Below are positions 1 to 64,000 of a stretch of 64,000 nt of DNA, one piece after another. Origin of the DNA: an uncultured Anaerolineae bacterium (GTDB taxonomy: Bacteria; Chloroflexota; Anaerolineae; J036; Brachytrichaceae); assembly GCA_937959265.1 (NCBI GenBank), contig CALGMA010000009.1, positions 1-64,000 of the forward strand. The letters are read 5' to 3'. Position 1 is the first letter of the stretch, and the number at the start of each line of letters is the position of its first letter. The notes beneath the pieces were generated by a model. That model was not told the DNA's origin, did no database searches, and saw only the letters and a list, made by a program, of their open reading frames with translations. Position numbers and translations under genes: made by a program.

Positions 1-666
1 AGCGGCCATTGCTTTGGATTTGCGCTGGGTCTGGACACATTGGGCTGCATCGGCTTGGGCATGATGATCGCCGGTGGGTTGGGGATGGCGGGCGTGGTGT
101 CCTACCAGCTCATGCCGGATCAGATCAAGGCCGATGCCGGACGCGCGATTGAGACGCTGGTCACCGACCTGACGCGAGGGCCGGCCTCGATCAACACCAC
201 GGCAGGGGCCGGGCCGCAGATTGACCCCGCGCCGGCGCTGGGCTACCCGCTGGAGTCGGTGCGGAGCGCAGGCACGAGCGAGGTGTATCCGCTGGCGGGT
301 GAGAGCGACGCGATCCAGTTGACTACGCCGTTGGGCGGCAGTCAGACATTGCAGATCGGCGGGCCGTTGCAGGCCACATCCAGCACTCAAAAGCATCATC
401 CTTGGCCAAAATACTTGGGCGGACCTGAAGAGCAAACGCTCTTGGAGATGCCAACGGAGACTCATCAAAATTTTCATCGCGAGTTGGATAGAATTTATTC
501 GCGCTATGAGGGATCTATAAAGTGGGATGAGCTGCCGCGCAAGGAGCAGTTGGACCTTATCAAGACACTACGCGACTTTACTCGCAAGTTCGACAAGGAG
601 AACAAGACTAAGACAAACAAGGCTTTACAGCGTGCTTTGAAGGAAGCAGGAGAATCCGGTCGATGA
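1..666 (+). CDS. RHS repeat protein C-terminal end (5' truncated by window) with putative HHxxPKxLGG nuclease-type toxin domain
   Basis: Frame 1 opens with SGHCFGF, the continuation of the RHS core ending DPSGHCF seen at 2010-2035 and 3465-3490; C-terminus KHHPWPKYLGGPEEQTLLEMPTETHQNFHRELD resembles His-rich nuclease toxin tips. Confidence 0.7.
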   Translation, partial: SGHCFGFALGLDTLGCIGLGMMIAGGLGMAGVVSYQLMPDQIKADAGRAIETLVTDLTRGPASINTTAGAGPQIDPAPALGYPLESVRSAGTSEVYPLAGESDAIQLTTPLGGSQTLQIGGPLQATSSTQKHHPWPKYLGGPEEQTLLEMPTETHQNFHRELDRIYSRYEGSIKWDELPRKEQLDLIKTLRDFTRKFDKENKTKTNKALQRALKEAGESGR

Positions 667-1535
667 AAGAGATAGCCAGAATACAGTTTCGTGGCGAAGA
701 TACCGATTTGGCAGCCTACTGGAATAAAGTTCATCCAGAGATGCCGATTCGATATGGGATCGTCGTGCTTCCCTATGCATCGGCCATCTATGACGAACTG
801 AGACAGACGTTCACTCGTTTTGCTGCTCATACGCCAGTAGAGTGGTCTGAGCGGATAACAGTGGAATATACACCAACAGAAATCCGGGCGTGTGAGATTC
901 TGGAACTTGTCATTATCGGCTATGCTGGTGACGGCGGCAATACTTACGCTCCTGTTTATAGAGAAGTAGTAACTTGCCCCTCCTGCAAAATTACTGAGTA
1001 TCAGCAAGTGCAAGACCTCTTCCTCAACACCTCAAACTTCGAATCCATCCCGGATTCTCATCAACGCAGAAGGTGCGACTGGTATGAAACACGCTTTGGT
1101 GAAGTTGTCGTCTCGCAACGATTGCACGACTTGTTCAAATCGAAAGGCATTCCTGGGGTTGTCTTTCGTCCAATTCGCGATTACGCGAAGCGAGGCGGTG
1201 AATTGTCCGCGGTTTTTCAACTCGTTGTTGAAGCGGAGATCGGTCCATTCATTGAGCCAACACGTTTAGAACGCGAAGGATACTGCGCCGAATGCAATCA
1301 ATACCGGTCTATTCTTCGAGCTGAGTTGAGAGGGTCGAAAGGCAGCGAACTCTATCTTCCACGTTCGAACTTCCATGGTCAACCGATCATGAGAACAAGT
1401 GAAAGATTAGGCCGTCGTCCTTTGGCATCGACGACGCTAATTGTCAGCCAGAACCTTTATCGATTGATGCGAGTAGAGTCTCTGCGTGGCTTTCGTGTGC
1501 AACCGGCGCATCTCGTCGATACGACCGCATCATGA
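663..1535 (+). CDS. Putative immunity protein with two CXXC motifs (double-CXXC type)
   Basis: ATGA overlap with the toxin ORF stop; contains CPSC and CAEC motifs; position directly after an RHS tip. Confidence 0.6.
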   Translation: MKEIARIQFRGEDTDLAAYWNKVHPEMPIRYGIVVLPYASAIYDELRQTFTRFAAHTPVEWSERITVEYTPTEIRACEILELVIIGYAGDGGNTYAPVYREVVTCPSCKITEYQQVQDLFLNTSNFESIPDSHQRRRCDWYETRFGEVVVSQRLHDLFKSKGIPGVVFRPIRDYAKRGGELSAVFQLVVEAEIGPFIEPTRLEREGYCAECNQYRSILRAELRGSKGSELYLPRSNFHGQPIMRTSERLGRRPLASTTLIVSQNLYRLMRVESLRGFRVQPAHLVDTTAS

Positions 1536-1724
1536 CTTCAGGTGTGCGTCTAAAGTTCTGGAGTTCGAGTTTAGACACGAACAGCAGTTGAGCCAGCAAG
1601 GCCAGCGTCCACCTGCGCGATAACTGAAGCATGTTGTGGCCGCACTTCGGTCCATGTCTTCATGCAGCGACCTAGGCAGCGGGGGTGCGCTGGATTCATG
1701 GCGACCACCCCTGCCTTCGCGGGG

Positions 1725-2603
1725 GCAAGCCTGGGCAGCGCTAGCCTGGCGACGAACTCAAGCGGGCAGGTGGTGAGCCAACTGCGCTACAAGCCGTATG
1801 GCGAAGTGCGCTGGCAGAGCGGGGCGATGCCGACCAACCGGCGCTTCACCGGGCACCGGAGCGAGGACGGCTTCGGGCTGATTGACATGCGCGCCCGTTA
1901 CTACGACCCGCTGATCGGGCGGTTCATCAGTGCGGACAGCATCGTGCAAGCGCCGGGCGACCCGCAAACGCTCAACCGCTACGCCTATACACGCAACAAC
2001 CCGCTGAAGTATGTTGATCCGAGCGGGCATTGCTTCATCTTTGCTGGCATAGACACGGTTGCTTGCATTGGCCTGTGGATGCTAATTGTTGGAGGCGGCA
2101 CAGCTGCAGCTGTAGGTGCAGCCTATACACCGGAAGGACAGAAACTAGCGCGCAATGCAGAGAAGTCCTTCTATTCGCTCGCTGTTGCTGTTGATGATGT
2201 AGTCCAATCAGCTAAAGTCAACGTAGCCTTCTCTGCTGCCACCACATTTGCTCGAATACAGCCTTCTCATTTGGCGATTCGGAATCTGACACCTGATGAG
2301 GAAAAGCACATACGCCGCATCGAAGAAGCGGAGACCTTCTCGGATGATCATCCGGACATTGAAGCAGAAGTGGCAAAGCGTTTGCAGGAAGAGAAACCAC
2401 AGCCGGGAAAGGATCACATCAATGAAGCCCAGGAGAAGATTAAACAACTAGATAGAAGCATTGGCACACTCAAGCGCGCGCTCCGTCATTTGAACGAGTC
2501 CGACAAACAGCGTGTCGAGGAAGCGATTGAGAAAGCCAAGGAAATCATTGACACGCTCAATCGTAGACTTAGCCCATTGGTTCAGGAGACCAAGAACCGA
2601 TGA
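1725..2603 (+). CDS. RHS core C-terminal fragment with alpha-helical variable C-terminal domain
   Basis: LGSASLATNSSGQVVSQLRYKPYGEVRW...GLIDMRARYYDPLIGRFISADSIVQAP...LNRYAYTRNNPLKYVDPSGHCF is the canonical RHS-associated core; followed by a charged helical tip. No upstream RHS repeats in frame (ORF track begins 1662). Confidence 0.75.
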   Translation, partial: ASLGSASLATNSSGQVVSQLRYKPYGEVRWQSGAMPTNRRFTGHRSEDGFGLIDMRARYYDPLIGRFISADSIVQAPGDPQTLNRYAYTRNNPLKYVDPSGHCFIFAGIDTVACIGLWMLIVGGGTAAAVGAAYTPEGQKLARNAEKSFYSLAVAVDDVVQSAKVNVAFSAATTFARIQPSHLAIRNLTPDEEKHIRRIEEAETFSDDHPDIEAEVAKRLQEEKPQPGKDHINEAQEKIKQLDRSIGTLKRALRHLNESDKQRVEEAIEKAKEIIDTLNRRLSPLVQETKNR

Positions 2604-3214
2604 CAACGCCTACCGAGCATTCTAAGGATGTCTTGAATCACCTGAAGTCACTTATCGCGGAGCGTGAGCGGACAATTGCACGAGGTGAGCAGCCGGGCTA
2701 TCCACAAGAGATTGGCCGGTTGATTCACCAGTTATCCGAGCTTCGAAATGGAGCAGCACGAGATTACTTCCTAGAGTTGCTAGCAGGCAAGCATGTGCTT
2801 GATGATGAAGTGTTACTTCACCTGATTGAAGGGCTTGGATTCCACTGGACGGACTTCGTCGCTCCAGTCCCGTTGTACGAAGCTTTGCTAAAGGATTGCA
2901 CGCGCGACGAACAATTGCGGGCTACTTGTGCGGCGGTGTTGGGATCCTCAATGGAATCGCAGAGCAGCATTCCAGCATTGGTCGAGGTTGTGGGACGGGC
3001 AGATGATTCGGACTACGTTCGTGAGGCGGCTATGCATGCCCTCGTGCGAATCGGTGGCCTTGACCCTATCCCTGTGGAGATTCAGAGAGTGCTCTCGCCA
3101 GATGATTATTCGTTGTTCGCCACAGTAAGCAGCTACAAAGACCTAAGAAGGTTAGTCGGGCAGGTTCGTGAGCGCTACAAAGGTGACCTGCCTATATCGT
3201 TTAGGCGAGAGTAG
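2600..3214 (+). CDS. Putative immunity protein, HEAT-repeat-like
   Basis: ATGA overlap with the preceding RHS tip; helical repeat-like text (RATCAAVLGSS...VREAAMHALVRIGGLDP). Confidence 0.55.
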   Translation: MTTPTEHSKDVLNHLKSLIAERERTIARGEQPGYPQEIGRLIHQLSELRNGAARDYFLELLAGKHVLDDEVLLHLIEGLGFHWTDFVAPVPLYEALLKDCTRDEQLRATCAAVLGSSMESQSSIPALVEVVGRADDSDYVREAAMHALVRIGGLDPIPVEIQRVLSPDDYSLFATVSSYKDLRRLVGQVRERYKGDLPISFRRE

Positions 3215-3285
3215 ATACCACACCAGACCGTCCCACTGATTGGCGTCCTGCCCTGAGCTTGCCGAAGGGTCACTGGCCAACGGCT

Positions 3286-3754
3286 GGAAGGCAGTGTTGG
3301 CCTCTATGGCTATCCCCTGCGGGGACCTCCGCTGCGCTCCGGCAACGCGCGGATGTATTCGCCGCTGCTGGCGCGCTTCATCAGCGCCGATACGATCGTG
3401 CAAGCGCCAAGCGACCCGCAAACGCTCAACCGCTACGCCTATACACGCAACAACCCGCTGAAGTATGTTGATCCAAGCGGGCATTGCTTTGGATTTGCGC
3501 TGGGTCTGGACACATTGGGCTGCATTGGCTTGGGCATAATGATCGCCGGTGGGTTGGGGATGGCGGGCGTGGTGTCCTACCATCTCATGCCGGATCAGAT
3601 CAAGGCCGATGCCGGACGCGCGATTGAGACGCTGGTCACCGACCTGACGCGAGGGCCGGCCTCGATCAACACCACGGCGGGGGCCGGGCCGCAGAGTGAC
3701 GCAGTGCCGGCGCTGGGCTACCCACTGGTTAATTGCGTTGCTGGCAACGCATAG
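3286..3754 (+). pseudogene. RHS core C-terminal remnant (orphan tip)
   Basis: ARMYSPLLARFISADTIVQAPSDPQTLNRYAYTRNNPLKYVDPSGHCFGFALGLDTLGCIGLG...; no intact upstream RHS; ends soon after the shared segment (GYPLVNCVAGNA*). Confidence 0.7.
3477..3727 (+). repeat. Near-identical copy of window positions 1-251 (direct repeat)
   Basis: agcggNcattgctttggatttgcgctgggtctggacacattgggctgcat... in both places with few substitutions; divergence begins after GYPL. Confidence 0.9.
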
Positions 3755-3981
3755 TGAGTCTGCCGCTAGGTGTCTTGTTGATAGCAATATTGATAGATCT
3801 ATTTGTGCCGCCCTGCCAAACACTAAACTGTCCAGATGATAGGATATGGAGTGGGGTGGCGTTGTGGATATCCACCATTGCAGGAGGCTGTAGCCTTCAG
3901 GCACTTGCTTGGCTGACAAAGCGTTTTGCTTGTAAATTGCGGAATTGTCGCTTCCTCTCGCACGTGCGAATGTAGACGCTT

Positions 3982-4125
3982 ATACGCTGCACTCGCAATC
4001 GAGCTAACGCCGTTGATCCGAGTGGGCACTGCTTCAAGAAAATGAACATAATACCACCAAGCTGTATGATTCATACATGTTCTGCGCGCCAAGTATTACA
4101 CGGCGTATACTTTGCAACGGTTGGT
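3982..4125 (+). pseudogene. Degenerate RHS core remnant
   Basis: Translation TLIRCTRNRANAVDPSGHCFKK aligns to NRYAYTRNNPLKYVDPSGHCF. Confidence 0.55.
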
Positions 4126-4178
4126 TGGTTTCAGTATGTTCTCTGGTAGAAATTGAGGGTGTCATAGGGTTAGATGTC

Positions 4179-6473
4179 ATGACCGATCGGATGCAACCGC
4201 GACTCGAAACAAAATTACACCGCCCGGCATTGCCGGACGATTTTGTCCCCCGTCCGCGACTGCTAAACCGGCTGAATCGCGGTTCGACGTGCAAGCTTAT
4301 CCTCGTGTCGGCACCGGCCGGTTTTGGCAAAAGCACCTTGATCGCGTGGTGGACATCCACGCTGCGCATCCCCACGGGATGGGTATCGCTGGATGAGGCG
4401 GACAACGACCTCGCCAGCTTCGTCAACTATTTCGTCGGCGCTGTCGAGCGTCACTTCCCCGATGCGTGCGCGAACACACAATCCATCTTGACTGGGCCAC
4501 AGGCGTTGAACGGCGATATGCTGGCCACGACCCTGATCAATGACCTAGTTCAGCTCGGTCAGCCGTTTGTCGTGGTGCTGGATGATTACAACGTCATCAC
4601 TAACGCTGCGGTGCATGCGTTGGTCATGCGCCTGATTCGGCATCAGCCGCCGGGATTGCGCTTGGTGATCGTCTCACGCACCGACCCGCCGTTGTCATTG
4701 GCGCGCTTGCGGGCTTCGAACATGCTTGAACTGCGCGGGGCCGATTTGCGCTTTGACCGCGATGAGATGCGGCGATTTCTGGCCGAGGATGGGTTGGCGT
4801 CGTTGGACGACGCGGCGCTCGACGCGCTCGAGGCCTGCATGGAAGGTTGGGCAGCGGGGTTGCGCCTGGCTGCCCTGTCACTCCAAAACACGCGCGCCAC
4901 AGCCGCGATACTGTCGGGCGTCGAGGGTGCCAGCCAGCACACCATGTCTTATCTACTGGATGAAGTATTGCGGCAGCAGACCGACGATGTGCAAACCTTT
5001 TTGCTGTGCACCAGCATCCTGGATCGTTTTTGCGCCGAGTTGTGCGAAGCGGTCGCGAGCGAGAGCGCATCGGGACTGAGCGGCCATGCCTTTACTGAGC
5101 TGCTGATGCAGGCCAACCTGTTCGTCGAGCCCTTGGACAGCCAAAGGCGCTGGTTCCGCTATCACCCTCTCTTTCAACAGTTGCTGCGCCACAAACTGGC
5201 CGAACGGCTCAGCGCGTCAGCCATCGCCGCGCTGCACCGGCGCGCGGCCGCATGGTGCGTGAACGGCGGCGAGTTGGATGAGGCGCTCGGCCATTACCTA
5301 AGTGCAGGCGACGCCACCGCCGCTGCCGTCGCGCTTGAAAACCATGTACCCGCGTTATTGAACGCCGAGGCGTTTCATGTCGTCGCGAGTGCGCTCGAGC
5401 GTTTGCCACAAGAGGTGATTTTGACGCGCGCCGGCCTGTTAGCAGCGAAGGCATTCGTGCTGATTGTGCGTGGGAAGGACGCCGCCTTTCAACAGACTCT
5501 GGGCATGTTAGAGGATCGGCTGGCTGATCCGGAATTCCAAGTGATCTATCCCCAGGCGGAAGCGCGTCAAAAAATCTGCGGGCAGGCCACCTTTCACAGG
5601 ATGTGGGATGCCTTCAAGCGCCAAGACTATGAGCGTTGCATCCAGTTCTCCCAACAGGCATTGACCATCCTCCCAGCATCCGAAACGTACCTGCGTGGAT
5701 CAATCATGATGGCTATGGGATTGTCAATGTGCGAGCTTGGTCGCTCTGAAGCGTGGGAGAGATACCTGCTGGCGCAAATACAACAGTATGACGCTACGGA
5801 CGGCTTCCTGGCGCGCTGCTATATCTCACTGTGCTTGACGTACCAGCGCGCGGCCCGATATGCCGAGCTAAAGCTGGCGGCGCAGCGTTTGTTGGAGATC
5901 GCGCAACGAGCTGGCCTTCTGGTCAGTCAGGCATTTTCGCACTACCTGCTTGGCATGGCGCTTTACCCGTTGAATGAGATAGAGGCAGCCATCCAACATC
6001 TCACGTTTGTGCACGAACGGCGCTACGCCCTCACGGTTGTGGTTGTGCGGCCCGCCGTCTCGTTGCTCATCCGGTCATATCTGGCAGCCGGCCGTCTGGA
6101 AGATGCAATATTTACGTACGAACAACTGGCGAAATACGATGTGGATATGGCCGGCGCAGTAACCTCCGATACGCAGGCCGTGGGTGCACAATTGACCCGA
6201 TTGCAAGGTGACAAGCGTCATAGGTCGAATGGACTACGTGTGCGCTCCTCGGCCACACCAGCGAACGGCATCGCGCCCGAAGATCTCCTCACCCGGCGCG
6301 AGACCGAAATCCTGCGCTTGCTTGACCAGCAACTGAGCAACAAAGAGCTTGCGCAGCGGCTGTTCATCACGCCCGAGACAGCCCAACGCCACGTCAGCAA
6401 CCTGATGCTAAAACTCGACGTGCATAACCGGCGACATGCCGTGCGCAAAGCCAAGAGCCTGGGCATCCTGTAG
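4179..6473 (+). CDS. LuxR family transcriptional regulator, MalT-like (STAND ATPase + LuxR HTH)
   Basis: Walker A-like APAGFGKSTLIAWW, LVIVSRTDPPLSLARLRA, C-terminal LTRRETEILRLLDQQLSNKELAQRLFITPETAQRHVSNLMLKL; ATG at 4179 preferred over ORF start 4077. Confidence 0.9.
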   Translation: MTDRMQPRLETKLHRPALPDDFVPRPRLLNRLNRGSTCKLILVSAPAGFGKSTLIAWWTSTLRIPTGWVSLDEADNDLASFVNYFVGAVERHFPDACANTQSILTGPQALNGDMLATTLINDLVQLGQPFVVVLDDYNVITNAAVHALVMRLIRHQPPGLRLVIVSRTDPPLSLARLRASNMLELRGADLRFDRDEMRRFLAEDGLASLDDAALDALEACMEGWAAGLRLAALSLQNTRATAAILSGVEGASQHTMSYLLDEVLRQQTDDVQTFLLCTSILDRFCAELCEAVASESASGLSGHAFTELLMQANLFVEPLDSQRRWFRYHPLFQQLLRHKLAERLSASAIAALHRRAAAWCVNGGELDEALGHYLSAGDATAAAVALENHVPALLNAEAFHVVASALERLPQEVILTRAGLLAAKAFVLIVRGKDAAFQQTLGMLEDRLADPEFQVIYPQAEARQKICGQATFHRMWDAFKRQDYERCIQFSQQALTILPASETYLRGSIMMAMGLSMCELGRSEAWERYLLAQIQQYDATDGFLARCYISLCLTYQRAARYAELKLAAQRLLEIAQRAGLLVSQAFSHYLLGMALYPLNEIEAAIQHLTFVHERRYALTVVVVRPAVSLLIRSYLAAGRLEDAIFTYEQLAKYDVDMAGAVTSDTQAVGAQLTRLQGDKRHRSNGLRVRSSATPANGIAPEDLLTRRETEILRLLDQQLSNKELAQRLFITPETAQRHVSNLMLKLDVHNRRHAVRKAKSLGIL

Positions 6474-6494
6474 CCTGCATAGGGTGCCTCGGGT

Positions 6495-6851
6495 GTGCCA
6501 ACTTTCTACACGATATCTACATGGTCGGGACGACCTCAAGTCACTACACTTCCATCCGTGGATACCGGATTAGATTGTCCAACTCACAGATTGACGTTGC
6601 ATGATCCGGCCGTGTACCGGATTTGCGTCCAGGGCGTCCTGGAGCCGAGTTGGTCGGAGCTGATGCATGGCATGGCAATTTCGTCGCTCGTCGCGCGCGA
6701 TGAGAACCAGCGCGAACTGCATCACACCCAACTCTTAGGCACATTGGCGGATCAAGCTGCGCTGATCGGCTTGATCAACACACTATATTCGCTGGGGCTG
6801 CCGCTGGTGTCAGTTGCGTGCCTCCAGGAATCAACGTGCAAGGAGACGTGA
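6495..6851 (+). CDS. Conserved hypothetical protein, small
   Basis: YRICVQGVLEPSWSELMHGMAI...LGTLADQAALIGLINTLYSLGLPLVSVACL resembles small proteins I associate with MalT-like regulators. Confidence 0.55.
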   Translation: MPTFYTISTWSGRPQVTTLPSVDTGLDCPTHRLTLHDPAVYRICVQGVLEPSWSELMHGMAISSLVARDENQRELHHTQLLGTLADQAALIGLINTLYSLGLPLVSVACLQESTCKET

Positions 6852-6852
6852 C

Positions 6853-7830
6853 ATGAGTGATGAGCCGATTACACGCATGCCGCAACATCCTGCGTCGCCT
6901 CCTCATGCAGGCATGGTGTGGATACCAGGCGGCACGTTTCAAATGGGATCGAACGATTTCTATCCCGAAGAGAGGCCCGTGCATCGCGTGAGCGTGGATG
7001 GCTTCTGGATGGACGCGCACCCCGTCACAGTGGCCGAGTTCGCCCGCTTCGTTGCGGCCACCGGCTACGTTACGGTGGCCGAACGCCCGCTCAACCCGGC
7101 TGACTATCCTGACGCCGATCCCGCCCTGCTCGTGCCCGGCGGCCTAGTGTTCAAGCGGACGCGCGGGCCGGTCAACCTGGACGACTACCGGCAATGGTGG
7201 GCCTACGTGCCCGGCGCGAATTGGCGCTTGCCCTACGGCCCCAAGAGCGATCCGACCGGTCGCGACAACCACCCGGTCACGCAAGTGAGCTACGAGGATG
7301 CCGAGGCATACGCCAAGTGGGCCGGTAAGGCATTGCCAACTGAGGCGGAGTGGGAATTCGCCGCGCGCGGCGGTCTGGACGGTGCAATCTTCACGTGGGG
7401 CAACGAGCACTTCCCGGGCGGCAAAGCGATGGCCAACACCTGGCAGGGGGAATTCCCGTGGCAGAACCTGCGGCTGGATGGCTATTTTGGCACGTCGCCT
7501 GTCGGGTCGTTCCCGCCAAATGGCTACGGGCTGTACGACATGGCGGGCAATGTGTGGGAATGGACATGTGACTGGTATGTGCCGCAACACACTGAAAAAC
7601 CGGCCAAATCGTGCTGCACGCCAAGCAACCCGCGCGTGGCTTTGTCTGTGCCCGATGCGAGCTACGACCTGACGCAGCGGAACGCGCGCATCCCGTCCAA
7701 GGTGCTCAAGGGCGGGTCGCACCTATGCGCGCCGAACTACTGCTTCCGATATCGCCCGGCAGCGCGCTCACCGGGGATGATTGACACGGCCACCTGCCAC
7801 ATCGGCTTCCGCTGCATCGTGCGCCCTTGA
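6853..7830 (+). CDS. Formylglycine-generating enzyme family protein (SUMF1-like)
   Basis: GMVWIPGGTFQMGSNDFYPEERPVHRVSVDGFWMDAHPVTVAEFARFV...GGLDGAIFTWGNE...YGLYDMAGNVWEWTCDWY...KVLKGGSHLC...CFRYRPAAR...HIGFRC. Confidence 0.93.
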   Translation: MSDEPITRMPQHPASPPHAGMVWIPGGTFQMGSNDFYPEERPVHRVSVDGFWMDAHPVTVAEFARFVAATGYVTVAERPLNPADYPDADPALLVPGGLVFKRTRGPVNLDDYRQWWAYVPGANWRLPYGPKSDPTGRDNHPVTQVSYEDAEAYAKWAGKALPTEAEWEFAARGGLDGAIFTWGNEHFPGGKAMANTWQGEFPWQNLRLDGYFGTSPVGSFPPNGYGLYDMAGNVWEWTCDWYVPQHTEKPAKSCCTPSNPRVALSVPDASYDLTQRNARIPSKVLKGGSHLCAPNYCFRYRPAARSPGMIDTATCHIGFRCIVRP

Positions 7831-7947
7831 TCGTGCATCGCGCTTAGAGCGTAGGCCGACCATGTACAAATCATGTAGAAACCGTGCAAAGTGATTGACC
7901 GGTGCGCCACATTCCCAACAATGGTTTTGGTATTGGAGGTAACACGT

Positions 7948-10416
7948 ATGGCAAAGAAAACTGATGCAAGGAAAGCTGGCAAGACCAGCGACCGTAAGAA
8001 CGGCGGGGTGACGTCGGCGGCGCAGCCGAAGAGCACCGCCGCAATGTGGGCGGAACACAACGCGCGCCTGCCGCGCACCGTTCTGCCCATCCCAGATGTC
8101 CCGCCGGTTGGGCTGACGACCTATGACGCCAAAGATCCGGACACGAATTATCCGCCCATCGTGCCGTTGCGTCCGCCCGAAGGCGCCCCCAACGTGCTGA
8201 TCATTCTGCTCGATGACGTCGGCTTTGGCGCATCGTCCGCCTTCGGCGGCCCGTGCCAGACGCCGAACTTCGAGAAGCTGGCCGCCAACGGGCTCAAGTA
8301 CAACCGCTTTCACACCACCGCGCTGTGCGCGCCCACCCGCCAGGCGCTCCTGACCGGCCGCAATCATCATTCGGCCGGCATGGGCGCGATCACCGAGATG
8401 GCGACCTCGGCGCCGGGCAACAACTCTGTGCTGCCCAACACCATCTCGCCGATTGCGCGCACGCTGAAGCTCAACGGCTACTCGACCGCGCAGTTCGGCA
8501 AGTGCCATGAGGTGCCGGTCTGGCAGACCAGCCCTATGGGCCCGTTCGACGCCTGGCCCACCGGTGGCAGCGGCTTCGAGTACTTCTATGGCTTCATCGG
8601 CGGCGAGACCAGTCAGTGGTACCCGGCTCTCTACGAGGGCACGACGCCGATTGAACCAGAAAAGACACCCGAAGAGGGCTATCACCTCACCGAGGACATG
8701 ACGACCAAGGCGATCAAGTGGGTTCGACAGCAAAAGGCGCTGATGCCCGATAAGCCGTTCTTCATCTACTTCGCGCCGGGCGCCACACATGCGCCGCATC
8801 ACGTGCCCAAGGAATGGGCTGACAAATACAAGGGCCAGTTCGACCAAGGTTGGGACAAACTGCGCGAGGAGACATTTGCGCGGCAGAAGCAACTAGGCGT
8901 CATCCCGCAGGACTGTATGCTCACGGCGCGCCATGCGGAGATTCCGGCCTGGGACAGCGTGCCGGCGGAGATGAAGCCTGTCCTCGCCCGCCAGATGGAG
9001 GTGTATGCCGGCTTCCTCGAGCACACCGACTATCAGATCGGGCGGCTGATCGAGGCGCTGAAAGACCTCGAAGTTCTCGACGACACGCTGATCTTCTTGA
9101 TCATCGGCGACAACGGCGCATCGGCCGAGGGATCGCTGCAAGGCACTTACAACGAGATGGCGACGCTCACGGGCTTCGCCCACCTGGAGACGCCGGAATT
9201 TCTCATATCCAAACTCGACGAATTCGGCGGGGTCGAGGCTCACAACCACTACGCGGTAGGCTGGGCGCATGCGATGAACACGCCATACCAGTGGACCAAG
9301 CAAGTGGCCTCGCACTTCGGCGGCACCCGCAACGGCACGATCGTGCACTGGCCTAAGGGCATCAAGGCCAAGGGCGAGATCCGCAGCCAGTTCCATCACG
9401 TGATTGACGTCGTGCCCACTATCCTGGAAGCGGCGGGGTTGCCTCAGCCCTTGTTCGTCAACGGGGTGCAGCAAAAGCCCATCGAAGGCGTCAGCATGGT
9501 GTACTCGTTTGACGATGCCAACGCGCCCGAACGACACGAGACGCAATACTTCGAGATGGTGGGCAACCGTGGCATCTACCACAAAGGCTGGACGGCGGTG
9601 ACCAAGCACCGCACGCCGTGGGAGACTGGCACCGTCGAGCTGACGGCCTTCGATGACGATGTGTGGGAGCTATACGACACGAACACCGACTGGAGCCAGG
9701 CAAAGGATTTGGCGAAGGAGTATCCACAAAAACTGCATGAACTCCAGCGGCTATGGTTGATCGAAGCGGTCAAGTACAACGTGCTGCCGCTGGACGATCG
9801 CTTTGCCGAGCGCGGGAATGCCGACCTCGCCGGCCGGCCACAGTTGGTCAAGGGCAACCGGCAGTTGCTGTTCGGCGGCATGGGGCGGTTGACCGAGAAC
9901 TCGATCATCAACTACAAGAACAAGTCACACGCTGTCACAGCCGAGGTGGTCGTGCCCAAGTCCGGCGCAGAAGGTGTCATCGTCGCCGTGGGCGGAAGTA
10001 TCGGCGGCTGGAGCCTGTATGCCAAGAACGGCGTGCTGAAGTACTGCTACAACTTCTACGGCTTTGACCGCTACACGATCGAAGGCACATCGAAGATTCC
10101 ATCGGGGACGCATCAGGTGCGGATGGAGTTCGACTACGACGGCGGCGGCGTGGCCAAAGGCGGCACAGTCGCGCTCTTCGTTGACGGCGAGATGTGTGGC
10201 AAGGGCCGCGTGGAGCAAACCGAGCCGATAGTCTTCTCCTCCGACGAGACGCTCGACGTTGGCGATGAATTCGGTTCGCCGGTCACCCCCGACTATCCGG
10301 CCGATAAGAAGTTCAGTGGCGAGGTGAACTGGGTTCAGATTGATGTAGACGTCAAAGACGAAGATCACTTCATCTCGCCGGAGGAGCGGTATCGGGTGGC
10401 AATGGCCTTGCAATAG
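7948..10416 (+). CDS. Type I (formylglycine-dependent) arylsulfatase
   Basis: APNVLIILLDDVGFG and CAPTRQALLTGR (CxPxR sulfatase motif); GGAGGT Shine-Dalgarno at 7935; ATG at 7948. Confidence 0.94.
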   Translation: MAKKTDARKAGKTSDRKNGGVTSAAQPKSTAAMWAEHNARLPRTVLPIPDVPPVGLTTYDAKDPDTNYPPIVPLRPPEGAPNVLIILLDDVGFGASSAFGGPCQTPNFEKLAANGLKYNRFHTTALCAPTRQALLTGRNHHSAGMGAITEMATSAPGNNSVLPNTISPIARTLKLNGYSTAQFGKCHEVPVWQTSPMGPFDAWPTGGSGFEYFYGFIGGETSQWYPALYEGTTPIEPEKTPEEGYHLTEDMTTKAIKWVRQQKALMPDKPFFIYFAPGATHAPHHVPKEWADKYKGQFDQGWDKLREETFARQKQLGVIPQDCMLTARHAEIPAWDSVPAEMKPVLARQMEVYAGFLEHTDYQIGRLIEALKDLEVLDDTLIFLIIGDNGASAEGSLQGTYNEMATLTGFAHLETPEFLISKLDEFGGVEAHNHYAVGWAHAMNTPYQWTKQVASHFGGTRNGTIVHWPKGIKAKGEIRSQFHHVIDVVPTILEAAGLPQPLFVNGVQQKPIEGVSMVYSFDDANAPERHETQYFEMVGNRGIYHKGWTAVTKHRTPWETGTVELTAFDDDVWELYDTNTDWSQAKDLAKEYPQKLHELQRLWLIEAVKYNVLPLDDRFAERGNADLAGRPQLVKGNRQLLFGGMGRLTENSIINYKNKSHAVTAEVVVPKSGAEGVIVAVGGSIGGWSLYAKNGVLKYCYNFYGFDRYTIEGTSKIPSGTHQVRMEFDYDGGGVAKGGTVALFVDGEMCGKGRVEQTEPIVFSSDETLDVGDEFGSPVTPDYPADKKFSGEVNWVQIDVDVKDEDHFISPEERYRVAMALQ

Positions 10417-10587
10417 CTTTTTGCATCTCCATCGTCGACCCGATCCCGGGCGGTGCCGTCGCGGCGGCAGCGGCTCACTACGTGCTCAATCCGGCACTGC
10501 CGGAAGTCGAGACGCCAACGCACGCGACGGCACGCCAAAACGCGTGAACATCCCACTTGGACCACAAACAGGGAAAGAGTCATTTTA

Positions 10588-11030
10588 GAGGTTGATACGA
10601 TAGTTCCACTTGATTACGCCGTGATCGAATTTCCGGGCAGCAAGTTCAAAGGCGAGATTGCCCCGGAACTTTACCGGCTGGTGGCGGACGGTCTGATTCG
10701 CATCGTTGACCTGGTTTCCTCTCGAAGGACAAAGTGACAAATTCACCGTCGTGGAATTGAACGACTTGAGCGATGAAGAGTGCAGCCAATTCGCGCCTCT
10801 GATTGAGAGGCTTGACCGGCTGTTCACGGCCGAGGACATTGCCAATTTGGCAGCATCTGTCCTCGACAACACATCGGCGCTGGTCATGTTGTGGCAGAAC
10901 GTGTGGACGGAGCGAATTCGCCACGCGGTCACCAACGCGAATGGCCGGTTGATCGCTCACGTGCGCGTGCCTGCCGAGGTGTTGTCAGGAAGTGATGGCC
11001 GAAGTTGCGACCGTGGGCGCGCAAGTGTAA
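10588..11030 (+). pseudogene. DUF6325-like protein, two frameshifts
   Basis: LDYAVIEFPGSKFKGEIAPELYRLVADGLIRIVDLV (frame 1), then FTVVELNDLSDEECSQFAPLIERLDRLFTAEDIANLAAS...LIAHVRVPAEVL (frame 2), then QEVMAEVATVGAQV* (third frame) ending TAA 11028-11030. Confidence 0.7.
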
Positions 11031-11039
11031 CGCGGCGTT

Positions 11040-11370
11040 CAAAAGGAAGACAGCATGTGAAGAAGATCCATCATCGTTGCGCCGCGCCGCTGGTGTGCGC
11101 AGCCGCCACGACCACAGTACGACCACAGTGGTGGCCGGCCCCGGGACGGCAGTTTCTGGCGCCATCTCCCGGCCGCCAACAGCAGATGGACGCGGTCGTG
11201 CAACAAGCCACCCCCCGGCAGGCAGCGCCAATGCCCAGCGGGGCGCTCAGCGACGAAGCGCTCGCCCAGTTGCAGAAGTTGGCCGACTTGCAAAGGGCGG
11301 GTGTGATTACGCAACAAGAATTCGTCGCTAAGAAGAAGTCGCTAAGAAGAAGCAAATTCTGGGTCTGTGA
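11040..11370 (+). pseudogene. SHOCT-domain protein, frameshifted
   Basis: STTTVVAGPGTAVSGAISRP in one frame, QQQMDAVVQQATPRQAAPMPSGALSDEALAQLQKLADLQRAGVITQQEFVAKKK in another, AKKKQILGL* in a third after a tandem duplication. Confidence 0.7.
11325..11352 (+). repeat. 14-bp perfect tandem duplication TCGCTAAGAAGAAG x2
   Basis: Read directly: 11325-11338 and 11339-11352; shifts the reading frame at the SHOCT C-terminus. Confidence 0.95.
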
Positions 11371-11485
11371 TTCAGTTGGGCTAGAGGGTTAGATCAGTCG
11401 CGGTCATAAATGGGCCGCGCTGAAAGAACAGGACAGACCGAGCTTCGTGCAATTTCCAATTGGTTTGTTATCAGGTCAGGCGGTG

Positions 11486-12217
11486 ATGAATGACGCCCAA
11501 CCCGCGGGACGGACATTGCGGCGCGCTGCCAATCTCACGGCAGCGGTGGGCATCGCCCATGCTGTGCTGTTCATCCTGTCCTATGTTCTGGCTATGGGCA
11601 TACCCGGCGCGAAGGCGACGGATGCGGAACTCGTGACGTTCTACACCGGCGGCGACCGGCAGCGCATCATTCTAATCGGGTTGTATCTCATGCCGTTCGC
11701 CGGCATCGCCTTTTTGTGGTTCATCGTCGCGCTGCGCATGTGGATTGCGCATTCCGCACGGCGACTAGATGCGTTGTTTTCGAACGTGCAACTGGTTAGC
11801 GGCATCATCTACGTTGCTTTGTTCCTGACGGCGGCTGCGGCGTTGTCGGCCACGGCGGCCAGCATCGAGTTTGCAGGATCGGTCATGGATCCCGATGTGA
11901 CGCGCCAGTTCCTGCAATTCCACAACACGATGGTATTGGTGCTGGCGATGCGCATGGCGGCCATCTTCGTCTTCACAACCTCGAACATCGGCCGCAGCAC
12001 GGGCGCGCTGCCGCGCTGGTTTATCTATGCCGGTTTTGCGGTTGGGCTGTTTCTGTTGCTGAGCGCCAGCTTCAGCCCGGCGCTAGTTCTGGTGTTCCCC
12101 GTCTGGATGATGACCCTGTGCGTGATCCTGTTGTGGCAGGCGCGGCGCGTGCTGGCGGATACTGTCTTGCCGTTGCGTCCGATGCCGGCTGACGCTACGT
12201 CACACATCGAGATGTGA
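11486..12217 (+). CDS. Membrane protein of unknown function
   Basis: Several hydrophobic segments (HAVLFILSYVLAMGIPG, LIGLYLMPFAGIAFLWFIVALRMWI, IIYVALFLTAAAALSATAA...); internal ATG at 11486. Confidence 0.65.
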   Translation: MNDAQPAGRTLRRAANLTAAVGIAHAVLFILSYVLAMGIPGAKATDAELVTFYTGGDRQRIILIGLYLMPFAGIAFLWFIVALRMWIAHSARRLDALFSNVQLVSGIIYVALFLTAAAALSATAASIEFAGSVMDPDVTRQFLQFHNTMVLVLAMRMAAIFVFTTSNIGRSTGALPRWFIYAGFAVGLFLLLSASFSPALVLVFPVWMMTLCVILLWQARRVLADTVLPLRPMPADATSHIEM

Positions 12218-12256
12218 GGCTATAACTAAAGCGATGACTGTGGAGCAAAAGGAGCC

Positions 12257-13165
12257 ATGAAAGAGATTTTGACCGTTTTATCCAACGTCGCGGTGCTGAC
12301 CTTCGTGGTATCGAGCATGCTAGCGATGGGTACGTCGCTGACCGTGCCGCAGATCACGTCCACGCTCAAGAACGGCAAATTGATCGCCTGGGCGCTGATC
12401 GCCAACTTCGTTCTGGTGCCGCTGGCGGCGTTGCTCGTCACGGCCATCATTCCGCTTCAGGAGAGCCAGAAGATCGCGCTGATCATCCTGGGTTGCGCGG
12501 CTGGCGCGCCGTTCCTACCCAAACTGGCGCAGTTTGCCAAGGGCAATGTGCCGTTCGCCGTCGGCCTGATGGTGCTCTTGATGGTAGTCACCATCATTTA
12601 CATGCCCGTCGTCATGCCGCTGCTCTTGTCGGGCGTGTCGGTGAACCCGCTGTCCATCGCCTCGTCGCTGATCATCACCATGTTGTTGCCGCTGGGAGTC
12701 GGCTTGTTCATCAAGGCGCGCTACGCCGAGCCGGCGGCACACCTCAACCACACCATGGGGCAGATCAGCAACGTAGCGCTCATGCTGGTGCTGGTGACGA
12801 CGGTGCTGGCGAACTTTCAAGACCTGATCGGCGTGATCGGCACCGGCGGCATCCTTGCTGGACTGCTATTTCTGATCGCATCTCTGGCCATCGGCTTTCT
12901 GGTCGGGCGCTTTGCAGGTGGGCCGGACGTGATGGGTGTGATGGGGTTGGGGACAGGCCAGCGCAACATCTCGGCGGCCATGCTGGTTGCGACATCGAAC
13001 TTCAGCGACCCGAACGTGCTGGTGATGATCATGGTGGTGTCTACGCTGGGCTTGTTCGTGCTCTTCCCGGTTGCAGGTGAATTGGGCAAGCGGGCCAAAC
13101 GCGCAACAGGAGATGCGCAAATGACTGCGCCGGACGCGACGCCGGAATCCACAGCGACTGTGTGA
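12257..13165 (+). CDS. Bile acid:sodium symporter (BASS) family transporter
   Basis: VSSMLAMGTSLTVPQI..., GCAAGAPFLPKLAQFAKGN, GLGTGQRNISAAMLVAT are family-like signatures. Confidence 0.8.
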   Translation: MKEILTVLSNVAVLTFVVSSMLAMGTSLTVPQITSTLKNGKLIAWALIANFVLVPLAALLVTAIIPLQESQKIALIILGCAAGAPFLPKLAQFAKGNVPFAVGLMVLLMVVTIIYMPVVMPLLLSGVSVNPLSIASSLIITMLLPLGVGLFIKARYAEPAAHLNHTMGQISNVALMLVLVTTVLANFQDLIGVIGTGGILAGLLFLIASLAIGFLVGRFAGGPDVMGVMGLGTGQRNISAAMLVATSNFSDPNVLVMIMVVSTLGLFVLFPVAGELGKRAKRATGDAQMTAPDATPESTATV

Positions 13166-13186
13166 CTGTGCAGGCAGCCGATTACA

Positions 13187-13282
13187 GTAGTCGGCATCCC
13201 CGGTTCGCTGGTCGGCCTGCAAGCTGAAGACCCGACCATCGCCGAGTTGCTCAAGCTACTTGGCTACGCCACCGGGGAGTGA
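13187..13282 (+). pseudogene. Arylsulfatase internal fragment
   Basis: VVGIPGSLVGLQAEDPTIAELLKLLGYATGE*; matches the conserved IPGSxxGLQPEDPTIAELLKPLGYATGQFGK segment of many arylsulfatases. Confidence 0.75.
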
Positions 13283-13349
13283 GGTCGCCCCAATCCGCCA
13301 CCTGCTCTGAGCCGCCTCGGCATGGGGTGGGAATCCAGATAAGGACGCA

Positions 13350-13697
13350 GTGTATCTGAACGTTGTGCCGAAGGGGAACGACGGGACGACGGTTTGCCAG
13401 CTGACGGTCGAGGATGTGCCGGTGGACGGGTTCTGGTCGGTGTGTGTCTATAACACTGAGGGCTTTGTGAAAAGAACGCGAAGGACGCTTACGTGGTCAA
13501 CAACCTCACCGCGAAGACGAACGATGACGGGTCAATCTCTATCCAGCCAGTTCGGCGGCTGTGATGAGAAAGTGCCCAACTGTCTGCCGATCACGCCCGG
13601 CTGGAGCTACATGGTGCGACTGTGTCGCCCGCGCGAAGAGATTCTCGATGGCACGCGGAAATTCCCCGAGGCTCAGGCGGCAAGGCCGATAGGTTGA
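13350..13697 (+). pseudogene. DUF1254/DUF1214 C-terminal fragment with compensating frameshifts
   Basis: YLNVVPKGNDGTTVCQLTVEDVPVDGFWSVCVYN... + EKNAKDAYVVNNLTAKTNDDGSISIQ (shifted frame) + FGGCDEKVPNCLPITPGWSYMVRLCRPREEILDGTRKFPEAQ. Confidence 0.75.
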
Positions 13698-13720
13698 AGT
13701 GCGGTCACCAAGCACACGCC

Positions 13721-15550
13721 ATGCAACAAACCGCAACAACCACGTCGGCGGCGAACGCGAAGCAGCTGCGTATGCCAACCTTTCTAATTGGCATTCGGGG
13801 CGCAACGGACTTGCCCAGGGAGATCATCGCCGGCGTGACGCTGGCTGCGCTGATGATCCCGCTCAACATCGGCTACGCCCAAGTGGCGGGCTTGCCGCCC
13901 ATTGTCGGCCTGTATGCCGCCATCGTGCCGATGATCGCCTTCGCGTTGCTCAGCACGTCGCGCAACCTTGTGGCCAGCCCCGACGCGCCCATCGCCGCGC
14001 TGATCGGTGGGCTGCTAGCGAGCCTCGCTGCGCCGGAAGATCCGCGCTATGTGCAACTTGCGTTTGGCCTGGCGTTGTTGTGCGCGCTGATTTTCGTTTT
14101 GTTCTGGTTGTTCAGGCTGGGCTTCCTCGCTAACTTTCTCTCGCGCGCTGTGCTCATCGGCTTCATTACGGGTCTGGGGATCGAAGTGTTCACCAGCCAG
14201 TTGAAGAAGATCATGGGTGTGTCGCTCGAAGCCGAGGGCTACTTCCGCGAGGTCGTCGAACTGGTTCGCAAAATTCCTGAAGCGAATCTGTATGCGGCCG
14301 CCATCGGCGTGGGCAGCATCGTCATCATCCGCCTGCTCAAGCGCTACGCGCCCAAACTGCCCGGCGCGCTGATCGCGCTCGTGCTGATGACGGCGGTCGT
14401 CGCCATCTTCAATCTGGATGCGCGTGGCGTGAGTGTGCTGGGCGCAGTGCCCTCCGGCCTGCCGACGCTGGTGTGGCCGCAACTTGCGCTCAGCGACTAC
14501 GTCAGACTCTTGCCCGGCGCGCTTGCGATCTGCGGCGTGACGCTGGCTGAGGGCCTTCTGATCGGGCGAAAGTATGCCCAAAAGTACAGCGACAAACTCG
14601 ATGCAGACCAGGAAATGTTCGCTTTTGGCGCGGCCAACGCCGCGGCCGGGTTGACCGGCGCGTTCGTAATCGGGTCAAGCGCGTCGCGCACAGCGGCCAT
14701 GGATGGCGCAGGCGCGCGCAGCCAGATTCCCAGCCTCGTCGCTGCGGGCGTCGTGGCGATCCTGCTGCTGTTCTTCTCGCCGCTGCTGGCGCTGCTGCCG
14801 AACGCGGCGCTGGGCGGCATCGTCGCCAACGCCGTGCTCAGCTTGATCGAGGTGGACGAGTTGCGCAAGCTGTTTCGCATGCGCCGCTCCGAATTCTGGA
14901 TTGCCGTCGTGTGTCTTTTGAGCGTGCTTGTACTGGGCGCGCTGCCGGCGGTGATCATTGCCTTCCTACTCAGCACCATCGCCGTCGTTGGCCGCGCATC
15001 CACGCCGCAGACGGCGGTTATGGCTGTGCTGCCGGATGGCCGAGGCTACTACGCTCACGTGGACGAGGGCGCCCATCAGATCGTCACTCAGCCCGGCCTG
15101 ATCATCTATCGCTTCGGCTCGTCACTGTATTTTGCCAACGCCAACACCTTTACCGATGAGGCGCAGCGGCTGGTCGAGGAGGCTACGGCCAAGGGCGACG
15201 ATGAGCGTCCCTCGATCCCCATTTCGAGTGCCTCAGAAGGGGGCCGAGGGATCGGGGAGGTGCGCTGGTTCGTGCTGGATGCCGAGGCGATCAACGACAT
15301 TGACACGACCGGCGCCGAGGCGTTGCGCACCGTAGCAGAGGTCTTGAAGAAGCGGGGCGTGACCCTTGCCCTCTCGCGCGCCAACCCGCGCGTGCCCGGC
15401 CTGCTCAAGGCTTACGACCTGGATGAGGCCATCCCGGAATTGCTTCGCTTCCAAACCAACCGCGATGCTGTGGCAGCGTTCGACAAGGAACGGGCCGCCA
15501 ACGCCAATCCTGACGCGACAAGGGTTGCGGCCCTGGATACCGATGAGTAA
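13721..15550 (+). CDS. SulP family anion transporter with STAS domain
   Basis: DLPREIIAGVTLAALMIPLNIGYAQVAGLPPIVGLYAAIVPMIAFALLSTSRNLVASPDAPIAAL; C-terminal STAS IYRFGSSLYFANANTF...DTTGAEALRTVAEVLKKRGVTLALSRANPRV. Confidence 0.92.
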   Translation: MQQTATTTSAANAKQLRMPTFLIGIRGATDLPREIIAGVTLAALMIPLNIGYAQVAGLPPIVGLYAAIVPMIAFALLSTSRNLVASPDAPIAALIGGLLASLAAPEDPRYVQLAFGLALLCALIFVLFWLFRLGFLANFLSRAVLIGFITGLGIEVFTSQLKKIMGVSLEAEGYFREVVELVRKIPEANLYAAAIGVGSIVIIRLLKRYAPKLPGALIALVLMTAVVAIFNLDARGVSVLGAVPSGLPTLVWPQLALSDYVRLLPGALAICGVTLAEGLLIGRKYAQKYSDKLDADQEMFAFGAANAAAGLTGAFVIGSSASRTAAMDGAGARSQIPSLVAAGVVAILLLFFSPLLALLPNAALGGIVANAVLSLIEVDELRKLFRMRRSEFWIAVVCLLSVLVLGALPAVIIAFLLSTIAVVGRASTPQTAVMAVLPDGRGYYAHVDEGAHQIVTQPGLIIYRFGSSLYFANANTFTDEAQRLVEEATAKGDDERPSIPISSASEGGRGIGEVRWFVLDAEAINDIDTTGAEALRTVAEVLKKRGVTLALSRANPRVPGLLKAYDLDEAIPELLRFQTNRDAVAAFDKERAANANPDATRVAALDTDE

Positions 15551-15619
15551 AAGAGCGATGCGATGACCAAACAACAGCGCAGACAAACCAAGTCAAGCAA
15601 CAGCAAAAAGGAGAAAGCA

Positions 15620-16489
15620 ATGCCTGATGTGAACGCACACAAGCAGTCTGCCATCACACCAGCCGAGGCTCGCGCCATCGCCAAAGAAACCTACACCTAC
15701 GGCTTCCTGCTGGTAGACAACTACCGCGTCATGCACTCGTTCTTCGTGGATCGTGGCGGCAAGGAGTTCAAGGCGCCGTGGAATCAGATTCACAACGAGG
15801 CGCGCATCTTCACGTCGGACGACCGAACGATAGGCAAGCACACGTTCAGCCGGGAGCGAATCGGCACCCGGTACGTCATGGCCGGGGTCTGGACGCTGGT
15901 CAACCCTGCCGATCAGCAGGACATCAAAAAGGTTCGCGACCTCCAAGACGCGATCAGTGTCGATCAGAAGAGTATGGGCAAGTTTGAGGTGCCGAACTGG
16001 GATCCGGCGAGCCAGAAGACGGTTCGTGACGCGCTGATCGCGCTTGGCGCAACGCTCCCAGACACGCGCTGCATGTTCGGCAAAAACAACGACGTGGAAC
16101 TGGTGCGACATCTCGTCGGCAGCGCGATGGCGGGGGGCGACAACCCCGAGAAGGGCGCGCTTTACCTGAACGTCACGCCGCTCGAGAACGACGGCAAGAC
16201 GGTGTACTGCTTGACGGTCAAGGATGTGCCGGTGGACGAGTTCTGGTCAGTGTGCGTCTATAACGCGGACGGCGACTACCAAAAGAACAAGCACGACGCC
16301 TACTCGGGCAACAGCATTACGGGGAAGAAGAACGCGGACGGCTCGGTAACGATTCAGTTTGGCGGGTGGGATGGCAAGACGCCCAATTGCGTGCCGATCG
16401 TGCGGGCTGGAATTACATGGTGCGCCTTTATCGCCGGCGCGGGCCGGTCCTCGGCGACACATGGATCTTCCCCAAGGCGCAGCCAGTGA
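15620..16489 (+). pseudogene. DUF1254/DUF1214 family protein, probably internally deleted and C-terminally frameshifted
   Basis: EARAIAKETYTYGFLLVDNYRVMHSFF...GKFEVPNWDPASQKTVRDALIALGATLPDTRCMFG...YLNVTPLENDGKTVYCLTVKDVPVDEFWSVCVYNADGDYQKN; frame +1 near 16402 restores GWNYMVRLYRRRGPVLGDTWIFPKAQPVS*. Confidence 0.7.
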
Positions 16490-16518
16490 GTTGAGCACGC
16501 CGATGCCGATGAAAAACC

Positions 16519-18309
16519 ATGCGTGAATCATTACCCGCCACGGCGCAGAACGCGTTCAAACGTGCTGCTCGATATGTGCCGGTGCTGACCTGGGCGCGCC
16601 GCTACCAGCGCGAGTGGCTGACCAGCGACCTCATCGCGGGTGTGACGGTGTGGGGCGTGATGACGCCTTCGGCCATGGCCTATGCCCAACTGGCCGGCCT
16701 GCCCGCCCAGCACGGCTTATATGCCGCCATGATGTCGTTGATCGCCTACGCCATCTTCGGCATGTCACGCCACGTCAAGGTCATCACCAGCTCGACCGTG
16801 GCTGTGATGTCGGCCAGCGTGCTGGCGTCGTTCGCAGTCACCGACCCTGCCAGGTATCTGCTCCTGTCGTCGGCGTTGGCGCTGGCCGTCGGCATTGGGC
16901 TGGTGGCCGCGGGTATGATCAAGCTTGGCTTCATCGCCGACTTCCTGTCCAAGCCGATCATCGCCGGTTTCATCTTTGGCGTCGCCATCACCATCATCAT
17001 CGGCCAATTGCCGAAGGTGTTCGGTCTACCCGGCGGCAGCGGCACGATCTTCGAACAGATCACCCAGTTCATTACTCGCTTGCCGCAGACTAACCTGTTC
17101 TCGCTTGGCATCAGCATCGGCGCGATCGTCGTGATGACAGTCATGCGCAGACGCTTCCCGCGCATCCCGGCCGGGCTGGTGGTGCTCGTGTTGTCCATCG
17201 CCGCCGTGGGGCTGTTCAACCTCGACCAGCGCGGCGTGAGCATCGTCGGCAGCGTACCGCAGGGGCTGCCGACGATCCGGCTGCCGCTCGTGTCGTTGAG
17301 AGATCTGGCCGGCATCGTCACTGGCGCGGCGGGCATCATCTTCCTGGCCGCAGGCGAATCGCTCGGCACGGCACGCGCCTACGCGACGCAACATCGCGAG
17401 GCGCTGGACGCCGACCAGGAGTTGATCGCGCTCGGCGCGTCGAACATCGCCAGCGGCCTGGCGCAGGGGTTCGCGGTGGACGTCAGCCTGTCCACCACGG
17501 CCACCTCAGAGAATGCCGGCGCACGCACCCAGTTGTCGGGTTTGGTGACGGCCGGGCTGGTGGCCATCACGCTGCTGTTCCTCGCGCCGCTGTTCGCCAG
17601 CCTGCCGAACGCCGTGCTGGGCGTGCTGGTCATCCTGTCGGTGGTAAGTCTGCTCGACGTGCAACGCCTGCTGGCCATCTATCGCGCCCGTCGCGCCGAC
17701 TTCCTGTTGGCCATCACTGCGCTGGCTGGTGTGTTGCTTTCGGACGTATTGACCGGTCTGTTGATCGCGGTGTTGTTGGCGTTAGTGCAGGTGTTGTATC
17801 GCGCCAGCCGGCCGTATCTGGCCCAGTTGGGTGAAATTCCCGGTTCGCCAGGGGCCTATGGCGATCTCGCCCGCGCGCCGAACAACCAACAAGTGCCTGG
17901 CTTGTTGATCCTGCGGCTGGATGCGCCGCTGTATTACTTCAACGCCAACCAGGCGACTAAACAGATTCGCGATCTGGTAGCAGGCAGCAAGGATACCGTG
18001 CGGGCGGTGCTGCTCGACCTGGGTGCCACGGCTGACCTGGACATCACCAGCGCCGACGCGTTGCAGGAGTTGATGCGCGACATGCGTGAAGAAAACATCC
18101 GGGTGATGTTCGTGCACCTGCGCGGCGGCGTGCGCGAGCGGCTGGCGCGCATGGGCAAGATGGCGGACTTTGGCGCGGCCAACGTGTATCCCAGCATTGA
18201 CGTCGCTGTGCGCGACTTCAAAGGCGCGTGGATCACGCCGGATGAAGCGCCCGTGCCGGTGGCAGAAGCGACACCGGATCGCGATGCCGGAATCGCTCAT
18301 CAACGCTAA
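16519..18309 (+). CDS. SulP family anion transporter with STAS domain (second copy)
   Basis: DLIAGVTVWGVMTPSAMAYAQLAGLPAQHGLYAAMMSLIAYAIFGMSRHVKVITSSTVAVMSAS; STAS-like C-terminus. Confidence 0.92.
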   Translation: MRESLPATAQNAFKRAARYVPVLTWARRYQREWLTSDLIAGVTVWGVMTPSAMAYAQLAGLPAQHGLYAAMMSLIAYAIFGMSRHVKVITSSTVAVMSASVLASFAVTDPARYLLLSSALALAVGIGLVAAGMIKLGFIADFLSKPIIAGFIFGVAITIIIGQLPKVFGLPGGSGTIFEQITQFITRLPQTNLFSLGISIGAIVVMTVMRRRFPRIPAGLVVLVLSIAAVGLFNLDQRGVSIVGSVPQGLPTIRLPLVSLRDLAGIVTGAAGIIFLAAGESLGTARAYATQHREALDADQELIALGASNIASGLAQGFAVDVSLSTTATSENAGARTQLSGLVTAGLVAITLLFLAPLFASLPNAVLGVLVILSVVSLLDVQRLLAIYRARRADFLLAITALAGVLLSDVLTGLLIAVLLALVQVLYRASRPYLAQLGEIPGSPGAYGDLARAPNNQQVPGLLILRLDAPLYYFNANQATKQIRDLVAGSKDTVRAVLLDLGATADLDITSADALQELMRDMREENIRVMFVHLRGGVRERLARMGKMADFGAANVYPSIDVAVRDFKGAWITPDEAPVPVAEATPDRDAGIAHQR

Positions 18310-18312
18310 ACT

Positions 18313-18335
18313 GTGGTCTGACCACTTAATTCTGC
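18313..18335 (+). repeat. Left terminal inverted repeat of the IS630-like element
   Basis: GTGGTCTGACCACTTAATTCTGC vs reverse complement of 19243-19265 GTGGTTTGACCAGATAATTTTGC: 19/23 identical. Confidence 0.85.
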
Positions 18336-19242
18336 TTACTAGCGGTCGCGGGCGACGCCGCATGTTTGGTGAACAGACGTTTGGCACGCTTCCAGTCGAA
18401 TGTCCATTCAGAAGCAATGCTCAGAAGCAATGCGCCGATTCAAACATTGGCCAGTCAAGGCATGAAGTTCAATCTCGGCGATGTTCAGCCAAGACACATG
18501 CACCGGCGTGAAGTGAAAGCACAACCGACTCAAGATACGATCGGCCTCGGCTTTGCCGAAGATTTCGATCAAGGTCACGGCATCATGGATATTGAGTTGA
18601 TCCAAAACGACATCAATGCAGACGGCAGCGGGATACAACCCATCGACCAAAGAGCACATGGTCTAGGCAGAGTCCTCCTTGGTTCGGCGTTGAGTGATGA
18701 GGGCGTGTCTTTGACCCAACTTGGGTGTGGTTAACACTCATGTGAGGTAGGCGGCATCGACTTCGGCGCGACACCAACTCGCCACTTGCCACGGCTTGAA
18801 CTTGTTTTTTGCAACACCTGCCGCATGGTTTCTGGCGCGACCTCCTGGATGAATCCGCGATCAATCGCTTCGTCGGCCAACAAGTGCACTGTCCAGCGTT
18901 GCCGTCCCCTGGGTGGCGCACCACAGACCAAAGCAACCAACAACTGTTCTTCTTCATTCGTCAGTCAAGGTGGCTGCCCAGGCCGAGCGCGTTCCGACAG
19001 GGCCTGCTTCGCCCCCTCTCGACACCACCGCACCCGTGTCCGCCGCACCGTGTCTCGGCTGGTATTGAATGCATCCGCTATCTGTTCATCGGTCCAGCTA
19101 TGCGCCCTCTTCTCAACACAATGTCGCTCGCAGAATCTCGCGAGCCAGGTGCTTGCCGGTTCGCACCATCCGCAGCAGCATTCATCGCTCGCTGGCCGTC
19201 AACCGAACCTTGGACTTGCCTGTCATGCGCCCAAGGCACTAT

Positions 19243-19265
19243 GCAAAATTATCTGGTCAAACCAC
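19243..19265 (-). repeat. Right terminal inverted repeat of the IS630-like element
   Basis: GCAAAATTATCTGGTCAAACCAC; pairs with 18313-18335. Confidence 0.85.
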
Positions 19266-19326
19266 TAGCTAGATTACACTGAAGCTAGGCGATAACAGCT
19301 TGAATCCCTGGGTGACGGACGAATAG

Positions 19327-19629
19327 GTGCTCGAGCCGGATCATGGGTCACCCAAAGTGTGGAAGTACAACCTGGAGACGAATGACAGGGAAGTATTCGT
19401 AGAATTCACTTCCAACGCCCTGATCAGCGATGAGGAACGATTGAAGGGAGAGAGAGTCGCAGTGCGGTCTGCGATGATAGGAAGGAGGGACAGACAACAT
19501 CTGATTTTTGTGCCGCTGTATAACGAAGTGATTGCGGGTAGGCTACATGTAGCTGAGGTGTGCGCTTCAGCGAGTGAGACGCGAATTAAAGAACTTACAT
19601 TAGGGGCGTATAGGATAAGTTGCTGGTGA
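19327..19629 (+). CDS. Hypothetical protein, possibly an orphan fragment
   Basis: ORF of 100 aa between the IS630-like element and an RHS remnant; no recognised motif. Confidence 0.25.
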   Translation: MLEPDHGSPKVWKYNLETNDREVFVEFTSNALISDEERLKGERVAVRSAMIGRRDRQHLIFVPLYNEVIAGRLHVAEVCASASETRIKELTLGAYRISCW

Positions 19630-19644
19630 CAAATGTCGGCGAGG

Positions 19645-19672
19645 GTGTCGCAGAGCCGTTAGCGCGACACCT
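19645..19672. repeat. Inverted repeat, 8-bp perfect stem with 12-nt loop
   Basis: GGTGTCGC (19645-19652) / GCGACACC (19665-19672). Confidence 0.5.
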
Positions 19673-19792
19673 TCCTGTGAGACGCGCCTCATAGTTCGGC
19701 GCGCCAGGTCAGCGGCACCTGGCCGACAGATCGGCGGTTCATTCCGCTGTTCGCTACGCTCACGCGGGACGTAGCCGCCGGGCCGGCGGCTG

Positions 19793-19975
19793 CAAGCCAA
19801 CGTTGGACTCTATGACTATCCCCTGCGGAGACCTCCGCTGCGCTCCGGTAACGCGCGCTACTACTCGCCGCTGCTGGGGCGTTTCATCTCGCCGGACAGC
19901 ATCGTGCCGGAGCCGGAGGACCGGCGGGCGCTCAACCATTCGACTATCTTCTCAACAAAGATCCTCAATTGAGCG
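19793..19975 (+). pseudogene. RHS core remnant
   Basis: LYDYPLRRPPLRSGNARYYSPLLGRFISPDSIVPEPEDRRALN, then frame loss. Confidence 0.7.
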
Positions 19976-20056
19976 CTTGCCTCTTGGCGACACGCTTGGA
20001 TTGAGGCTGGCTAGTGCAGTTGGGTCGCGCCGAGGACATAGATGCAAGACGTGCCT

Positions 20057-21343
20057 TTACGCTTTGGATCGAAGTGCCTTTCGCTCCAGCCGCGCGATCC
20101 GATGGGCAATCGCCTCGCGCAATGCCAGGTGTGAACTGGCGCGCAGCGCGCGTCGCGCGTAGGCCAGCGCGCGATCAAGGTCGCCCGTGCGCCACTCATA
20201 GTGCTTGGCGACCTCGATCAAGGCTTCGACGTCGTCCGTCTCCGCCAAACGCTGCCAGATGATCAGCGCTTCTTCCAAGTGCCCGCGGCGTTTCAGGAAG
20301 CGCGCGACATACCGCAGCGATGAGAGCGGAAGACCGGAGATCGAAGATTGCGGATTAGAGATTGGAGATCGGAGATCGGACCAACCTCCACCCTCGAGTC
20401 TCTCGACCTCTAATCTTCCAACTGCGGCGCGATAGCTGCGCTCGGCAGCGTCGTAGTCGCCCGCCCGCTCATAGAACCGGGCTGCGTTGAAGTGCTCCGC
20501 AGTGTCCTGCGGCTGCATGAGCGCATCTGCCAGGCGCGCTGTGAGCGTGACCATAGACAGGATGTCGTTCAAGTTGTGATACATCACGCGCTGCATGTCC
20601 TCGTTCGGTTCGCCACCGCCGGCAGCCAGGTATTCGCGATACAAGAATGGGATGACTGCGCCGGGTACGTCGCGCTGCTCGCGCCGCACACCAAGCAGGT
20701 GAAACTCGAGCGAGCCCAGGCTGCACGAGTCCAGGCTGCTGCGCCAAACGCGACGAGCCGGCAGCAGCAGGTCGAGGTGATGCTTGTTGGCGAAAGGGGA
20801 CGCTATACGCGATAAGATGAAGCGCGACTCGAGCAGCGGCACGTCGAAGGCCTGGCCGTTGAACGTGACGAGGTGCTGACGGTCATGCACACGCCGGTTC
20901 ACTTCGCACAACATCGCGGTCTCCTCAGCCGGGTCGCGCAGGAAGAATTGCTCGATGACAAAGCGTTCGCCATCGAAATACCCCAGGCCGACCAGAAAGG
21001 CAAATGTGCCGACGCCGCCATTCAAGCCGGTCGTCTCGGTGTCGAGGAACAACGCCCGGCGCAGGTCCACCTCGGCAGTAGCACGTCCCATAATCAGCCG
21101 GGCGAGTAACTCGGGCGAATAGCGCAGCGCGGCGTCCAGGGCGCGGTCGCCGTGGCGATGCGCCAGCGCGTATGCCGACCGGCTCACATAGGCAGGTCCG
21201 AATGGCGTGCGCAGCAGCTTGAGTTGAACGCGCGACGGCGCGCTGTCGCAATTCGGTTGTAGCGCCGGCCGCGATGGCTTGAGAGGTGTGGCGTGTTTGT
21301 GCACGCCCAGCCGCCGCAATCGCTCGCGCAGATTGGGGTCCAT
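20057..21343 (-). CDS. YprB-like ribonuclease H-fold exonuclease with C-terminal TPR-like repeats
   Basis: RALFLDTETTGLNGGVGTFAFLVGLGYFDGERFVIEQFFLRDPAEETAML...LVTFNGQAFDVPLLESRFILSR...HHLDLLLPARRVWR...NLNDILSMVTL; start ATG at 21343 (MDPNLRERLRR). Confidence 0.85.
   Translation of the reverse strand: MDPNLRERLRRLGVHKHATPLKPSRPALQPNCDSAPSRVQLKLLRTPFGPAYVSRSAYALAHRHGDRALDAALRYSPELLARLIMGRATAEVDLRRALFLDTETTGLNGGVGTFAFLVGLGYFDGERFVIEQFFLRDPAEETAMLCEVNRRVHDRQHLVTFNGQAFDVPLLESRFILSRIASPFANKHHLDLLLPARRVWRSSLDSCSLGSLEFHLLGVRREQRDVPGAVIPFLYREYLAAGGGEPNEDMQRVMYHNLNDILSMVTLTARLADALMQPQDTAEHFNAARFYERAGDYDAAERSYRAAVGRLEVERLEGGGWSDLRSPISNPQSSISGLPLSSLRYVARFLKRRGHLEEALIIWQRLAETDDVEALIEVAKHYEWRTGDLDRALAYARRALRASSHLALREAIAHRIARLERKALRSKA
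20330..20420. repeat. Degenerate GGAGATC(G/T)GAGATTAGAGAT-type short repeat inserted in frame within the exonuclease gene
   Basis: ggagatcgaagattgcggattagagattggagatcggagatcgga ... ctcgagtctctcgacctctaatcttcc; encodes low-complexity EVERLEGGGWSDLRSPISNPQSSISG between TPR-like units. Confidence 0.6.
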
Positions 21344-21385
21344 GTCGCCCCATTGTACGGGTAATGGGGTGGGATAATCGCGCGC

Positions 21386-22828
21386 ATGGCAACGGTCTCT
21401 GTCACATCTTCCAACGGCGCTCCGATGTTCGATGTCGCGGTGCTCGGCGCGGGCCCCGGCGGATACGTCGCCGCCATTCGCGCTGCACAACTGGGATTGA
21501 AGGTCGCCCTGATCGAGCGCGATCAGCTGGGTGGCATTTGCTTGAACTGGGGATGTATCCCCACCAAAGTGCTGTTGCGCAACGCCGAGGTCGTCGAGCT
21601 GATCAAGGACGGCGAGGCCTATGGCATTAGCTACGACAACCTGCGCGTGGACTACGCCAGAGCTTACAAGCGCAGCCGTGAGGTGAGCAACCGCCTGGTG
21701 AAGGGCGTCGAGTTCCTCATGAAGAAGAACGACGTCAAGGTGTTCATCGGTGATGGGACGCTCATCGCGCCGAACGCGATCCTCGTCGAGCATCGTGGCG
21801 AAAAGCGCACGATCACGGCTAGCAATCTGATCATCGCAACCGGCGCAAAGCCGCTGGTGCTGCCCTTCCTCAAGCCAGACGGCGTGCGCGTGTTCACCTA
21901 CCGGCAGCTCCTGGAAGTGCAACGCGCGCCGAAGAGCATGATAGTAATCGGCTCCGGCGCGATCGGCATGGAGTTTGCCTACGTCTTCCACGCCTACGGT
22001 TCGGAGGTGACCGTGCTGGAAGCGCTGCCGCGCATCATGCCGCTGGAGGACGAGGAGGTGAGTGCCGAGATCACGCGCTCATTTAACCGTCGGGGCATCA
22101 AAACGATTGCCGGCGCGAAGGTGACCGACGCTAAGGTTGGCACGGATGGTATCGAGGTGTTCTTCGAGACCGACAAGGGTCAGCAGTCCATCAAGTCGGA
22201 GTGGGTGCTGGTCGCCGTGAGCGTGACGCCGAACACCGCAGGCATCGGGCTGGACAAGGTCGGCGTGAAGGTGAATCAGGCCGGCTATGTCGAGGTGGAT
22301 GACCACATGGCGACAAACGTGCCGGGCATCTACGCTATCGGCGACGTAACCGGCAAGTTGCGACTGGCGCATGTAGCCCAGGCGCAGGGTGTGGTGGCTG
22401 CGGAATCCATCGCCGCCAAGATGGGCAAGTACCATAGCCACATCCCTAAGCTCGACTACGACGCCATGCCGCGCTGCACCTATACCATTCCGCAGGTCGC
22501 GAGCATGGGCCTTTCGGAAGAGCAAGCCAAAGCGAAGGGCTATGAGGTCAAGGTCGGTAAGTTTCCACTGCGCGCCAACGGCAAATCTCTGGCGCTGAAC
22601 AACACCGAGGGCTTCATCAAGATCGTGGCCGACGCGAAGTACGGCGAGATCCTCGGCGTGCATTGCATCGGGCCGGATGTGACCGAGCTGCTGCCGGAGT
22701 TCGTGTTGGCTAAGAACGCCGAGCTGACGCCGGAGGAGATCGCCCGCGCCGTGCACGCGCATCCGACGTTGAGCGAATCGCTGATGGAAGCCGCCGAGGG
22801 CGTGGGCGGATTGCCGATTCACATTTGA
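21386..22828 (+). CDS. lpdA: Dihydrolipoyl dehydrogenase
   Basis: FDVAVLGAGPGGYVAAIRAAQLGLKVALIERDQLGGICLNWGCIPTKVLL; YAIGDVTGKLRLAHVAQAQG; HAHPTLSESLMEA. Confidence 0.95.
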   Translation: MATVSVTSSNGAPMFDVAVLGAGPGGYVAAIRAAQLGLKVALIERDQLGGICLNWGCIPTKVLLRNAEVVELIKDGEAYGISYDNLRVDYARAYKRSREVSNRLVKGVEFLMKKNDVKVFIGDGTLIAPNAILVEHRGEKRTITASNLIIATGAKPLVLPFLKPDGVRVFTYRQLLEVQRAPKSMIVIGSGAIGMEFAYVFHAYGSEVTVLEALPRIMPLEDEEVSAEITRSFNRRGIKTIAGAKVTDAKVGTDGIEVFFETDKGQQSIKSEWVLVAVSVTPNTAGIGLDKVGVKVNQAGYVEVDDHMATNVPGIYAIGDVTGKLRLAHVAQAQGVVAAESIAAKMGKYHSHIPKLDYDAMPRCTYTIPQVASMGLSEEQAKAKGYEVKVGKFPLRANGKSLALNNTEGFIKIVADAKYGEILGVHCIGPDVTELLPEFVLAKNAELTPEEIARAVHAHPTLSESLMEAAEGVGGLPIHI

Positions 22829-25126
22829 TTGGTGAAACGATCTGACCTGGTCACCCTGATCGTCCTCTTCGCCATGCTATTCGCTGCAGTGGGCAGCATC
22901 GTCGCGGCGGAGTGGATGCCGGGGTTGGGTGTCGTCGCCTGGGCGGCAGCGCTGGGCCTGCTAGCCGGCACAGCGCTGGCCTACAGCAGCTTCCCCGGTT
23001 GGACGGCGCATCTGACCAGCATGATCTATGGGCTGTTTACGCTGGGCGTGATCGGCGCAACGCATCCCAGCATCGCCGGAGAGGCGGACAACTGGCGCGC
23101 GCGCACCGCGCTGCTCTTTCAGAAAATCTTTGCCTGGATCGGGGAAGCGTTGAACAACGGCGCCAGCAGCGAGCCGGTGATCTTCATCCTGCTGCTCAGC
23201 GGGCTATTCTGGGTGCTGGGCTACACGGCTGCCTGGTACTCCTTCCGCCATCGGCGCATCTGGCATGTGATCCTGCCGACTGGCGTCGCGATGTTCTCCG
23301 ACGTCTACTACTACGCCGGCCAGAACCCAATGGCACCGTTCCTGCTGATCTACCTGCTGTGCGCCATAACGCTGCTGGCGCTCTCGCACTTGGCCGAGCG
23401 CGAGGCCGGCTGGTTACAAAGCCACGTGCGCTTCTCGCCTGCGTTGGGGCGATGGTTCGTCGTTGGTGGCCTGGCCATTGCCACAATGGCCGGCTTGTTC
23501 GGTTGGCGACTCAGCGAAGCGACAACCTCGGCAGCCGGTCGCAACTTCCTCGAACAGCTCAACCAGCCTTACAACGAGCTGCTCGCGCGTTGGAATCGCC
23601 TGTTCGCCAACCTGAACAACAACATTTCGCGCGAGGTGGACAGCTACGCCTCGTCCGTCACGCTCAGCGGCCCGCGCAACCTCACCGCCGAGCCGATCAT
23701 GGATGTGATCGCGCCGCCGGCGCGTTATTACTGGCGCGCCGCCAGCTATGACCATTACGACGGACTGACCTGGCGGAACACTATCGAGACTGCGACCAAC
23801 GCCCAACCATTCGATGTCAACATCCCGCTGGCCGGCTACGCTGAGCGCACGCCGGCGCAGGCCGACTTCGTCCTCTATCGCGGCACCGACAGCATCTATG
23901 TGCCGTCGCAGCCGCTGCGTGCCAGCGTCGGCGCACAGGCCATCTTCGAGCAGGTGAGCGACGCCACCGTGGACCTGGTTCAGCTCAAATTGCCCGTGCC
24001 CTTGCTGGACGGGAATCGCTACACAGCCATTGGCTCGGTGAGTATTGCGAACGTCGCGCAATTGCGCGCGGCGCCGCCGGATTACCCGGCCTGGACCGCG
24101 CGTTATCTGCAGGTGCCGCCGCAAGTGCCCGCGCGCGTCTTCGACTTGGCGCGCAACATCACGGCGCGCGCGCCGACGGCGTTCGACAAGGCGGCTGCCA
24201 TCGAGCGCTGGCTGCGGGATAACATCGCCTACGACGAGCAGTTGCCCGCGCCGCCGCCGGGCATCGAGGCCAGTGACTACGTCCTCTTCGAGGTTCGGCG
24301 CGCCTATTGCAACTATTACGCGACGGCGATGGCGACCATGCTGCGCTCGCTTGGCATCCCTGCGCGTGTGGCCGTTGGCTATGCTCAAGGTGACATGGCG
24401 CTCGACCCCAACATCCCTGATCGCGCACTCTACCGCGTCAAGGGCGACGACAGCCATATGTGGGTGGAAGTGTTCTTCACCGGCTACGGCTGGGTGGAGT
24501 TCGAGCCGACCGCTGGCCAGCCGCCGATCGAGCGCTTCGAACCACAGGCCGAAGCGACGCCGACCCCTGCGCCAACGTCGCCGCCGCCCATACCCACGCC
24601 CCAGCCCCAGGCGACGGAAGCGGCGCAAGCCGCCACGCCTACGCCGGAGCCGCAGCCCTTACAGCCCGACGCGCCGGCTAATCCGCCACCTGCGACGAAC
24701 CCTGAGGCTGGCGGCCTGTCCGAGGTACTTGACCGGCTGCGCAACAGTGGGTTGTCCTACCTGCTGCTGATTCCGCTCCTGATTGCCGTAGCGTTAGGCG
24801 CGTTGCGCTATCTCGAAAGCGCAGGGTTGGGCAGGCTGCCGGCGGTCGAGCGTGCGTATGCCCTAGTCACGCGCTACGCCGGCTGGCTCGGTGTCGGCAG
24901 GCAGCGCCAGTTCACACCCTACGAGCAAGCCGAGGCGCTCGCGGAGCGCGCGCCGCAAGCAGAGTCCGCCGTGCAACAGATCACCGACCTCTATGTGCGC
25001 AAGCGCTTCGCGCCGCCGAAGGAAGCTTACAGTCGGGACGATGCTGCAGCAGCGCTATCGGCCTGGTCCAAAGCGCGCAGCTCCCTGCGCCGGGCGTTAT
25101 TGCGGGTCAGGTTGAGAGGGAAGTAG
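22829..25126 (+). CDS. Membrane protein with transglutaminase-like domain
   Basis: N-terminal TM segments; RRAYCNYYATAMATMLRSLGIPARVAVGYAQG...DDSHMWVEVFFTGYGWVEFEPTAGQ (Cys-His-Asp transglutaminase core); Pro/Thr/Ala-rich linker; TTG or GTG start. Confidence 0.88.
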   Translation: MVKRSDLVTLIVLFAMLFAAVGSIVAAEWMPGLGVVAWAAALGLLAGTALAYSSFPGWTAHLTSMIYGLFTLGVIGATHPSIAGEADNWRARTALLFQKIFAWIGEALNNGASSEPVIFILLLSGLFWVLGYTAAWYSFRHRRIWHVILPTGVAMFSDVYYYAGQNPMAPFLLIYLLCAITLLALSHLAEREAGWLQSHVRFSPALGRWFVVGGLAIATMAGLFGWRLSEATTSAAGRNFLEQLNQPYNELLARWNRLFANLNNNISREVDSYASSVTLSGPRNLTAEPIMDVIAPPARYYWRAASYDHYDGLTWRNTIETATNAQPFDVNIPLAGYAERTPAQADFVLYRGTDSIYVPSQPLRASVGAQAIFEQVSDATVDLVQLKLPVPLLDGNRYTAIGSVSIANVAQLRAAPPDYPAWTARYLQVPPQVPARVFDLARNITARAPTAFDKAAAIERWLRDNIAYDEQLPAPPPGIEASDYVLFEVRRAYCNYYATAMATMLRSLGIPARVAVGYAQGDMALDPNIPDRALYRVKGDDSHMWVEVFFTGYGWVEFEPTAGQPPIERFEPQAEATPTPAPTSPPPIPTPQPQATEAAQAATPTPEPQPLQPDAPANPPPATNPEAGGLSEVLDRLRNSGLSYLLLIPLLIAVALGALRYLESAGLGRLPAVERAYALVTRYAGWLGVGRQRQFTPYEQAEALAERAPQAESAVQQITDLYVRKRFAPPKEAYSRDDAAAALSAWSKARSSLRRALLRVRLRGK

Positions 25127-25152
25127 CGCGGGGCGCCGTAGCGCTTGTTGAC

Positions 25153-26442
25153 TCACGCCCAGTTGATCACCCGACCCTCTCGGCGCGCATCCTCCGCCGC
25201 AAAGGCGAGTAGGTGGCTTTCCAACGACACACGGGCAGTCGTTTGATGTCTGGTGCGCTCGCCGTTCAGCGCTTTCACGAAGTCGCGCATCAGCCCGAAA
25301 TCGCCTCCCCCGTGCCCGCTGCCATCGCCGGTTGGGTGGATCACTTCTTCTTTCAGGCTACCGTGATCCACGATGCGGAGAGCAAACGGCCGGCCTTCGC
25401 TGAAGTCGCCGTAGAGCGTCGCGTGCGTGCCATCCCAGCGCAGCGTGCGGCCTTCGCGGTCGCTGTGGCCGTGCATGGTGAAGGTGCAGGTCGCGCCGCC
25501 CTCGAATTCCAGATTGAGTGTTTGGTGGTCCACCACGTCGTTGTCGCAGCGATACACGCACCGGCCGTAGGGGTTGGTCTTTAGCTTTTCCCAGCGCTCC
25601 TCCGGCAGCGTATTGAACATGTCGGCGGCGGTGAGCATGAAGCCGTGTGTCTCGAACCGTTCCAGCGTCGAGCGCTGATGAATGTCGGCCCCGTACAGGC
25701 GCGGCGCATACCAGGGGCAGGTGGCTTCGATCGGGCAGCCATCGGTGCAATGTTCGGGGATCGGCTCAGTCGAAAGCTCGGCCGCGCGCTCGGCGCGGTA
25801 GTGCGCGAGCGATCCAAACGACGAAAGCCGCCTGACACGCTGACCCATGACCCAGATGAGGATGTCCAGATCGTGGCAGCACTTGGCGAGGATCATCGGC
25901 GCGGAGAGCGCCTGGTTGCGCCAATTGCCGCGCACAAAGCTGTGGCTCATGTGCCAATAGCTCACGTTCTCGCGGTGATCAATGGTGACGATGCGCCCCA
26001 ACCGGCCGCTGTTCACGATGTCGTAGAGCGCCGTGAAGAAAGGGGTATAGCGCAGCACATGGCAAATCTGCAACATCCGTCCCAGGCGTTCGGCAGCCTC
26101 CACCAGCGCAACGCATTCTTCGCGGGTGGGCGCGATGGGCTTCTCCAACAGCACATCGTAGCCGGCAGCCAGCAGCGCCAATGTGCTGGCGTGGTGCATG
26201 CGATCCTGCGTGCAGTTGACTGCAGCACGCGCCATCTGCGGCCGCGCGACCACGTCCTCCCACGAGGCGAATTGGCGCTCGGGTGGGATGTCGTGATACG
26301 AGGCAAAGCGCGCGCGGCGCTCAGGGTCCGGCTCGGCCACGGCGATGAACTGAATCTCGTTCGGGTATTGCAGGGCATACGGTCCATACGACCAGGTTGC
26401 GCGGTTACCCGCGCCGATCATGACGGCTTCGATGGGTGACAA
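25153..26442 (-). CDS. Gfo/Idh/MocA family oxidoreductase
   Basis: VMIGAGNRATWSYGPYALQYPNEIQFIAVAEPDPERR...VLLEKPIAPTREECVALVEAAE; TTG start at 26442 preceded by GAGGAGG. Confidence 0.88.
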   Translation of the reverse strand: MSPIEAVMIGAGNRATWSYGPYALQYPNEIQFIAVAEPDPERRARFASYHDIPPERQFASWEDVVARPQMARAAVNCTQDRMHHASTLALLAAGYDVLLEKPIAPTREECVALVEAAERLGRMLQICHVLRYTPFFTALYDIVNSGRLGRIVTIDHRENVSYWHMSHSFVRGNWRNQALSAPMILAKCCHDLDILIWVMGQRVRRLSSFGSLAHYRAERAAELSTEPIPEHCTDGCPIEATCPWYAPRLYGADIHQRSTLERFETHGFMLTAADMFNTLPEERWEKLKTNPYGRCVYRCDNDVVDHQTLNLEFEGGATCTFTMHGHSDREGRTLRWDGTHATLYGDFSEGRPFALRIVDHGSLKEEVIHPTGDGSGHGGGDFGLMRDFVKALNGERTRHQTTARVSLESHLLAFAAEDARREGRVINWA

Positions 26443-26819
26443 GTCTATCCTCCTCGTTTGTTGTGGGTCACGACTGGCGCACCACGACAGATATCTTGAC
26501 TTTGCATCGAGTGGCGAGCGCCGCCGTTGCGGTGTTGCCCGTGCGCTCACCAGTTTCCTAGCCGCGTCCGGCTGGCTTCACCTGCATAGCGATCACACAC
26601 CTTCTCAACCGCTGGAATGCACTTCCAGTCATCGCACGCCGCATTCACCGCTTGAATGGCAGCGATATCGCAATCCCTCATGTTGCGCCTTGAAACTCGA
26701 TTATCTACTAGTAAGCCACGTTTGATTCCCGAAAGCCACTCGCTATAGTCTGTGACGTGGGTTCGCGGAGTGTCATGGAACGCCGCGACCGCCCCATTAC
26801 TACAGGAGGAAAAACAGAA

Positions 26820-27218
26820 GTGATTCGAGTTATCTTGTTGAGCAACAAACCGATCGTCCTTGCAGGGCTGCGCAACGCATTAAAGGTTGATGCCGACATA
26901 CAAGTCGTAGCCGAATCCAAGACCGTTGCTGATATGCTCCATCTTGTTGAAACGCATCAACCTGACATTGTGGTGATGGATGCAGTGTTGCCAGATGCCG
27001 ATTTCCTGAATGTCATTCGTGACATGTTGGCAAAGTCGAATCCACCAGAGATTCTGATCTTCAGCCTCGATGGACGAACAGAGGTGATTCTCAAAGCCTT
27101 CCAAACCGGTGTCCGAGGATACCTTCTGTATTGTGAAGACTTCTCGCTCGTAGTTGAAGCGGTTCGCACCATCGCAGCAGGTGGCAGAAGCGCTGATGCA
27201 GTCGCTCGCCGACGCTAA
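26820..27218 (+). CDS. Receiver-domain-like protein lacking output HTH (atypical pseudo-receiver)
   Basis: IRVILLSNKPIVLAGLRNALKVDADIQVVAES...PDIVVMDAVLPD...GVRGYLLYCED; GTG start at 26820 preceded by AGGAGG; ends shortly after AAGG, where NarL-type proteins would enter the linker/HTH. Confidence 0.65.
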   Translation: MIRVILLSNKPIVLAGLRNALKVDADIQVVAESKTVADMLHLVETHQPDIVVMDAVLPDADFLNVIRDMLAKSNPPEILIFSLDGRTEVILKAFQTGVRGYLLYCEDFSLVVEAVRTIAAGGRSADAVARRR

Positions 27219-27546
27219 AGTTGGCGACTTGATGTGGCTTGATGCTGCTGCTTTCCGAGCACTTGACCCGGCATGGTTGGAGTCTAAGTACCAGGCGGGT
27301 GTTGCAGTTGTTGCAATTGACGTGCCAGTAAGCGAACTGGCGGCAAAGGTAGGCGCTCGCCCGGATATCGTGGTGTCTGACTTGAACTTGTCGTATTCGA
27401 AGGGCCGTCCTCAAGTTTCTATGTGCCAAGACTACAGAGACAGTGATGGAGCTTTCGCTACATGCTACACGGATTTCGCCTCCGATCTCAGCCTTCTCCC
27501 AACAATCTTGTGGCCAGCAATTCAAGATGCAGTTAATCCTAAGTGA
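27154..27546 (+). CDS. Hypothetical protein (possibly N-terminally truncated)
   Basis: 130-aa ORF, DLMWLDAAAFRALDPAWLESKYQAGVAVVAIDVPVSELAAKVGARPDIVVSDL; overlaps the receiver ORF in another frame. Confidence 0.4.
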   Translation: MKRFAPSQQVAEALMQSLADAKVGDLMWLDAAAFRALDPAWLESKYQAGVAVVAIDVPVSELAAKVGARPDIVVSDLNLSYSKGRPQVSMCQDYRDSDGAFATCYTDFASDLSLLPTILWPAIQDAVNPK

Positions 27547-27564
27547 TTTATACAAGTGTGAAGA

Positions 27565-28014
27565 ATGCGAGGATTTCACATTCTCAATATCTTGATCGTG
27601 CTAGCAGTTGCAGCGCTTGGAATTACCTTTGCCCTGCCTGATAGAAAAGCGTCCGCTGATACGAACTGCAATAGTAGTGGCGTCATTTGTGGTGACACTT
27701 ACTTTACCTCGCAATACGCGGCACCCTACTGGTTCTACTACGGCAATTCCAGAAGCCGCTCCCAGATTGGCAACGTCTATTACATCTATGCCCGAGGTGA
27801 GACATGGAACAATTGTGACTACTATCACCAGATTCAGATTGCGCTGAAAGAGGCGAATAACACCGCTACGGCCTTTTCACCAAATATTGTTGCCGGATCA
27901 ACACAGTGTGCAAGTCAGACATTCGCCGAACTGTTCACGAGCCATGGTAGGCGAAGATTTCAAGGCAGCTCTTTGGAGTCGGTGTTGTCTGATGCTCGAA
28001 TAAACATCCGTTAG
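27565..28014 (+). CDS. Secreted hypothetical protein
   Basis: N-terminal hydrophobic signal (ILNILIVLAVAALGITFALP), Cys pairs (NCNSSGVICGD). Confidence 0.5.
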   Translation: MRGFHILNILIVLAVAALGITFALPDRKASADTNCNSSGVICGDTYFTSQYAAPYWFYYGNSRSRSQIGNVYYIYARGETWNNCDYYHQIQIALKEANNTATAFSPNIVAGSTQCASQTFAELFTSHGRRRFQGSSLESVLSDARINIR

Positions 28015-28255
28015 CCTCGAAGTCGGCATAGACATTGATAGGCGAGAGGGTGTTTCCTCTCTGATCGTTGTGAATTGTGGATAGTGTGTCGCGTAGCATG
28101 TATCGCGTATTTCGTGTTCCGTACTCGGGGGAAACACGAAGTGGCCAGCGCTTGATCGTTGTGCTGAGCAACGCAATGATGATCGTATTGATGTGGTTTG
28201 TTCATCTCGTCGGGAGAGACGACTACACAAGGCCGTGATTTGGCGATCTCACCAC

Positions 28256-28455
28256 CAACTGATGCTGTTAGCCGATAAGTTGCTGCTGCGCCGACGCGCG
28301 ATTGTGGAGAAGATTATTGACCAGTTGAAGAATATCTCACAGATGAAGCGTACCCACCACTGCAGCCTGGTTAATTTCCTGGGCGACCTGGTATGCGGCC
28401 TGATTGCTTACTGCCATCAACCGCCGAAGCCATCACTTGGCCTGACTACTCGCTG
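28256..28455 (+). pseudogene. IS982-family transposase C-terminal fragment
   Basis: [55 protein letters not shown] resembles the IS982 C-terminus (IIETIFDQLKNI..EHTRHRS..NFLVNLLAGLIAY..QPKKPS). Confidence 0.75.
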
Positions 28456-28513
28456 CATCCCAGAACTGCTTCTACGTAACTGACGTTGGTTACACTGTAA
28501 CCCTTTTCGGGCG

Positions 28514-29578
28514 CTACATTGTGAACTTGGCAAAAGCATCCACCACCGGCTTGATGTCGTCCATCAGCGGATACAGGATCGGGCAGGTGACGCCGGCGGC
28601 GACGTATTCGCGCACCTTGGCCACGCATTCATCGCTCGTGCCTACCGCCATGAGCATGCGCGGCACATCGTCGGGGATGACTTTGGCTGCGGCGATGTAC
28701 TCGGCCTCGGTGGCCGGCCAGCTCATTACGCTTTGCACCTTGGCGATCAGTTCCTCGGGCACGCCGCTGGCCTTCATGATGTGCGGTTCGGTGGCGAGGT
28801 AATACGCAACCAGCTTCTTGGCCTCAAAGTAGGCCGCCCGGGGATCGTCATCGCTGAGCGAACACACCAGCAGCTCCGGCCGGTCAATCTGGTCAATCGT
28901 CTTGCCGGCCCTGGCGGCGCCCTTTGCTACTAACGCGACCGCCTTTTTGATGTAGTCCACGCTGACCACATAGTTCAGCACCACGCCGTCGCAGATCTCG
29001 CCCGTGAGTTCGAGCATTTTGTCGCCGGTTGCGCCGATGTAGATCGGGATGTCGCGTGGGCGTGTGTCGCCGAACACTACATCGAGCTTGACGCGGTCGA
29101 GCTTGACGAACTCGCCCTGGTACGTCACCTCTTCCATCGTGAAGAGTTGGCGGATGGCTTCGACGTGTTCGCGCATGGCCTGCAGCGGGCGCTCACGCTT
29201 CACGCCGACGCGGCCGGCGATGGGTTCCCACCACGCGCCGAGGCCCAGCATCACGCGGCTGGGCGCGTCGGGATCGCCGCTCACTTGCTTGCCCAGCTCC
29301 CACATCGTGCTCCAGCTCGCGGCAATGACGGCCGGGTTGCGCGTCCAGATCGGCAGCACGCCGCTGCCCACGCGCAGTTTCTTCGTGCGCGTAAGGAATG
29401 CGCTCATCATCACGATGCAGTCGCGGGCAAGGCGCGTATCCGCCTGCCAGATCTCGCTGAAGCCGTTGGCTTCGGCGTACTCGGCCATCTCCAGCTCGTA
29501 AGCGAGCGGATGCTTGTCCTGCATGTACAGGGCAAAGCGGGGTTGCTTGGGGGTGGGTGTAGGCGTTGTCATGATCAA
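28514..29578 (-). CDS. LLM class flavin/F420-dependent oxidoreductase
   Basis: [57 protein letters not shown]...[17 protein letters not shown]...[27 protein letters not shown]. Confidence 0.88.
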
Positions 29579-29617
29579 AGACGTGCGTGGAGTAAAGGCA
29601 GAGATGCGCTTCGCTTG

Positions 29618-30055
29618 CTACTCCCCGATGTCCTCGTTCCACAGCTCGGGTTTTTTGGCGATGAATTCTTCCATCATCCGGATGCAGGTGGGATCGTCGA
29701 GGACGATTAATTCTACCCCGCGGCTACGCAGATAGTCTTCCGGGCCGCGAAAGCTCCTGTTCTCGCCGATGACGATCTTGGGGATTTTGTAGAGCAGCGC
29801 CGTGCCGCTGCACATGTCGCATGGCGAGAGGGTGGTGTAGAGCACCGCGCGCCGATAATCGCTGGCCTTCAGCCGGCCGGCGTTCTCCAGACAATCCATC
29901 TCGGCGTGCAAGATAGCGCTGCCTTTCTGCACCCGGCGGTTGTGTCCCCGGCCGACGATCCGGCCATCAATGACCAGCACCGAGCCGATGGGGATGCCTC
30001 CTTCGGCCAGCCCTTGGCGGGCTTCTTCGATCGCAGCTTGCATGAATTCGTCCAC
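29618..30055 (-). CDS. Nucleoside/cytosine deaminase family protein
   Basis: [12 protein letters not shown] and [14 protein letters not shown] (HAE...PCxxC zinc deaminase motif); GTG start at 30055 preceded by GGAGG. Confidence 0.9.
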
Positions 30056-30089
30056 GTCAGCCTCCAGATAAAGATGTCTTGTTTCAGCG

Positions 30090-31034
30090 TTACTCGCGGC
30101 GATACGGCTTGAGGTACGCGCCGGGGTAAGGCGCATTCCGGCCTGCGATTGCCAGCGCCGCGATGGTCACGAGATACGGCAACGCCAAGAGCAACTCGTA
30201 GGGCAATTGCACCCCTTGGGCTTGCAGGCGCAGTTGCAGGGCGAAGACCCCGCCGAACAGCAATGCGCCCAACACGGCGCGCAGCGGGTCCCAGCGCGCG
30301 AAGATTACCAGCGCGATGCACACCCAGCCGCGCCCGGCGACGATGCCCGGCGTGAACGCGCCGAGCTGTGCCAGCGACAAGAACGCCCCGCCGACGGCCA
30401 TGAGCGCGCTGCCGACTGTCACGGCGATGGTGCGCATGCGAAAGACGGAAATGCCGGCAGCATCGGCCGCCTCCGGGTTTTCGCCCACCGCGCGCAGGCG
30501 CAATCCAAACCGCGCGCGATACAACACCCAGGCCGCCGTCGGTGCCGCCACGAGAAACGCCAGGTAGGTGAGCCAGTGCTGATTGAGGATCGGGCCAAGC
30601 ACCGGCGCGCCCGGCAGCGGGTCCAGCGGGGCAAACGGCGCGATGCGCGGCAGCACGGAGCGTTCGCCAAACACCCAGCGAAAACCGAACAGCGCCAGGC
30701 CGGTGCACAGCAGCGTGACCCCCAGGCCGGACACGTGCTGGTTGAGGCCCAGGTGCACCGTGAGCAGCGCCATCAACAATCCCATCAGCGCGCCGGCGAC
30801 GATAGCTGCCAGCAGACCCGCCCACAAATAGGCAGCCCAGCCGGCGCTTGCGGCCTGCGCCGCCACGGCGAAGCCGACGAACGCGCCGAGGAACATGATT
30901 CCCTCGATGCCCAGATTGAGCACCCCGCTGCGCTCGCTGTAGAGCGCGCCGAGGGTGGCATATAGCAGCGGCGTGGCCACGCGCAAGGTGGCCGCAATCA
31001 AGCCGACCCAGAACGCAATCAGCCCGGCATCCAT
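30090..31034 (-). CDS. ABC transporter permease (BMP/nucleoside-type)
   Basis: ATPLLYATLGALYSERSGVLNLGIEGIMFLGAFVGF; tightly linked to other ABC subunits. Confidence 0.9.
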   Translation of the reverse strand: MDAGLIAFWVGLIAATLRVATPLLYATLGALYSERSGVLNLGIEGIMFLGAFVGFAVAAQAASAGWAAYLWAGLLAAIVAGALMGLLMALLTVHLGLNQHVSGLGVTLLCTGLALFGFRWVFGERSVLPRIAPFAPLDPLPGAPVLGPILNQHWLTYLAFLVAAPTAAWVLYRARFGLRLRAVGENPEAADAAGISVFRMRTIAVTVGSALMAVGGAFLSLAQLGAFTPGIVAGRGWVCIALVIFARWDPLRAVLGALLFGGVFALQLRLQAQGVQLPYELLLALPYLVTIAALAIAGRNAPYPGAYLKPYRRE

Positions 31035-31035
31035 C

Positions 31036-32094
31036 TCACCCTCTCCACTCCCAGCGCAGGCGATAGTTTTGCAACAACAGCACCGCCAGGGTGACCAGCA
31101 GCAACGTCGCCTGAATGATCTCGCCGAGGTATACCGGCACCCCTAAGGCGCGGCTGACCGTCTGGCTGCCGGTGTCGATCAGGCCGATGAACAGCGCCGC
31201 CAGCACCACACCCGGCGCGCTGAGGTTGCCCAGCATGGCCACTAGGATGCCCGTGTAGCCGTGGCCGCCAGATATGGCCTCGATCAAGCGGTAGTGAATG
31301 CCGGCTACCTCCACCATACCGGCCAGGCCGGCGATGCCGCCGCTGGCCAGCGCCGAGACGAGCAGCATACGCTCGACAGGAATGCCGGCGAAGCGCGCGG
31401 CCTTCGGCTGTAAACCAACCGCGCGCATACGCAGCCCGAAAACCGTTCGCCGCAGCAACACGCCCACAACTAATGCGGTGGCGAGCGCGATGAGGAAGCC
31501 CAGATGCAGGCGCGTGCGCGGGGCCAGCTTGGGCAGGATGGCCGTCGAGGCGATCTCCGGCGATTGCGGCCATTGCGAAATCGGGTCGCGCCAAGGCCCG
31601 TTTAACAGGGCGCTGATCAGCAGCAGCGCTACCGTGTTCAGCAGCAGCGTCGTAACCACTTCGTCGGTATGCAGCCGGGTCTTCATTAACGCCGGGATGA
31701 GCGCCCAGGCCATCCCCGCGGTGAATCCGCTCAGCGCCATGAGCGGCAGTGCCACCCAGGGCGGGGCCGCGTGCATGTTCAGGCCGACTGCGGTTGCTGC
31801 TGTTGCGCCGACCAAAAACTGCCCCTCCGCGCCGATGTTCCAAAAGCCGCCGTAGAAGGCAAACGTCACTGCAATGCCGGTGAGCAATAGCGGCGTTGCC
31901 TTCACCAAAACTTCTAAGGCGCTCACCCGGCTGGAGAGCGGCTCGATCAAGAAGTGGTAATACGCGCGCAAGGGGTTGGCGCCTGCCAGCAGCACAAGCG
32001 CGCTGGTGAGGACAAAGGTAATCACCACCGCCAGCAGCGGCAGCAGCGGCTGGAGCCACAGCGGCGCCGACCGTCGCTCAACTTTGAGCGCCAT
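31036..32094 (-). CDS. ABC transporter permease (BMP/nucleoside-type)
   Basis: TPLLLTGIAVTFAFYGGFWNIGAEGQFLVGA; adjacent to second permease. Confidence 0.9.
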   Translation of the reverse strand: MALKVERRSAPLWLQPLLPLLAVVITFVLTSALVLLAGANPLRAYYHFLIEPLSSRVSALEVLVKATPLLLTGIAVTFAFYGGFWNIGAEGQFLVGATAATAVGLNMHAAPPWVALPLMALSGFTAGMAWALIPALMKTRLHTDEVVTTLLLNTVALLLISALLNGPWRDPISQWPQSPEIASTAILPKLAPRTRLHLGFLIALATALVVGVLLRRTVFGLRMRAVGLQPKAARFAGIPVERMLLVSALASGGIAGLAGMVEVAGIHYRLIEAISGGHGYTGILVAMLGNLSAPGVVLAALFIGLIDTGSQTVSRALGVPVYLGEIIQATLLLVTLAVLLLQNYRLRWEWRG

Positions 32095-33610
32095 GATCTG
32101 GCCCTCCCGCTTCGTGTTGCATGCCGGCCATGAGCAAACCGAGGCGCTCCGGCGTGGCCGAATCCGCCGGCATCACGCCCACAATCCGCCCGCCGTAGAT
32201 CACGGCGATGCGGTCGGCGAGTTTCAACAGCTCGTCTAGGTCTTCGGAGATCAGCAAGATCGCCGCGCCGCGTTGCCGCTGGTCGAGCAATTTGCCATGA
32301 ATGTACTCCGTAGCGCGAATGTCCAGGCCGCGCGTGGGCTGCGAGATCACAATCACGCGCGGTTGGCGCTCCAGCACACGCGCCAGGATCACCTTCTGCA
32401 TGTTGCCGCCGGACAGGGTTCGGATGCGGTCATGGGGGCGGGCTTTGATTTGATACTCGGCGATGAGCTGCTCCGCGTGACGGCGCAGGCGCGCCCGATC
32501 CAGCAATCCATAGCGGCCGAATTCGTCGAGGTGTTCGAGCGCCATGTTCTCGGCCACGGTCAAATCGCCGACGACGCTGGCGTGACGATCTTCGGGGATG
32601 CGCCCGACGCCGGCCTGCATCATGCGCGCCGGGCCAGCGCGGGTCACGTCGGCGCCGTCCACCATGATGCGGCCTCGGCGACAGGCGCGAGTGCCCTCGA
32701 TCAGCTCCGCCAGTTCGGTTTGGCCGTTGCCGGCCACGCCGGCCAGTCCCACGATCTCCCCTGCGTTGACCTGCAAGGAGACGCCGCGCAGCATCGGCGC
32801 GCCTTTGTCGTCGTCCGCCCATACGTCATCCAAAATCAACATCGGACGGTCAGCGGCAAGCTGGCGCGGCTTACTCACGCTCGCGATCGTCTGGCCGACG
32901 ATCATGCGGGCCAGCTCGGCGGGGGATGCCTGGGCAGCCGACATGCTGCCCACCACACAACCGCTGCGCATCACGGTCACGCGGTCCGCGATGCGGGTCA
33001 CTTCGCTCAGCTTGTGGCTGATGAAGACGACCGAAACCCCTTCGGCTTTGAGGCGCATCAAGGTCTCGAAGAGCTGCTCGACTTCCTGCGGGATGAGCAC
33101 CGCCGTCGGCTCGTCGAGGATCAACACGCGGGCTTGCCGATACAAGGCTTTGAGGATCTCCACGCGCTGGCGTTGGCCGATGGACAGCGCGCGCACCTGT
33201 GCGCGTGGGTTGACTGTCAGGCCGAAGCGTTGTGCTGCGGCAGCCACCTGCGCCTCGGCGGACTTTCGGTCCAGCCGCAGGCGTCCTTCTTGGCCGAGGA
33301 TGATGTTTTCGGTCACGCTCAGCGGCGCCACCAGCGCGAAATGCTGAGTGACCATGCCAATCCCCAGGGCAATGGCATCGCGTGGGGAGCGAATCAGCAC
33401 GGGGTGGCCGTCTACTGCAATCGAACCGGCGTCGGCGCGATAGAGGCCGTACAGAATGCGCATCAGCGTGCTCTTGCCGGCCCCGTTTTCGCCCAGCAGA
33501 GCGTGAATTTCGCCCGCTTGCAAGTCGAAATCCACGCCCTGATTCGCCAGCACTGCGCCAAAGCGCTTGTGGATGCCGCGCATGCTGACGATCGGCGTTT
33601 GCTGCGTCAT
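32078..33610 (-). CDS. ABC transporter ATP-binding protein (two nucleotide-binding domains)
   Basis: MRGIHKRFGAVLANQGVDFDLQAGEIHALLGENGAGKSTLMRILYGLY; second half LSGGNMQKVILARVLERQPRVIVISQPTRGLD. Confidence 0.93.
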   Translation of the reverse strand: MTQQTPIVSMRGIHKRFGAVLANQGVDFDLQAGEIHALLGENGAGKSTLMRILYGLYRADAGSIAVDGHPVLIRSPRDAIALGIGMVTQHFALVAPLSVTENIILGQEGRLRLDRKSAEAQVAAAAQRFGLTVNPRAQVRALSIGQRQRVEILKALYRQARVLILDEPTAVLIPQEVEQLFETLMRLKAEGVSVVFISHKLSEVTRIADRVTVMRSGCVVGSMSAAQASPAELARMIVGQTIASVSKPRQLAADRPMLILDDVWADDDKGAPMLRGVSLQVNAGEIVGLAGVAGNGQTELAELIEGTRACRRGRIMVDGADVTRAGPARMMQAGVGRIPEDRHASVVGDLTVAENMALEHLDEFGRYGLLDRARLRRHAEQLIAEYQIKARPHDRIRTLSGGNMQKVILARVLERQPRVIVISQPTRGLDIRATEYIHGKLLDQRQRGAAILLISEDLDELLKLADRIAVIYGGRIVGVMPADSATPERLGLLMAGMQHEAGGPDHGAQS

Positions 33611-33724
33611 GGAGAGGGAGTGATGCGTGCTCGGCAGCGTAGGGAATAGCGCTCCGTATACGCAGCGGGGCGAGCGCATTTCTCGCGTTGCCCACCCCGC
33701 TGCGCTGCTCAAACTTGCCGAGCG

Positions 33725-34792
33725 CTACTTTTTCGCCGAAGCAGGCGGTTGGGCTTCGTTGATGTCCACGCGGAACAGGCCGCTCTTGATGGCTTCTTCC
33801 TTGGCCCGGACCTTCTCCAGCAGCTCCTGCGGAATGCCGCCTTTGACGTTGGTGTTGATGGGGGCCAGGCTGGCGCCGCCCTTCGCCACCATGCTGAAAT
33901 CCTTGAGGTCGAGTGCGGTGTAGGCGCCGGCGCGCACCTGGGCGATGATATAGCTCACCGTTGGCTCCATGTGCCACGTTGGGCCGCTCACGACGTAGTC
34001 TGGAGCCAGCGACGATTGGTCGCTCATGCTGCCAAAGACGTATAGCCCCTTCTCGGCGGCAGCTTCGATCACGCCGAAGCGTTCGGCGAAAAGCACGTCG
34101 GCGCCGGCCTCGATCTGGGCCAGCGCGGCCTCCTTAGCTGCGGCGGGGTCGAACCAACTGTTGATGAAGGTGGTCTTCACCTCAGCGTTCGGGTTTACCT
34201 CCCAGACACCGGCGGTGAAGGCGTTGACGATGCGGTTGACTTCGGGCACGGGGTAGCCGCCGACGACGCCGATGATGTTGCTCTTGGTCAACCCACCGGC
34301 CAACATGCCGCTGAGGTAAGCCGGCTCGTGGATCCAGTTGTCGAAAACGGAGAAGTTCGGCTCTGCCGGGCCGCCGCCGGAGCCGAAGACGAAAGCCACT
34401 TCAGGGTAGTCCTTAGCGACGCGGCGCGCTGCTTCTTCGTTGCCGAAGGCATCGCCGAAGATGATGTCCGGCTTGTTCTTCTCGGCCACCTCGCGCAGCA
34501 CGCGCTCCATGTCGCCGGTATAGCCGATGTCGTCGGTATAGGTGTATTCGATCTCACCGGCTTCCTTGGCCTTGAGCAGCGCAGTGTGGATGACACCCAC
34601 CCAGGGTTCTTCGACGGCCGTCGCGTAAGCGCCAAAGACGTTCAGCTTGCGCTTTTCGGCAGACGAGGCTGCAGGGGGCTGAGGTTGTGGCTGTTGCTGA
34701 ACGGCCGCCGGCGGCGCGGGCATCGCGCATGCCGACAACGCGCTTAGCCATAGTGTGGCGAGTGCGAGACGAGTGATGATTTGTTTCTTCAT
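33725..34792 (-). CDS. BMP family ABC transporter substrate-binding lipoprotein
   Basis: Lipobox-like LSALSACAMP; GAYATAVEEPWVGVIHTALLKAKE...DIGYTGDMERVLREVAEKNKPDIIFGDAFGNEEAARRVAKDYPEVAFVFGSG. Confidence 0.9.
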   Translation of the reverse strand: MKKQIITRLALATLWLSALSACAMPAPPAAVQQQPQPQPPAASSAEKRKLNVFGAYATAVEEPWVGVIHTALLKAKEAGEIEYTYTDDIGYTGDMERVLREVAEKNKPDIIFGDAFGNEEAARRVAKDYPEVAFVFGSGGGPAEPNFSVFDNWIHEPAYLSGMLAGGLTKSNIIGVVGGYPVPEVNRIVNAFTAGVWEVNPNAEVKTTFINSWFDPAAAKEAALAQIEAGADVLFAERFGVIEAAAEKGLYVFGSMSDQSSLAPDYVVSGPTWHMEPTVSYIIAQVRAGAYTALDLKDFSMVAKGGASLAPINTNVKGGIPQELLEKVRAKEEAIKSGLFRVDINEAQPPASAKK

Positions 34793-34957
34793 ATTTGCGT
34801 CTCCTTGTCAAGCGTGGCTGAGGATTTCATGATTTGCCATACAGCAGACGCCGATTATAGGTAAGCGCCCAAAGTTTGCATACGGCGTGAACTTCGATGA
34901 CGGTGTGCATGCGTGCGATGTAGGACTGAGGGTTGCAGCGAAGCGCACTCATCACCA

Positions 34958-36103
34958 TCACGGCATTGGCGTCGGGAATTGGGCCACGTTCACGCTGACT
35001 GACTGATCGAACTGCCGGTTATCGGCCCTGATCACATGCAACGTGTAGGTGGCATTTACCTGAGGACACACAGTAATCATGGCGCTGGCGCCCACCTGGC
35101 TCGTGGTGTTGGCCGACGAGTCTACCAGGAACACGGCGTTGAACGCGCCGGTCACATTCCAGCGCAGCGTGGTGCACTGGCCACGCACGATATTGCCGTT
35201 GTCCACCGTGAACGTGATCCCTGGTGCCGGCGCGCCCGCTACCACGACCGTGACGAAGTAGTCCGTCGAACCGCCGGTGCGTGGGAACACCTGTAAACGA
35301 TACTTGGTAGTTATCGCCGGGCACACCTGCCTGGAGCCAATGCCCTCCACCCCTTGGGGCGTGTTGCCATCCCAGAAGAACACTGCGTTTACTCCCTCGA
35401 CATTCCAGCACAGCGTGGTGCACTGGCCAGGGCTGATCGTGTAGGCATCGGCGCGGAAGTTCGGTTGGGCAATCGGCGTTGCTGGCGCAACGGTGATCGT
35501 CAGCGGCGTGTCGAAGACCGAGCCGTTGCGGCGCTGCACGCGCAGGATGTAGGTCGTCGTGACCGTCGGGCATACCTGTCGAGCATCGTTGCCCCCCACA
35601 CCTTGCGTTGAGCTGTTGCTGATTAGAAACACTGCCGCTACATTGTCAATGTTCCAACGCAACACTGTGCACTGGCCCGGCCCGATCAGCATCGTATCGG
35701 CGCGGAAGCGCGGCTCGTTCACGGGGAAAGGCGGCACGATCGGCGCATTGTGGATGCACGTCGTCCGGACGAACGCTCGGAACACCCAGCCTTCTTGCCC
35801 GTCGAAGACGATGCGATACCAGGCGTTGTTGCGTAGCCGGCCGGTCACCTGTGCCTGCTGTCCATGGAACAACATCCCGATGGATGGCCGGTATCGTGGG
35901 CCTGGCCCAAAGCGGATTGGCACGTTCCCCACTGCGCGCAGCGTCGGCACGCATCCCTGTGCAGGACCGGCTGCTGCCACCGCCGCAGGCGGCAACGGAG
36001 TGAACATCGTCGCGCATGCGACGCTCATGATCAGCGTCACCACGAGGGCTGTGATGCGAGGGCGAACGCGCGTGGACGCGTGGTTCGGACGACATATCGT
36101 CAT
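34958..36103 (-). CDS. Secreted SH3b-domain protein with three tandem Cys-containing Ig-like repeats
   Basis: Signal-like N-terminus; VPIRFGPGPRYRPSIGMLFHGQQAQVTGRLRNNAWYRIVFDGQEGWVF; three units with GQCTxLxWN...AVF...VCPxxxTxYxLxV. Paralog of 40033-41223. Confidence 0.75.
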   Translation of the reverse strand: MTICRPNHASTRVRPRITALVVTLIMSVACATMFTPLPPAAVAAAGPAQGCVPTLRAVGNVPIRFGPGPRYRPSIGMLFHGQQAQVTGRLRNNAWYRIVFDGQEGWVFRAFVRTTCIHNAPIVPPFPVNEPRFRADTMLIGPGQCTVLRWNIDNVAAVFLISNSSTQGVGGNDARQVCPTVTTTYILRVQRRNGSVFDTPLTITVAPATPIAQPNFRADAYTISPGQCTTLCWNVEGVNAVFFWDGNTPQGVEGIGSRQVCPAITTKYRLQVFPRTGGSTDYFVTVVVAGAPAPGITFTVDNGNIVRGQCTTLRWNVTGAFNAVFLVDSSANTTSQVGASAMITVCPQVNATYTLHVIRADNRQFDQSVSVNVAQFPTPMP

Positions 36104-36232
36104 TTCGACCTCCCGCTGCGATTGCGTGAATCGTTGAGGATTGTAAGGCGATGCGGTGCGCATCTTCCTTTCGTTTGCTCTATCTCACTTCGACCGCCAC
36201 ACTACGACGCGCCTCTCCACAGTAGCTACGAG

Positions 36233-36274
36233 CTTCAACAAGCTCAGACTACATGCCACTGAGCCCTATCGAAG
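36233..36274. repeat. Inverted pair of CTTCxACAAGCTCAG-type short repeats
   Basis: CTTCAACAAGCTCAG (36233-36247) and CTGAGCCCTATCGAAG (36259-36274). Confidence 0.5.
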
Positions 36275-36330
36275 TATGCGCCTACCACCGACGACATTTA
36301 TGAGACAATTCTTTGCCGAGGTAACAACGC

Positions 36331-39300
36331 ATGTCCAGTGATCGAGCCCTGCTTCCCTCCCGACGCATTCGCCTTCCCCTGCGCACACTGGCCGGACTGA
36401 TGGCGGTCATTCTCATCACGGTTGCCTGCTCTGACTCCGGACAGCAGCCCACCGCGACGCCGCAACCGCCGGCCGTGGTCGAGACACCTACTGCTGTCGA
36501 GGCCACGCCCATCAGCGTGCTCGCGCCGGCTGAGCCGGCGGCAACGATGGCGCCGGCTTCCCCGCCCGTGGCCGAGCCTGCCAAGGCCACACCCACTCCT
36601 GCTGTGCCAGTCGAAGCCGCACCAGCGCAAGCGGCACAGGGATCGAGCGCGCCGGCAACCGGTCCAGCGGTGATTGCGACGGCCGGCGCCTTCGCAGAAG
36701 ACAACACGCTGTGCGAACGGTTCATCGGCGAGAAGATTCCGGAGGGATTGATCCGCTATCTGCGTTGTGGGACGTTCACTGTGCCCGAGCTGCACGCCCA
36801 GCCGGACGGCAACACGATCAAGCTGCCGGTTGTAGTGATCAGGTCGGCCAGCCCGAACCCGGCCTCCGATCCCCTGGTGATGCTGCAGGGCGGCCCCGGC
36901 GGCTCAGCCATCCGCGAGTTCTTCGACGCAATTGTGCGCGCCGGCTTCTCGCCCGCCGACGACCGCGACATTATCCTGGTGGATCAGCGCGGCTCGTTCC
37001 TGTCCCAACCGTCTCTGACCTGCCCTGAATACCGTGAGACGGCGCTCAGGCATATCCAGAGCGGATTGTTGGGTGACGTGGCTGAGCAAGAGCGCATCGC
37101 TGCCAACGCTGCGTGCCGCGCGCGACTGGCCGGCGCAGGCATCAACCTGGCTGCTTATAACAGCCTGGAGAACGCTGCCGACATCGCCACCTTACCCCGC
37201 GCGCTGGGCTACGTGGACTACAACCTCTATGGCAAGTCCTATGGCGCGCTACTCGTTCAACACGTCGTGGCGCTCTATCCGCAAGGCGTGCGCAGCGTCA
37301 TTCTGGATGGTGCGATCCCACGCACCGGCAAATTTGCCCTCAGCCGCAACGCAAACTTCCAGAAGGCGCTTCAGAAAGTCGCCGGCGCCTGTGCTGCCGA
37401 CTCGCTGTGCGCGCGGGACTACCCGGACATCGCGCAACGTTTCGTCGCACTGGTGAGCGCGTTGAACGCCTCGCCCGCGCCGATGACGATCACCACGCGC
37501 GCACTTACCGAGGTCGTCACGCTGAACGCCCCGCTCACCGGCGAGGCGCTGCTGAGCGTGATCTACACCATGATGTACGACTCGTACGGTATCAGCCGTC
37601 TACCGCGACTGATAGATCTGGTGGAGAAGCGTGATCTCGATTACCTTGCCCGCCTGCGCGACCGCTTTGAGCTGCAAGTATTGAACGAGACCACCATCGG
37701 CATGTTCCACTCGATCTTCTGCTCGGAGGAAGCGAACTTCACCGAAGACGAGGCGCAGCAAGCCGATGCCGCCGTGCTGCCTGAGTTGAAAGTCTTCCGC
37801 TCGGCGCGCGAGATTCTGGCCACCTGCAAAGCGTGGGATGTGCCGCTACTGGGCGACGAGGTCAATGCTCCGGCCACGAGTGACGTGCCTGTGCTGGTGC
37901 TGAACGGGGAGCTTGACCCGCTTACGCCGCCGGAGTTTGGCGCGCAGGCTGCGATTGGGTTCACCAACGCAACCCAGGTGCGCTTCAAGGCGCAGGGTCA
38001 CGGGCTTGCGCCGGCCAACCCGTGCGCCGCTACTCTGATCGCTAACTTCCTCAACGCGCCCGCCGAGACGTTGGATACCAGGTGCGCCCAGGGCAAGCCG
38101 ATCGAGTTCAGCACGACCAGGGTTCAGTTGACAGAATTCACCGATCCAATCGCCGGCGTGGGCGGCAAGCGACCGGTGGGCTGGATCGAACTCAGCCCCG
38201 GTGTGTTCGGTGACGACGTATCGGTGGCGGCTATCCAGTTCGAGCATCAGATGACGCCTAACCCAGCGTCCGTCCGGCGGCAACTGGAGACCGGCCGGTT
38301 TCAGCGCACCAATGCACGCACGATCGGCGAGATCGCCTGGCAGTTCTTCAGCGGCAGCTCGAGCGACGGCCGGCTGCTGCAAGACATCGCTATCGGCAAC
38401 GATGGCCGCTTCATCGTGCAAATGGTCAGCGGCGCGCCAGCGCAACGCGAGATGCTCTATCGGGAGGTGTTTCTGCCGGCGGTCGAGTCGTTCTTCGTCA
38501 TTCAGGCGCCGGAGCAAACCATCGTCATCGAAACGCCGCAGCGCGACGACGAGGTCACCAGCCCGACGACGGTGAGCGGTTACACCAGCCGGACACCATT
38601 CGAAAACAACCTGGTGTATCGCATCTACAACAGCGCCGGTTTCATCATCAGCGAAGGCCCGCTGGCAGTGAAAGGCAACCTGGGCAGTCCTGGCACGTTC
38701 GCGGCCACCCTGCCCTTCACCGTAACGCAGCGGGAAGCCGGACGTATTGAGGTGCTGGACATTAACGCCGCTACCGGCCAGCCCTTCGCCACGGCTGCGG
38801 TGAGCGTGACGCTTGCACCCGTAAACCTGGAAGGCCAACCCCCCGTCTTCACTGTTGCGATTGATGCGCCTGCGCCCAACGCGACGATTGCCAGCCCGGC
38901 GCGGGTGAAAGGCAACATCTCGCTCACGCCGTTCGAGAATAGCCTGGTGTATCGCGTCTTCGACGCGAGCGGCGCGCAGGTTGGCGTCGGGCCGATCGGC
39001 GTAGCCGGCGAGCTGGGCCGCCCCGGCTCGTTCGATGCGACGATCACCTTCACGCCGACGCAGAGCGGACGCGGGCGCTTGCTGATCGAAGTGCCGAACG
39101 CAGCCGGCGGTCCGCCCTTCACCACCTCAGCAGTGGATGTGTTGCTGGAGGCGCCTGCCCCGTCGAGTGAGGCCATCACCGTGACTGAAGCGATCCCGCC
39201 CGCTATCGCTGCCACGCCGACGGTGACCCTAGCGCCGGAGCAGTTTAGCTTGAGACCGGCCGGCCTTGCGCGCGGGGTGACGAAGGAAATACGCCCGGGC

Positions 39301-39930
39301 ATCCTTTTCGACCCCAACGCCCCCCTGGCGTTGAACGGCTGGCCGACGCACCTGCGCTTCCGCTTCGATAACGACCGGCTGACCGCAGACTCCTTCGTGC
39401 CGCGCCAACGCCAGTTGCTGGTTCTTCCGGTGGAGGACTACCGCGCCCTGTTCAGCGGCGATGCGCTGGCGGAATTCGACGCGACGATTGCCCGCCTCAA
39501 ATCCATCCTCGAAACTCGGCCGGAGGTGATCACCGGGACAATTCCCCTGCTGCCGTCAGTGGGTGGCGATCAGGTGCTCCGCAGCCAGATCGGCTATCTC
39601 GACTTCGACGGCGGCGCGTGCGTGCGGTTCATCACCGCATATCGCTTCGACGTGGGAGCGATCACCGATGCGGACACGTTCTATACCTGCCAGGGCTTGA
39701 GCAGCGACGGCAAGTATTACGTGTCATTCGTGTATCCGGTGTCGTCCACGGCGCTGCCAGCCAGCGCGCGGCGCGTCACGCGCGCGGAGCAGGCCCGCAT
39801 CGAAAGCGACCCGGCAGGCTACCTGCAGCGCGTCCAGGGCGCACTCGACCGGCTGACGTCGCAGGGCTTCCGGCCGACGTTAGCGCAGCTCGACACATTG
39901 ATGAAGACGCTGGAGCTGCCGAAGCCTTGA
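36331..39930 (+). CDS. Secreted alpha/beta hydrolase (tripeptidyl/prolyl aminopeptidase-like) with two Gmad2-like Ig domains
   Basis: VMLQGGPGGSAIREFF, LVDQRGS, YGKSYGALLVQHVV (GxSxG), LVLNGELDPLTPPEFG...GHG; tandem TSPTTVSGYTSRTPFENNLVYRIYN / IASPARVKGNISLTPFENSLVYRVFD modules. Confidence 0.88.
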   Translation: MSSDRALLPSRRIRLPLRTLAGLMAVILITVACSDSGQQPTATPQPPAVVETPTAVEATPISVLAPAEPAATMAPASPPVAEPAKATPTPAVPVEAAPAQAAQGSSAPATGPAVIATAGAFAEDNTLCERFIGEKIPEGLIRYLRCGTFTVPELHAQPDGNTIKLPVVVIRSASPNPASDPLVMLQGGPGGSAIREFFDAIVRAGFSPADDRDIILVDQRGSFLSQPSLTCPEYRETALRHIQSGLLGDVAEQERIAANAACRARLAGAGINLAAYNSLENAADIATLPRALGYVDYNLYGKSYGALLVQHVVALYPQGVRSVILDGAIPRTGKFALSRNANFQKALQKVAGACAADSLCARDYPDIAQRFVALVSALNASPAPMTITTRALTEVVTLNAPLTGEALLSVIYTMMYDSYGISRLPRLIDLVEKRDLDYLARLRDRFELQVLNETTIGMFHSIFCSEEANFTEDEAQQADAAVLPELKVFRSAREILATCKAWDVPLLGDEVNAPATSDVPVLVLNGELDPLTPPEFGAQAAIGFTNATQVRFKAQGHGLAPANPCAATLIANFLNAPAETLDTRCAQGKPIEFSTTRVQLTEFTDPIAGVGGKRPVGWIELSPGVFGDDVSVAAIQFEHQMTPNPASVRRQLETGRFQRTNARTIGEIAWQFFSGSSSDGRLLQDIAIGNDGRFIVQMVSGAPAQREMLYREVFLPAVESFFVIQAPEQTIVIETPQRDDEVTSPTTVSGYTSRTPFENNLVYRIYNSAGFIISEGPLAVKGNLGSPGTFAATLPFTVTQREAGRIEVLDINAATGQPFATAAVSVTLAPVNLEGQPPVFTVAIDAPAPNATIASPARVKGNISLTPFENSLVYRVFDASGAQVGVGPIGVAGELGRPGSFDATITFTPTQSGRGRLLIEVPNAAGGPPFTTSAVDVLLEAPAPSSEAITVTEAIPPAIAATPTVTLAPEQFSLRPAGLARGVTKEIRPGILFDPNAPLALNGWPTHLRFRFDNDRLTADSFVPRQRQLLVLPVEDYRALFSGDALAEFDATIARLKSILETRPEVITGTIPLLPSVGGDQVLRSQIGYLDFDGGACVRFITAYRFDVGAITDADTFYTCQGLSSDGKYYVSFVYPVSSTALPASARRVTRAEQARIESDPAGYLQRVQGALDRLTSQGFRPTLAQLDTLMKTLELPKP

Positions 39931-40032
39931 AGCAGACCTGGTGTGGAACGTGGATTGCTATTCCGTGCCATGGATGCAGGGATCGCCCTTGCGACGATCC
40001 CTGCTTTTTGACGTTGCTGGTGAGGCTGGGCG

Positions 40033-41223
40033 TTACGGTATCGGCGTCGGGCCGGCAGCGGACACCGTCACCTGAGCGGCGCTGTCGTAGAGCCGGCCGT
40101 CAATACCCGTTACACGCAGGATATACGTGACGCTCTGGTTCGGACAGACCTTGATGTCGCCATTCGGACCAACTACCGTGGTGGCGTTGACCGATGAGTC
40201 AATCAGCAAGACGGCGTTGAACTGGCCGGAGACTTGCCAGCGCAGATTCGTGCACTGGCCGCGCGGCAACGAGCTGCTTTCTGCGTAGAAGTTGACGTTC
40301 GGCGCGGGCGCGCCGCCAGTTACGGTGATAGTGAGGAAGTAGTCGCGCGATACACCATCTCTGCCGATCACCTGCAGCCGATAGGTGGATGTGTTGAGCG
40401 GGCAGACCTGGCGCGAGTCGTTACCGCCCACACCCTGCTGATTGCCGCCGTCCCAAAAGAACACTGCGCGCACATCGCTCACGTTCCAGCGCAGCGTGGT
40501 GCAACTGCCGGGGTTTACAGAGTAAGCGTCGGCGCGGAAGTTCGGATCGTTCGGCTGAGGCGAATTGACATTGATGGTGACGCTCTGCTGGTAGGTTGTG
40601 CCGTCGCGGCGCTGCACGAGCAGCGTATACGCCGTCGTAGTCGTGGGACACACGGTACGCGAATCCACGCCGCCCACACCCTCCTGATACCCCCCGCTGA
40701 TCAACCACACCCCGGCTACTTCGGTGATGTTCCAGCTCAGCGTGCTGCATTGGGGCGGTGTGATGACCTTTGGCGTTGCGACGAAGTTAGCCTGATTAGG
40801 AATCGGCGTCGGACCAGGCGGCAAGGGTGGATTGGGCACGACTGGCACGTTCTGCATACACGAGGTTTGCACGATCTGGCCGAACACCCATCCTTCGCGA
40901 TTACCGAAAACGACGCGATACCAAGAATTGTCGCTCAGGCGACCGGTCACCTGCGCGGTCTGACCGGGGAACAACGTGCCGATGGGCGGCTCGAATTGTG
41001 TGCTGGGGCCGGAGCGCACGTTGACTTGCCCATAGGCGATCACGGTGGGCACGCAGCCCTGTGCTTGGCCGAGCGCGGTGGCAGAAGCCGGCGGCTGCGT
41101 GCCGACGAGAAGCACCACCGGCATGGCTACCGACAGCACGAGGCTGGCCAGCAAAGCCAGGCGGGCGAAGGCGCTGCTGCGTGCGAGCGAGCCAGGCGAT
41201 GACGAATTGTTTGTGTCGTTCAC
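40033..41223 (-). CDS. Secreted SH3b-domain protein with three tandem Cys-containing Ig-like repeats (paralog)
   Basis: GQVNVRSGPSTQFEPPIGTLFPGQTAQVTGRLSDNSWYRVVFGNREGWVFGQIVQTSC; CTTLRWNVSDVRAVFFWDGGNQQGVGGNDSRQVCP repeats. Confidence 0.78.
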   Translation of the reverse strand: MNDTNNSSSPGSLARSSAFARLALLASLVLSVAMPVVLLVGTQPPASATALGQAQGCVPTVIAYGQVNVRSGPSTQFEPPIGTLFPGQTAQVTGRLSDNSWYRVVFGNREGWVFGQIVQTSCMQNVPVVPNPPLPPGPTPIPNQANFVATPKVITPPQCSTLSWNITEVAGVWLISGGYQEGVGGVDSRTVCPTTTTAYTLLVQRRDGTTYQQSVTINVNSPQPNDPNFRADAYSVNPGSCTTLRWNVSDVRAVFFWDGGNQQGVGGNDSRQVCPLNTSTYRLQVIGRDGVSRDYFLTITVTGGAPAPNVNFYAESSSLPRGQCTNLRWQVSGQFNAVLLIDSSVNATTVVGPNGDIKVCPNQSVTYILRVTGIDGRLYDSAAQVTVSAAGPTPIP

Positions 41224-41372
41224 TATGGAACTCCCATGAGAATTACGTGAATTGTAATGCCGTCGCGCACCAGGAGTGGAGCACTTCGAGTACAGACCAG
41301 ATCACTCCAGGTTTCTTCAGGTAGCCAAGAGGTTTTGCTCCTGTTCGCTTTCCTCACTTTCGCTCTCTTTCG

Positions 41373-41378
41373 TATAAT
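41373..41378 (+). promoter_or_regulatory. Candidate -10 element (TATAAT) upstream of the polyamine operon
   Basis: cgTATAATct about 75 bp before the first CDS; no convincing -35. Confidence 0.3.
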
Positions 41379-41453
41379 CTTCCTCGGTCACTACCCTGAA
41401 CGCATGAGCGGTTTCAGGGGCGAGAGGCTGGGTGACTTCCGGAGGCAAGTGCG

Positions 41454-42542
41454 TTGGCCGACTACGCAGTTGAGATGCGGGACGTGAGCAAAGTGTTTGG
41501 CGACGTGGTCGCCGTGGATCACGTCTCGATGGGCATTCGCCAGAAAGAATTCTTCGCCATGCTTGGGCCGTCGGGTTGCGGCAAGACGACTTCGCTGCGC
41601 ATGATCGCCGGCTTCGAGCGCCCGACGAGCGGGGAGATCTACATAGACGGCAAGGCGATGGGCAGCACTCCGCCCTTCCAACGCAACGTCAACACCGTCT
41701 TCCAGTCCTACGCGCTCTTCCCCCACATGACCGTAGAGCAAAACGTTGGCTTCGGGTTAGAGATGAAGGGCATGAGCCGGAACGAAATTGTTCGACGGGT
41801 GGGCGAAGCGTTGGAACTTGTGCGACTGCCGCAGATGGCCAACCGATATCCTCGCCAGATGTCCGGCGGACAGCAGCAGCGCGTGGCACTGGCGCGCGCA
41901 CTGGTGAACCGTCCCAACGTGTTGCTGCTCGACGAACCGTTGGGCGCGCTTGACGCCAAGCTGCGCAAGGAGATGCAGATCGAGCTGAAGACGCTTCAGC
42001 GCGAGGTGGGCATTACCTTCATCTTCGTCACGCACGATCAGGAAGAGGCGCTGACCATGAGCGATCGGATCGCCGTGTTCTCCAGGGGGAAAGTGCTGCA
42101 AATCGGTACACCGCTCGAGATTTATGAGCGCCCCACCACGCGCTTCGTAGCCGATTTCATCGGCGAGACCAACTTCCTGGAAGGCAGGGTGCAAGAAGTA
42201 AACGGCGAATTCGCTAGCGTCATCGTGGACGGCGGTCGACGGTTCGTCGGGCGCGCGATGGACGGCGTGCGGCCAGGTATAGAAGCAGTCGTCTCGGTTC
42301 GACCGGAGAAAGTGCAATTGGTTGAACAACCCGACAATAGCCCCAACTGCTATGAAGTTCAGGTGCACTCTATCGCCTACGTCGGCTCGGATACGCGCGT
42401 CATCGTGGCGCTCGGCGCGAACCAGTTGGACGTGTGGGAGCAGAACACCGTCAGCACGCTCGATCCGAACTACTTCTTCAAACCCGGCGAAACAGCCTGG
42501 CTGACCTTCAAGCCGGAGAATGCGCTCGTCTTAGCCCAGTAG
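41454..42542 (+). CDS. potA: Spermidine/putrescine-type ABC transporter ATP-binding protein
   Basis: MLGPSGCGKTTSLRMIAGFERPTSGEIYIDG...MSGGQQQRVALARALVNRPNVLLLDEPLGALDAKLRKEMQIELKTLQREVGITFIFVTHDQEEALTMSDRIAV. Confidence 0.92.
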   Translation: MADYAVEMRDVSKVFGDVVAVDHVSMGIRQKEFFAMLGPSGCGKTTSLRMIAGFERPTSGEIYIDGKAMGSTPPFQRNVNTVFQSYALFPHMTVEQNVGFGLEMKGMSRNEIVRRVGEALELVRLPQMANRYPRQMSGGQQQRVALARALVNRPNVLLLDEPLGALDAKLRKEMQIELKTLQREVGITFIFVTHDQEEALTMSDRIAVFSRGKVLQIGTPLEIYERPTTRFVADFIGETNFLEGRVQEVNGEFASVIVDGGRRFVGRAMDGVRPGIEAVVSVRPEKVQLVEQPDNSPNCYEVQVHSIAYVGSDTRVIVALGANQLDVWEQNTVSTLDPNYFFKPGETAWLTFKPENALVLAQ

Positions 42543-42578
42543 TTACTCGCAGCTCATCGCTCATTGCCCACCGCTCCC

Positions 42579-43499
42579 ATGATCCAAGCCTTTCGTGAAC
42601 GCCGTTCTCTGCGCATCGCCGGCCTGATGGGCCCAGGCGCGTTCTGGCTGATCGTCTTCTTCCTCATCCCGTTGCTGATCATGGCGGTGATCAGCTTCAT
42701 GTCGCGCGATCAGTTCGGCTTTCCTGCACCGCCCTTCACGTTGGAGAACTACTCGGACGTCGTCAAGGATATTCGCTTCAACCCCTCTATTTCATTTGCG
42801 GGTGGGTTGAACATACGCCTGTTCGACGGCCTATACCTGGAACTGTTCTGGCGCTCGATCTGGCTTTCGCTCATCAGCACGATCATCACCTTGCTGATCG
42901 CGTTTCCCGTGGCGCTGTTCATGTCGCGGCTCCCGCGACGCTACCGCAACCTGACGCTCTTCCTGGTGATGATTCCCTTCTGGACAAATTTCCTCGTGCG
43001 CACGTATGCGTTGCAGTTCATGTTGCGTGGGAACGGGCCGATCAACACCCTGCTGCGCTCGTTGGGACTGGAGCCGATTGACCTGCTCTTCACGCCAACG
43101 GCCGTGATGATCGGCCTGGTCTACGGCAACCTGCCGTTCATGATCCTGCCGCTCTATACCTCTCTGGAGAAGTTCGACTGGACGATGATCGAGGCGGCGA
43201 ACGACCTTGGCGCGAACACGCTGCGGGCCTTTCAGCGTGTCATGCTGCCGCTGGTCTCTCCTGGCCTGGTCGCTGGCTCGATCCTGACGTTCGTTCCGGC
43301 CATCGGTTCATACATCACGGTCGAGCTCATGGGTGGCGGGCGTACCAACATGATCGGTTATACGATCGCTCAACAATTCAGCGCCAGCGTGAACTGGCCA
43401 TTCGGCTCGGCGCTGGCGCTGCTGATGATGATCATTGTGACCATCGCTGCTGTGTTGTACTTCCGCAGCGGGCGTGGCGAACAGCGCGCCGTCTTATAA
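42579..43499 (+). CDS. potB: Spermidine/putrescine-type ABC permease
   Basis: WTNFLVRTYALQFMLRGNGPINTLLRSLGL...EAANDLGANTLRAFQRVMLPLVSPGLVAGSILTFVPAIG. Confidence 0.9.
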   Translation: MIQAFRERRSLRIAGLMGPGAFWLIVFFLIPLLIMAVISFMSRDQFGFPAPPFTLENYSDVVKDIRFNPSISFAGGLNIRLFDGLYLELFWRSIWLSLISTIITLLIAFPVALFMSRLPRRYRNLTLFLVMIPFWTNFLVRTYALQFMLRGNGPINTLLRSLGLEPIDLLFTPTAVMIGLVYGNLPFMILPLYTSLEKFDWTMIEAANDLGANTLRAFQRVMLPLVSPGLVAGSILTFVPAIGSYITVELMGGGRTNMIGYTIAQQFSASVNWPFGSALALLMMIIVTIAAVLYFRSGRGEQRAVL

Positions 43500-43514
43500 G
43501 CATAGGGAGGAGCT

Positions 43515-44369
43515 GTGACATCCGACTCGACCGTCATCCTGCTCGGTGAGCGCGGCGAGATCAAGCCGAAACCGCGCGGCGAAACGCGACGCTTCAGCCT
43601 CGGTCGCTTTGCGCTGGTGACCATCACGCTGTTCACCTTCGCCCTCCTGTATGTGCCGATCGTTGTGCTGATAATCTTCTCGTTCAACAGCGCGCGCACA
43701 GGCGCCACCTGGCAGAGCTTCACCCTGCAATGGTATGGGCGCGTGTTCAGCAATGCGCGCATCCTGGAAGCGGCTGCCAATAGCTTGATTGTCGCCGTGC
43801 TGTCCACCCTGGGCGCCGTCGTGATCGGCACGTTGATGGCGATGGCGATGGAGCGCTACCGCTTTCGCGGCAAGGGCGCATGGGACGGCTTGCTCTACTT
43901 GCCGGTGATCGTGCCCGAAATCGTGATGGGCATCTCGCTGCTGATCTTCTTTGCCGCGGTCAACATCAGCCGTGGCCTGCTCACGCTGGTGATCTCGCAC
44001 ATCGCCTTCTGCATGCCGTTTGTCTATCTCACCATGCGCGCGCGCCTGGCCGACTTCGACCGCTCGGTGGAAGAGGCGGCGCAAGACCTCGGCGCCAACG
44101 AATGGGTCACCTTCCGGCGAGTCACCCTGCCCCTGCTTATGCCGGGCATCATCAGCAGCGCTCTGCTGGCATTTACGTTGTCGTTGGATGACTTTGTGAT
44201 CTCGTTCTTCGTCACCGGCGTCGGATCGCAGACGCTGCCGGTCTACATCTGGGGCCAGATCCGCAGAGGCATCACGCCCGAGATCAACGCCATCTCCGCG
44301 CTGATGTTGGTGCTCTCTATCGTTCTCGTGATCACCACGCAGCTCATCCAGCGCCGCCAACGGGCATGA
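43515..44369 (+). CDS. potC: Spermidine/putrescine-type ABC permease
   Basis: YLPVIVPEIVMGISLLIFF...EEAAQDLGANEWVTFRRVTLPLLMPGIISSALLAFTLSLDDFVISFF. Confidence 0.92.
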   Translation: MTSDSTVILLGERGEIKPKPRGETRRFSLGRFALVTITLFTFALLYVPIVVLIIFSFNSARTGATWQSFTLQWYGRVFSNARILEAAANSLIVAVLSTLGAVVIGTLMAMAMERYRFRGKGAWDGLLYLPVIVPEIVMGISLLIFFAAVNISRGLLTLVISHIAFCMPFVYLTMRARLADFDRSVEEAAQDLGANEWVTFRRVTLPLLMPGIISSALLAFTLSLDDFVISFFVTGVGSQTLPVYIWGQIRRGITPEINAISALMLVLSIVLVITTQLIQRRQRA

Positions 44370-44388
44370 GCGCCCCGCGCTGCGTGGA

Positions 44389-44426
44389 TAATGATTGTCG
44401 CTGCGCCACTGCGCCGGCGATCATTA
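44389..44426. repeat. Imperfect inverted repeat between potC and potD
   Basis: TAATGAT (44389-44395) ... ATCATTA (44420-44426) with additional CGC/GCG pairing possible inside. Confidence 0.4.
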
Positions 44427-44430
44427 CTAT

Positions 44431-44458
44431 ACAAGTCAAACAAAACAAGTCAAACAAA
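44431..44458 (+). repeat. 14-bp perfect tandem repeat ACAAGTCAAACAAA x2
   Basis: 44431-44444 and 44445-44458, just upstream of the potD Shine-Dalgarno. Confidence 0.92.
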
Positions 44459-44480
44459 CCGATAGGAGACTGAGGGAACC

Positions 44481-45629
44481 ATGAACCGACGAGCCTTTTT
44501 GCGACTGGGTCTGGGACTGAGCGGCGCAACGGCGCTCATGGCCGCCTGTGGCGGCGGCGCGACCACGCCGGCGCCGACAACTGCGCCGGCAGCCGATGGT
44601 CCTGCGCCGCAATCTGGTAGTGCAGATGCGGGCAAACTTGCCAGAGAGATGAGCTGGTACACCTGGGGCGGATACGTCGCCGATGGCGTCATTGACAAGT
44701 TCAAACAAGAGTTCGGCGTCACAGTCAAAATCGACACCTATAGCTCCAACGAAGAGATGGAGGCCAAATTCAAGGCGGGCGGCAACCCTGGTTATGATCT
44801 GATCACGCCATCCGACTACATGGTATCGAAGTTGATCGCCGCCGGCCTGCTGGAGAAGTTGAACTTTGGCAACATCCCCAACTTCCAATACATAGACGCC
44901 GGGCACAAGAACCTGTACTTCGATCCGACTAACGAATACTCCGTGGCTTATAACTGGGGCTGCACCGGCTTCGCCTACAACAAGACGAAAGTGACTGAGC
45001 CGATCACCAACTGGAAGCAGGTGATGAACTGGCCGGACGCGCTGAGGGGTAAGCTGGGCATGATTGACGACGTGCGCGAACTGTTGGCTGTCGGCCTGCG
45101 AGTGCTCGGTTACAGCGGCAACGCATCGGACCCGAAGGAGATCAACGCGGCGCGTGACGCGTTAATCGAGCTGAAGCGGCGCGCCAACTACACGCTGACC
45201 GACAGCCCGAACGCTGCCACGAACCTCGTTGCCGGCGACATCTTCGCCACACAAATTTACACTAACGATGCTGTTGTGGCGCGCAGCGAGAATCCCGATC
45301 TGGTCTACGTCATTCCCGGCGACGTGAGCACGGTGTGGCAAGACAACCTGTGTGTGCCGAAGGGTGCGCCGAGCCAGTACACCGCCGAAGTGTTCATCAA
45401 CTTCCTGTGCCGGACCGACATTGCCGCCGAGAACGCCAACGAGATCGGCCTGGCGACGCCGAGCGCCGAGGCACTGCGCCAGGGGTTGATCGCCAAGGAG
45501 CTGGTCGAGGATAAAGCGGTGTATCCCGACGTCGCTGCCATGGGCGATGCGTTGGAGTTCCTGCGCAAGGGCAATCCAGAGGTGGACGAGCTCTACCAGC
45601 GCGCGTTCGACGAGATCAAAGCGGCCTGA
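44481..45629 (+). CDS. potD: Spermidine/putrescine-type ABC substrate-binding lipoprotein
   Basis: Lipobox ATALMAACGGG; MSWYTWGGYVADGVIDKFKQEFGVTVKIDTYSSNEEMEAKFKAGGNPGYDLITPSDYMVSKL. Confidence 0.92.
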   Translation: MNRRAFLRLGLGLSGATALMAACGGGATTPAPTTAPAADGPAPQSGSADAGKLAREMSWYTWGGYVADGVIDKFKQEFGVTVKIDTYSSNEEMEAKFKAGGNPGYDLITPSDYMVSKLIAAGLLEKLNFGNIPNFQYIDAGHKNLYFDPTNEYSVAYNWGCTGFAYNKTKVTEPITNWKQVMNWPDALRGKLGMIDDVRELLAVGLRVLGYSGNASDPKEINAARDALIELKRRANYTLTDSPNAATNLVAGDIFATQIYTNDAVVARSENPDLVYVIPGDVSTVWQDNLCVPKGAPSQYTAEVFINFLCRTDIAAENANEIGLATPSAEALRQGLIAKELVEDKAVYPDVAAMGDALEFLRKGNPEVDELYQRAFDEIKAA

Positions 45630-45742
45630 AGGCGCAGCCATTACTACGCCATTCGACTATCGAGGCGGGGCGCGCTATGCGAGGGGAGCGCGCTTCGCTA
45701 ATCAATCTCTCGCACATTTGGTTTTCATGAGGTGGTGTCGTC

Positions 45743-46741
45743 GTGCAATACTCCCGCCCATCGGACTCCATCGTCAGATCGGTGCAACCTTTTGCAGAGT
45801 GGGTGATTGACTGGATCTTTCTCTCCAGCGCTGTGGTTTCGCCGCTGGCTGCCGTCGCTGCGATCTACTACGGATTCACCGGCGCGCCGGCACCAGCGGC
45901 AGCCTGCGCCATCGTTGCCGCCGGCGCTGCATGGGGCGCTTATGCGCGTTTCGTCGCGCCCTGGCAACTGCGGGTCAAGCATTTGAAGATCGCCCCTCAG
46001 CGCGAGCAGACGGCCGAAGGATCAACCACTGCCGCAAGCCGGCCACCGCTCAAAGTCGTCTTCTTCTCCGACCTCCACCTTGGCCAATTCAAGCGCCAGG
46101 ACTGGGCGCAGCGCATCGTCGAGGCGGTCAATGCGCAATCGCCCGACCTCGTTTTGATCGGTGGCGATTTCGTCGGTAAGACGGCGTGCTGTGATATTGC
46201 CGATTTGCTCGCACCACTGCGTCATCTGCAGGCGACGCACGGGGTATATGCCGTGCTGGGCAACCACGACTATGGCATTCCAGGCCCGGATCATTCCGAT
46301 GAGTTGATCCAACTCTTCCCGCAGTTGAACATCCGGCTGTTGCGCAACGAGTGCGTAGCGATCGGCGACGATGTGTTGCTGGTCGGCGTGGATGAGTTGT
46401 GGACCGGCCGCGATGACCTGCACGGCGCATTGGCGTCCTACCGCCGCGCGCCGAATATGCGCGTGATCGTGCTGGGTCACAACCCCGACTTGATGCTGAA
46501 GCTCGATGGGCGTCGCGCTCACCCGGTGCTGCGAGATGCGTTCTTCATCTTCGGCCACACGCATCAGGGGCAGATCTATATCCCGCTGCTGCCGGGCCTG
46601 GCCATCCCAATCGAGTCCAAGTTCTACCGTGGCCTGCACCACACCCCCCACGGCGCGCTCTACGTCTCATCGGGCTGTGGGGAGAACAGCACGCCCACCC
46701 GTATCAACACGTGGCCGGAGATCGTGGTGTTCGAGGCATGA
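45743..46741 (+). CDS. Metallophosphoesterase
   Basis: VVFFSDLHLGQF...DLVLIGGDFVGKT...VYAVLGNHDYG...VIVLGHNPDL...FIFGHTHQGQIYIP. Confidence 0.92.
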   Translation: MQYSRPSDSIVRSVQPFAEWVIDWIFLSSAVVSPLAAVAAIYYGFTGAPAPAAACAIVAAGAAWGAYARFVAPWQLRVKHLKIAPQREQTAEGSTTAASRPPLKVVFFSDLHLGQFKRQDWAQRIVEAVNAQSPDLVLIGGDFVGKTACCDIADLLAPLRHLQATHGVYAVLGNHDYGIPGPDHSDELIQLFPQLNIRLLRNECVAIGDDVLLVGVDELWTGRDDLHGALASYRRAPNMRVIVLGHNPDLMLKLDGRRAHPVLRDAFFIFGHTHQGQIYIPLLPGLAIPIESKFYRGLHHTPHGALYVSSGCGENSTPTRINTWPEIVVFEA

Positions 46742-46870
46742 GGTGAAGGGGTGGGCCCCATTGGTCAACACAGGTCAGCGCACCTCACCCATCCACTCCG
46801 GATGAGCGAGCGACAAGCATGCCGGATCCTGTAGATCGTTGACCGTGAGGAGCATCGCGGCGTAGCCTCG

Positions 46871-48805
46871 CTATGGAGGGGTGATGATGATGATCAACGT
46901 TGGCGTGGGCATGGGTGACACGAGCAGCGTGGCTGTAGGTGTCGGCGTATCGGTCGCCGGCAACGGCGGCGGGGTATCTGTCGGGGTTGGCGATGGCGGT
47001 GGCGGGACGGTCGGTGTTGGCGTCGCTGTGGGCAGTGGCGGGACGGTCGGTGTCAGCGTCGCTGTGGGCGGGAGCGGAGTAAGCGCCCAGACCAGCTCAA
47101 TGTTACCCGGGCCGGTGTAGTTCACATATTGCACTTGCAGGAAGTGCTGACCGGCGTTCAATACCCGTGTGCCCACCAGCACTTTCGCGCCGGCCGTAAA
47201 GTCGTCTATGCCGGTCACGATTGCCCCGTCAATCAGCAACCGGGCGCCGTCGTCCACCGTCGCCGTGAACACGTACGTTCCGCTCGCCAGGAAGTTGACT
47301 GAGCGCCGCCAATCCACCGAGAAGTTGAACGGGTTGACCTGTGGCGGCGGCCAGTTCGGCATTACCGCAGTATTCAAGAATCCGGGCGGGTTGGGCGGCG
47401 CAAGCGGGTCGTCGCGCTTGACGACGACCGGTCCGGTCAAGTTAGGCGAGTTGTAGTAGCGGCCTTCCCAGCCGGCGTAGTTGACCTTCCAGTTCAAGGA
47501 GACGCGTGCCGAGGCGCCTGACTTGTAGTACTCGACGCGCAGGCTGTGCATCCCGGCAGTCAGGCTTACGTCGGCCGTGACCGTGCGCAGGCCGGCGCTG
47601 AACCACTGATTGATGATCAACACGTCATCTACAAAGACGCGCGCGCCGCCATCCACGCTTAGCGTGAACTGATAGTTGTCCGTGGTCGGGAAGTTCGCGC
47701 TGCTGGTGAAGATGGCCGACCAGTTGTTGCGCGGGACGCCCGGACCGGGCGCACCGGTACCCCAGTTCACATTCAGAGGTGGGCCAGGCAAATTCTGATC
47801 GAACAGCACGGGTGGGATGAGATCCGGATTGCCAAAATACTGGCTATACCACGCGCCTGTGGGGTTGGGGTTCGGCGTCGCCGTCGGCACAATGATCGTT
47901 GGGCCGGGCGGCGGCGTGCACGTTGCGGGCAAGGTCGGAATGGGTAATGGCCCGTTGAACGTATTGTTGTCCTCATTGCTTTCGACGACCATGTTGGTCG
48001 GATCAACGACGACCAGGTTCGCGCCGGTGGTGAAGCCGGGGAACCACCGCGAGTCCGTCTGGCCAGGTGCGAGCCCATTCGGCACCAGTTGTTGCTGGTT
48101 GTTGGCTTGTACGAGGAACGGGCCGGCAGGGGCGCTGCCGATGTTCTGCACTACGACGCGAATGCCGAGTTGGGGCGAGACATAGGCGCAGCTGGCACCG
48201 GTCTCCAGCTCGATAGCTACGCTCACGATGACCAGATCGGGCAACGGACCGGCTGGGCCGGGCGTCGGCGTCGGCGCTTCGGGCGGCGCCTTGGTGGGTA
48301 TCAGGTCGCCGCTGACGGTGACCGGTGCGAATTGCGTGAACCCGCTGGCCGCGCCTCGCGCGATGAGGTAGTACTGACCGGCTGTCGCGGGCGCGGTCAG
48401 ATCATTCCGTTGAAAGGTACCGTCGGGACCGGCGATTGCATCGCCCAATCGCTGGAATTCGCCAAAGGGCGCAGCTGGTGAAGTTGACAGGAAAATCTCG
48501 ACGGCTTCGTTGGCCTGGAAGCCGACCCCACGCACACCGAAAGGTGCGCCAGGCGCGAGCGGGCCGCTCGCCTCGACGCGCGCGCTGCTGCCTGGCGGTG
48601 GCGTTGGCACCACATCGCGTTCCATGGCGCTGCGAGACAAGAGCCAGAACGCTGCTATGCAACATAGGATCAGCAGCACTACGGTGAGGACGCCGGCCCA
48701 GACATAGCGCGACGGCGACTCCGTTTCGATGTCTGTCGCCCCTTGCGGAGGAACCGCGGATGTGGATGTCGAGGCCAATGGGGTCTGGTCGCGCTCTGAG
48801 CTCAT
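46871..48805 (-). CDS. Membrane-anchored CARDB + PA14-like domain protein with Pro/Thr-rich C-terminus
   Basis: TM LTVVLLILCCIAAFWLL; LPDLVIVSVAIELETGASCAYVSPQLGIRVVVQNIGSAPAGPFLV (CARDB); two PA14-like WYSQYFGNPDL.../WEGRYYNSPNLTGPVVV modules; start ATG 48805. Confidence 0.8.
   Translation of the reverse strand: MSSERDQTPLASTSTSAVPPQGATDIETESPSRYVWAGVLTVVLLILCCIAAFWLLSRSAMERDVVPTPPPGSSARVEASGPLAPGAPFGVRGVGFQANEAVEIFLSTSPAAPFGEFQRLGDAIAGPDGTFQRNDLTAPATAGQYYLIARGAASGFTQFAPVTVSGDLIPTKAPPEAPTPTPGPAGPLPDLVIVSVAIELETGASCAYVSPQLGIRVVVQNIGSAPAGPFLVQANNQQQLVPNGLAPGQTDSRWFPGFTTGANLVVVDPTNMVVESNEDNNTFNGPLPIPTLPATCTPPPGPTIIVPTATPNPNPTGAWYSQYFGNPDLIPPVLFDQNLPGPPLNVNWGTGAPGPGVPRNNWSAIFTSSANFPTTDNYQFTLSVDGGARVFVDDVLIINQWFSAGLRTVTADVSLTAGMHSLRVEYYKSGASARVSLNWKVNYAGWEGRYYNSPNLTGPVVVKRDDPLAPPNPPGFLNTAVMPNWPPPQVNPFNFSVDWRRSVNFLASGTYVFTATVDDGARLLIDGAIVTGIDDFTAGAKVLVGTRVLNAGQHFLQVQYVNYTGPGNIELVWALTPLPPTATLTPTVPPLPTATPTPTVPPPPSPTPTDTPPPLPATDTPTPTATLLVSPMPTPTLIIIITPP
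47001..47072 (-). repeat. Two near-identical 36-bp tandem units in the Pro/Thr tail
   Basis: GGCGGGACGGTCGGTGTTGGCGTCGCTGTGGGCAGT then GGCGGGACGGTCGGTGTCAGCGTCGCTGTGGGCGGG. Confidence 0.8.
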
Positions 48806-48871
48806 GTCGCCTCCCTGAGATATTATAGGCGCGGCACCCGTAATCGCGAATCTCACGAATCCAGTTAACCC

Positions 48872-49660
48872 ATGAACTGCACCAGCCCATACGATGCCTT
48901 CGCACGCATTTATGACCTGCAACACGGTGGCTTCCTGGACGATGCGCCGATGTATTTGCGTCTGGCGCGCGAGGTAGCGCCTGCGACGTCCATCCTGGAG
49001 ATTGGCTGCGGCAGCGGCCGAGTCATGATCCCGCTGATCGAAGCCGGCTTTCGCGTCGTGGGTGTGGACGAGTCAGCCGAGATGCTACGCATCGCCGAGC
49101 GACGGCTGCGCACGAGTGCGCATATTCCTGCCGAGCGCTGGTCGCTGGTTCATGCCGACGCCCGTGCGCTCAGGTTGGCGGAGCCAGGGTTCGATATGGC
49201 CATCATCGCGCTCAACACCTTTCTGCACAACCTCACGCGCGACGACCAGCTCGCCACGCTGCGCGCCGCACACAGGCACCTTTCCACCGGCGGGCTGCTG
49301 GTGATGGATTTGCCGCCTAATGACGAGATGGCCTATCAACCCGACGACGGCGTCTTCCAGCTCGAGGCTACGCTGGTGGATCCTCACGCCGGGACCGAGA
49401 TCCACAAATTCGTTGCCAGCCGCATCTTCTGGGCGATACAGGAGCAGGAGTTGGTTTATCGCATCGAAGAACGCCGCGCCGGCGATGCTGCTTTCACCGA
49501 ACAGCTCGTCACCTTCCGCCTGCGCCATGTCTTCAAACACGAGATGGAGTTGCTTCTGCTCCAGAGCGGGTTCGCCGAGCCGACTTGGTATGGCAACTAC
49601 GACCTGTCGCCCTACGGCGAAGGCAGCCCACGCATGATTGCCGCGGCGCGCGCGATCTAG
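48872..49660 (+). CDS. Class I SAM-dependent methyltransferase
   Basis: SILEIGCGSGRVMIPLIEAGFRVVGVDESAEMLRIAERRL; DMAIIALNTFLHN. Confidence 0.9.
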   Translation: MNCTSPYDAFARIYDLQHGGFLDDAPMYLRLAREVAPATSILEIGCGSGRVMIPLIEAGFRVVGVDESAEMLRIAERRLRTSAHIPAERWSLVHADARALRLAEPGFDMAIIALNTFLHNLTRDDQLATLRAAHRHLSTGGLLVMDLPPNDEMAYQPDDGVFQLEATLVDPHAGTEIHKFVASRIFWAIQEQELVYRIEERRAGDAAFTEQLVTFRLRHVFKHEMELLLLQSGFAEPTWYGNYDLSPYGEGSPRMIAAARAI

Positions 49661-49704
49661 CGGCTCAGTCACTTCTCAGCAAGCCGCACTATTATTTTTT
49701 AGTG

Positions 49705-51177
49705 ATGTCCATCCGTACGCGGCTCACCATTTGGTATACAGCCGTCCTCGCGCTGATCCTCCTCATCTTTGGCATCGGCGTGTATATCTACGTCACCTGG
49801 CAGATGATCCAGCAGGTGGACTCGCGGCTCAGCCAGGCAGCCAACACCGCGCTCCCGCTTGCCCTGAGCCAGCGGCCGGAGGTCGAGGAGCGTGCCGGCC
49901 AAAAGGTGTTGACCTTGCCCGGCCTCGATGCGTTGCGCGCCTCCGAGACATACGTGCAGCTCATCGGCCCGCGCGGACAGGTAATCGGCATCTCGCCCAA
50001 TATCGCCGATCCATTCCTGACGAACCACCTCGATCCGGCCGCCTTCAAGGAAGCGGCGCACATGCCTGCCGACCAGCGCGCCAGCTTATTCACCGAGGCG
50101 CAACATCGCGGGTTGCCGCCGATTCGCGTCTTTACTCAAGCATTGGCTGCGCGCAACGGGGAGGTGGTGGGGTATCTCCAGGTCGCTACGTCGCTGGAAG
50201 GTGTCAAGGCGGCGCAAAATAGCCTGTTGATCGCGCTCCTTTCGTTGGGTGGGGTGGGCATCCTGTTCTCGGCTGTGATCGGTGTGTTGCTGGCGCGGCG
50301 CGCGTTGCGGCCGGTGGACGAGCTGACGAAGACGGCAATGGCGATCTACCGCGCCGAGAACCTCGACCAGCGGGTGGCCGTGCCGAAGACAAATGACGAG
50401 GTGAGTCGCCTGTCGCAGGCGTTTAACGAGATGCTCGACCGGCTCTCCAAGCTCTTCCATGCCCAACAACGCCTGATCGCCGACGTGTCGCACGAGATGC
50501 GCACCCCGCTCACCGTCATTCGCGGCAACGTGGACTTGCTGCGGGCGATGGGCTGCGCCGACGAGGAATCGCTGGATGCGCTCACCCGCGAGAGTGACCG
50601 CATGACGCGCCTGGTTGGCGACCTGTTGCTGCTCTCACAAGCCGATGCCGGCGTGCTGCCGATGCACGTTCACAACGTCAGCCTGAACCAGGTCGTCTCG
50701 GATGTGGAGCGCAGCGGCCAGGTGTTGAGCGCCGGCCGCGTCAACGTGTCGGCGCATGTCGAACCCAACCTCGTCATCCAGGCCGATGCAGACCGATTGA
50801 AGCAGGTACTGCTGAATCTGGTAGACAACGCCATCAAGCACACGCCCGACGGCGGCCAGGTTCGTATCGAAGCCGTGCGCAGCTACAACAACTACGTGCG
50901 CATCTCCGTCAGCGACACAGGCGTCGGCATCCCCGAGAAAGACCTGCCGTACGTGTTCGAGCGCTTCTACCGTGTGGACAAGTCGCGCTCGCGAGCCAAC
51001 GGCGGCTCTGGACTTGGCCTCTCGATCGCTCACTCGATTGTCCAGGCACACAACGGCCGGATTGTCGTGAGCAGTAAACCCGGCGCCGGCACGACGTTCG
51101 ACGTCTATCTCCCTATGCAGCATCAGCTACCTGCAACGGGGGAGAACGGCTCGCATAACGGCATTAGCCCTGCTTGA
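49705..51177 (+). CDS. Sensor histidine kinase (HAMP-HisKA-HATPase)
   Basis: RLIADVSHEMRTPLTVIRGNVDLLR; LLNLVDNAIKHTPDGGQVRIEA; VSDTGVGIPEKDLPYVFERFYRVDKSRSRANGGSGLGLSIAHSIV. Confidence 0.93.
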   Translation: MSIRTRLTIWYTAVLALILLIFGIGVYIYVTWQMIQQVDSRLSQAANTALPLALSQRPEVEERAGQKVLTLPGLDALRASETYVQLIGPRGQVIGISPNIADPFLTNHLDPAAFKEAAHMPADQRASLFTEAQHRGLPPIRVFTQALAARNGEVVGYLQVATSLEGVKAAQNSLLIALLSLGGVGILFSAVIGVLLARRALRPVDELTKTAMAIYRAENLDQRVAVPKTNDEVSRLSQAFNEMLDRLSKLFHAQQRLIADVSHEMRTPLTVIRGNVDLLRAMGCADEESLDALTRESDRMTRLVGDLLLLSQADAGVLPMHVHNVSLNQVVSDVERSGQVLSAGRVNVSAHVEPNLVIQADADRLKQVLLNLVDNAIKHTPDGGQVRIEAVRSYNNYVRISVSDTGVGIPEKDLPYVFERFYRVDKSRSRANGGSGLGLSIAHSIVQAHNGRIVVSSKPGAGTTFDVYLPMQHQLPATGENGSHNGISPA

Positions 51178-52378
51178 GCGCCGCGCGCATGCGATCCAGC
51201 GCTTCGATCATCTGCGCGCGCGGACATCCGAAGTTGAAGCGCAGAAATCCCTCGCCGCCTGGGCCAAAGGTAGCGCCGTCGCTCAACGCCACGCGTGCGT
51301 GCTCTAGGAAGAACTTGTAGGGGCTCCCTGGTATGCCGGCCTCGCGAAAATCCAGCCAGCTCAGATAGGTGGCCTCCGGCGAAATCGCGCGCACTTCGGG
51401 CATGTTTTCGGCAAGGTAATCGAGCAGGGCATCGCGGTTGGCTGACAGGTATCGCTTGAGCGCAGTGAGCCAGTCATCGCATTGCGTATAAGCCGCCTGA
51501 GCCGCTGCCAGCCCCATCGCGTTCAAGGGTGGCAAGGCGCCGTTATTAGAGGCGACAAAGCGCCGGCGCAACCTTTCGTTTTGAATGATTGCGAAGCCGA
51601 AGCCCAGCCCCGGCAAGTTAAACGTCTTGCTCGGCGCCATTAAGGTGATACACCGCTGGGCGATCTCCGGCGAGAGGCTGGCCATCGGCGTGTGCGGCGC
51701 GTCATCCAGCGTGAGGTCGCTCCAGATTTCGTCGGAGCAGATCAATACGTCGTGTGACAGGCAGATTTCGGCCAGGCGCCGAAGTTCATCGCGCGTCCAC
51801 GCGCGTCCAACCGGGTTATGGGGGTGGCACTGGATGAACAGCGACGTGCGCGCGCCAATCGCGCGCGCGAACGCCTCGTAGTCCACCTCGATATGCACCC
51901 GTTGTCCCTCCACGCGGTATTGCAAAGCCACTTGGGTGAGCGTCATGCCGTGATTCGCCGGCGCGGAGAAGAAGGGAAAGTAGACCGGCGTAAGGACGAC
52001 TGTCGTGTCACCCACGCGCCCGAAGGCCCGGCAGACTAGGTTCAGGCCGCTGACCAGGCCGGGCAGAAAGACGATCGCTTCGGGTTGGACGCACCAGCCG
52101 TAGCGCCGCTCCAACCAGGCACAGATTGCCTGTGGCAAAGCGTCATGGGGGAACTCATACCCGAATACGCCTTCCGCCACTCGCTCGGCCAACGCCTGGC
52201 GCACCGGCTCGGGTGAGCGAAAATCCATGTCTGCCACCCACATTGGGATGACGTCGCTCGGGTAGGCTGTCCATTTCACACATCCCGGCCGGCGACGATC
52301 GAGGCGTTGGTCGAAGTCGAACGAGGTTGACGTTGAGACGTCCTGCGAAGGAAGCGGAACGCGGCTTATCGGATCCAC
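51164..52378 (-). CDS. MalY/PatB family PLP-dependent aminotransferase / cystathionine beta-lyase
   Basis: FDFDQRLDRRRPGCVKWTAYPSDVIPMWVADMDFRSPEPV...QCHPHNPVGRAWTRDELRRLAEICLSHDVLICSDEIWSDL...LMAPSKTFNLPGLGFGFAI. Confidence 0.9.
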   Translation of the reverse strand: MDPISRVPLPSQDVSTSTSFDFDQRLDRRRPGCVKWTAYPSDVIPMWVADMDFRSPEPVRQALAERVAEGVFGYEFPHDALPQAICAWLERRYGWCVQPEAIVFLPGLVSGLNLVCRAFGRVGDTTVVLTPVYFPFFSAPANHGMTLTQVALQYRVEGQRVHIEVDYEAFARAIGARTSLFIQCHPHNPVGRAWTRDELRRLAEICLSHDVLICSDEIWSDLTLDDAPHTPMASLSPEIAQRCITLMAPSKTFNLPGLGFGFAIIQNERLRRRFVASNNGALPPLNAMGLAAAQAAYTQCDDWLTALKRYLSANRDALLDYLAENMPEVRAISPEATYLSWLDFREAGIPGSPYKFFLEHARVALSDGATFGPGGEGFLRFNFGCPRAQMIEALDRMRAALKQG

Positions 52379-52412
52379 AGTGTGGTCAAATTGTAAGCTT
52401 GGAAAAGGACGA

Positions 52413-52438
52413 TGAGGCGACTTTCAGTCGTCGCCTCA
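52413..52438 (-). terminator. Hairpin with 9-bp stem downstream of the HU gene
   Basis: TGAGGCGAC (52413-52421) / GTCGCCTCA (52430-52438), followed on the minus strand by TCGTCCTTTTCC. Confidence 0.6.
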
Positions 52439-52470
52439 CACAAAGTGCTCACTGTATGAGCCCAGGCGGT

Positions 52471-52791
52471 TCAGATGGTTTCCTTTAGCGGTTTGAGCAC
52501 ACGCGCGCGTACAACGTTCCGTGCGGGTTTAGGGGCGATGGTGATCTTCTCGCCGGTGAAGGGGTTGACGCCTTCGCGCGCACTCGTGGCCGGCTTGTGC
52601 GCCACGGTGAACTTGACGATCCCCGGCAGGCTGAAGACCTGCGGGCCGTTGGGGCCCAGCTCGTGATGGATGACGTCGTTCAATGCGGCGAGGACTTTGT
52701 TAATATCCGATTTGCTCAGACCGGTGCTTTCCGCAAGCGCTGCCGTCAGTTGTGATTTGTTCATCGCCCTCTTGGTGTTCGTAGTTGCCAT
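52471..52791 (-). CDS. HU family DNA-binding protein
   Basis: MNKSQLTAALAESTGLSKSDINKVLAALNDVIHHEL...LPGIVKFTVAHKPATSAREGVNPFTGEKITIAPKPARNVVRARVLKPLKE. Confidence 0.92.
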   Translation of the reverse strand: MATTNTKRAMNKSQLTAALAESTGLSKSDINKVLAALNDVIHHELGPNGPQVFSLPGIVKFTVAHKPATSAREGVNPFTGEKITIAPKPARNVVRARVLKPLKETI

Positions 52792-52882
52792 GATTCTCTC
52801 CTTAGACTGGCTTTAATATAACTCATCTCTGGCAGACTTGCGTGAGAGGAGGCGATAATATTACGTCACATCCGGTGAATCG

Positions 52883-54214
52883 ATGGTGGCTGCTTTGTCC
52901 AACGATCTGACCTTGCTTGCCATCGCGTTAGCCGGCGCGGTGATCGGATGCGGCTTGGCGCTGCTACCGGGCCTGCACGTGTTCAACATCGCTGGGTTGG
53001 CGCTTCTGCTTTCGACGCGAGGCGTCATGGGTTTGGCCGACCAGGCGCTGGCGATGTTCCTGTTGGGCGCGTTGGTCGGCTGGGCGGTAGTCAACGTCAT
53101 CCCTGCAGTGTTTCTCTTTGCGCCGGACGACGCGAACGTGGTCGCCATACTGCCGACGACCAGGTACCTGATGCGCGGGCGCGGCGCCGAAGCAGCGATG
53201 CTGGTCGGGGCAGGAAGCTTATGTGCGCTGCTTGGGTTGGCGTTGCTATCGCCGATGCTGGACGAGGTCCTTCGTCCATTGCGCGCAATCGTCCAGCCGC
53301 ATACCGGCTGGATGCTCACGGCGATCATCGCCTTCCTGTTATTGGGTGAATGGCCGCGCGCAAACGATCTAGCGCCTCCACTGCGACGCTTGTTGTCGGC
53401 GTGGGCCTACCTCGGCGCCAGCCTGCTCACGTTCATTTTGAGTGGACTGCTGGGTTTCGTCCTGCTCTATCGCAGCCCGATCTCCATCGAATCGGCATTC
53501 GTCAACTTGATGCCAGCGTTCGTTGGCCTATTTGCTGTGCCTGGCCTGCTGCAGATCCTCTTGTTCGGCGTGAAACCGCCGCCACAGACGACCACGTTGC
53601 CGGCCGACCTCGAGCCCCGATTGCTGCTGCGCGGCTCGTTGACCGGATTGGGCGGCGGCTTGTTTGCCAGTGTGCTACCGGTCGTCAGTGGGGGCATCGG
53701 CGGTCTATTGGCCGGGCATGCGACCGCGCAGTGGAACGAACGGCTGTTCATGATTTCGCTCGGCGCTTCGAAAGTCGCTTACTATGTGGGCAGCTTTCTG
53801 TTGCTCTTCGTGCCCGGGTTGACGCTGACGCGCGGCGGCATGGCTTGGATGCTGAGCAGCGTCTATGTGCCATACGGATGGCGCAATTATTGGCTGGCCG
53901 TCGCCGGGATGGCGTTGGCTGGCGTGATCGCCTTCGTCGCCCTGGTCGCGTTAGCACGTGCGACGGCAAAGCTGATCAACTATCTCAGCATCAAATGGAT
54001 CGCCGGTGCGTCGCTCACCATCGCAGTTGTCATCACGGTCGCGTTCACCGGCTGGAGCGGATTCGTGATAATGTTAGTGGCGACGACCGTCGGCTTGATC
54101 CCGGTCATTGTCGGCGGCCGGCGGTTGAATTGCCTGGGCTTGTTGCTGGTGCCGATCACCTTGAACACCATCGGCGTCGGCCCGGCCGTGGCGCAATGGT
54201 TGGGACTTCTGTAA
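52883..54214 (+). CDS. TctA/DUF112-like polytopic membrane permease
   Basis: ALAGAVIGCGLALLPGLHVFNIAGLALLL, ASVLPVVSGGIGGLLAGHATAQWNERLFMISLGASKVAYYVGSFLLL; many TM segments. Confidence 0.65.
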   Translation: MVAALSNDLTLLAIALAGAVIGCGLALLPGLHVFNIAGLALLLSTRGVMGLADQALAMFLLGALVGWAVVNVIPAVFLFAPDDANVVAILPTTRYLMRGRGAEAAMLVGAGSLCALLGLALLSPMLDEVLRPLRAIVQPHTGWMLTAIIAFLLLGEWPRANDLAPPLRRLLSAWAYLGASLLTFILSGLLGFVLLYRSPISIESAFVNLMPAFVGLFAVPGLLQILLFGVKPPPQTTTLPADLEPRLLLRGSLTGLGGGLFASVLPVVSGGIGGLLAGHATAQWNERLFMISLGASKVAYYVGSFLLLFVPGLTLTRGGMAWMLSSVYVPYGWRNYWLAVAGMALAGVIAFVALVALARATAKLINYLSIKWIAGASLTIAVVITVAFTGWSGFVIMLVATTVGLIPVIVGGRRLNCLGLLLVPITLNTIGVGPAVAQWLGLL

Positions 54215-54230
54215 ATCACTCGGTGCTCCT

Positions 54231-54653
54231 ATGACAAAGGCGCTGTTTGAAGGTCTGGTGCTCGACGAGGCGGGTCATGCTTTGCCGGTAGCCTACGTGG
54301 GCCAAGACCCGACATATGTGCTGGTCGAAGATGGCTTCAAGTATCATGTGGATGCGCGCCAAGTGGATGAGCAAGTGTTGAACCTGTTTCGCGAGCATGT
54401 GCAGCAGAACGAGGCGTTAGTCAGCGAAGGGGTGCTGCGCATGTTGGGCAAAGACGACCTGTTCACCAAAGTGGCGGTGGATCAGCAGATCCGTAACCTC
54501 GAGCAGCATTTCGCCCAGTTGTTCGAGGTGGGCATCCCGGAACAGGCGCGCCAATATCTCGGCATGCTCGGCTTCAGCATCGTCATCAACCGGCACGGCG
54601 ACGTAGTGGACTTGAAGATGCCGTCCGCGCCCATTGACGAGCAGGATCTTTAG
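54231..54653 (+). CDS. Conserved hypothetical protein
   Basis: 140-aa ORF, good coding composition, directly downstream of the membrane permease. Confidence 0.6.
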   Translation: MTKALFEGLVLDEAGHALPVAYVGQDPTYVLVEDGFKYHVDARQVDEQVLNLFREHVQQNEALVSEGVLRMLGKDDLFTKVAVDQQIRNLEQHFAQLFEVGIPEQARQYLGMLGFSIVINRHGDVVDLKMPSAPIDEQDL

Positions 54654-54693
54654 ACGGCAGAAGAATAAGACCCGTCAATCCTAACGACAAAAC

Positions 54694-56526
54694 TCAGAGA
54701 CGCGAGATGGATAGCCGGCGCAGCCGTGCCCGCTTCTTGGATTGATGCGCTTCCATGCGTTCGAGCACGCCGTTGAGAAAGCGAACGGCCTCGACGATAT
54801 ACGGGCCTTTGTTCAGCATCACGCATTCCGCCCGTCCGCTCATTACGGCGTCCGACACCTCGGCCCGCGAGGGTGAGCCGAATTTCGCCATGCTCTCCAG
54901 CACCTGGGTCGCCCAGATCACCGGCACATGTGCCGCTTCACAAAACCAAAGGATCTCTTCCTGCACCTCGGCCAGCCGCTCAAAACCCACCTCGACCGCC
55001 AGGTCGCCGCGCGCCACCATCACGCCGACCGGCGGGAGTTGCATGCCGGCCAGCAACAACTGAGGCAGATTCTCGAACGCAGCGCGCGTCTCGATCTTCA
55101 GGATCACCCCCACATCGCGCACCTTCAGGCGGTTGAACTCCTCGCGGAGCGCTCGGACATCCTGCGGGTCGCGCACGAACGACAGGCCGATCATGTCCAC
55201 GCGCGAAGCCATGATGGCCAGGTCGTCCAGGTCTTTCTGAGTCAGCGAGGGAATATCCAACTTGACGTCGGGCAGATTGATGCCTTTCTCCGCCCCGAGT
55301 TTCGCGCCGGCGGCCGGATTGGTTTGGATGATCTCCACAAGCATGCGCGCGCCGTTATTTTCGAGCACGCGCCCGCAGATTTTGCCATCGTCGAACCAGA
55401 TGTGCTCTCCCGGCTTGATGGCTGAAAGCGACTCTCCCAGCGTACATGAGATCTGCGCCGGACGCATGACCTCACCCTGTGGGTTCAACGGCGCCGGGCT
55501 GCCCGGCGCGTCGTCGTTGGTCACGATGAGCTTGTCGCCAGGGCGGAGCAGAATCGGTTCGACTACTGTTGGAAGCTCGCCGATGCGGCCTTCGGCGACG
55601 AGGGCTTTCTTCCGGAGCAAGCGCGCGGTCATGCCGGTCTCGAGATAAAAAGTCCTGTCGCATTCGGCCAGCAACGCCCCGCCGATTTTGGAGACGACTT
55701 TCAACTCGCGCAATTTGCCGCGTGTGTCGGTCAACGCGATCACATCGCCGCGTTGCGCCTGCGGAAGCAGATCGCCGCCGAGGGGCACGCCGGGCGCATC
55801 TCCTGAAAATGTGCCGGCTTCTCCTTCCGGCATGAACCATACCTGCGCCGGCTTCAGGACGCAGCCCCGCAGGTCGCGTTCCGGCCTGATTTTGAGCACC
55901 TGGGCGGATGTGGCGAGTGGGCCGGTGCGCAGCTTCGGTCCGGCGAGGTCGGCATACACCTTGCATGTCCGGCCCAGTTCGCGCTCGGCCCGCCGCAGGT
56001 TCTCAATCATCTTCAGCCAAATCTCGGCATTGTCATGCGCGCAATTGATGCGCATCACATCCATGCCGGAGGCGAGCAAGTGGCGGATCAGATCCGAGTT
56101 GCTGGCCGCCTCGGTGGGCATGGTAACCATGATGCGCACAGCGCGTTTGCCGGACCCAGAACCGAATAAGCGGCGGGTGTGCTCCTGGAGCAGCGTGCGG
56201 CCTAGTTTGAAATCCACTGCCGTCACCGGCTCGAGTTGAGGCTCTCGACTGGCGAGACGATGTAGCGCGATCAACACGGCATCCAGCGTATGCAGGGTGT
56301 GCGCCTCAGAACGACCGAGCGAGCTGAGGCCGAGTGCGGCAAGCTCGTCTTGCAGGTCGCGCACATCCACCTGGCGCAGCGCAAGGTAATGGAGCAAGTT
56401 GCGCGCGCTCTCGCGGTACCCCGGCGCAGCCTGATTCACGGCGTCTTGATATTGCTGCTCGAGCGCCAACGCGCGTCGTCGCAGCTCCATTACCGGCGTG
56501 ATCAGCCGTTCCGGCGACGGGCCCAT
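54694..56526 (-). CDS. Pyruvate kinase-like protein with ~150-aa N-terminal extension
   Basis: VRIMVTMPTEAASNSDLIRHLLASGMDVMRINCAHDN; CKVYADLAGPKLRTG; DMIGLSFVRDPQDVRALREE; GVMVARGDLAVEVGFERLAEVQEEILWFCEAAHVPVIWATQVLESMAKFGSPSRAEVSDAVMSGRAECVMLNKGPYI. Confidence 0.88.
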   Translation of the reverse strand: MGPSPERLITPVMELRRRALALEQQYQDAVNQAAPGYRESARNLLHYLALRQVDVRDLQDELAALGLSSLGRSEAHTLHTLDAVLIALHRLASREPQLEPVTAVDFKLGRTLLQEHTRRLFGSGSGKRAVRIMVTMPTEAASNSDLIRHLLASGMDVMRINCAHDNAEIWLKMIENLRRAERELGRTCKVYADLAGPKLRTGPLATSAQVLKIRPERDLRGCVLKPAQVWFMPEGEAGTFSGDAPGVPLGGDLLPQAQRGDVIALTDTRGKLRELKVVSKIGGALLAECDRTFYLETGMTARLLRKKALVAEGRIGELPTVVEPILLRPGDKLIVTNDDAPGSPAPLNPQGEVMRPAQISCTLGESLSAIKPGEHIWFDDGKICGRVLENNGARMLVEIIQTNPAAGAKLGAEKGINLPDVKLDIPSLTQKDLDDLAIMASRVDMIGLSFVRDPQDVRALREEFNRLKVRDVGVILKIETRAAFENLPQLLLAGMQLPPVGVMVARGDLAVEVGFERLAEVQEEILWFCEAAHVPVIWATQVLESMAKFGSPSRAEVSDAVMSGRAECVMLNKGPYIVEAVRFLNGVLERMEAHQSKKRARLRRLSISRL

Positions 56527-56577
56527 CGAACGGCATTCTAGCAAGCTGTGATAAAAGCGTGTTAAGCCGGCGACGCC

Positions 56578-56901
56578 TTACGACCAGGGTGACCCATGCA
56601 AGATGGCCACGAAAGTCAGCGCTTCGTCCAAAGCGCGGATCGCATGCGATTCGTTTGGATTGATCACCAGCATGGCTCCGGGGCCGAGGACATGCTCGAC
56701 GCCGTCGCCGCCGACAAAGGCGCCTGCGCCGCTCAACACGACGATATAGACTGGCGAACTTGGCGTGCTGTGCTCGGTCACCATTTGCCCTGGGCGCAAC
56801 CCGAACAGCAGCACGCGCCCCATTTTGTCCACGTGTAAAGGCTCGGCGTGGGGCCGGTGATCATCGAACTTGACCGATTTGGGGAGATGGAAGACTTTCA
56901 T
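56578..56901 (-). CDS. Cupin domain protein
   Basis: MKVFHLPKSVKFDD...RVLLFGLRPGQMVTEHSTPSSPVYIVVLSGAGAFVGGDGVEHVLGPGAMLVINPNESHAIRA. Confidence 0.85.
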   Translation of the reverse strand: MKVFHLPKSVKFDDHRPHAEPLHVDKMGRVLLFGLRPGQMVTEHSTPSSPVYIVVLSGAGAFVGGDGVEHVLGPGAMLVINPNESHAIRALDEALTFVAILHGSPWS

Positions 56902-58073
56902 CTGTTGCTGCCTCCATTGCCGGTGCGCTGTTGCAGCATGCCCGCCTGCGCGCAGCGCGTCGCATAGAACATGAGCGCCGCATAGATCAACAATGCAGCG
57001 ACGTTCAACAAACCGCCCCAGCGTCGCAGTTCGAACCAGCCGGACAGATCGCCCAGGATGCGCATTGCCAGAGAAGCGTGCAACAGCACCAGGGGCGCAT
57101 AGAACTGGGCCGGTAACGCAACCGAGACGCCCAGCAGCGCCGGCAGGATGATCGGCGCGTGACCGAAGATCATCGAGAAGACGAAGCCCACGAAAATCAC
57201 ATGCAGCGTGGCGTCGTATCGTAGCCCACCGAGCACGGCGCCGAACATCAACGCCAGCCCCCCGCCTACCCCTAGCCAGAAGTACCCGCTCAGCAGACAT
57301 GCACCGATGAATCGAGGCAGCCCACTCATCCTGACCGTGCGGCGCGCGACATCGTAGCGCAACAGCCAAGCTGCCAGCGCAAGCAAACCCAGGCCCAGGA
57401 TGCGCATCCCGATGTCGGGCGAAACAACGGCGACGGCGATGCCGATGCCCATGCCGGTCACTGCGATGACAAACGCCCGCTGCGCCCGAGCGGATAGCTT
57501 TTGCGTGCGCCCTAGCTCCAGCCGCTCGCCTGCGATCGTCAAGACCAGGAAGCCGATCCACCAGGGCGCGATGCGGAAGAGCGGCCATCCGCTCAGCCAG
57601 AATACGTTGCCGATCAGCAGCAGCAGCGCACCTGCCGCCATTACTCGCGCGAACGTCGCCGGCTTCATGCGCACCATGGCGAAATGAACCGCGACGAGCG
57701 CGGCGCTCCCCAGGCTAAAGGCTAGCGCGCTGAACGTGGTGGGCAACCCACCAACCACGCTGGCGACGCCCGCCGCCGACAATGCCGGCGCAATGAACGG
57801 CCATTCGCCGCTGCGGTGTTGCAGAGCGACCGCGCGTTCCAAGCCAATCACCGTCATCAGCGCGCCGCATACCATCAGCGGGCCGTGGGCCAAGGCCAGA
57901 TCAACGGAAATGATCGGCAGGCTCCAACCGATGCGCACCAAACCGGCCCATGCCGCGACCACAACTGCAACGAGCGCACACGCAATGATCGCGACGCGCG
58001 CCGGGCGCAACCTGCGCGGCGCAGCGGTTGTGCTGCCGGGGATCAGCGCCGTGCTTAGCTTTGGCCTCAACAT
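56898..58073 (-). CDS. Polytopic membrane protein, NnrS-like
   Basis: SVDLALAHGPLMVCGALMTVIGLERAVAL...ATLHVIFVGFVFSMIFGHAPIILPALLGV (His/Gly-containing TM motifs of NnrS-type proteins). Confidence 0.65.
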   Translation of the reverse strand: MLRPKLSTALIPGSTTAAPRRLRPARVAIIACALVAVVVAAWAGLVRIGWSLPIISVDLALAHGPLMVCGALMTVIGLERAVALQHRSGEWPFIAPALSAAGVASVVGGLPTTFSALAFSLGSAALVAVHFAMVRMKPATFARVMAAGALLLLIGNVFWLSGWPLFRIAPWWIGFLVLTIAGERLELGRTQKLSARAQRAFVIAVTGMGIGIAVAVVSPDIGMRILGLGLLALAAWLLRYDVARRTVRMSGLPRFIGACLLSGYFWLGVGGGLALMFGAVLGGLRYDATLHVIFVGFVFSMIFGHAPIILPALLGVSVALPAQFYAPLVLLHASLAMRILGDLSGWFELRRWGGLLNVAALLIYAALMFYATRCAQAGMLQQRTGNGGSNR

Positions 58074-58079
58074 AGCGTT

Positions 58080-58556
58080 TCACTCCTTGACCATCATCGT
58101 CAGCGGCTCGATCACCGGACGCACTCGCGGCCACATGTTGACGACGAAGGCGGCGCTGGCCATCAGCCACAGCACGCCGGCCAGCGCAGGCAGCCATCTC
58201 AGCACCGATGCATCGCTTCCGCCAAGCCAGGACAATGGCGCGTACAGCGCTATCAGCAACACGCCGGCATTCAATGTGGCGTAGCACAACCAAACGAGTC
58301 GGAGATCGCCGCGGTCGCAGCTGCCGGTGACGACGCCTGGGTGAACCAATCGCGGCATGATCCAAACGGCAATGCCGGCGCTGAACTGCACCAGCCAGCC
58401 GACCAGCAAGACAAAGATATGGCTGGTGCGCAGTGTCCACACAGCGCCGTGGAAGGGCAGTCCTTTATTGGCAAGTACCAGACCGCCGAGCGTGAAGCCG
58501 ACACCCCACCATAGTAGCGCCGTGCGCACCATGATCACCGAAACGCGTGGCATCAT
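58080..58556 (-). CDS. Small membrane protein resembling part of a heme-copper-oxidase/NnrS-type subunit
   Basis: LRTSHIFVLLVGWLVQFSAGIAVWIMPRLV; paralog of 58553-59017. Confidence 0.55.
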   Translation of the reverse strand: MMPRVSVIMVRTALLWWGVGFTLGGLVLANKGLPFHGAVWTLRTSHIFVLLVGWLVQFSAGIAVWIMPRLVHPGVVTGSCDRGDLRLVWLCYATLNAGVLLIALYAPLSWLGGSDASVLRWLPALAGVLWLMASAAFVVNMWPRVRPVIEPLTMMVKE

Positions 58557-59017
58557 CGCCCTCCTTGCTGTAGCGAACGCAGTGGCGACTCTGGCGTGAT
58601 GCGCCGGCGTACCCTGGGCCACAACGCGATCACCAGCAGCCACACGGCGATCACCTGCAGCACAGCGGAAAGCGCAAGCACAGCGCCGAGCACCGGGCGG
58701 GGCTGCCACGTGTACAGTGGCTCGGCGATTACCCGAAGGATGAGGCCGGCGTTGAGTGCCCCGTAGGCGCCCCAACCGAGCCTTTCGTCGCCGCGCGGCT
58801 TCTCGCGCGAATACGGCGGCAGCATCCACAACCCCACGCCACCGATCAACTGTGTGGCCCAGCCAACCATAAGTAGGTGATAGAAGACCGGCTGCAATGC
58901 GCCCAGCCGCGCATCCAGCCCAGTGCTCTGGTTGAGCAACACCAGCGTAGCAACCATGAACGCCAGGACGAGATAGGTCAGCGCTGTGCGAATGTAGAAC
59001 CGGGCTTGGGGATACAT
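58553..59017 (-). CDS. Small membrane protein resembling part of a heme-copper-oxidase/NnrS-type subunit
   Basis: LQPVFYHLLMVGWATQLIGGVGLWMLPPYSREKPRGDERLGWGAYGALNAGLILRVIAEP; paralog of 58080-58556. Confidence 0.55.
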   Translation of the reverse strand: MYPQARFYIRTALTYLVLAFMVATLVLLNQSTGLDARLGALQPVFYHLLMVGWATQLIGGVGLWMLPPYSREKPRGDERLGWGAYGALNAGLILRVIAEPLYTWQPRPVLGAVLALSAVLQVIAVWLLVIALWPRVRRRITPESPLRSLQQGGR

Positions 59018-59028
59018 CGCTGCAAAGG

Positions 59029-59298
59029 TCAGCCGTCCATCGGACTGCTTGGCGTGAGCGCTTTGCCTGCTGTGCCGAAGACGATCAAGAATGGCCGGCC
59101 AATCGCCTCCTCCGGACAGAATGTCTCGCACACGTTGCAATAGGCGCACACCTCCGGACGGACGATTATCGCCTTGTCGTTCACCACCTGCACTGCCTGC
59201 GTGGGGCAGAGTGCTTCGCAGTTGCCGCAACCGGTACAACGTCGCTCATCTATGCGCGGGATTACATACTGCAATCTGTGAGTCGAGACCGCTTGCAT
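59029..59298 (-). CDS. 4Fe-4S ferredoxin-type protein
   Basis: CTGCGNCEALCP and CAYCNVCETFCP: two CxxCxxCxxxCP clusters. Confidence 0.9.
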   Translation of the reverse strand: MQAVSTHRLQYVIPRIDERRCTGCGNCEALCPTQAVQVVNDKAIIVRPEVCAYCNVCETFCPEEAIGRPFLIVFGTAGKALTPSSPMDG

Positions 59299-59325
59299 GG
59301 TATATACAACATACGCGATTCGACG

Positions 59326-59341
59326 GGTGATCGCGATGACC
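59326..59341. promoter_or_regulatory. 16-bp near-perfect palindrome in the divergent intergenic region (candidate operator)
   Basis: GGTGATCGCGATGACC, between the ferredoxin start (59298) and the Crp/Fnr ORF. Confidence 0.35.
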
Positions 59342-59379
59342 TTTGTCACATGCCGGGTGCCGCCGCTAGAATGCTCTGC

Positions 59380-60063
59380 ATGACCATACGCGCGACAGAA
59401 GCGTTGCCTGCGCTGCAGCAGATGGCTGCTCGCGCTAATCTGCCCGACCGCGTCGTGGATGCGCTGGCAGCGATCGCGGTGATCCGAAAAGTCGCGGCGG
59501 GCACCGTCATTCAGCTCGAAGGAGATGAAGCTGAGGCGATGTATGTGGTGCTGAGCGGCCGCGTCAAAGTTGTCCGCGCGGCGTCGAACGGGCGTGAGCA
59601 AGTGCTGCACGTCGCCGGCCCCTGGGATCACATCAACCTGGTGCCGGTGCTCGATGGCGGGCCGAACCCGGCCACCGTGCAGGCGCTGACCGACACCGTG
59701 CTGGCCGCCATGCCCTGCGAGCCGCTGCGCCGATTGATGATGCGTGAGCCGGAGTTCACGATGGCACTGCTGAAGGACCTGGCCCGGCGTCAACGCCACC
59801 TGGTAACGCTGGTGGATGAGCTGGCGCTGCACTGTGTGCAAGGTCGGCTCGCTCGCCTGTTGCTTGCTCGCGCCGAGGCCGCTGAACGCGGCGAAGCCTT
59901 GATGCCGCTCACCCAGGCCGAGATGGCCAGCCAGATCGGCACAGTGCGCGAGATGGTCAGCCGCACGCTTCGCAACTTCGAGGAACTTGGCTTGATCGCT
60001 ACCGAGCGTGGCGTCATCGTGATCAAAGATCGCGCAGGGTTGGCGGAGAAGGCAGAGGAATAA
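59380..60063 (+). CDS. Crp/Fnr family transcriptional regulator
   Basis: AGTVIQLEGDEAEAMYVVLSGRVKVVRAASNGREQVLHVAGPWDHINLVPVLDGGPNPATVQALTD (cNMP-binding fold); LTQAEMASQIGTVREMVSRTLRNFEELGLIATERGVIVI (HTH_Crp); ORF track start 59278. Confidence 0.9.
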   Translation: MTIRATEALPALQQMAARANLPDRVVDALAAIAVIRKVAAGTVIQLEGDEAEAMYVVLSGRVKVVRAASNGREQVLHVAGPWDHINLVPVLDGGPNPATVQALTDTVLAAMPCEPLRRLMMREPEFTMALLKDLARRQRHLVTLVDELALHCVQGRLARLLLARAEAAERGEALMPLTQAEMASQIGTVREMVSRTLRNFEELGLIATERGVIVIKDRAGLAEKAEE

Positions 60064-60066
60064 ATG

Positions 60067-61533
<1,467 letters not shown>

Positions 61534-61542
61534 GTGTGGCGT

Positions 61543-62466
61543 TCAGCTAACATCTTGCCCTGCGGCGCTCGTTCCCGTCAGCATCTCCATCAATCGAATC
61601 AAGATCGAGTCATCCAGGTGCGACCACCCCTGCGCCGCGGCGAGATGGTAGAGCTGCTGCGTCAATCCGCCCAGCACCAGCGGATGCCGGGCGGCATTCG
61701 CCTCGCCCATCACGATGCCGACATCTTTGACCAGGATGCTGAGCGCGCTCTTCGGTGGTTCGAATTCGCGCTCAATCATGCGCGCGCCGCGATTCTGGAA
61801 CATCCAACTGTTGCCGGCGCTGTTGCCGATCACCTCGAAGACCAGCTTCGCATCCAACCCGAGCTTCTGGGCGAAGACCAGCGCCTCAGCGGCCGCGGCA
61901 TTGTGGATGCACACCAGCAACTGGTTGATCATTTTCATCGCCTGTCCATCGCCGGGGCGTTCGCCGATGTGATAGATGTTTTTACCCATCGCGCGCAGCA
62001 CGGGTAGGTGCGCCTCTAGTACTTCTGCCGGCGCGCCGACCATGATGCTGAGCGTGGCTTGTTGTGCGCCGATCTCGCCGCCGCTCACTGGTGCGTCTAT
62101 GTAGCGCAGGCCGCGCTCGGCCAGCTGCGCCGTGATCTCGATTACCGCTGCGCGGCTCATCGTGCTCATGCCGATCACCGTGGCGTTGGGTGCGAGCGCT
62201 GCCGCGGCGCTTCCTTCGCCGAAGAGCACGTCGCGCGTCTGGGCGTCGTTCACCACCATCGCGATCAACACGTCGGCGCCGCGCGCAGCGTCCGCCGGGT
62301 TAGCCGCTGGTGTTACGCCGAATGCAGCGACGGCTTCCATCGCGGCGGGGTTAACGTCGAAGCCGCGCACCGGGAAGCCGGCGCGCACCAGGTTGATCGC
62401 CATCGGCCGGCCCATCACGCCCAGTCCGATGAAGGCGATGTGCTTTTGAGAGGAGTCGGTTTGCAT
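61543..62466 (-). CDS. NAD(P)-dependent oxidoreductase, 3-hydroxyisobutyrate dehydrogenase family
   Basis: IAFIGLGVMGRPMAINLVRAGFPVRGFDVNPAAMEAV; YIDAPVSGGEIGAQQATLSIMVGAP; GDGQAMKMINQLLV. Confidence 0.92.
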   Translation of the reverse strand: MQTDSSQKHIAFIGLGVMGRPMAINLVRAGFPVRGFDVNPAAMEAVAAFGVTPAANPADAARGADVLIAMVVNDAQTRDVLFGEGSAAAALAPNATVIGMSTMSRAAVIEITAQLAERGLRYIDAPVSGGEIGAQQATLSIMVGAPAEVLEAHLPVLRAMGKNIYHIGERPGDGQAMKMINQLLVCIHNAAAAEALVFAQKLGLDAKLVFEVIGNSAGNSWMFQNRGARMIEREFEPPKSALSILVKDVGIVMGEANAARHPLVLGGLTQQLYHLAAAQGWSHLDDSILIRLMEMLTGTSAAGQDVS

Positions 62467-62495
62467 TTGTTGGAGGCGTATGTGGCGAGTGACCG

Positions 62496-62990
62496 TTACC
62501 CGCGCGCAGATCCAGCTTCCGGCTGCGGGGGTGGCTGCAACAGCTCCAGCGTGATGCCGTTGCAATCGAGGAAGTAGATCGCATAGCCACCTTTGTTCAC
62601 ACCGTGCTCGATGGCCACCGGTTTATCGGCCTTGAAGCGCACCCCCAGCGCCTTCATGCGCTCGAACTCCTTGTGAATGTCGTCCACGATGAATGCCCAG
62701 TGGCCGTTGCCGATGTGATTGGTCGAGAGATCAAGGTCATCGCGGCCGTGGGGATGGACGTATTCCACCAGCTCGATATGGTGGTTGGCGCGTTCGGCGA
62801 GTGGCTGGCCCGGCACGCGCAATTGCGCCACCTTGAGATGGGCACCGGGGAAAGCCACCAGGCGGGCGGTGTATTCGTTGTGCTGCTCTTGCCCGCGAAA
62901 GTACTCCAGTCCGAGCACTTCGGTGTACCACTTGACCGACTCTTCGAGGTTCCGAACGGTGAACGAGACGTGGAAGATGCCTTGGATCAT
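62496..62990 (-). CDS. VOC family (glyoxalase-fold) protein
   Basis: GIFHVSFTVRNLEESVKWYTEVLGLEYFRGQE...IYFLDCNGITLELLQPP. Confidence 0.9.
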   Translation of the reverse strand: MIQGIFHVSFTVRNLEESVKWYTEVLGLEYFRGQEQHNEYTARLVAFPGAHLKVAQLRVPGQPLAERANHHIELVEYVHPHGRDDLDLSTNHIGNGHWAFIVDDIHKEFERMKALGVRFKADKPVAIEHGVNKGGYAIYFLDCNGITLELLQPPPQPEAGSARG

Positions 62991-63012
62991 AGATTTATTC
63001 TGTCTATTCCAT

Positions 63013-63993
63013 TCATCCGCGCATCAGCCGCAATGCGCCGCGCACAATAGCGCTGGGCTGCGGCAGCACGGCTTCTTCGAGTGTCTTGGAGACATGGATC
63101 GGCACGTCCAGGCCGGCTACCCGCACAATCGGCGCATCGAGTTCGTCGAACGCCGTCTCCATCACGCGCATAGCAATCTCTGCGCCGACGCCGCACGAAG
63201 CGTGGGACTCGTGGGTGATGAGCAGGCGATGGGTCTTGCGGAGCGATTGGACGATGGTCGCAACGTCCATCGGCACGGTGCAGCGCAAGTCAATCACCTC
63301 GGCGGAGATGCCATGCTCCTGCTGCAACGTCTCGGCGGCTTCGAGCGCGAACAACAACTGACGCGAATAGCCGACGATGGTGAGGTCGCTGCCTTCGCGC
63401 TTCACATCGGCCACGCCGAGCGGGATGGTGTATTCGCCATCCGGCACCGGCCCTTTGGTGTTGTAGAGCAGCTTGTGCTCGATGAACATGACCGGGTTCT
63501 CGTCGCGCAAGGCGCTCTTGAGCAGCCCTTTGGCGTCGGCCGGCGTGGCCGGTAGGATGACCTTAAAGCCGGGGATATGAGTGAACAGCGCCTCGAAGCT
63601 CTGCGAGTGTTGTGCGCCGTTGCCCCGCCCGCCGCCTTGTTGCGCGCGGATGACCATCGGCACCTTCACGCGACCGCCGCTCATGGCGCGCATCTTCGCC
63701 GCCTGGTTCCAGATCGAATCGGCGGCGACCAGCGCAAAGTCCATGAACATCAGCTCGGGCACGGGCCGTTTGCCGGTCATGGCCAAGCCCACGCCCATGC
63801 CGATGAAGCCGGCCTCGCTGATGGGCGTGTCGCGCACGCGCTCCGGGCCGAACCGGGCCAACAGGCCTTCGGTCACCCGAAAGACGCCGCCGTAGGCGCC
63901 AATGTCTTCGCCCATCAGGATGATGCTGGGGTCGCGCTCCATCTCTTCGGTGAGCGCTTCGCGCAATGCCTGAGTGTAAGTCAGCTCTCGCAT
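63013..63993 (-). CDS. 2-oxoacid dehydrogenase E1 component, beta subunit
   Basis: MRELTYTQALREALTEEMERDPSIILMGEDIGAYGGVFRVTEGLLARFGPERVRDTPISEAGFIGMGVGLAMTGKRPVPELMFMDF; DLRCTVPMDVATIVQSLRKTHRLLITHES. Confidence 0.94.
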   Translation of the reverse strand: MRELTYTQALREALTEEMERDPSIILMGEDIGAYGGVFRVTEGLLARFGPERVRDTPISEAGFIGMGVGLAMTGKRPVPELMFMDFALVAADSIWNQAAKMRAMSGGRVKVPMVIRAQQGGGRGNGAQHSQSFEALFTHIPGFKVILPATPADAKGLLKSALRDENPVMFIEHKLLYNTKGPVPDGEYTIPLGVADVKREGSDLTIVGYSRQLLFALEAAETLQQEHGISAEVIDLRCTVPMDVATIVQSLRKTHRLLITHESHASCGVGAEIAMRVMETAFDELDAPIVRVAGLDVPIHVSKTLEEAVLPQPSAIVRGALRLMRG

Positions 63994-64000
63994 GGTGTTG

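What the first reader, a model, noticed from the sequence alone, without database searches (positions are those of the whole stretch)
1..4125. RHS C-terminal tip array with a ~250 bp duplicated switch-like segment
Four successive RHS core ends (1-, 1725-, 3286-, 3982-) lie head to tail without full-length RHS genes between them. Positions 1-251 and 3477-3727 are nearly identical and then diverge abruptly after GYPL, and the LNRYAYTRNNPLKYVDPSGHCF core DNA is also shared with the 1965-2035 copy. This is what is expected if new toxin tips recombine into a common core and push older tips downstream as orphan cassettes.
Basis: partly seen in the sequence, partly recalled or inferred. Interest (0 to 1): 0.72.

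Follow-up and report, generated by a model that had tools for sequence, protein, structure and literature searches.

The report
Orphan toxin-tip array downstream of Rhs gene
The first 4 kb of this window is the tail of a bacterial Rhs toxin gene followed by a row of displaced, older toxin tips with their likely antidote genes; this way of swapping weapons is already known from gut bacteria and is here seen, with clean before-and-after comparisons, in hot-spring Chloroflexota (Candidatus Roseilinea).

Summary
Window position 1 is a contig start; 1-253 and 3476-3728 are 96% identical, a 64-nt exact core repeat links 1957-2020 and 3411-3474, and a 24-nt relic lies at 4012. The missing full-length Rhs gene is held: contig C16 of the same genome ends inside a 1497-codon open Rhs frame, and synteny with a complete congener (G022) places C16's end and the window in one locus. 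Order: main core, linker, tip 1 + immunity; core end, tip 2 + HEAT immunity; toxin-less core/linker relic; 24-nt relic. Core and linker are 64-68% G+C, tips and immunities 48-53%. Congeners (Candidatus Roseilinea) carry like arrays with up to ten core ends. At one orthologous locus two genomes are 96% identical over 7.5 kb up to exactly DPxGH, then carry unrelated tips. A tip active in some genomes is an orphan in another; whole cassettes recur at 99-100% at other loci and in other species. Corrections: GYPL is not the tip boundary (it lies near 373), the repeat is a pre-toxin linker, and no switching was seen. New member of a known kind (Rhs C-terminal displacement).

The parts
1..372 (+). 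End of the main Rhs core (SGHCF) and hydrophobic pre-toxin linker; contig start, upstream part on contig C16
   Evidence: G+C 66.9%
373..666 (+). Tip 1, putative toxin domain with motif HHPWPKYLGGPEEQT
   Evidence: G+C 48.0%
663..1535 (+). Putative immunity gene 1, start codon overlaps the stop of tip 1
1728..2036 (+). Orphan core end 2 (LGSASL...DPSGHCF)
   Evidence: Rhs_assc_core
2037..2603 (+). Linker and tip 2, putative orphan toxin domain
   Evidence: G+C 49.9%
2600..3214 (+). HEAT-repeat protein, putative immunity gene 2, start codon overlaps the stop of tip 2
   Evidence: PF13646 E 2.9e-8
3275..3475 (+). Orphan core end 3, damaged, with short inserts
3476..3728 (+). Second copy of linker 1, cut after GYPL; frame stops at 3754 without a toxin
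3733..3975 (+). Small frame with two hydrophobic stretches in low-G+C sequence; of doubtful coding status
   Evidence: no family
4012..4035 (+). 24-nt relic of a core end
19775..19937 (+). Damaged core end at the far side of the locus, followed by the conserved right flank

Best explanation
This is the 3' end of an Rhs polymorphic-toxin locus. The main Rhs protein (its upstream part on contig C16) most likely carries tip 1 behind a hydrophobic linker, followed by the immunity gene of tip 1. Downstream lie displaced older tips, each behind a stump of Rhs core and, while intact, followed by its own immunity gene. New tips arrive by homologous recombination in the shared core end; the incumbent tip is pushed downstream as an orphan and then decays. 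Shown: the anatomy; locus continuity by synteny; and, in congeners, a tip exchange whose left edge is exactly the end of the core, active and orphan positions of one tip, and near-identical cassettes at different loci and in different species. Inferred: that the window's own tips were displaced in this way, that tip 1 is a nuclease, that the small genes are immunity genes, and that orphans could be re-fused to the main gene.
For: Rhs frame of 1497 codons open at the end of C16, same strand; synteny C16 flank / array / window from 19.66 kb in complete G022. Toxin-like tip and following gene overlap by ATGA twice. G+C contrast core 64-68% vs tips and immunities 48-53%. Tip exchange ending at DPxGH between G017/G023 and G022. 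Same tip active in G017, G019, G023 and orphan in G022. Cassettes 99.6-100% identical between loci and species against an 82.6% flank. Relatives of immunity 1 next to Rhs core ends, and of tip 2 plus immunity 2 ahead of a core end, in other Chloroflexota.
Against: The C16/C9 junction itself is unsequenced. Neither window tip was found in active position in another genome. In G022 an insertion-sequence-like stretch (transposase-like frames read by eye) borders the resumed homology, so a deletion may have shaped that example. No function was tested.
Confidence: 0.9

Rival explanations
1. Decay of several once full-length Rhs genes: the core ends are stumps left after tandem Rhs genes lost their 5' parts by deletion, not displaced tips.
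For: G022 array D begins with a core stump beside the conserved left flank and has no full-length gene there; many stumps carry stops or inserts.
Against: Stumps mostly begin within about 100 codons of the core end, tip and following gene are kept, and an orthologous pair shows a tip exchange at the core end. No partly degraded 5' Rhs frames were met in the window array.
Confidence: 0.05
2. Programmed switch: the duplicated segment serves on-off or alternative fusion of tips to the main core, as a reversible phase-variation device.
For: Direct repeats that could recombine: 64-nt exact core repeat and the 253-nt, 96% repeat. Orphan re-fusion was shown experimentally in Salmonella (PMC3967940).
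Against: The 253-nt copy leads to no toxin (stop at 3754); no recombinase was identified among the frames scanned; no alternative junction was seen; direct repeats would delete, not invert.
Confidence: 0.04
3. Assembly artefact: repeats in a fragmented metagenome-derived genome were wrongly joined into an array.
For: The window starts at a contig end where the repeat lies; 52 contigs and 5% estimated contamination; contigs of G017, G019 and G020 also end in or near such arrays.
Against: The single-contig G022 and the 5-contig G023 hold arrays of the same build.
Confidence: 0.03

Closest known systems
rhs C-terminal displacement in Enterobacteriaceae (Jackson et al. 2009, PMC2935791)
   Same: Full-length rhs gene followed by an array of dissociated tips behind core fragments, low-G+C tips, displacement of an incumbent tip at orthologous loci
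   Different: Other phylum; core stumps in one array differ in sequence here, whereas Jackson et al. report identical cores within a locus; here a hydrophobic linker is shared as well
Orphan rhs toxin of Salmonella Typhimurium LT2 (Koskiniemi et al. 2014, PMC3967940)
   Same: Orphan tip plus immunity gene downstream of the main gene, with a long core repeat between them
   Different: Re-fusion of the orphan was shown by experiment there; not tested here
Orphan cdiA-CT/cdiI arrays (Poole et al. 2011, PMC3150448)
   Same: Arrays of tip plus immunity modules behind a constant marker motif, cassettes exchanged between strains, IS elements among orphans
   Different: CdiA and the VENN motif there; Rhs and DPxGH here
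Polymorphic toxin systems (Zhang et al. 2012, PMC3482391)
   Same: Toxin plus immunity cassettes that replace the 3' end of a constant gene; Chloroflexi are listed among carriers
   Different: A general survey; the passages read do not describe these loci

Membership tests
Rhs polymorphic toxin locus | Rhs/YD repeats in a long frame | tested here: met
   C16 frame: PF05593 E 2.8e-30, TIGR01643 E 2.3e-22; the frame is open at the contig end
Rhs polymorphic toxin locus | Rhs-associated core domain ending in DPxG | tested here: met
   TIGR03696 at 1788-2030 and 3344-3484
Rhs polymorphic toxin locus | C-terminal toxin with a following immunity gene | tested here: inconclusive
   Position, overlap and recurrence fit; activity untested
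Orphan tip array by C-terminal displacement | Full-length main gene upstream of core-end plus tip fragments | tested here: met
   By synteny for the window; directly in G022 arrays A and B
Orphan tip array by C-terminal displacement | Different tips at orthologous loci with the break at the core end | tested here: met
   G017 and G023 vs G022
Orphan tip array by C-terminal displacement | Same tip active in one genome and orphan in another | tested here: met
   HELFHAF tip; not found for the window's own tips
Orphan tip array by C-terminal displacement | Circular intermediate of recombination | not testable with these tools
   Proposed in PMC2935791
HNH/LHH nuclease toxin (tip 1) | Match to a curated nuclease family | tested here: not met
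   No Pfam or NCBIfam nuclease match; only an HHxWPxxLGG motif shared with other long frames
Imm11 immunity family (immunity 1) | Score above the Pfam cut-off | tested here: not met
   15.3 bits against 22.1

The most novel reading that the evidence does not exclude
Orphan core stumps in Candidatus Roseilinea form a recombining pool of their own, marked by short in-frame inserts that main genes lack, so cassettes move mainly from orphan to orphan across loci and species and only rarely enter the main gene.
Probability: 0.2. Interest if true: 0.5.

Novelty: new member of a known kind. Interest (0 to 1): 0.35.

Why it matters
It extends Rhs tip displacement, worked out in Enterobacteriaceae, to hot-spring Chloroflexota with comparisons at orthologous loci, and shows near-identical orphan cassettes in species whose flanks differ by about 17%. 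It also warns that contigs of such metagenome-derived genomes tend to break at Rhs arrays, so orphan tips can look like isolated fragments. Two tip and immunity pairs without a family name are added.

Tried and rejected
A PDB search of tip 1 gave only chance matches. AlphaFold models of tip 1 and immunity 1 were too poor (pLDDT 59.5 and 33.6), so no fold search was made. The idea that the small inserts in core stumps are genome-wide repeats was rejected for the stretches held: the longer motifs were found only in or beside Rhs core stumps. GYPL as tip boundary was rejected. Genes at 4-10 kb gave no synteny test, having no close ortholog in congeners; the flank beyond 19.66 kb did. A library search for Roseilinea together with toxin found no paper.

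Full report
What was checked. The window is bases 1-64000 of contig C9 of a 4.0-Mb, 52-contig genome, so position 1 is a contig start. Core ends were confirmed with the Rhs_assc_core model at 1788-2030 (full length) and 3344-3484 (C-terminal half), with a 24-nt relic at 4012-4035 that shuffled sequence never gave, and a further damaged one at 19775-19937.

Where the full-length gene is. The same genome holds one strong Rhs-repeat frame, at the end of contig C16: 1497 codons, open at the contig end, with RHS repeats. Instead I used synteny: in G022, a single-contig congener, the left flank of the C16 gene, an Rhs array, and then the window from 19.66 to 62.5 kb follow in order. C16's end and C9's start therefore most likely belong to one locus, broken where a long exact repeat would defeat an assembler. 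Contigs of G017, G019 and G020 also end in or near such arrays.

Anatomy. In order: linker and tip 1 (to 666), immunity 1 (663-1535, ATGA overlap), core end 2 with linker and tip 2 (1728-2603), HEAT immunity 2 (2600-3214, ATGA overlap), core end 3 with a second copy of linker 1 that ends after GYPL and stops at 3754 without a toxin, and the 24-nt relic. Core and linker are 64-68% G+C, tips and immunities 48-53%, the window beyond 20 kb 62%. In G022 arrays B and C the linker runs on to about position 330, and G019 matches to about 363-369; I place the tip boundary near 373 for that reason and the low G+C beyond it. GYPL is not the boundary; copy 3 is a cut relic.

Evidence for displacement. The resumed stretch is the remains of the old tip's downstream gene, so the old cassette once stood there. 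In G022 transposase-like frames (read by eye) lie just before it, so a deletion may have taken part. That old tip (HELFHAF motif) is the tip of the main gene in G017, G019 and G023 (the G023 frame is open for only 705 aa) and an orphan in G022 arrays A and D, whose two copies are 99.6% identical over 1964 nt. Orphan cassettes shared by G017 and G022 are 99.8-100% identical in an array whose flank is 82.6% identical, which points to recent exchange between species.

The window's own tips. Tip 1 has no curated family; its motif HHxWPxxLGGPxEQT recurs in long open frames of three other genomes of the class. Relatives of immunity 1 are directly followed by, or overlap, Rhs core-end frames in three further loci. 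Tip 2 has a relative in a Lake Baikal Chloroflexi locus, followed by a weak relative of immunity 2 and a core end. Nuclease activity of tip 1 and the immunity functions are inferences.

What is known. Jackson et al. 2009 (PMC2935791) describe this process: new C-termini displace old ones by recombination in the core and leave arrays of dissociated tips. Koskiniemi et al. 2014 (PMC3967940) report evidence for re-fusion of an orphan in Salmonella, and Poole et al. 2011 (PMC3150448) describe cdi orphan arrays. The finding is a new member of a known kind; the phylum, the shared hydrophobic linker and the unequal core stumps are its particulars.

Limits. Displacement is shown in congeners and inferred for the window's own tips. 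The gap between C16 and C9 is unsequenced. The count of short inserts in core stumps (23 of 41 orphans, 0 of 6 main genes, Fisher p 0.013; counted by eye) rests on related sequences, so the p-value is only indicative.

Noticed in passing
window 3218-3340 and 19740-19860; L062, L029, L030, L063, L065: Short in-frame inserts in orphan core stumps (YPLRGPPLRSG, SHGDSLRS, IPPFATLTRDVAA, PALSLPKG): 23 of 41 orphans by eye, none of 6 main genes.
   Followed up: partly
window 4077-19268: A LuxR/MalT-like regulator, sulfatase-modifying-type frame, sulfatase, SBF and two SulP transporters lie between Rhs core ends at 3.3 and 19.8 kb; in G022 the collinear right flank follows the array directly.
   Followed up: partly
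G022 arrays A, C, D (L062, L030, L063): Whole cassettes are shared at 97.8-100% between distant loci of one chromosome.
   Followed up: partly
G000 C5:181148-181216 and C48:18665-18820: Two further weak core-end-like matches elsewhere in the window's genome.
   Followed up: no
L030 7816-8490 (-): One frame of the G022 array C locus, whose tail is the orphan that array keeps behind DPRGH-like or damaged core sequence or a copied cassette, matches the LHH nuclease family (PF14411, E 2.6e-11); not placed further.
   Followed up: no
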